This document shows positions 1 to 29,903 of a DNA stretch of 29,903 nt, in pieces (positions within the stretch are counted from its first letter, which is position 1; each line of letters opens with the position of its first letter). The position numbers and the translations under genes were made by a program. This DNA comes from a virus: positions 1 through 29,903 of IMG/VR virus record IMGVR_UViG_3300035228_001474, one strand, 5' to 3'. Under the pieces are notes generated by a model, which had not been told where the DNA came from, did no database searches, and worked only from the letters and a program-made list of their open reading frames with translations.

Positions 1-197
1 CGACGTTTGTCAAGGTATTCGATGATTTCACTACGCCATTCTAGCAATTCATGATAGCATTCCTGATCATGTGCGTCTTGACGTAGTTGGTGATCTGGTT
101 TAAGAACGCTCTCATAGAAGATGTAGAACGCATCTTTACGTTTCTCGTGTTTCGTGGTGCTATTCCAATCCATGTTGATAGGTTGTGATTGTTCCAT
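1..197 (-). CDS. Unrecognised small protein, N-terminal part only (runs off window)
   Basis: This reading frame opens with ATG at 197 and stays open to the window edge, giving 65 residues and no stop. It begins MEQSQPINMDWNSTTKHEKR and is rich in charged residues (KHEKRK, RQDAHDQE, EWRSEIIEYLDKR). It looks soluble and mostly helical, with no signal peptide or membrane segment. It lies 17 bases beyond the helicase stop codon and has the same orientation. A TATAAT box sits in the gap just before its start, so it may have its own promoter. I do not recognise the family, and the missing C-terminus limits any assignment. The coding call rests on the uninterrupted frame, its position and its composition. 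Confidence 0.65.
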   Translation of the reverse strand, partial: MEQSQPINMDWNSTTKHEKRKDAFYIFYESVLKPDHQLRQDAHDQECYHELLEWRSEIIEYLDKR

Positions 198-201
198 ACT
201 A

Positions 202-207
202 ATTATA
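202..207 (-). promoter_or_regulatory. Possible -10 box (TATAAT) upstream of the gene starting at 197
   Basis: A perfect TATAAT lies in the 18-base gap between the helicase stop (216-218) and the ATG at 197, read on the minus strand. I see no convincing -35 box at the usual spacing. It is only 4 bases from the ATG, so a transcript from it would start inside the coding region. It may be chance in AT-rich DNA. Confidence 0.25.
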
Positions 208-215
208 CCACAATA

Positions 216-1496
216 TCATTCAGTGGCAGCAACACCTTTGACAAAGATAGCATCAACAACATTCTGCAAACGTTTTGCAGTCTGCTTACCATAGTTGGTA
301 AAGACAGGTACAGTCACAAACCCTGTACGCTTGCGATAGAATTGCAGTTGACCAGGAGCAATTTTGCCATTACGAATGTCATCAGCATCATCTTTGTCAA
401 GACGAATGACACGACCGATAGTCTGTGCCATCTCAATCACAGGAAGATTGCGGAGCAAAATAGTATGAGTGAGACCAGGCACATTGATACCTTCAGATAA
501 GATGCTGTAGTGAAACATGATAAACTTACGGTTAGGATCTTTGCCCCAAGTGTCAAGAGTATCAAAGAACTCTTGACGGTTAACCTTAGTTTTGTTAACA
601 TATGCACCATGCTTGCTGGTAATATGCATCACATCGTAACCTCTGTCAGCAAACTCCTGCATCACATTTGTGCTAGAGAGCAATGCCCACAGCACACGAG
701 TGTTAGGAGAAGCAACCAGGATCTTCTGTGCAGCGTCATCATCAAGTTTGCTGATGATGTCAACCAACACCTCGCGATCGTTCTCAGCAGCAAGCAGAGA
801 CTTGTTACGCTCGATGTCAACAACGTGTGGCAAAATGGTAGGAGGGATGATACTACCGTTGTTGATGAGTTCAGGTGCAGGCACACTAATCAGTTCAGAA
901 CCATACACTGCAGTGTTGTTCATGCTGATCACACCACCACGATACTTAGGTGTGGCAGTAAAATAGTATGCTTGCTTGGCAGTCAATGAAGCAGCAGCAA
1001 CTTCTTTGAAGAAGTCACGGCGAACAGAATTGTGTGCCTCATCATAATAGATGGTGTCAACATCAATACCTGCTTCATTGATACGACGCAATGAGTTGTA
1101 AGTGGTAAAGATCAGTTGATGAATACCAGCAGTCTTACAGACAGCATCGTGACACTGGATCTGTTGGATCTTAGTGGTGCTGGTGCAATTAACCTCACCG
1201 CTATGAACATGGATGGTGGCTACATCCACCTTACCGTTGAGAGCAGACCAGAACTCTTCATACAGTTGAACTGCGAGAAGAATGCGAGGAGAGACCACAA
1301 CGACAGTCTGAGGGGTAGTAGAAGCAGCGAGACGACGCTTCACATCCTCGATCATCACAAGTGTCTTGCCACCGCCAGTGGGGATGGTGACACGACCAAT
1401 GCTAGCAGTCAGCAAAGCGTCAAGAGCACGTTGCTGGTGTGGGCGAAGGGTCAAAGTCAAAGGGCGTCTTGCGTTGATGTGATTATTATAAGGCAT
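216..1496 (-). CDS. Superfamily 2 DEAH-type DNA/RNA helicase (phage helicase)
   Basis: This is an ATP-dependent nucleic-acid helicase or translocase of superfamily 2, 426 residues from ATG 1496. The motifs are in order: an LRPHQQRAL segment (about 17-25), Walker A PTGGGKT (39-45), DEAH (152-155), TATP motif III (180-183), SEGINVPG motif V (334-341) and QTIGRVIR motif VI (358-365). This covers both RecA-like lobes and is close to a minimal core, shorter than T4 UvsW (about 500 residues). A UvsW-like role in fork or recombination-intermediate remodelling is possible. The motifs do not settle it, and similarity to the type III restriction/DEAD 'ResIII' group is equally fair. A longer frame starts at TTG 1514, but that codon lies in the loop of a terminator hairpin, so I chose ATG 1496. 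No Shine-Dalgarno sequence precedes it. The gene comes just after the structural block and probably belongs to a different transcription unit. Confidence 0.92.
   Translation of the reverse strand: MPYNNHINARRPLTLTLRPHQQRALDALLTASIGRVTIPTGGGKTLVMIEDVKRRLAASTTPQTVVVVSPRILLAVQLYEEFWSALNGKVDVATIHVHSGEVNCTSTTKIQQIQCHDAVCKTAGIHQLIFTTYNSLRRINEAGIDVDTIYYDEAHNSVRRDFFKEVAAASLTAKQAYYFTATPKYRGGVISMNNTAVYGSELISVPAPELINNGSIIPPTILPHVVDIERNKSLLAAENDREVLVDIISKLDDDAAQKILVASPNTRVLWALLSSTNVMQEFADRGYDVMHITSKHGAYVNKTKVNRQEFFDTLDTWGKDPNRKFIMFHYSILSEGINVPGLTHTILLRNLPVIEMAQTIGRVIRLDKDDADDIRNGKIAPGQLQFYRKRTGFVTVPVFTNYGKQTAKRLQNVVDAIFVKGVAATE
1485..1490 (-). promoter_or_regulatory. Possible -10 box (TATAAT) just inside the helicase start
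   Basis: TATAAT lies 3 bases inside the helicase frame, directly after the terminator T-tract. A weak -35-like TTGCAC falls in the terminator loop 18 bases upstream. If this is used, the transcript would begin near 1478, downstream of ATG 1496. Translation would then need a later start, such as the in-frame TTG codons before LRPHQQ. This is a weak call. Confidence 0.2.
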
Positions 1497-1497
1497 G

Positions 1498-1521
1498 AAA
1501 AAGGGGGTGTGCAACCCCCTT
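1498..1521 (-). terminator. Intrinsic (rho-independent) terminator ending the structural/oxygenase unit
   Basis: Read on the minus strand, AAGGGGG (1521-1515) pairs perfectly with CCCCCTT (1507-1501) around the 7-base loop TTGCACA. The T-tract (1502-1498) follows at once. The hairpin begins 11 bases after the stop codon of the gene at 1533-2426. Five consecutive G-C pairs in AT-rich DNA plus the T-run make it a textbook intrinsic terminator. On the plus strand the tail would be TTGTG, so it should act only on minus-strand transcripts. It ends one base before the helicase ATG. Confidence 0.88.
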
Positions 1522-1532
1522 GTGACAGTTAT

Positions 1533-2426
1533 TTAATTGTCTTGGGTCAAGTCATCAAACTCTTCAACATGAGTAAAGATTAAATAAATGTCTTCAACCT
1601 CACCAGTATCAGATAATTTCCATCTGTAATCACAGCGTGTATCATGTGTTGATTTTGTCTCAACAAAATCTCTCTGTTCTTGTGTAAGTAAACCTGCCTC
1701 TAACATAGCATCAGCATATCTAACTGATAACCCACCATGCACACCTTTTACTTGTCTGGAAACTGTCTTACCTTTATAATTTGGTTCAATATCATCGGCA
1801 TACAAGAGATACATGTGGTAAATATATCCACCACCATGCATCATCTCGATAGATCCTTTAACACTATATGGGCGATGTTTTGCAAAGTAATGAAGTTCCT
1901 CTACTTTAACACCAATCTCCAAATCGGCAAGATTATATGCATCGTCGTGAATTAATACTGATACAAAATTTCCTTCTGGATCAAGTTTAATAGAATTGAG
2001 TGATGTCATGTTAGTCTGAGTTTGATCAGTCATTGCCTCAATTTTTGGTTTGAGATCTCGTATCTCTTCAAGTTGTGTATATCCAATGAAATGATTCCAT
2101 TTATGTTGCTCAAGTTTTCCAGTGCCATGAAAAGCACCCCACGGAATACTAATAAGGTCAACATAATTAATTACTTCACTATCTTTATACTCAATAAGAA
2201 CATACTTACCCCAATCAGGAGATGAATCCATCTCCGCAGTTTGTCTAACTGGAGATTTCCACCTAAGAGGCAAACTCAACTTATTCTTCAGTGCATCATC
2301 TAACACTGGTAAATAAGTAGAATCAGCCAAACTAGTATATCGATATGGCATCTTCTCAATGGTAGAGAGATGCTCATATGTCAATAGACTATACTTTTCA
2401 GCAACGTAATATCTATCTGAAAACAT
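1533..2426 (-). CDS. Unrecognised 297-residue protein, last gene before the terminator
   Basis: I do not recognise this protein. It starts MFSDRYYVAEKYSLLTYEHL and ends FDDLTQDN. It is aromatic-rich (many Y, W and F), mixed alpha/beta in appearance and acidic at the C-terminus, with no signal peptide or membrane segment. A histidine- and glycine-rich stretch lies in the second half (EMMHGGGYIYHMYLLY), followed by GVHGGLSVRYADAMLEAGLL. None of this matches a catalytic signature I know. Its ATG overlaps the previous stop as TAATG, which implies translational coupling to the 115-residue gene. An intrinsic terminator follows 11 bases after its stop, so it is the last gene of the late unit. An accessory role in virion assembly, or as a partner of the oxygenases, is inference from position only. 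Confidence 0.85.
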   Translation of the reverse strand: MFSDRYYVAEKYSLLTYEHLSTIEKMPYRYTSLADSTYLPVLDDALKNKLSLPLRWKSPVRQTAEMDSSPDWGKYVLIEYKDSEVINYVDLISIPWGAFHGTGKLEQHKWNHFIGYTQLEEIRDLKPKIEAMTDQTQTNMTSLNSIKLDPEGNFVSVLIHDDAYNLADLEIGVKVEELHYFAKHRPYSVKGSIEMMHGGGYIYHMYLLYADDIEPNYKGKTVSRQVKGVHGGLSVRYADAMLEAGLLTQEQRDFVETKSTHDTRCDYRWKLSDTGEVEDIYLIFTHVEEFDDLTQDN

Positions 2427-2773
2427 TATTCGTTAGTAGCGATTTGTTGTCCTTCAGCATTGTATAGAGCATAGAAGATGTAATTTTCAGGAATAGTGCA
2501 AGATGCCTGATTTTGTGGAAAATTATCACCCAACCAATCCATCATAACACTTACATCATCACATTCAATAAAAACTTGCTCAGACATCTTCAATGCCGTC
2601 CACAAATCACCAGGAAGAAGATCTTCATATACTGCCCATGATGCATTAATTGCATCAACATCAGAACTATTGTTCCATCCAACAGATCTAAAGTATACAA
2701 CTGGTTTTTTAATTAAAGCAGCATAATTTCCAATGAAGTGTTCAAAATAATGTACGTTGTAGTTTGTATTCAT
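2426..2773 (-). CDS. Unrecognised 115-residue protein
   Basis: This is a small acidic soluble protein starting MNTNYNVHYFEHFIGNYAAL, with no recognised family. I chose ATG 2773 because it overlaps the stop of the upstream oxygenase as ATGA, the usual coupled junction in this cluster. The frame can be extended six codons to a TTG at 2791, but there is no reason to prefer that. The body contains VYFRSVGWNN, a DLWTALKMSEQVFIECDD segment and a C-terminal YIFYALYNAEGQQIATNE, suggesting a compact alpha/beta fold. Its position between an oxygenase and the 297-residue gene, with overlaps on both sides, suggests the three are made together. Confidence 0.8.
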   Translation of the reverse strand: MNTNYNVHYFEHFIGNYAALIKKPVVYFRSVGWNNSSDVDAINASWAVYEDLLPGDLWTALKMSEQVFIECDDVSVMMDWLGDNFPQNQASCTIPENYIFYALYNAEGQQIATNE

Positions 2774-3276
2774 TTTACTAATAGTTTCCAAGCAATAGTT
2801 ATACGAAGTCCTGCAAATGATCTAGTGACAGCTTCTGCCGCATGTCTCATATTTCCTGGGAATAGAACAGCTGTATTTGGTTTGGGTAATTGATAATAAT
2901 ATTCACCATTACCTAATTCAAATACTGTCTTTCCACCCCATTGAAGATGCCAATCATCAACTGCATAAAAGAGAAATGTTCTTCCTCTATCATCATACCA
3001 ATCAACATGAAGATCTCCAGCAGTACCAAATGTATGTCCATTGGCATACACATCATATAATTCGTACTCTTGTTGAGTTGTCTCCTGTATGATATTTAGA
3101 AGATACGTATTAAAGAACTGATATTGCTTAAGATCCATCCTCCAGAAAGGATAACCTCTTCTAGGGTCACTTGGATCAAATGAACCATGACCAAAATACC
3201 ATTTTGCTGAATTTACAGTATCCAATATTCTCGGTAATGTCCGTTTATCAAAGACATCATTAAATGTTTGTACCAT
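2770..3276 (-). CDS. 2-oxoglutarate/Fe(II)-dependent oxygenase (hydroxylase), copy C
   Basis: This is a probable soluble Fe(II)/2-oxoglutarate dioxygenase of 168 residues. It would couple oxidation of 2-oxoglutarate to hydroxylation of an unknown substrate. The double-stranded beta-helix facial triad is visible as H90-V-D92 in DLHVDWYDD and distal H145 in GNMRHAAEAV. R158 in GLRITIAWKL is a good 2-oxoglutarate carboxylate ligand. Strands such as TAVLFPGNMRH before the distal histidine fit the prolyl-4-hydroxylase-like group. The start at ATG 3276 lies 17 bases inside the end of the neighbouring oxygenase gene, and its stop overlaps the next gene as ATGA. It is the shortest of the three oxygenases and diverges strongly from the other two, so it is not a recent duplicate. 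The substrate cannot be read from the sequence. Confidence 0.85.
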   Translation of the reverse strand: MVQTFNDVFDKRTLPRILDTVNSAKWYFGHGSFDPSDPRRGYPFWRMDLKQYQFFNTYLLNIIQETTQQEYELYDVYANGHTFGTAGDLHVDWYDDRGRTFLFYAVDDWHLQWGGKTVFELGNGEYYYQLPKPNTAVLFPGNMRHAAEAVTRSFAGLRITIAWKLLVK

Positions 3277-3874
3277 ATTCTCGTATTAAATTTAACCTCA
3301 TCTGTTCCAACTTCTCATCTACAGATCCTTCAATATATCTGCCATAATCAATAATCCATGAACGCATAAAAGAATTTGTAATTATACTTTCTATCCAAGT
3401 GACTGCAACATTACGTATTCCTTTTGTAACAGGATTTACCTTATGACACAAACCAGTAGAATATAATATTGCTTTTCCTGCTTTGGGTTTATGTACAGTC
3501 TCCACATCACCAACTTTAATCACCAACTCTCCACCTTCATAATCATCATTAAGAAAGATAGTCATACTATAATGTGCATGAACACCAGCAATTGGATAGT
3601 TATCTAAATGATAATCATATTTGTGTCCTATATTATATTTTAAAAAGTATATTTGAGATATGCTACGCATAGCATAGATGCTATACATTTTTTGGTGCAT
3701 AATCTGTTGTATAAAATTACAACTATCACCATATGCTTTACCGTCAAAGCACATTAAATTTTTCTTGATCTTTGATGGGTTACTGATACTACCATCAATA
3801 TAGTTGAAACTCTTAAGTTCTTGATTTAGGAGTTTTAAATCACCTTCACTCAGAAGATCAATTTCATATATCAT
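3260..3874 (-). CDS. PiuC/YbiX-like 2-oxoglutarate/Fe(II) oxygenase (PKHD-type hydroxylase), copy B
   Basis: This 204-residue Fe(II)/2-oxoglutarate oxygenase carries the full catalytic set: H89-L-D91 (KYDYHLDNYP), distal H144 (GLCHKVNPVT) and R154 (KGIRNVAVTW), 10 residues after the histidine. The core order FLNDDYEGGELVIK, then AGKAILYSTGLCHKVNPVTKG, closely follows the PiuC/YbiX (PKHD-type) family. Family members run to about 225 residues, so it looks complete. I chose ATG 3874 because it overlaps the upstream stop as ATGA. A longer frame from TTG 3898 would lie inside the neighbouring gene. The C-terminal helical tail (about 170-204) fits the family. PiuC-like proteins in bacteria are linked to iron uptake and redox genes, but phage homologues have no settled substrate. 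Confidence 0.9.
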   Translation of the reverse strand: MIYEIDLLSEGDLKLLNQELKSFNYIDGSISNPSKIKKNLMCFDGKAYGDSCNFIQQIMHQKMYSIYAMRSISQIYFLKYNIGHKYDYHLDNYPIAGVHAHYSMTIFLNDDYEGGELVIKVGDVETVHKPKAGKAILYSTGLCHKVNPVTKGIRNVAVTWIESIITNSFMRSWIIDYGRYIEGSVDEKLEQMRLNLIREYGTNI

Positions 3875-4797
3875 TCGGATACGTAATAAATGTTCCAATC
3901 TACTGGAATAATGTCATCTACTTTCAATAGTTTCATCATTTCCAATACTTTAGCATCAACTTCTCGTTTTGGAGAGATTTTTGCTCTAGATCTTGCAAGA
4001 TTATACATTGTTTGCTCTCTCTGACTACGGAAGTCAGTAGAAGCTTCCATGTCATGATATACCCACTGATCAGTATCGTTTGCGTCTAAGTATGCAGGCG
4101 GATTGTCTACACCATCATACAAATTCCTGTAAATATTTGGGTCAATGGGAAATCTATACTCATAAGTGTACTTGAAGTAATCCAATCCACTATCAAAATC
4201 ATCAGGTGATTTTAATACATCTTTACGTACATGAGATCTCCATGCTATCCACATGTCTTTCTCACCTTCATAACTATCAGCAACGTCAGGTAAAATTCTC
4301 CAATCACTCAATTCCAATAAAGAATTTTTCTGTCTTTTGAGTTTTAGATATCTCTTCTCATACAAAAGAACTTCTTTATCTACATCCTCTACAAGAGCTT
4401 CAACCTTCAAATTTTTAACTTGATCTGCAACTTCCAAAAAGATTTGAATTTGTTCATACAATTGTTTTGCTTGATCTGCAGTACCATCAACGAACTGATA
4501 TGTAGCCTGATACTGAGTATTTGTGGTAAAATCAGTTTTTAACTTTTTACGCTGACAAAAATATGTTCCATCATCGTTGTACTGGAAAAAATCAAGTTGA
4601 TCTTTTGCACTATGCCAGAAAGGATCAATAGCAGCTGCTAAAAATCTTTCACTAGCACTATCATCAAACGAAACTCTTCTGCCGCCAGGAAAAACCTTAA
4701 CTGTACCAGTATCCTGGTCAATATAGCGTCGTTCTTGATTAATAATTTTATTAAGAAAATCAATTTCTAATAAAGGAGTTCTAATATTTAAAGCCAT
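3871..4797 (-). CDS. Structural-cluster protein with a phage tail-assembly-chaperone-like motif
   Basis: This 308-residue protein is placed with tail genes by position and one motif. Residues 155-192 read KRQKNSLLELSDWRILPD, then WIAWRSHVRK. This matches the R..LL..SDW..LPD...W..YR..LR pattern of tail-assembly-chaperone/fibre-assembly families (Phage_tail_APC-like). Known members of those families are usually shorter, so here the motif sits within a larger protein. A charged, probably coiled-coil helix precedes it (about 105-155, QAKQLYEQIQIFLEVADQ). An unassigned acidic, tyrosine-rich C-terminal half follows. If the motif is real, the protein may help fold or assemble the fibres encoded upstream. 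ATG 4797 is supported by the only clear Shine-Dalgarno sequence in the window. The stop overlaps the next gene as ATGA. Confidence 0.7.
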   Translation of the reverse strand: MALNIRTPLLEIDFLNKIINQERRYIDQDTGTVKVFPGGRRVSFDDSASERFLAAAIDPFWHSAKDQLDFFQYNDDGTYFCQRKKLKTDFTTNTQYQATYQFVDGTADQAKQLYEQIQIFLEVADQVKNLKVEALVEDVDKEVLLYEKRYLKLKRQKNSLLELSDWRILPDVADSYEGEKDMWIAWRSHVRKDVLKSPDDFDSGLDYFKYTYEYRFPIDPNIYRNLYDGVDNPPAYLDANDTDQWVYHDMEASTDFRSQREQTMYNLARSRAKISPKREVDAKVLEMMKLLKVDDIIPVDWNIYYVSE

Positions 4798-4801
4798 TGA
4801 T

Positions 4802-4808
4802 CTACCTT
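4802..4808 (-). promoter_or_regulatory. Shine-Dalgarno sequence for the gene starting at 4797
   Basis: AAGGTAG lies a few bases before ATG 4797 and partly overlaps the TAA stop of the upstream oxygenase. The AAGG core is 7 bases from the ATG. It supports this start codon and is notable because most other junctions here lack any recognisable ribosome binding site. Confidence 0.6.
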
Positions 4809-5463
4809 ATTGGTTTTTGATGTACCATCCTGTCAAGATATATTTATCTTCAGTGAGAACAGTATTTCCTTTGTGAGTGTGTGTAAATCCAGCAGGCCAA
4901 ACTACTACTGTTCCTTTAGTCGGTTTAATTCTTCTTCTTTGATATAAAAACTCAGTCTCTGCCTCACCGTCAGGCATATCATTGAGGTAAATCATCCACA
5001 CTAACTCACGATCAGCATGTCTTATATCACCATCTTCATGATGCCATAAGTTATAACCACCACCAGGTTTAGTTTTTTGAACTTTAATATCCCAAGAGGT
5101 AACACTACTGTGCTGTAGAGAAAAATATTCACTCATATAATGCTGAAGACATGATTTCAATATCTGATTTACATGTCTCCCTAATATTAAATTATGGTAG
5201 TTAAGAAGAAACGCTTCGTCCTTTCTCCTTAATGGACCGCCATAAGAATTTTCTGATGAAATAACATGCATCTCATCAGGATGACCATTAAATGAAGCTC
5301 CATGCTCAAAGATTTCTGTACAAAATGCTACAATCTCGTCGCATAATGGTGCTGGCATGAAGTTTTCCCAAATACCAATGAAATCTGTAAACTCAGACTT
5401 CGTAAATTTTGTATCGAGCATCAATTCAAGTGGTCTATAATCTGGAATAATGTCTTGCCCCAT
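4807..5463 (-). CDS. 2-oxoglutarate/Fe(II)-dependent oxygenase (prolyl-4-hydroxylase-like), copy A
   Basis: This is a 218-residue oxygenase of the prolyl-4-hydroxylase-like group. The metal motif is in GGGYNLWHHEDGD, with H142-E-D144 the likely HxD. The distal histidine is in FTHTHKG (H195 or H197), and K207 in EDKYILTGWY is the likely 2-oxoglutarate ligand, in place of the arginine in the other two copies. The preceding KVQKTKPGGGY and following LVWMIYLNDMPDGEAETEF are typical core strands. The N-terminus (FIGIWENFMPAPLCDEIVAF) fits the helical start of such enzymes. It begins 6 bases after the stop of the 1185-residue fibre, without a clear ribosome binding site, so it is probably coupled to fibre translation. 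The position suggests a virion or cell-envelope substrate, but that is inference. Confidence 0.88.
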   Translation of the reverse strand: MGQDIIPDYRPLELMLDTKFTKSEFTDFIGIWENFMPAPLCDEIVAFCTEIFEHGASFNGHPDEMHVISSENSYGGPLRRKDEAFLLNYHNLILGRHVNQILKSCLQHYMSEYFSLQHSSVTSWDIKVQKTKPGGGYNLWHHEDGDIRHADRELVWMIYLNDMPDGEAETEFLYQRRRIKPTKGTVVVWPAGFTHTHKGNTVLTEDKYILTGWYIKNQ

Positions 5464-5469
5464 AATTTA

Positions 5470-8400
5470 TTAATACGCCTTGATCATATATTTAGTCTTG
5501 TGGAATGGGGTCAGAATTGGAACTTGTCTCTGTGGGATCATTGTAACGTCAGGAATAGGTTTTTTGATACTTCTAGAAAACTTAAATGTTCCTGTAGTCA
5601 TGTCCATGAACAAGTCGTTTTGTGTGAATTGAATTGGAATACTCTCACCAACGCCACCAACGTTTCCAGTAGAAACTGTATTAACTACCATTAAATCTTC
5701 AGCACCAAGTCCTGGAGTATCAGACCATGTTGCTGCTGTCAATTCATCACCTACCGCATATCCCTGTCCAGCATTAACAATTTGATTAATTCTAATTCTA
5801 CTATCACCAAAGGGAGATCCTCCTAAAGAAGGATATGCTTGAATAGTATAGTTAATAACCATACCAGTACCAGCTCCATTATTACCATTTCTATAACGAA
5901 CTTCTTCCTCTACAATTAGTTCCTCTCCTGGTTCGGTCCAGTAATTTTGACCAGCAAGTCTATATGTCCACTCGCCAATAGTTTTATTTACAAGTTGCAT
6001 ATCATCATATGGTTCATTAAGACCTCTTCTTTCATACATTTGAAAAGAAAGAACAGCACCAACTTGACCACTAGCACTTAATCCAGCACCAAGTGGTGGA
6101 TTGGGGTCACCAGCACCACTAACATTACCACCAGAGAAGTCAGTATTGGGATTACCAACAACATTTTCAGTTATAAAATGACTATGAGTTCTTGTTTGTC
6201 CAGCAGATGGTGTATAACCAGCAACTCTAAATGTAGTATTTTTGTTATCAATTACACCAGCAGTTTGATTACCCCCTAGCCCTGCAACGTTTTGAAGAAT
6301 AGCGCCAGATAATCCAGAAGTATCAGATAACCACCATGTAGTAAAATCTTCTGTAAGTCCCTTATCGTCACCTGAATCATTGCCCAATCCTAGAGATGCA
6401 CCTTGAATTTCTGCGTATTCAGCGTTAACATTCTGACCTGCAGGTAAGTTGGCTTGCACCCACTGTCTAAGGTCAAAATCATTTCCATAATATTCTTTCA
6501 AGTTTATAAAGATACCAGTCCATACGCTCTGGATTCTACTTGCCCACGTATCCCAAATGTCACCTGAATCAATTGGGTCACTGCCTTTAATTTTCAGTGG
6601 ATAAGATTGTACTTCAGCAAATTGGAAACCAGCTCTACCACCAGATCCACCAGCACCCCAAGGTACAACAGATTCACCTTCATCACCATCAGAAACTGCA
6701 GAGAAATAGAAGTGATCATGTTCTGGAACTCCAACAATTAAAGACTGCAAAGGACCAATCGTTGCTGTAATACTACCATTGATACTAAATCCAATACTAC
6801 CTGTAATGGTCTCCAATCCACTAATTCTAACTGTACCAAGTGAGAAGAACCGTGAATTTAATCCATTATCACCAGATCCTTCAATTTGTTCCAGTGGTTG
6901 TGTGCCAAGAGTGTCTACTTTATCAAAATACCAGTATCCACCCTCAGATCCAACAACTTGAATATCACCACCAGAACTAGAAATAGGTAAGAACGCAGAA
7001 CTTCCTCTGCTACTATCAACAATACCCGTGCCACAAAGCTTTCTATTTCTATAATCAGGAAGTCTAAAATTACCATCGTACTTCGTCCAAGCACCAACTA
7101 CATTGTTATCTTCATCTAAAATATTTTCAGATGAAATAGTTACAGCTCCACCATAGTGTGTGCCAATAACTTCATATAATCCACGATATTGTGCAGCATT
7201 TAATTCCTGACCATCACATTCAATAAATCCTGGGTATCTACTAGCAATATCACTAGGAACTCTGGTCACAAGGTTTGTACCAGGATTATAAAGATCACCA
7301 TCAAGATCACCATATCCCAGAAAACTTTCTTTCATAATTGGAATAACAGTTCCTAATGCATAACCATCCTGTTTCCATGTTTTAATACTGTACCATGTTC
7401 CAGAATTTGATGGTGGTGTTGGTGCATTAATCCAAGTCCTTGCCGTCCAAACAAAAGTTGAATTGCTAGGAGCACCCGTACCAACTTGAATCTGTGTGGA
7501 TTCAGGAGAATTAGGAGTTTGACTTGAAGTTAAAATAGTAAGAGTAAATGTAGTATTTACATTAGGATCAAAAGTTCTAGGACCAGTAGTGGCTGCATCA
7601 CCATCAATAGAAATTAATGCATCATAACCAGATAAACGACTAATCTGAATTGGAGTATTAATACCACTAATAGTAACTGGAGCACTAGTCACATAAGTGC
7701 TTGGTTGTTGATTAGTTAAATCTTGTGGTGGTGTAAATGATGCAACAGTATCGGGACCATCGCTAGTCTTTACCTGCCATGTAGTAATAGGAACACCACC
7801 AACATTAATTTTTACAGTTCTGATTTGTCCACCATAGTTGGGTGCTGATTTAGCAAATAAAGCAAGTTTATCTCCAAGTGCAACAGTAGTTGGAAATGAT
7901 CCCAAAGATCCAACAGTACCATCTGCTTTTGTTACTCTAACATAGTATTCAGTTGCTGATGTATTAGTAGGATCTAACGTTACAGGAATATTAACTGTTG
8001 GATCAATACCACTAATTCCTGTAGGTGGCGCATCGGGTGATCCATATAGTGTATTAATTAGAGCATCGTCTACGTTATCAAATTGAAAAGGAGATGGTTC
8101 AGTATCAGGAAACTCCCCTGTCGTAACTGTCCAAGTATCACCATTTACAGCATCACCAATACTAATATTAGTGGTAATTGCACCAAAAGCAGATGTACTA
8201 GATACAACTCTCAACTGAACCCAATCACCATTAACAACATCACCAGATCCACCATTCCAAGTCACACCACTGAGAACTTCATACCCATCACCATTTGTAA
8301 ATGTAGTATTTGTGCTTGAATTAGCCCACTGTGCTGATGAATTTGTGAGGAGAAAAGTTGCAACAGAATCTGGAATTAACCCATCAATTCTTACTGGGTC

Positions 8401-9027
8401 ACTGTAAACATATGCTAATCCCGCTTCAACACCGTCAATATCTTCCCAATCAGGAAATGGATCTGGAATATTTTGCGCTGCAGATTGAGTTTTAACATTC
8501 CACGTTTCATTAGACATACCAATGACTAATGTAAGTAATGAAGTTGAGTTAATTGCAGCTTGAGTTCTTACTCGTACTTGAATTTTAGCATTATTTTCAA
8601 CACCAGTATTTGCGGGTCCAGTAAACCAATCAGTGTCCCAAGTTCCATCACCATCATAGTCAATACGTGCGCCAAAATAATCAGTTGCTGTATCGCCAAA
8701 AGGAATTGGAAAATTTGATGATACAGCAACAGCTGCTACAGAAGTATCAGTTAATCCAGTAACTGTAATAATGCTTTCTCCTGCACGATTACCATCACCA
8801 TAAGTATACATGGTATCTAATTCAGCACCATCTACCTTCTGAAAAGGAAATGGGTCTGGTGTTAAATCTTCAGGTTGTGTTTCAATATACCAAAAAGTAT
8901 CAAGCAGTCCAACACGAACTCTAACAGTAAGTGCTTGTCCCCAATCATCAGGAGCTTGAAACCTAAACTGTACGTAATCACCTTCGGATACGTACAGTGG
9001 TGTATTTGTAAATTGATAATCAGACAT
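5470..9027 (-). CDS. Tail fibre-like virion protein with tandem N-terminal domains and a tail-collar domain
   Basis: This is a structural fibre or baseplate-associated protein of 1185 residues. The N-terminal half (about 1-560) consists of four or five tandem beta-rich domains of 110-130 residues. Each boundary has a variant of W-x-V-x-T ... P-DPFPF ... Y-x-S, for example NETWNVKTQ, GDTWTVTTGE and TTWQVKTSDG. A phage tail-collar domain follows at about 597-670 (YPGFIECDGQELNAAQYRGL, then FRLPDYRNRKLCGTG). The C-terminal part has two HxH motifs, H770-D-H772 and H948-S-H950, like metal-binding sites in trimeric T4 fibre tips (gp12, gp37). It also has a GQGYAVGDELT segment that resembles GEGYAIGDQI in the giant protein. 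It ends KYMIKAY, similar to the other collar proteins here. Preceded by the largest gap of the block and a late-promoter-like box, it may start a transcript that includes the oxygenases. Confidence 0.88.
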   Translation of the reverse strand: MSDYQFTNTPLYVSEGDYVQFRFQAPDDWGQALTVRVRVGLLDTFWYIETQPEDLTPDPFPFQKVDGAELDTMYTYGDGNRAGESIITVTGLTDTSVAAVAVSSNFPIPFGDTATDYFGARIDYDGDGTWDTDWFTGPANTGVENNAKIQVRVRTQAAINSTSLLTLVIGMSNETWNVKTQSAAQNIPDPFPDWEDIDGVEAGLAYVYSDPVRIDGLIPDSVATFLLTNSSAQWANSSTNTTFTNGDGYEVLSGVTWNGGSGDVVNGDWVQLRVVSSTSAFGAITTNISIGDAVNGDTWTVTTGEFPDTEPSPFQFDNVDDALINTLYGSPDAPPTGISGIDPTVNIPVTLDPTNTSATEYYVRVTKADGTVGSLGSFPTTVALGDKLALFAKSAPNYGGQIRTVKINVGGVPITTWQVKTSDGPDTVASFTPPQDLTNQQPSTYVTSAPVTISGINTPIQISRLSGYDALISIDGDAATTGPRTFDPNVNTTFTLTILTSSQTPNSPESTQIQVGTGAPSNSTFVWTARTWINAPTPPSNSGTWYSIKTWKQDGYALGTVIPIMKESFLGYGDLDGDLYNPGTNLVTRVPSDIASRYPGFIECDGQELNAAQYRGLYEVIGTHYGGAVTISSENILDEDNNVVGAWTKYDGNFRLPDYRNRKLCGTGIVDSSRGSSAFLPISSSGGDIQVVGSEGGYWYFDKVDTLGTQPLEQIEGSGDNGLNSRFFSLGTVRISGLETITGSIGFSINGSITATIGPLQSLIVGVPEHDHFYFSAVSDGDEGESVVPWGAGGSGGRAGFQFAEVQSYPLKIKGSDPIDSGDIWDTWASRIQSVWTGIFINLKEYYGNDFDLRQWVQANLPAGQNVNAEYAEIQGASLGLGNDSGDDKGLTEDFTTWWLSDTSGLSGAILQNVAGLGGNQTAGVIDNKNTTFRVAGYTPSAGQTRTHSHFITENVVGNPNTDFSGGNVSGAGDPNPPLGAGLSASGQVGAVLSFQMYERRGLNEPYDDMQLVNKTIGEWTYRLAGQNYWTEPGEELIVEEEVRYRNGNNGAGTGMVINYTIQAYPSLGGSPFGDSRIRINQIVNAGQGYAVGDELTAATWSDTPGLGAEDLMVVNTVSTGNVGGVGESIPIQFTQNDLFMDMTTGTFKFSRSIKKPIPDVTMIPQRQVPILTPFHKTKYMIKAY
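7400..8900 (-). repeat. Tandem beta-domain repeats in the 1185-residue fibre (4-5 copies)
   Basis: Domain boundaries recur near 8890, 8500, 8110, 7770 and 7440, a period of about 330-390 bases. The shared pattern is W-x-V-x-T, then an acidic PD-x-x-P-x-PF stretch, then Y-x-S. The fifth copy (TFVWTARTWINAP) is degenerate. Similarity is at protein level only and boundaries are approximate. Confidence 0.65.
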
Positions 9028-9054
9028 CTTATCAGTCTATAGTTCCTGTTGTAT

Positions 9055-9062
9055 TATTTATT
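9055..9062 (-). promoter_or_regulatory. Candidate T4-type late promoter (AATAAATA)
   Basis: The only sizeable gap in the structural block (9028-9062, 35 bases) begins with AATAAATA on the minus strand, directly after the TAG stop of the 2259-residue fibre. It differs by one base from the T4 late promoter TATAAATA and fits the looser NATAAATA form described for T4-like cyanophages. The distance to ATG 9027 (27 bases) suits a short leader. AT-rich DNA makes chance matches common. Confidence 0.45.
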
Positions 9063-12000
9063 CTATGGATTTACATTCCTAACATCTACCCATCCCCCAG
9101 TATTGTTTACTCGGACTTTTATCTCATAGTCAGATGAAATTTCTACAGGAACGTCAATATCATCAACTAGAAGCATATCAGTGGTTGCACCATCCAGTGG
9201 AGATCTAACATCTGGATCATCTTTAATCAACCCTAAACTATCTGGAATTAAAATATTATTTGGTGTTCGATCAATATTAACTAGAGTTGTAAGATTTAGA
9301 ACTTCAGTTCCTGCACTTCCTGTAGCAGTAAATCTAAATTTAATTGAAGATGGTCCAATATCACTCCAAAAAGTAGACATATCAAATTCAATTTCCTGAT
9401 CATCAACTGAATTAAATGCAGGTGCTACAGGATTTAGTTCAAAACTATCTGGATGCGGAAGAGTATCATCTGTGAATACAGATGTAGGAGATGTACTTCC
9501 ATCTAGATAAGTAAAAAATACCTCTAACTTCATTTCTACATCAGAATATTCAGTAGAATAATCTAATGTAATAGTTTCAGTATTATAATCAATAGTACCA
9601 GGAGCATTAGCTTCTAAAGTAACATACTGAGAAACTATAATAGTTGCACATACTGTGTCAGAAGTTCCACCAGGACCAGTAACAGTTCCACAGAAAGTAG
9701 AGCTATCAGAAAGTTGCACTGATGTTTGTGATGTTAATAGAGTATTTGCTATATTACCACTACTCCATGTTAGTGTAGTCCCAGAACCAGCTGGTGTTGT
9801 TGCCCAATTAATTTGAGTGTTTACATTAGGTTTTCTTACAGTTTCTTGTATATTAGTATCGTTCAATAACCAGATATTAAATACTGGTTTTGGAATAACG
9901 GTAACTGTTACAGATCTAGTTTGAGTAGTACCAGTTGTACCCTGAATCGACATTGTAAATGTGGTTGTTACACTGATCGTTAAATCAGCATGACCAGTAA
10001 ACGAGACAGGATTTCCACCATTGTAGTTTGTAATTGTAACTTGAGTAACCTCACCAAATGCAACCCACGTCAACTCAAATTCTTCATCCTCTTTTACACT
10101 AGTTTTGTCGGCAGTAATAAATCCAGATGGTGGTAGATCTTTGTTGTGACCTGGGATCCAACGCTCACCACTATCACTAGTCTCAAGAACAATAACAATA
10201 CCAGCATTGCTACATGCAGTTTCAAATGCATTGTAAGATCTCTGTACATCAACCGCTCTCATGGATCCTGAAATATCCAACCACACAGAAACATATGATC
10301 CTGCAGGAACATTTTGTAACCCGCAAATATTAAACCAGTTAGAGATATTTGAAGTCTCATCATCTCTGTTTACCTGTACAGTATACGAATATGGATCATT
10401 TAAGAAATTAGAAGGTCTATTCAGGACATTAAGTCCATAAGATGGATTGCCCTGTGGAGGATCTGTACGGAATGTAGCTTGTAGCAGATAGAATGTTCTA
10501 TTTGGATAATTGTTTCTAAACGATGTCCAATCACTCTGGTGTGTTGACACTGCTGGAGATGATTCATCAATAATTGAAATACATGTAACCAAATTAGTAT
10601 AATCAACATCTTCATGATTAGAAGTCTTTACAGTATCTGGATCTGCTTCTATAACCTCTATATCTACAGGTACACTACGAGAAGAAACTGTTTCTTCTAC
10701 AAATTCTTCTTCCTCTTTAGGACCATCAAATATTCCAAATATTCCACCAACTGGTTCAGCAAGAGGTCCATATGATCTAATTTTAGTCCAATTATTATCC
10801 TGATTTATATCAACTAATATGGGGTTTGAAGCTCTAATTTCAACAGGAATATCAATATCGTTGACTTGTATGTAATCTGATACGATATCACCTTCAGGAG
10901 ATCTAACATCTGGATCATCCTTAATTAAATCTAAACTCTCTGGAATTATAATATTATCTGGTGTCTGGTCAATGTTAACGAAAACATCTTGACTTGGAAT
11001 TGTCTCTGAACCACCGTCACCACTAAGTTCTAATGAAAATCTAATTAGAGATGGACCTCTAGGTCCCCATGATGGAGTATGAGTATAAGTTCCACTAGTA
11101 TCATTATCAGGACCTTTGCCAGATTCTGCTGAGTTTGCTAATGGTAAATCTACATTTGTGACTACATTATTATCATCTAAGTCAATTGTAGTAATTCTAA
11201 ATCTTACTTTTGTGTTGGCATACTTCGCTTCCCACGTAACATTAAAACTTACAGTGCCATAATCAATTACAGATGGAGCATTAAATTCTCCCTCTGGTGG
11301 TTCATATACAACAATTTCTACACTATACTGTGGACTAGTTCCACCAAGACCACTAACTTGCAATGTATAAGTTGTAGTAATTGTGGGTGTAACACTTGAT
11401 TGAGATGATAACAATGTATTAGTAATGTTTGCTGAAATCCAAGTAAGCGTAGAACCATCTCCACTAGTAATCCAATATAATGTTACAGTTTCTCCTCTTT
11501 TAATATAATATTTGTCAGCGTAAAAATTAACTGTAGGTGGTTCATATACAATTACTTGTTTGTCTGCAGTAACACATATACCAACAAAACATGCAGTTAA
11601 AGTATAAGTTGTAGTTGAATTAGGACTAACACTTGTAGTCTTGTTAGACCCAACTGCAACAGCACCAACACCTTGATTAATCGATGCAGAATCTGCAAAT
11701 GATGTAGACCATTGTAATGTAGTAGATTGACCTCTAATAATTGCAGCTGGATTGCAAGTGAAACTAGTAATTGATGGATTTTGCAAATCATAATAAACAT
11801 TTGCGAATCCAGCGCCTGCATTTTGTGTTCCTGAATTGTTATTAAAACTACAGTAGGTACTATTATAACCAGACTGACCGCCGCCACCGCCAACACCGCC
11901 ACGGTTTTGGTCAACGCCATATGCACCACCTGCACCGCCAACACAACCACCGCCGCCGCCGCCACCACCAGATCCGTCAGGACGATCTGATGGTTCACTT

Positions 12001-15000
12001 GTATTCTTTTGACCAGTACCACCAACAGTACGATTGCTTGGATTTCCTGTTTGTAATCCTGTACCTGTCCCACCTTGAATGCCTGGTCTACCTAATGCAC
12101 CGCCTCCGCCGCCGCCGCCGCCGCCACAAACAGCAACCCATGTATTGCTAAAAGTATCGAAAATACCACTAGCACCACCACCGCCACCACCAGCGCCAGA
12201 AGATCCATTATCAGCAGAATTTCCACCCGTTCCACCACTAGCAGCACTTGAACTGCCTCCACTAGCACCAGCGCGATTTCCACCGCTTCCAGCATTTCCA
12301 CCTTCATTTCCGAGATAGAAATCTAATCTTCTAGCAGTAAAATTAGGAAAATAGATATTTGCTCTTCTTCCAGCGCCACCAGCGCCACCAGCACCATTAG
12401 CATCAGATCCACCTCCGCCACCCCGAGCAGCAGCAAGATCTACACGAACATTAATCGCATTTGAAGGGATCTGAATAGATCCAGCATATCCTCCATTACT
12501 GTTAAAAGCTTGCGCTACCTGTGTTGTTACACTCTCTGGATCTGCTTCTATAACCTCTAGATCTACAAATTCTTCTTGAGTAGAAACTGTTTCCTCTACA
12601 ATTTCTTCTACAAATTCTTCTTGAGAAGAAACTGTTTCTTCTACAAATTCTTCTTCCTCTTCAGGACCATCAAAACCAACAGGTTCAGCAAGAGCTCCAT
12701 ATGATCTAAGTTGAGTCCATTCACCAACATTATCAGTTCTTACTAAGATCGGATTTGAGGCTTTAATTTCAACAGGAATATCAATATCGTTGACTAGTAT
12801 TAAATTAGAAGTAACTGTTCCTTCTTCAGGTGATCTAATATCTGGATCATCCTTGATCTCATCTAAACTATCTGGAATTATAATATTATCTGGTGTCTGG
12901 TCAATTACAACAAATATGCTGTAATATCCACCATCATCAGGGAATTGTTGTGTTCCACCGTCTCCCTCAACATTCAACCTGAATTGAATGTATCCTGGAC
13001 CTCTATCACCCCAAGTAGGTGTATATGAAAGAGTTTCTGTACGTGTGTAATCAATAGGATCTGCATTTGCTAATGCCGTATTAGTAACTTCTAAATCAAT
13101 TGTCTCCATAACTGTTGAAACATTATCAATATCGAGATAGATTACATCTATTGTATTTGCAATATTAGCATAGTTTACAGTATATTCAATATCAAAAGTC
13201 TCTACACCGTAGTTGATGGTATCTGGAGCATCCACAGAACCTGTTGGAAGTTCAAATACATTAACTGTCAGAGTAAAGAAATCACTAAATCCACCAAGTC
13301 CATTTGCTCTAGCAGTATATTCAGTAGTTTCTTCTGGACATACAGTTACTGTACTAGTAAGAAGAGTGTTAGAAATATTTCCAGCGGTCCAAACAAATGT
13401 ATCAGCATCTCCAATAGTTCTCCACGAGAAAGTTACACACTCGCCTTTCTTAATTTCAACAGTGTAAGGAGCAGTTATATCGGGCGCTGGTGCCGAGATA
13501 CTATAAAATTCAATTTTTGGTCTATAAACAACATACAGTTCAATTCGTCCAGAACCTCCATCATTTGCTGGGGTTACACCAGCAATACCAGCAGTTTGTC
13601 CACCACCTCCGCTTACAATATTATGAGTAGTTCCTAAAGCATAAGTTTCCGAAGCTTGAAATTGTGCTCTAGTAATCGTTCCTGAAATAGCAGCACCGCC
13701 ACCTCCTCCCATACCAATAACACCAACTTTAAGTCCAGTAGTTGAAATAGTAAAACAACGAATATAACCATTAATAGCGTTCCCGTTTTGAAACCAGAGA
13801 CTTATTCCACTAGAACTTTTATAGCGATAACCTTGATACGTATAAGGTCCTTTACCAGTACCACCACCAGCAGCTTGATTACAAACACCACTAACAGAAA
13901 AAGACCAAGAATTATTTACATAAGGAGTAATAAAACTCAAATTATAATATTTTCCATTTGTTGGTCTGGATCCAGTTAATCCATCTGGAGCACCTGGATT
14001 TACATAACTCAGACTAATATCAGCACTAGAACCAGATTGACTAAAATTATGTACGTTATTTGCGTTATCAAAAACGTGATATGAAGATGAAGTATATGTT
14101 CTAGCTCCTGTAGATCCATTACCACCACCACCATTTACAGCATTACCTAATTGACGCCCTGCTCCACCACCATTGTTAGTAATATTGCTAATCGTTGGGA
14201 ATGCATATGATTGTGAATTAGTACCACTAACCATGGTGAGAGAAACACCACGACTACCCCACCCATAATCATCAGTGGCTATACCACCTTTACCAGCATC
14301 AACTACATCTCGTTTTCCTTTGTTTCCTCCTCCAGCAGTTAATCCTAAAAAAGTACTAGCAGCACCATCACCACCAGAAGTTCTTATAAATGGATCAACA
14401 CTATCATTTACATTTTCTCCTGCTCCACCACCACCCCAAATTTTGAATTGAACGTATGCTATATCAGGATCAATAGTAAAAGATCCAGAATTAAGTACTA
14501 GAGTATCTGCAGTAGTCTTTACAATAATTGGATCTGCTTCTACAACTCGAAAATCATTAGAAACTTCTTTAATTGTTTCGTCTATTTGTTCAAATTTTAC
14601 TGCTTCACTAGGTTTTTCTACAAATTCCTCTTCCTCTTCAGGACCATCAAATATTCCAAATATTCCACCAACTGGTTCAGCAGGAACTCCATATGATCTA
14701 AGTTTAGTCCATTCTCCAGTATTATCAATTCTCACCAAGATAGGATTTGAAGCTATGATTTCAACAGGAATATCAATATCGTTGACTTGTATTAAGTCAG
14801 AAGTAGCTGTTCCTTCTTCTGGTGATCTAATATCTGGATCACCTTTAAGAACATCAATAGTTCCTGGAATTGCTATATTATCTGGTGTTTGGTCAATATC
14901 AACCAAAACATCTTCCCTTGCAAGTGTTGTTGAACCACCATCACCACCAAGTTCAAATGAAAATCTAATTTCAGATGGACCTCTAGGTCCCCATGATGGA

Positions 15001-15842
15001 GTATACGTATAGGTTCCATCTCTTTCAGTGGCAGTTGCTGCAGCACCAGTTTCTGCAGAGGTTGCTTTTGGCGTCAAAGATATATTTGTGACATCATTAT
15101 TACCATCTAAGTCAATTGTAGTAATTCTAAGATTTTGTTTTGTATTAGCATACTTTGCTTCCCACTCAATGTCAAAAGTTTCATCACCATAATCAACTGA
15201 AGATGGAACAGAAATTTCACCTGTAGGCGGAGAATTGACAGTAACTGTAACTGATTTGGTAGTACTCCCACCTGCTCCAGTAACTTTACATTGGTAAATT
15301 GTTGTACTTGTAGGAGTAACGTTTTTATTCGATGTTATAAGTGTATTATTAATGTTTCCTTTAAGCCACACGAGCTTATTAGCATTTCCAGTAGTAACCC
15401 ACTTTATATTAGAACTGTCGCCAAGCTTAATAGTACTTGGAGTAGCAGTAAGCGTTACTGTTGGTGGATCATATGTACAACTTCCATCGTCAAAATCTGC
15501 ATTTGAATCTGTGTTATTAGCAGTGGAATCTGTACATCCACCAACAGGACATCCACCAGTAGAAAGTCCTGTGTGTTTACCATTTGCATTAATGCCATTT
15601 AGTTCTCCACCAGCGCCACTAAGAACCATCGCATAAACGCTAGAAAATCCTCCATTATCTGCTGAATTCCATATAGTAACCCAACCTTCTACTCCACCTG
15701 ATTCACCCCATCTACCGAATAAAGTAACATACTGTTGTGAAATTTGTGATCTTAAATTTCCACCATCAGGAACATACATCGTATAGGAAACACAATTATT
15801 TGTGTCTCCATGTTTATAATAATGAGCGGTTTGATATCCCAT
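9063..15842 (-). CDS. Giant modular tail fibre/adhesin with Ig-like, glycine-rich and vWA-like domains
   Basis: This 2259-residue virion protein is probably a host-contacting fibre or adhesin. Approximate order by residue: N-terminal domain (1-98); GCTD...DDGSC motif (102-122); Ig-like (127-202); module copy 1 (203-430); glycine-rich domain 1 (435-778); Ig-like (780-865); copy 2 (866-1100); glycine-rich domain 2 (1105-1355); two Ig-like (1355-1515); copy 3 (1516-1740); vWA-like insert (1741-1900) with D1856-I-S-G-S-M1861; two Ig-like (1901-2070); copy 4, cut short at the C-terminus (2071-2259). The Ig-like domains share GNI-NTLLTS and TTTYT strands. Each module has WGPRGPS or a variant, TPDNI, DDPD-RSP and NDIDIPVEI; copies 1-3 add an acidic EEEEEFVE linker. 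It starts one base after the previous stop (TAAAATGG). No collar domain or signal peptide is present. The mosaic build suggests frequent recombination at the host-recognition end. Confidence 0.88.
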   Translation of the reverse strand: MGYQTAHYYKHGDTNNCVSYTMYVPDGGNLRSQISQQYVTLFGRWGESGGVEGWVTIWNSADNGGFSSVYAMVLSGAGGELNGINANGKHTGLSTGGCPVGGCTDSTANNTDSNADFDDGSCTYDPPTVTLTATPSTIKLGDSSNIKWVTTGNANKLVWLKGNINNTLITSNKNVTPTSTTIYQCKVTGAGGSTTKSVTVTVNSPPTGEISVPSSVDYGDETFDIEWEAKYANTKQNLRITTIDLDGNNDVTNISLTPKATSAETGAAATATERDGTYTYTPSWGPRGPSEIRFSFELGGDGGSTTLAREDVLVDIDQTPDNIAIPGTIDVLKGDPDIRSPEEGTATSDLIQVNDIDIPVEIIASNPILVRIDNTGEWTKLRSYGVPAEPVGGIFGIFDGPEEEEEFVEKPSEAVKFEQIDETIKEVSNDFRVVEADPIIVKTTADTLVLNSGSFTIDPDIAYVQFKIWGGGGAGENVNDSVDPFIRTSGGDGAASTFLGLTAGGGNKGKRDVVDAGKGGIATDDYGWGSRGVSLTMVSGTNSQSYAFPTISNITNNGGGAGRQLGNAVNGGGGNGSTGARTYTSSSYHVFDNANNVHNFSQSGSSADISLSYVNPGAPDGLTGSRPTNGKYYNLSFITPYVNNSWSFSVSGVCNQAAGGGTGKGPYTYQGYRYKSSSGISLWFQNGNAINGYIRCFTISTTGLKVGVIGMGGGGGAAISGTITRAQFQASETYALGTTHNIVSGGGGQTAGIAGVTPANDGGSGRIELYVVYRPKIEFYSISAPAPDITAPYTVEIKKGECVTFSWRTIGDADTFVWTAGNISNTLLTSTVTVCPEETTEYTARANGLGGFSDFFTLTVNVFELPTGSVDAPDTINYGVETFDIEYTVNYANIANTIDVIYLDIDNVSTVMETIDLEVTNTALANADPIDYTRTETLSYTPTWGDRGPGYIQFRLNVEGDGGTQQFPDDGGYYSIFVVIDQTPDNIIIPDSLDEIKDDPDIRSPEEGTVTSNLILVNDIDIPVEIKASNPILVRTDNVGEWTQLRSYGALAEPVGFDGPEEEEEFVEETVSSQEEFVEEIVEETVSTQEEFVDLEVIEADPESVTTQVAQAFNSNGGYAGSIQIPSNAINVRVDLAAARGGGGGSDANGAGGAGGAGRRANIYFPNFTARRLDFYLGNEGGNAGSGGNRAGASGGSSSAASGGTGGNSADNGSSGAGGGGGGASGIFDTFSNTWVAVCGGGGGGGGGALGRPGIQGGTGTGLQTGNPSNRTVGGTGQKNTSEPSDRPDGSGGGGGGGGCVGGAGGAYGVDQNRGGVGGGGGQSGYNSTYCSFNNNSGTQNAGAGFANVYYDLQNPSITSFTCNPAAIIRGQSTTLQWSTSFADSASINQGVGAVAVGSNKTTSVSPNSTTTYTLTACFVGICVTADKQVIVYEPPTVNFYADKYYIKRGETVTLYWITSGDGSTLTWISANITNTLLSSQSSVTPTITTTYTLQVSGLGGTSPQYSVEIVVYEPPEGEFNAPSVIDYGTVSFNVTWEAKYANTKVRFRITTIDLDDNNVVTNVDLPLANSAESGKGPDNDTSGTYTHTPSWGPRGPSLIRFSLELSGDGGSETIPSQDVFVNIDQTPDNIIIPESLDLIKDDPDVRSPEGDIVSDYIQVNDIDIPVEIRASNPILVDINQDNNWTKIRSYGPLAEPVGGIFGIFDGPKEEEEFVEETVSSRSVPVDIEVIEADPDTVKTSNHEDVDYTNLVTCISIIDESSPAVSTHQSDWTSFRNNYPNRTFYLLQATFRTDPPQGNPSYGLNVLNRPSNFLNDPYSYTVQVNRDDETSNISNWFNICGLQNVPAGSYVSVWLDISGSMRAVDVQRSYNAFETACSNAGIVIVLETSDSGERWIPGHNKDLPPSGFITADKTSVKEDEEFELTWVAFGEVTQVTITNYNGGNPVSFTGHADLTISVTTTFTMSIQGTTGTTQTRSVTVTVIPKPVFNIWLLNDTNIQETVRKPNVNTQINWATTPAGSGTTLTWSSGNIANTLLTSQTSVQLSDSSTFCGTVTGPGGTSDTVCATIIVSQYVTLEANAPGTIDYNTETITLDYSTEYSDVEMKLEVFFTYLDGSTSPTSVFTDDTLPHPDSFELNPVAPAFNSVDDQEIEFDMSTFWSDIGPSSIKFRFTATGSAGTEVLNLTTLVNIDRTPNNILIPDSLGLIKDDPDVRSPLDGATTDMLLVDDIDVPVEISSDYEIKVRVNNTGGWVDVRNVNP
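9066..9630 (-). repeat. Fibre module copy 4 (truncated, forms the C-terminus)
   Basis: This is the last copy of the beta domain plus DDPD-RSP segment (NILIPDSLGLIKDDPDVRSP). It ends VRNVNP before the SYG-AEPVG stretch and acidic linker found in the other three copies. Boundaries are approximate. Confidence 0.7.
10140..10622 (-). other. vWA-like insert domain with DISGSM (MIDAS-like) motif
   Basis: This segment between module copy 3 and the next Ig-like domain contains SYVSVWLDISGSMRAVDV, a hydrophobic strand ending in the D-x-S-G-S pattern of von Willebrand A metal-ion-dependent adhesion sites. A helix-like QRSYNAFETACSNAG and the strand IVIVLE follow. An earlier CISIIDESSPA strand has a similar shape. 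The domain is only about 160 residues, so the fold is not certain. Confidence 0.5.
10640..11295 (-). repeat. Fibre module copy 3
   Basis: This copy has the beta domain, NIIIPESLDLIKDDPDVRSP, NDIDIPVEIRASNP and a GGIFGIFDGPKEEEEFVEE linker. It shares an exact 42-base stretch with copy 1 and an exact 35-base stretch with copy 2. Boundaries are approximate. Confidence 0.8.
10720..10761. repeat. 42-base exact direct repeat, copy in module 3
   Basis: These bases are identical to 14641-14682, about 3.9 kb away in the same gene and the same frame. They encode the AEPVGGIFGIFDGP stretch. Confidence 0.9.
11780..12530 (-). other. Glycine-rich fibre domain 2
   Basis: An opening strand pair (SIQIPSNAINVRVDLAAARG) leads into dense glycine tracts (up to nine in a row), as in phage glycine-rich adhesin domains. 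Comparable tracts form polyglycine-II helix bundles in T4-like gp38 adhesins. GC content rises sharply here from runs of GGC codons. Confidence 0.7.
12106..12125. repeat. CCG/GGC trinucleotide microsatellite inside glycine-rich domain 2
   Basis: Twenty bases of uninterrupted CCG repeat on the plus strand read as six consecutive GGC glycine codons on the minus strand, followed by GGA GGC GGT. A tract like this can change length by slippage in steps of one glycine without shifting the frame. Confidence 0.9.
12545..13245 (-). repeat. Fibre module copy 2
   Basis: This copy has the beta domain, NIIIPDSLDEIKDDPDIRSP, NDIDIPVEIKASNP and an expanded acidic linker with repeated EEFVEE/VETVS-type units. 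It lacks the GGIFGI stretch before FDGPEEEEEFVE that copies 1 and 3 keep. Boundaries are approximate. Confidence 0.8.
13510..14540 (-). other. Glycine-rich fibre domain 1
   Basis: This is a second, longer glycine-rich domain. It opens SFTIDPDIAYVQFKIWGGGG, the strand-then-glycine pattern of phage glycine-rich domains. Later tracts include GGGGAAISG and VSGGGGQTAG, and it closes with a strand (RIELYVVYRPK). It is less repetitive than domain 2 and holds aromatic-rich segments between glycine tracts. Confidence 0.65.
14540..15235 (-). repeat. Fibre module copy 1
   Basis: This copy has the beta domain, NIAIPGTIDVLKGDPDIRSP (with KGDPD where the others have KDDPD), NDIDIPVEIIASNP and GGIFGIFDGPEEEEEFVE. 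It shares an exact 42-base stretch with copy 3 at 14641-14682. Boundaries are approximate. Confidence 0.8.
14641..14682. repeat. 42-base exact direct repeat, copy in module 1
   Basis: This is the partner of 10720-10761. Exact DNA identity, including third codon positions, suggests recent duplication or gene conversion between modules. Confidence 0.9.
15477..15539 (-). other. GCTD...DDGSC motif (calcium-loop-like) near the fibre N-terminus
   Basis: Residues 102-122 run from GCTDSTANN through the aspartates of NADFDDGSC. This matches the G-C-x-D-x-x-A-x-N...A-x-x-D-D-G-S-C motif repeated in many secreted Bacteroidetes and marine phage proteins. Two cysteines bracket an aspartate-rich loop that could bind calcium. 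Only one copy is present. Confidence 0.75.
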
Positions 15843-15843
15843 T

Positions 15844-16737
15844 TTAGAATTTAATTAAGTATTCTACCAAAATGTAAGGAGTAACAAGATCGTCAATTTT
15901 TTCAATTTCTGCAGTGTCAACATCAATAGATACAGAAACTCCACTTAAATCAATTTGGGTTTGTGGGTAAGTATATGTAAAATCACTACCATATGATAAT
16001 GGCGGTTGAATGCTATGTTTATGAATAGATTCACCACCCGCTTGATTAACTACCCCTAACATATGACCAGCACCACTATTACCAGGAAGATTACCACCAG
16101 TTTTACCACCCTGAAATCCTATAGCATGAGAGGTTTGAAAATTCAAGAGTGTTGGAAAAGCTTCATGAGTATGACCTTGAAAGTTACTAATATCAAGTTG
16201 AGTTTCTGAAGTAGCACTCGCAACATTATACGAAGCGTTGCCCAAAAAATTTAATGTTGCACTAGGACTAACCTGAACATTTCCAGTGTAAAAAGAAGCA
16301 ATGGTGTTTCCAAAGTTAGAAACAACCTCTACCTGTGGTCCAACTCTACGTGTTCCATTTGTGATTGCATCTGCAGTTCCATCATCAACAAAATAGTTAT
16401 TGTAAATACCCGTTCCTCTTCCACCTGTAATAACTTTAGATCCTAGATCTGGAAGAACAAATTGTCCCAAATCTCCTTGTTCAGCATCTGCATCTCTTGG
16501 AGTTTGGTTGTCTTTTCTAAATCTACTTTCTTGTCCAACACCCAAAACTTTAGATAATGCAAGATAATCTTTTGCATTTAAAATAGACCCATCACATTTC
16601 AAATATCCTGCAGGGATATCATTTTTAAATCCTGCTTCATTTGGATCATTTGCTGTCGAAATATTGGGAGTGGAGTGGATGAGGATAGATCCACACATAC
16701 CACCATATTTTCCTCTTTCTCTTGAGTAATTTGCCAT
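15844..16737 (-). CDS. Tail-collar domain virion protein (short fibre-like)
   Basis: This is a 297-residue structural protein with a phage tail-collar domain at about 40-110: IPAGYLKCDGSILNAKDYLA, then GQFVLPDLGSKVITGGRGTG. Two HxH motifs follow, H189-T-H191 and H239-K-H241, as in T4 gp12 and gp37, where such pairs in a trimer bind a metal ion. The C-terminus (ILVEYLIKF) matches the strand ending the other two collar proteins here. It starts one base after the upstream stop (TAAAATGG) without a visible Shine-Dalgarno sequence, so translation is probably coupled. It is shorter than T4 gp12 (527 residues) and lacks a long shaft, so it may be a fibre tip or baseplate spike. Confidence 0.87.
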   Translation of the reverse strand: MANYSRERGKYGGMCGSILIHSTPNISTANDPNEAGFKNDIPAGYLKCDGSILNAKDYLALSKVLGVGQESRFRKDNQTPRDADAEQGDLGQFVLPDLGSKVITGGRGTGIYNNYFVDDGTADAITNGTRRVGPQVEVVSNFGNTIASFYTGNVQVSPSATLNFLGNASYNVASATSETQLDISNFQGHTHEAFPTLLNFQTSHAIGFQGGKTGGNLPGNSGAGHMLGVVNQAGGESIHKHSIQPPLSYGSDFTYTYPQTQIDLSGVSVSIDVDTAEIEKIDDLVTPYILVEYLIKF

Positions 16738-16738
16738 T

Positions 16739-18055
16739 TTAATATGCTCGGATTAAATAAATGCAAGTGAGTGATGGTTGAGAAACATTCATATCAATCT
16801 GTAATGCTCCCTCATTTGAAGTATTATCAAGTTCAGCATTTGGAATATTTACCACAGCTTCTAATCTAGGTTGTGGACCCAATGAACCTTGTTTGTATAC
16901 AACTTGGAATGGATCATGTGCATGTGCAAAGAACTGATTTCCAACTGTCCACTGCTCTGCTGGGTTGCTGACCAGAGTAGCTCTGGCTGGTTCACTCGGT
17001 TCATCTGGATAATAGTTTCTAAATCCCAGAGGAACAGTAATATTAGAACCAAAAGAACCATATGGAATAACATCCTGACTACTAATTTCTGGTCCAGTAG
17101 AAGTACCAGTACCAGAACCAGCTGGTGTCCAACTATTAAATGGTGTAAATGGAGATCTAGTTACTCGAATGGGGTGTAAGTTTGATGGTGGATTTTCCGA
17201 CTGAACTTGACCCACAGCTCTACCAGGTTGTCCACCACTTCCAAACCCACTATATGCATTACCAACTTGAGAAAAACTCTTATCACCAAGATATTGTTCC
17301 GATCCAGTCCCTGTTTTCCAAAATTGAAGATTAGCACGAATGTAGTCTGATTCTTGGTCAGATAATGGGAATGATGTTGTCTCGTCGTATGAACCATACT
17401 TGTACTGAAATGCTACATTATCCCATGGGATAACACCAAGTCCTGGTCTAGTAGGATCAACATTCTGTACGGTTTCATATGAACCAGAGTGTTGGTGTGG
17501 TCTTACATGTTCATGACCCAATTTTCTACCGCCAATAAACACAGATTTCTCACCTTGACCAGGAATAATTTTGTTGCCAGTGACATCACCAGCATAACCA
17601 GTCCGATCATTTAGAGTAAATTCAACATCAGTACGAACATCAGTGATTGCTGGACTAAATCCATTATCAGTATTTGTTCCAATGTATGGACCAATAATAT
17701 TTCCTGCATCAGGATCAGTATCAATTCCTAAATTAAATCGATCAGTTTTACCACCAGCAGAAAAGTAAGATTGTTCAATATCAACAAGAGCTTTTCCTTG
17801 CAATAAATTTGGCAGAGAAAATTTTCCAGAATAGTTTGGAAATGCTAATTCGCTTGCGTTAAATGGTTCTTCTATATTAGTCGCTTCGTTATATGTGTCT
17901 CCAATTGATCTAGCGAGAAGAGGAAATTCTCTCGCAATAACTCTATTTCCATTACAAATTAACCACCCGTCTGGAATGTTGGATAAAGATCCTGACCAGG
18001 GCATGATGGTGCCAATTACAGCACCATCCATATCGTGTCTTTGTTGATAGAACAT
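16739..18055 (-). CDS. Tail-collar domain virion protein (fibre/baseplate)
   Basis: This is a 438-residue paralogue of the neighbouring collar protein. The collar domain covers about 11-90 (IMPWSGSLSNIPDGWLICNG, then GKFSLPNLLQGKAL). A double HxH cluster, H181-E-H183 and H187-Q-H189, follows, and a further AHAHD lies near the C-terminal quarter. The protein ends CIYLIRAY, like the other collar proteins. ATG 18055 lies four bases after the giant gene's stop. A second Met at residue 9 (MDGAVIGTIMPW) would give a start closer to the collar strand and is possible. The family fits short tail fibre or baseplate-spike proteins. Which one cannot be told from sequence. Confidence 0.87.
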   Translation of the reverse strand: MFYQQRHDMDGAVIGTIMPWSGSLSNIPDGWLICNGNRVIAREFPLLARSIGDTYNEATNIEEPFNASELAFPNYSGKFSLPNLLQGKALVDIEQSYFSAGGKTDRFNLGIDTDPDAGNIIGPYIGTNTDNGFSPAITDVRTDVEFTLNDRTGYAGDVTGNKIIPGQGEKSVFIGGRKLGHEHVRPHQHSGSYETVQNVDPTRPGLGVIPWDNVAFQYKYGSYDETTSFPLSDQESDYIRANLQFWKTGTGSEQYLGDKSFSQVGNAYSGFGSGGQPGRAVGQVQSENPPSNLHPIRVTRSPFTPFNSWTPAGSGTGTSTGPEISSQDVIPYGSFGSNITVPLGFRNYYPDEPSEPARATLVSNPAEQWTVGNQFFAHAHDPFQVVYKQGSLGPQPRLEAVVNIPNAELDNTSNEGALQIDMNVSQPSLTCIYLIRAY

Positions 18056-18059
18056 ATGA

Positions 18060-21000
18060 TTAAACGTTGATTAGATACCAACCAGTACGGGAAGAAGGAA
18101 CAGATTGACCACTTTCACCTTCAACTATATTACCTGCGTAAACTAGAGCGAAAGCAGCATATGGTGTTTGTACAACTAATTCACCACCGCCATGTGTTGC
18201 ATATTGAGAAGCAGGAACACCAGTTAAGAGAGACGATCCAGTATTAGAACCATCATTCATAACCCTCTGGTTTGTAAGAGCTCTTATAACCAGTGATACG
18301 TTATAAGTCAATGCCCCACCAATATCTATAATCCTAATCATATCACCCATTTGAGCATCTCCTGGTAATTTAACAATTGTATTGCCTCCAGCATTAATGA
18401 AGTAATTGACATTAACTTCTGCGGGAATGACAGCATCGGCACTGTACTCCCACTTACGTCCACCAGTATTAGAGAAGTAGTTTGATTGACCAGCAACAGT
18501 AACAGAACCATTGTTAAGAACCTTGAAGATCTCATCGCCAGCGATGTTCTTAATGGACAACTCTTGATCAAGTTGAGTTCTTCCAGCACCATCTTGATAC
18601 TTGAGATTAATACCACCCTCGATATCAAGTGATCCGCCAAAGTATGAGATACCACTACCTAGAGCAGATAGCGAACCATAGACAGTTAAGTTTCCATTTG
18701 ATCCGTCAAAATCAAGTTTTGGATCAGTTAAGTCTGCAACACCATTGTTATCAACTCCAAAGAACTTCATGCTACCAGTGCTGTAGATGCTACCAGTTGC
18801 AGTATCTACCTGGAAGGTAACAGCTTCAGTTATCTCAGAGTTTCCACCATTTGTTAAAGTTAAGAACTCAGTACTACCCTGCTCAGTAACCTTGAACAGT
18901 TGCTCTGGTTGTGCAAAGACTGTAGTTCCCCTTAAGGTAATTGTATCATTAGTAGTCAACTTACCTGTGGTAGTTGTATCACCAGTTGAAGAATCAACGA
19001 TAAAGCGGTTAAATCCTGCACCAGCGTAGATATGACCAAAGATGAAAGTATTACCAGTTGTAGATTCTACACGGAATGTATCATTTGCACCACTTGGATC
19101 ACCAGTATTAACAATCAGAGACTGCGGTGAGGTGCTGATTAGTGTCTTGACAGAAACAAATTCACTCTTACTTAGTCTGAGGAAATCTCTAGTAGATAAA
19201 CTTCCGCCAAACTCAGCAACGCCAATTCTTATATCTCCACTACCACTACCAATTCCTGATAATGGTTCATCTAATTGACCATCTGAATCAAGGTCAGATC
19301 CAGTGATATATGAGGCATTAGACTGCTTAATAAACTTAGCAATGTATGTCTCATCAGGGTGATTGTTATAAATTCCCGATCCATCCGCTCCACGAGAAAC
19401 GATCAGTCTATAACCATTTGTGTCTGAAGGATTGGTAACGTTTGCAATACCCTCAATACGAAGAATTTCACTCTCAGCTTGATTTCTCAATCCAGTAATC
19501 TGATTAGGACCTGAACCAACTGTATCGGGTGATAGATCACTGCCTCTGTCGATAAAGAGAAGATCGCCACGAGAGAAATCAGTAATTGCTGGTTCATCAA
19601 TTGGTAGATAATAAAGAGTGCCAGTATCAACAACACCTTGAACAATGAATGTTAACTGACCTGCTGGTAGTGTTGCATCAGTTTCAGTACCACCAATATC
19701 TCCAGGTTGAATGATTATTTGATCTCCAATCGCATATCCTTCACCAGGACTTTCCAGAGTAAGTTCAATTGTCTTATCAAATCTAACAAGAAGAGTAATA
19801 GTTGCACCAGAACCAACACCATCAGTAGTAGTGTTAACGAAAGGATATGTACCTGGTCGTCTAGAATCACCATTGGTGTTAACAACAGTATCGAATGTAG
19901 AGATTGCACCACCAGCGACTAGATATGATGTGCCACCCCAAGGAGCAACACCACCAGTATCAATTCTTCTTCCAGTATCCACATACTGATAGAAGTCAAT
20001 ATTAGAATTTTCTACACCACCAATAACATGAGGAACGATAGTAGTATTAAATCTACCTCTTTCGATCTCGATAATACCAGCATTTAGACCACCGTCTAGT
20101 CTGATGTTACCTTCAACAATCGCAGAAGCAAGAACATTTAAAGTGTTTCTGATAGTTGTTGTACCACCAGTAGATCCCATTTCAAATGTAGTTGCATTTG
20201 TTCCAAGTTTAAGAGTATTAGTTAAATCACCATCAAATGCTCTAACAGATCTTGTACTAGAGTAAATTCTGGATTCACTTGATCCTTCGCCTTCACCAGA
20301 ACCAAATTCAACTTCTTTAGATTTAATATTAGTAAAGAAAGTATCGATATTAGTGACAGAATTAGTTGTGCTTCTAGTAACATATCCACCACCAAATCTG
20401 AGTTGACAAATACTTGAAGATTGGTTCTGTACAGTTGCTAGATCAACAATAGCATTCTGACTATTGGTATGAATTCTAAGCGTTGAATCTACTGCAGTAG
20501 TACCAATCCTAACATGCTGATTAGAAGTGCTAGTACCTAAGTTGATTTCTTGAGGTAAGGTTGTATTAGTAGCGATGTTAATACGATCTGCAACACCAAA
20601 CAAGTTAACTCTTACTGCATTTGCAGGAGCAAGAGCGAAATCAGTATTAGTTGTAGTGATATCACCACCGTTAACCTCAAGATCACCAGTAATCTCTAGA
20701 TTTTCATGAATTCTAGCATCACCAACAACAACAAATGTCTTATTGAGTTCCTTATAAGGATTAATGGTGTCCTGAACCTTGGTATTAATACCCAACCTAC
20801 CACCATTGGTGGTCATTACTCTCAATACAGAAGTGTCATCTGGATCAGTACTATCACCACCAACTAATAATGCATTATCTTGTTCTGTTTCAACCTTGAG
20901 AGTTGAAGTTTCAGTTAGATAATTCTCAATAGTCTTACCACTGATAAATGCAGTACCAACAACATCGAGGTTTGCTCTAGGAGATGTTTCATCAGAAACG

Positions 21001-24000
21001 AATGCTGTTTGAGAATCAATGTGAGCAGAACGTGCTACTGTGTTAACTCCAAGTTTAAACTCACCCCATGTATCAGTATTTGTTCTAAGTGCTTCAGCAC
21101 CTAGTACACCAAATTCTTTCCAAATTGCCTTAGAAATTTCAACTAATGGAGTTTGAGTTCCACCAGGACGTGGTGGAGAAGAAATAACTGCACTTGCCCA
21201 GTTCTTAAGAGATACATCTTGATTAGTAGCAACCTGGAAGTAAACATAGTTATCTTCAGGATCAAATGGATCTGCTGGGTTATTGTATACTGTCCAAATG
21301 CCATTCAGATCAATATTAGGCCAATAGTTAGAAAGTTTGATCTGCGATGCAGCGTCAATTCCAATACCCTCAAGATCTTTATTCTTGATATTTTGCTGTG
21401 AGAAACTATCGAACCATACAATTTTAACAACTGTAGTCCCATCAAACTCAATAGTTGAGATGTTACCGTTGTTGACATCTTGATAGAAGTTAGCGTTAAC
21501 CCAACCGATAGAACCAGTTTTACCAACTTCTAGACCCTTGAGTAAGATATCACCAGATCTTGCAAGAACACCATTGTAATTAACAAACTGGTTAACATAT
21601 ACTCTGGTTCCACCATCTCCAACTAGAGGAGAGTTGTTGGGTGAGATGTTGGAAGGAATTCCAGCATATTCGTGTGTTTGGATCTGATAATCTTGTCCAT
21701 CTCTTCTAGCAGTAATACCAAATAGAGCAGCTTGAACTCTATTCTTGCTAATACGAATGTCACCCTTAGTTCTAGGTCTAAAGTTATCATTGTCAAGACT
21801 TTCGTCTTGCTGCTCATTTGTTACAGGATCAATCGAAGATACGTTAGAACGAATGATTAGACAATCACGAACTTCAGTTAGATCATTATCTTGTACACTA
21901 ATAACAATTGGAGAACTGAATGTGTTTGGTAGATCACCATCACCACCAACAACTGTGATGTTCTGATTGAACGTTACAGGAGTATTGAAGGTGGTAACGA
22001 GGTTACCGAGATCATCATCTTCGTCCTCACTATCAGTTAGTGCTGCTCTTTCAAGGAAAGTTTCTTCACCCGTGATAGCGTTAATCTTACGGTTACCAAT
22101 ATAGAGGTCACCGTTAGAGTTTAGACCCGTGTAGAAGACGATACCAGCGTCTTGTTTCTTACTTTGGGCGTAGAAGTCCTCAGTAGGTGATAAGACAATC
22201 TCCTGACGTGCTGGGAGACCTGTGGAGTAGTTTCCTGGACCAAATCCAAGATACTCAAACGTATGGTTACCTGCACGAGCAATAGAGGGTCTTCTAAGTT
22301 CAACATAGTAACGCTGATCTGAAACAACTGTGCTAGTACCAGAGATTGAAATCTTACGATCTTCTGAACCAGAAGTTGCATTACCAATTTGTGCTTCAAT
22401 TTGTGCTTCATTAACAAAGTCATAATCTTTGAATGCTGGGTTAGCAATCAGATCTTCTACAAGTTCTCTAGTTACAGATCCCTTGAAATCGTTAGTAGTA
22501 ACAAGACCGTGGACATAATTGTTAGCAGCAGAATATGTTGCTGGTGGATCCAGTAGGTTTTCAACGATAGCAAGTTCTTCGGGACTTGTACCTGCTTTTT
22601 GGAACCAAAGAGGATCATTCTTATAGTTCAAAGGATACAAGCTGCTGACTGGTTGAGAGAACTTGTACTTTTTAAAGTTCTCAGTTACACCAGCACCTTG
22701 TGGGAATGGGGAAATATTACCGCGTAGACAAGAGAGATAGTAAATACCATCTTGCTGACCTGAAATTCTACGCTGCAGGGTCTCGTAGTTGAAGACATAG
22801 AAGGTATCTTCAATAACACCAGCATCTTCAACACTGTCAACATAGTATTCGTTACCAGCATCATCTTGAATAGTATCACCAGGAGTGATAGTATAAACGT
22901 TAGCGCCGTTTTGCTTGTAATAATACTGGGGATATTTTTTGCGGATTAGTGTTTTTAGAGGTAGCGATTTGCCAAAATCTTGATCGGTAAGCATGTCTGC
23001 AAACACAACCGTGCCATTGCCTTGATCCTGTGTAAACTGAACATTAGCATAATCACTGAACTCTAGTTTACCACCACGAATATTTTTGAGGATGAGGTAA
23101 TGCTCACCACCAATAGAGAAATACTGGTGAATATTAGCAAGACCTGAAGAATAACCACCCCAATAAACGCGGCTCTCTTCTGTTTGCTCGGTCTTATTGA
23201 CAATCCAATCACCACCTTGAGGTGCATTAATTTGAACTGTTGTAAATGTTTCGTTCTTTAGACCAGAAAAGTCAACAGCGTTGATTGTAAGATCAAAGAC
23301 TGTTAGTTCTAGGTAGTTGATATTAAAATCAAGAGGATCCTGAACTTTAACAGCACTCTGAATAGTTGCTTGGATACCAGAATTAAACTTGGCAAACTTA
23401 GCATACTGGATACCATCATTGGTAAGATCTTTTCTGTATGGATCATATGACGTGTCAATGTCAAGATTTGCCGCATCAAACTCAAATTGATTGAACCCAA
23501 TCTTTTCAGCAGCTTGCACTGGGTTTCTAAAGTCTGCAGTATAAACATTACCAGCGACTGGCTTGAGTAGAACTCTCTGTGGTACTAATTTACGTGTGTC
23601 ATCAGTTCTTGTCTTGATAACAAATCCATTAATAGGATCTCTAGCATTTGCAAGATACTTAGGAATAACATAACGTAATTTGTATGTTCTATCATCTGCT
23701 TCACGCTTATCTTCAATACGAGTGAACCACATATCTGTGGATCTTCTTCTATCAGCAAGATCTTGCTGATTAACTCTCCAGATAATATTCTGCTCGTAAG
23801 TGGTGGAAGGTATGCTAGTAATATCAGCCTCATTTTTACAATTCACAAACCACTTACCAGTGTCAGCAAATGTATTTGTAAATCCAGCATCAAATCTTAC
23901 TGGTGATCTACGCTTGTTAGCATACATCTTGAATGAATAATTACCAGGAACAAATCTTACAGGATCGTTTTCATTAATTGCATCACTATGTGAAATGTAG

Positions 24001-27000
24001 ATGGTAACAGTCTTATCATTCTCATATCTTACATAAAACTCACTATTGTAGTTAAGTCTGCCGAAGTTAGCGTTAAGATTGTCAGTAGTAGCAATGAATG
24101 GATCTTCTGCTTGATTGGTTGATCCCGCACCAGAAGCACCAGCAATAGAGGGTAAATCATTACCTGGATTTGCTCTGAAGAATACTCTCTGAGGTTCTAC
24201 AGAAGCGAATGGAACATCAAAGATGTGAGAAACATCAGTTTCAATACCATTAGTAACAGAACCACTTAGACTACAAGTGTAGCTGTGTAGATCATACTTA
24301 ATGTCAAGGACAAATTGGTAGATATCAATCTCAACATCCCTATCAATACTATCAGATTCAGATGAGTAGATGTAAATACCTGCTGCAGCATTCTCAGGTG
24401 ACGTTGCGAGCATCAATTTATTTTGTGCTGCAGAATCAAAGATACCAGTAGCGTTAGCATAGTCAGTTGGTTGTGTCCTTCTACCAGGAGCAATTACATA
24501 GTATGTTGTGTTAGTTTCAAATCCATTAGGTAGTCTGACAAGACGCTTATCGACATCAACATACTCTCTCTTAGTTAAATCAAAGCGAGGACGTGGTACA
24601 AGTCTAACAGGAGTTCCAGTCTCAAACTCATGTGGGTCAGTATTATTAACACCAGGATCAGTATTAATAGTAAAGATTGTTGATCTCTTAGTAAACTGAC
24701 CAGGATCAGCAGTAGATTCTACTCTAGTTACCGTGCCAGGACCACTCTGAATAACATCAATAATATCACCAACCAAACTATCGATTGTAGCTTTAACACC
24801 TGCACACTCAGGATATAGATCATCTTGAATAACTTCAGGATTATTTGCAGCATTTCCAACATCGGATAGTGTTGGTAAAGTATCTGCCCATACACCCTCT
24901 TCAAACGTGAAGTATAAGTTAGTTGATTCAGTCTGGTTTGCATTTCTCAACTCACCAATATTGAACTTAGATCCTTTAAATCCTAGTTCAATGTTCTGGT
25001 TGTCAACAATTCTCTTGATATATGTCTCATCAGAAATGTTATCAAATATTTGAATAGCACTTGGTACAAGTAAACCGTTAGTTCCATATGGAGCATTACC
25101 ACCAGTCTCATCGTATTCAGCAACCTTCATGCCAATCAAGAGACCCTTAGTATCTCCAACGTTGACGATTGCACTACCGAAAGTAGTATCACAATCCTTA
25201 ATAAGAACATCAAAGTTTCTCATGGCAGCAATTGCCATGTCTCTTACATACTTCCAAGCATCAACAGTCTCAATTTTCTCGCCATCAATGTAGTCAAGTT
25301 GAGCACCACCAGTAATTAGAGCATCAGTAGAAGCTCTTACGAATGTATGTGTAACCTGGGGTAGATGCTTAACGCAATTTGCACTCGCTCCTGTAAACTG
25401 ATGAACAGATTGTGGTTCGTGCTTGATAGCACCAGTAGTTGCGCTGATGAAGTAATGGGTAGATGTGTCAGATGAAGTACCAACGTTGAGAGTAAATGTT
25501 CCGTCTTGACGTTGAATGCCACCTGCAACAGCACTGACGAAGGTATGAGTACCAGTGTAATCAGAGCTACCTACGTTGATATCAAATGTATTTGAAGTTA
25601 CATTAGAGATTGCCAACCAGCGACCTGATGGATAATCGTAATTAGCGCGAGGATATGTCTTCTCAGAAACATTACCATCTAAGTCACAAGTATAAGTTAG
25701 AGAATTATTTGCAATCTGGACGTAATCACCATTGCTAAATCCATGGTTTGAAACCGTAAGAGTTACAACTCCAGTTGCTGCGTCATAAGGAGCATCGGTT
25801 GCTGTATGTACAGAATATCCAACACTACTAATAGTGATAGACTTACCTGCCCAAGGATCTTGACCAGGACGTGGATAAGTATGCTGAGTTGCACGATTAT
25901 CTAAATCACACTCAAAGGTGAATGAATTATCAACAAATACAACGCTGCGTCCAACACCAAGACCATGTTGTGCAACAGTAACAGTCATGTCACCTGTTAC
26001 AGGATTGTAGATAGCACCTGTTGGAGTAAATGCTACATTAGGACCAGATACCCCAGCATTAATGGTAATCGTAGTTGAAGATCTAGAAGTGATAGGCATA
26101 GACCTACCAGAGAAAGGATCAATACCAGAGCGAGGATATGACTTGACCGAATCATTATTATCCATGCCGCAAGTGAACGACAAAGAATTGTTATCAATTA
26201 CAACGCCTTCACCAACAGATAGATCATGAGCACCAATAGTTAGTACCAGATCTCCTGTAGAAGGGTCATAAGTAGCACCAGATGGGGTGAATTCTACGTT
26301 AGGACCAGATGCACCAACGTTACAGGTAATACTATTAGAAGTAACTGAAGTAACTTCAATCGATCTGTTGGCATATGGATCAATACCAGGACGTGGATAT
26401 GTCTTCTCTGACTGGTTGCCATCCATGCCACAAGTGAACGTGAACGAGTTATCAACAAGCCTGATGTTTCTTCCCTGCTCAACAGTATGGTTGGGAACAA
26501 CCATAGTAAAGTCACCAGTTGCAGGATCATAAGTAGCAGAAGTTGGAGTATATCTAGTTTCTGTAGATGTACCAACATAGTATGCTTCACCAGCTTGAAT
26601 GCTATTAATGTTACCACCAAAGCGTAGGTCATTAACTACAGCATCAACGATGTAAGAAACATCACGATAGCACTTGGATGATGTTGGATCATTATTAAAT
26701 CCACCATTATTAATTGGAGGTAGTCCACTTAGATTACTATCAATAACTGCATCACTTGCGATATCGAATAGAGTTTCAATTGTAGAACGAACGTTAGCAC
26801 AATCCCAATCACCATGAGTGAGAGGTGGAAGATTTGATAGAGATGCAAATCCAGAGTTACCTTGACCAGCAATAGCATCACTAATAATTCCAACTAACGT
26901 ATCGATTGTTTGTAGAACATCAGAACAATTACCAATTTGATATCCAACCTCACCAGAAGCACCAGTGATTGATTGTGGTTGCTGTGGAACAGATCTTGCA

Positions 27001-29888
27001 GCAACTGGTAGATTACCAGCACCAGACGCTACACTACCAATTGCATCAGTAATCATATCCATGAGTGTTGAGAATGCATCAACTGCGCCTTGGCAAGTTG
27101 GGTTATCCCAATCTTCTACAATTGTAAGATCAATAAATTGTACTAAATCATTTGAACTAGATGGTATTACGCTTTGGTTTCTGATTACATCAATACCAAC
27201 TGTCTTGACAAACTCAAATACCTTTCTTGCAGCATCACGCTCATAGTCAAGGAAAGTTGTCTGTAGTGTACCATAAGTAACGCTATCATTTACAGCAGAT
27301 ACAAACTGGTGCTGATAGACATCACTAGGATCACTAGCACCAACGTTAACTGTAATTGTATTAGTGTCTGCAGACACGATATTCAACCATGTATCAGCAG
27401 CAGGGTCGCTAGCACGAGGGTATGCTGTTGCTGTTTGATAGTTATCCAGCGCACAGGTGAATGTCAATCCACCAGTAGCAATCCTAATGTATTGACCAGC
27501 AACCATTCCATGGTTGGGAATTGTGAGGATAGAAATTCCAGATGCTGCATCATATGTTGCAGTTGTTGGAGTATATCTCTTTGGATTTGTGCCAGCAAAA
27601 ATATTAGTTACATAAACTTCTGCAGAATCCCATGCCTTGTGGTTACCGCCAAACTTGACGTTCCACATAACTTCTTCAAGGACTGCATAAACATCATCGA
27701 GACAATCTTGCTCAGATGTACCAGATCTTGGTGTCCATGTAACACCATTATTTTCATAATCAAGAAGCATTCTTTCATATCCTTCTTTAGCAAGCCACTC
27801 CTTATTCTTGATTACTTGGTTGTATGCATCAGCAAATAGATCACCAACGATTGCAGGATCGCCAGTCTGATCTAGTGTAATGTTGCGATCTTGATTATAG
27901 AGTAAGTTATTAATTGCCTGGTTGGAAGCATCTGAAATTCTCTTGAATGCAGTGATTGCCTGTTCTTTTTCGTTATCAACACCATTAGTGATTAAATTGT
28001 TGCTCTTATCGAAATATGCTCTGGTATTGGCAATAGTATATTCGTTACCACCAAACCAAAGATCTTGTGCAATACCATCGACAATGTGACCAATATCTCT
28101 ACGGCACTTGCTTTCACCTGCTGCTAGTCCTCTCTCAGTTGGAGTAACATAGTTTGGATTGTTTACATCCTCAATAGAATTTAAATTACCATCATTAAGA
28201 ACCTGAGTAATAATGGTTGTTAATGTAGAAATACCATTCTGAACGTCTTGACACGCAGCAGGATCAGTGTTAGTAACATCACCATTACCATCACCATAAA
28301 CACTTTCACCAGGGAGAACAGAACTATCAGTATACTGACCACTCAACTGGTTAGAAACTGCATCCATGAGAGCATCTCTAGCAGCATTAAATCCAAAAAT
28401 ACTTTGAGAAATTTCTTGATCTACACCATCAGCAATTAGAACTCCATCGGTATTAAAATACTTGGAAGCAAAAGCTCTTGCCCAAAAGTTGCCATCAAGG
28501 AAAATATCTAGACCGACCGCATCTACGAAGAAACCTAAGTCTCTTTCACACTTTGTGGTAGTACCACCAGGGAAGTTAAAACTAGGATACTGTGCTTGAA
28601 TTGCTGCAATAGCAGTGTCAATTGCATACTGTCTGTTTCTTCTGATGAGACGATAAGCAGTCTTATATCTTGATCTAGGTGTCTCTTGTCCATCACCAGG
28701 GAAGTAGAAGAATGGAGCGTCATCATACACTGCAATCTCTGCAAGTGCGCTGTCTAAAATATATTCTTTGTTTGCAACAATACGATTGCGAGCATCCTTA
28801 TAACGTCCTGCAGGATCGATTAGATTACTAGCATCATACGTTACACCATTTGTAGTATCACCAGCAGCTTCTGCCTGAGATCCTGTTTGACCTTTACCAG
28901 CAATAAACTGAGGATACTTGTTGGTGTTACCATTAAACAGAGTGCTGTTAGGATCTGGATCGTACAGATCTGCTTTGTTTGGTAGTAGGTTAGCAACTGC
29001 TTTCTTACAAAGATCTCTTGCTCTGTTAAATGCCCAGTTTGCTTCTTCTCTGCTAGTAGTAGTAGGATATCTTGTTTGTGAACCGTTAAAGTCAAAGTAA
29101 TCTTTTACTTGTGCAATGATATTATTGTTACCACCGTCTCTAATGTCTTCTGCAACAGCATCAACAATCTCAGCAACAGCATCAAAATTGATGTTTGATG
29201 CTGGGAAGGTTAGTGAAGTAGAAATTAGAGTTTGATTGACAATATATTCTCTGTTTGCAGTAATAAGATCATATGCATCAAAGTATCTGTTTGCATTGAC
29301 ATCACGACCAGGGTTTACATAAGAAATGTTTTGAAGTCTTGGATGTAACTCAAGAATATAACCGAAGACCTCTTCTTGGATCATCGTGCGGTTTTTCTCG
29401 ATCAAGTTTGCTGCATCAGCAGCGCGATTGTCGATAGCAAAGTTTACACCAATTGGGTTCAGGATAGAAGGAACTGCAACATACTTAAGAAAACCAGTTG
29501 GTTCTAATGTAGCAGTAAACTCATTAGTTCCAGTATCACCAACAGGATCTAAGTTTACATATAGTTTTTCATCAGTTTTAGCACCTAATCTGAAACCGTC
29601 AAGAGTAACTGCAGGACGATCAATTGGTTCTAAGATATCACTGCTACCAAGGAACAGTTTAGTAAAGTTATCTTCTCCAGCACGAGTGCCTTGAATATCA
29701 ACAGTGTAATACTGTACTTTCTTGATGTCTTCTGCTTCAGTTCCAACAACTCTTGGTGGAATGATGTCTGTTAAATAACCACCCTTGTCTTGATTGAAAG
29801 CAAAACCTTTGAAACCAATAGCATGAAGTGATGTATTACCAAAGTTGGAGTTCGAGTTCGTGATAGACATATCACCACCACTTTCCAT
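18060..29888 (-). CDS. Giant virion structural protein (about 3940 residues, fibre/baseplate-like)
   Basis: This is a very long phage structural protein. The N-terminal part (SNFGNTSLHAIGFKGFAFNQ) precedes a long section with two kinds of repeat. One is an RDI-x-x-IVDAVA-x-DL-x-FGGN helix-turn motif (near residues 233, 445, 594, 727 and 1072). The other is a C-x-x-V-x-x-x-I-x-T-L-x-x-x-I-x-DAI helix (five copies). Next come five copies of a beta unit with YDPATGD, NS-TFTC, YPR and NVG, four of them in tandem at 25530-26560. The second half has fibre-like strands (GGRLGINTK near 3030), a GEGYAIGDQI segment and a C-terminal domain from about 3810 (GRKWEYSADAVIPAEVNVNY). ATG 29888 overlaps an out-of-frame TGA, while ATG 29870 (MSITNSN) is an alternative start. 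The frame has no stop up to the window edge, so the true start may lie outside. A baseplate or fibre-base role is inference. Confidence 0.85.
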   Translation of the reverse strand: MESGGDMSITNSNSNFGNTSLHAIGFKGFAFNQDKGGYLTDIIPPRVVGTEAEDIKKVQYYTVDIQGTRAGEDNFTKLFLGSSDILEPIDRPAVTLDGFRLGAKTDEKLYVNLDPVGDTGTNEFTATLEPTGFLKYVAVPSILNPIGVNFAIDNRAADAANLIEKNRTMIQEEVFGYILELHPRLQNISYVNPGRDVNANRYFDAYDLITANREYIVNQTLISTSLTFPASNINFDAVAEIVDAVAEDIRDGGNNNIIAQVKDYFDFNGSQTRYPTTTSREEANWAFNRARDLCKKAVANLLPNKADLYDPDPNSTLFNGNTNKYPQFIAGKGQTGSQAEAAGDTTNGVTYDASNLIDPAGRYKDARNRIVANKEYILDSALAEIAVYDDAPFFYFPGDGQETPRSRYKTAYRLIRRNRQYAIDTAIAAIQAQYPSFNFPGGTTTKCERDLGFFVDAVGLDIFLDGNFWARAFASKYFNTDGVLIADGVDQEISQSIFGFNAARDALMDAVSNQLSGQYTDSSVLPGESVYGDGNGDVTNTDPAACQDVQNGISTLTTIITQVLNDGNLNSIEDVNNPNYVTPTERGLAAGESKCRRDIGHIVDGIAQDLWFGGNEYTIANTRAYFDKSNNLITNGVDNEKEQAITAFKRISDASNQAINNLLYNQDRNITLDQTGDPAIVGDLFADAYNQVIKNKEWLAKEGYERMLLDYENNGVTWTPRSGTSEQDCLDDVYAVLEEVMWNVKFGGNHKAWDSAEVYVTNIFAGTNPKRYTPTTATYDAASGISILTIPNHGMVAGQYIRIATGGLTFTCALDNYQTATAYPRASDPAADTWLNIVSADTNTITVNVGASDPSDVYQHQFVSAVNDSVTYGTLQTTFLDYERDAARKVFEFVKTVGIDVIRNQSVIPSSSNDLVQFIDLTIVEDWDNPTCQGAVDAFSTLMDMITDAIGSVASGAGNLPVAARSVPQQPQSITGASGEVGYQIGNCSDVLQTIDTLVGIISDAIAGQGNSGFASLSNLPPLTHGDWDCANVRSTIETLFDIASDAVIDSNLSGLPPINNGGFNNDPTSSKCYRDVSYIVDAVVNDLRFGGNINSIQAGEAYYVGTSTETRYTPTSATYDPATGDFTMVVPNHTVEQGRNIRLVDNSFTFTCGMDGNQSEKTYPRPGIDPYANRSIEVTSVTSNSITCNVGASGPNVEFTPSGATYDPSTGDLVLTIGAHDLSVGEGVVIDNNSLSFTCGMDNNDSVKSYPRSGIDPFSGRSMPITSRSSTTITINAGVSGPNVAFTPTGAIYNPVTGDMTVTVAQHGLGVGRSVVFVDNSFTFECDLDNRATQHTYPRPGQDPWAGKSITISSVGYSVHTATDAPYDAATGVVTLTVSNHGFSNGDYVQIANNSLTYTCDLDGNVSEKTYPRANYDYPSGRWLAISNVTSNTFDINVGSSDYTGTHTFVSAVAGGIQRQDGTFTLNVGTSSDTSTHYFISATTGAIKHEPQSVHQFTGASANCVKHLPQVTHTFVRASTDALITGGAQLDYIDGEKIETVDAWKYVRDMAIAAMRNFDVLIKDCDTTFGSAIVNVGDTKGLLIGMKVAEYDETGGNAPYGTNGLLVPSAIQIFDNISDETYIKRIVDNQNIELGFKGSKFNIGELRNANQTESTNLYFTFEEGVWADTLPTLSDVGNAANNPEVIQDDLYPECAGVKATIDSLVGDIIDVIQSGPGTVTRVESTADPGQFTKRSTIFTINTDPGVNNTDPHEFETGTPVRLVPRPRFDLTKREYVDVDKRLVRLPNGFETNTTYYVIAPGRRTQPTDYANATGIFDSAAQNKLMLATSPENAAAGIYIYSSESDSIDRDVEIDIYQFVLDIKYDLHSYTCSLSGSVTNGIETDVSHIFDVPFASVEPQRVFFRANPGNDLPSIAGASGAGSTNQAEDPFIATTDNLNANFGRLNYNSEFYVRYENDKTVTIYISHSDAINENDPVRFVPGNYSFKMYANKRRSPVRFDAGFTNTFADTGKWFVNCKNEADITSIPSTTYEQNIIWRVNQQDLADRRRSTDMWFTRIEDKREADDRTYKLRYVIPKYLANARDPINGFVIKTRTDDTRKLVPQRVLLKPVAGNVYTADFRNPVQAAEKIGFNQFEFDAANLDIDTSYDPYRKDLTNDGIQYAKFAKFNSGIQATIQSAVKVQDPLDFNINYLELTVFDLTINAVDFSGLKNETFTTVQINAPQGGDWIVNKTEQTEESRVYWGGYSSGLANIHQYFSIGGEHYLILKNIRGGKLEFSDYANVQFTQDQGNGTVVFADMLTDQDFGKSLPLKTLIRKKYPQYYYKQNGANVYTITPGDTIQDDAGNEYYVDSVEDAGVIEDTFYVFNYETLQRRISGQQDGIYYLSCLRGNISPFPQGAGVTENFKKYKFSQPVSSLYPLNYKNDPLWFQKAGTSPEELAIVENLLDPPATYSAANNYVHGLVTTNDFKGSVTRELVEDLIANPAFKDYDFVNEAQIEAQIGNATSGSEDRKISISGTSTVVSDQRYYVELRRPSIARAGNHTFEYLGFGPGNYSTGLPARQEIVLSPTEDFYAQSKKQDAGIVFYTGLNSNGDLYIGNRKINAITGEETFLERAALTDSEDEDDDLGNLVTTFNTPVTFNQNITVVGGDGDLPNTFSSPIVISVQDNDLTEVRDCLIIRSNVSSIDPVTNEQQDESLDNDNFRPRTKGDIRISKNRVQAALFGITARRDGQDYQIQTHEYAGIPSNISPNNSPLVGDGGTRVYVNQFVNYNGVLARSGDILLKGLEVGKTGSIGWVNANFYQDVNNGNISTIEFDGTTVVKIVWFDSFSQQNIKNKDLEGIGIDAASQIKLSNYWPNIDLNGIWTVYNNPADPFDPEDNYVYFQVATNQDVSLKNWASAVISSPPRPGGTQTPLVEISKAIWKEFGVLGAEALRTNTDTWGEFKLGVNTVARSAHIDSQTAFVSDETSPRANLDVVGTAFISGKTIENYLTETSTLKVETEQDNALLVGGDSTDPDDTSVLRVMTTNGGRLGINTKVQDTINPYKELNKTFVVVGDARIHENLEITGDLEVNGGDITTTNTDFALAPANAVRVNLFGVADRINIATNTTLPQEINLGTSTSNQHVRIGTTAVDSTLRIHTNSQNAIVDLATVQNQSSSICQLRFGGGYVTRSTTNSVTNIDTFFTNIKSKEVEFGSGEGEGSSESRIYSSTRSVRAFDGDLTNTLKLGTNATTFEMGSTGGTTTIRNTLNVLASAIVEGNIRLDGGLNAGIIEIERGRFNTTIVPHVIGGVENSNIDFYQYVDTGRRIDTGGVAPWGGTSYLVAGGAISTFDTVVNTNGDSRRPGTYPFVNTTTDGVGSGATITLLVRFDKTIELTLESPGEGYAIGDQIIIQPGDIGGTETDATLPAGQLTFIVQGVVDTGTLYYLPIDEPAITDFSRGDLLFIDRGSDLSPDTVGSGPNQITGLRNQAESEILRIEGIANVTNPSDTNGYRLIVSRGADGSGIYNNHPDETYIAKFIKQSNASYITGSDLDSDGQLDEPLSGIGSGSGDIRIGVAEFGGSLSTRDFLRLSKSEFVSVKTLISTSPQSLIVNTGDPSGANDTFRVESTTGNTFIFGHIYAGAGFNRFIVDSSTGDTTTTGKLTTNDTITLRGTTVFAQPEQLFKVTEQGSTEFLTLTNGGNSEITEAVTFQVDTATGSIYSTGSMKFFGVDNNGVADLTDPKLDFDGSNGNLTVYGSLSALGSGISYFGGSLDIEGGINLKYQDGAGRTQLDQELSIKNIAGDEIFKVLNNGSVTVAGQSNYFSNTGGRKWEYSADAVIPAEVNVNYFINAGGNTIVKLPGDAQMGDMIRIIDIGGALTYNVSLVIRALTNQRVMNDGSNTGSSLLTGVPASQYATHGGGELVVQTPYAAFALVYAGNIVEGESGQSVPSSRTGWYLINV
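25530..26560 (-). repeat. Tandem four-copy beta-unit array in the giant protein
   Basis: Four consecutive units of roughly 75-95 residues share Y-[DN]-P-x-TGD, a hydrophobic strand, x-H-x-x-x-x-G, NS-[FL]-[ST]-[FY]-x-C-x-[LM]-D, [KH]-[ST]-YPR, DP and a closing NVG or NAG strand. A fifth copy stands alone near 27300-27580, separated by helical repeats. Each keeps one cysteine in the FTC strand. Boundaries are approximate. Confidence 0.8.
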
Positions 29889-29903
29889 CAGGAAGTGATC
29901 AGC

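Follow-up and report, generated by a model that had tools for sequence, protein, structure and literature searches.

Four units of a cyanophage tandem gene family in one open reading frame: a candidate modular tail adhesin array

The window analysed here is a whole virus record of 29,903 bases (IMGVR_UViG_3300035228_001474). On its minus strand (9063..15842) a single uninterrupted frame encodes a protein of 2259 amino acids, P0001, in which four members of a tandem gene family found in the Kyanoviridae, the T4-like cyanophages, are fused head-to-tail. Judged from sequence, this open reading frame (ORF) is the extreme fusion of its family, having four units where the other fused ORFs have two or three. 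We consider it probable that the family makes a modular tail adhesin array in which the repeats of the C-terminal tail (C-tail) and linker act both as shared docking elements and as recombination arms; receptor binding, docking and the role as recombination arms are the parts of this reading that we infer.

Architecture of P0001

A profile search placed four copies of a module of approximately 170 amino acids at residues 211-382, 872-1046, 1521-1689 and 2079-2255 of P0001, with scores of 166-195 bits each and E values from 1e-50 to 1e-59; the profile was seeded on the protein's own four repeats and then widened with relatives. The DNA repeats concur: a 102-nt sequence occurs in four copies within the ORF and a 131-nt sequence in three at 79-80% identity, and stretches of C-tail and linker DNA repeat at up to 93% over 99 nt. 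The four-copy module described in the initial annotation is thus borne out. Each copy closes one unit, and the order within a unit is cargo, one or two Ig-like domains and then the module itself, which consists of an Ig-like half and a C-tail some 65 residues long with the pattern TPDNI...DIDIPVEI...W..R. The initial annotation described modules and cargos accurately, but it left out the Ig-like domains, one or two of which precede every module in P0001. It also saw three unlike cargos between the copies, which we recognise as the glycine-rich G1 and G2 and the DISGSM-bearing alpha/beta domain V, while overlooking a fourth, Y, at the head of the ORF.

All of the following features lie on the minus strand, and the module copies are those found by the profile search. 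Unit 1 begins with cargo Y (aa 1-120; 15483..15842), which starts 'MGYQTAHYY...' and has a GCTDSTANN..DDGSC motif at its end, and continues through an Ig-like domain (15213..15482) to module copy 1 (Ig-like half and C-tail, TPDNI...RSYG; 14697..15212). Acidic linker 1 (14505..14696), which ends VVEADPIIVKT and whose DNA is near-identical to the start of linker 3, leads to unit 2, made up of cargo G1 (aa ~447-780; 13503..14504), an Ig-like domain (13230..13502) and module copy 2 (12705..13229). Acidic linker 2 (12525..12704) is followed by cargo G2 (aa ~1107-1352; 11787..12524), two Ig-like domains (11283..11786) and module copy 3 (10776..11282); acidic linker 3 (10611..10775), predicted to be disordered, is followed by cargo V (aa ~1745-1905; 10128..10610) with its invariant CxSxIDE and DxSGSM motifs, two Ig-like domains placed by a fold model (9609..10127) and module copy 4 (9078..9608). 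Acidic linkers stand after copies 1-3, and the ORF stops four residues past copy 4, which lacks a linker, as the initial annotation had it.

Pfam gave no match to P0001 above its cut-off, and neither Pfam nor PHROGs gave a match to the families of the T4 long tail fibre proteins gp34-37. P0001 matched phrog_2155, phrog_29022 and phrog_9770, all 'virion structural protein'.

The gene family and its genomic slot

Megablast of the window DNA against named phages gave no match, and the comparison was thus made at the protein level. With tblastn, 49 phage records were matched, all of them marine cyanophages or related marine viruses; more loci came from IMG/VR scans with profiles of the module and of the V domain, and removal of near-duplicates left 135 non-redundant complete ORFs, the window's included. 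One module is present in 120 of them, two in 11, three in 3 and four in the window alone. In annotated genomes the family occupies a shared slot that runs from a tail collar gene through the units to a short tail fibre gene of ~3 kb, a 2OG oxygenase gene and a tail assembly chaperone gene. The window ORF sits in this slot, between the genes for a tail collar protein (15844..16737, minus strand; phrog_4714) and a short tail fibre or Collar-domain protein (5470..9027, minus strand; phrog_4924), and its four matches to the C-terminal module (TPDNI...DIDIPVEI; E <= 1e-50) make it a member of the family, although in place of the usual, non-defining trait of one unit per gene it has four units in one ORF.

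Elsewhere the slot holds two separate genes (S-CAM4), three (S-PM2, S-RIM32, S-RIM44, S-H9-2, Syn1 and S-CAM1) or six (S-CAM3), a module ending each gene, and partial fusions are found in ACG-2014e and ACG-2014j. Consecutive separate genes mostly range from a 4-nt overlap to 3 nt apart. Because the units of relatives are separate genes, the linkers of the window mark joints between genes that are separate elsewhere. The absence of a linker after copy 4 had been read as a chain cut at a module edge; instead, since the ORF ends no more than four residues from the last module in 131 of the 135 non-redundant complete ORFs, copy 4 is the normal C-terminus of the family.

The S-PM2 (p223-p225) and Syn1 (Syn1_035-037) genes belong to the Kyanoviridae 'virion structural proteins' T4-GC 737-739 and 1047-1048, with the same three PHROGs as P0001. 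These proteins have the gene slot, the unit layout and the C-terminal module in common with the window; they differ in being two to six separate genes or partial fusions, whereas in the window all four units are in one ORF. The family is assigned to the virion by annotation; virion proteomics has been published for S-PM2, Syn9 and S-SM1 (PMC3037559).

The short tail fibre genes provided two observations of their own. In the S-PM2 record (L005, 1035-5862) the short-tail-fibre gene is very large, and a cluster of tRNA genes is annotated within its coding sequence and on its strand, perhaps through overlapping annotations. In the window, upstream of the array, positions 18060-29888 encode a short-tail-fibre-like protein of 3942 amino acids (phrog_4527) with internal repeats of its own ('TPTSATYDPATGD...').

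Exchange of cargos and homogenisation of C-tails

Cargo types (Y, V, G1, G2/G4, T/N, G3 and F) were assigned with seed profiles; T/N and G2/G4, which are related, were pooled in tests. Single-linkage clustering had been tried twice and gave one group only, Ig domains and multi-domain cargos having chained together. By the seed profiles the set of cargos and their order vary from phage to phage. All four cargos of the window are also found as N-termini of separate genes in other phages, cargo Y in S-CAM3, S-H9-2 and AG-345-P14. The initial annotation had proposed that relatives be compared for differing numbers of modules or differing inserts, and had named a single fixed architecture as the outcome that would speak against interchangeable domains. 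The outcome favours interchangeability: across the family there are one to four modules per ORF and two to six per genome, with many cargo types and orders.

The comparisons of close relatives indicate that whole cargos are exchanged between phages. The flanks of locus L098 are ~80% identical to the window DNA on both sides, and it encodes a 1701-aa fusion, G1-N-V, as the counterpart of Y-G1-G2-V. The G1 and V cargos of the two are orthologous (73% and 87% amino acid identity, respectively), while N is of another cargo type than G2 and Y is absent from L098, the G1 of which starts with the start Met of the ORF, at the domain edge. The S-RIM44 isolates Np_42_0711 (Np) and Sn_08_0709 (Sn) are 98% identical in DNA on either side of the variable region. 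Their first genes are 85% identical, and the second has cargo T in Np and cargo G1 in Sn; from residue ~401 of 486 onwards, at the C-tail border, the two are again 98% identical. Some ORFs (L001 13745, L008 6175, L034 5075 and L065 4537) have in their first unit a double head, in which T-type and G2-type cargos stand in series before the Ig domains.

The cargos could be assembly, decoration or head-associated parts, with their variation the product of relaxed constraint, and the 'head and packaging' category to which PHROGs assigns the family is in keeping with such parts, as is the want of a clear fold match for V in a PDB search. We judge this unlikely: the neighbours of the array are collar and short-tail-fibre genes and a gene annotated as a tail assembly chaperone, the combination of sequence conservation within cargo types and exchange of whole cargos is unlike relaxed drift, and other adhesins of phages have tips made of glycine-rich domains (PMC9608196).

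Among 40 dereplicated loci, C-tail identity was 0.647 within a genome compared with 0.483 when units of one cargo type were taken from different genomes. When genome labels were shuffled within cargo types the permuted identity was 0.476 with a maximum of 0.506, and none of 1000 permutations reached 0.647, with the qualification that the loci are unequally related and phylogeny lies outside the permutation model. The Ig-like half of the module showed little such effect (0.346 vs 0.315). In the window, tails 1 and 2, and tails 2 and 3, have 81-83% identical codons at conserved residues; tails 2 (G1) and 4 (V) have 65% and 48%, respectively, when set against their L098 counterparts, and the cargos ahead of these two tails are better conserved between the window and L098 than are the tails themselves. 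Thus heads follow type and tails follow genome and, on these identities, C-tails are homogenised within each genome.

Codon-level homogenisation in the window, together with DNA repeats of 79-93% identity, is the mark expected of gene conversion, and recombination alone could explain the homogenisation, which counts against the adhesin array that we favour. The C-tail might then be conserved and homogenised solely as a recombination hot spot that has no docking role. This we think improbable: in an alignment of 42 divergent module copies, most of the positions that never or hardly ever vary fall in the C-tail, and almost all proteins of the family have it as their end.

Predicted folds

In the AlphaFold2 model of unit 4, which had a mean pLDDT of 70, residues 1-56 are a disordered linker and residues 63-200 the alpha/beta cargo; three beta sandwiches of Ig-like form follow. 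The C-tail (504-566) is unresolved, with pLDDT <50, and may appear unfolded only through the shallow alignment (15 rows) behind the model. In a fold search of the PDB the stalk resembled Ig repeats of bacterial adhesins and cell-adhesion proteins; such matches dominate when the whole unit is searched, making that search uninformative on cargo V.

These models bear on the proposal in the initial annotation of a shaft of repeated spacers that displays interchangeable domains. Its interchangeable cargos are supported by the differing cargos of relatives. A single long fibre shaft, designed as one chain with the modules as structural spacers, would be in accord with the units held in one chain by the window and some relatives, and with fused ORFs that have only Ig domains between certain modules (e.g. 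L044 and L036). It is nonetheless an improbable account of a family in which 120 of 135 ORFs encode separate one-module proteins ending at the module, and in which the predicted C-tail lacks the fold of a rigid, ordered spacer and the only linker in the model comes out disordered.

Cargo V gave a good model when taken alone (pTM 0.81), and the DISGSM/DTSGSM motif, invariant in 15 members, lies where a strand gives way to a helix. This model found only generic alpha/beta matches in the PDB, none at E <= 0.001 and no vWA domain among the best 50, and V had no vWA match in Pfam. The description of this cargo as vWA-like therefore holds for the DxSGS motif, but V as a plain vWA domain was rejected after the fold search. 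In P-SSM2 (L095, 8629-9219 and 9221-9817) and in L096 (5629-6829), V is divided between two small neighbouring proteins, each with its part at the C-end, and the DxSGSM motif is degenerate (FVDGGTSS / FIDDSNAT), as if two chains might together complete one domain. The P-SSM2 proteins PSSM2_216/215 ('L-shaped tail fiber protein assembly' and its neighbour) are thus like the window protein in having V, as two halves at their ends; they differ from it in that no module and no Ig stalk were seen and in the degenerate DxSGS.

Gly_rich_2 (PF21722) matched the G1/G2 cargos of some relatives weakly (5.8e-7 at best, also 3.8e-4), and the G2 profile weakly matched chains of the ALK receptor ectodomain (E 0.007). 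In the cyanophage Pam3 the adhesin tip is formed by glycine-rich domains with a TNF-like part (PMC9608196). The glycine-rich heads G1, G2 and G3 are reminiscent of the tips of Pam3 gp24 and phage S16 gp38 (TNF-like plus glycine-rich; PMC9608196), but those are single distal fibre tips and the link to the window is confined to PF21722 and the weak ALK matches.

A candidate adhesin array

In the adhesin array that we consider probable, each member of the family comprises an exchangeable N-terminal cargo, which most likely serves as a head that binds a receptor or surface, followed by the Ig-like stalk and the conserved C-terminal module. Each unit would dock through its C-tail, either onto a partner in the virion that all units share or onto its sister units, and any cargo bearing the genome's own C-tail would fit. 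The near-identical C-tail and linker DNA would provide homology arms for moving cargo cassettes and for joining neighbouring genes and, in the window, flexible acidic linkers would join the units covalently, fixing a 1:1:1:1 ratio and keeping four unlike heads together. The PHROGs category of the family is a point against this reading. More tentatively, we suggest that marine T4-like cyanophages could possess a combinatorial adhesin array with a lineage-specific C-terminal plug common to all units of a genome, whole heads that are swapped as cassettes, a unit number tuned by duplication and repeated fusion into multi-headed chains; such an array might be a part of the long-missing host-recognition apparatus in which docking is C-terminal and the heads N-terminal, opposite to known multi-spike complexes.

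The branched tail-spike complex of the Ackermannviridae consists of TSP1-4 with XD/TD docking domains; its receptor-binding heads can be exchanged while the assembly domains that carry them are conserved, and the conserved ends are proposed recombination sites (PMC11414711). If our reading is right, the two systems would be analogous in having several receptor binders, conserved assembly domains and swappable heads. The comparison is by analogy only: docking in the Ackermannviridae is N-terminal and Gp10-like and the heads are C-terminal, whereas in the window the conserved part is C-terminal and the heads N-terminal. That receptor-binding heads can be swapped on a conserved assembly part is in general already known; the reversed order, the Ig stalk, the homogenisation of the tails and the multi-unit fusion differ. 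A literature search, with most subscription journals outside its reach, found no prior description of this array.

Cyanomyoviruses have no recognisable wac, g10, g11, g12, g34, g35 or g37, and it has been suggested that structural proteins still lacking an assignment are the missing fibres (PMC2984593). The Kyanoviridae tandem family is a concrete candidate for these, being modular and exchanged between close relatives. Swapping of cargos that carry genome-matched tails suggests a plug-in set of parts that may bind the host and, since the S-RIM44 isolates differ in cargo makeup, the relationship of cargo set to host range is directly testable. The order of N-terminal head and C-terminal tail, combined with multi-unit fusion, illustrates from nature a way in which a phage may bring several heads together in a single structure.

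Fusion junctions

Several fused pairs were seen across the ORFs (Y|G1, G1|G2, G2|V, T|V, G1|V, Y|V, T|G1 and N|x). The linkers that follow the C-tails often start alike (R-x-[IYTF]-G...) and some fused ORFs may therefore descend from one fused ancestor. In the fused V units of the ACG-2014e type, a Met in the linker (NSMPTKPGVYYIKP) matches the start of the separate V gene (MPIPREPGTYYIKG) and is likely to be the trace of an old start codon. Assembly error is an unlikely source of the window fusion: contigs L016 and L017 span the junctions of units 3-4 and of units 1-2 at 91-92% identity, although they come from one sample, are not fully independent, and leave the unit 2-3 junction uncovered. 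The 27-nt gaps of ACG-2014i-type phages were considered as remnants of lost linkers and rejected, their in-frame reading giving only stops. In some fused ORFs there are units with no recognised cargo, in which the linker runs straight to Ig-like sequence (L044, L047, L053 unit 2, L036, L040, L076 unit 2).
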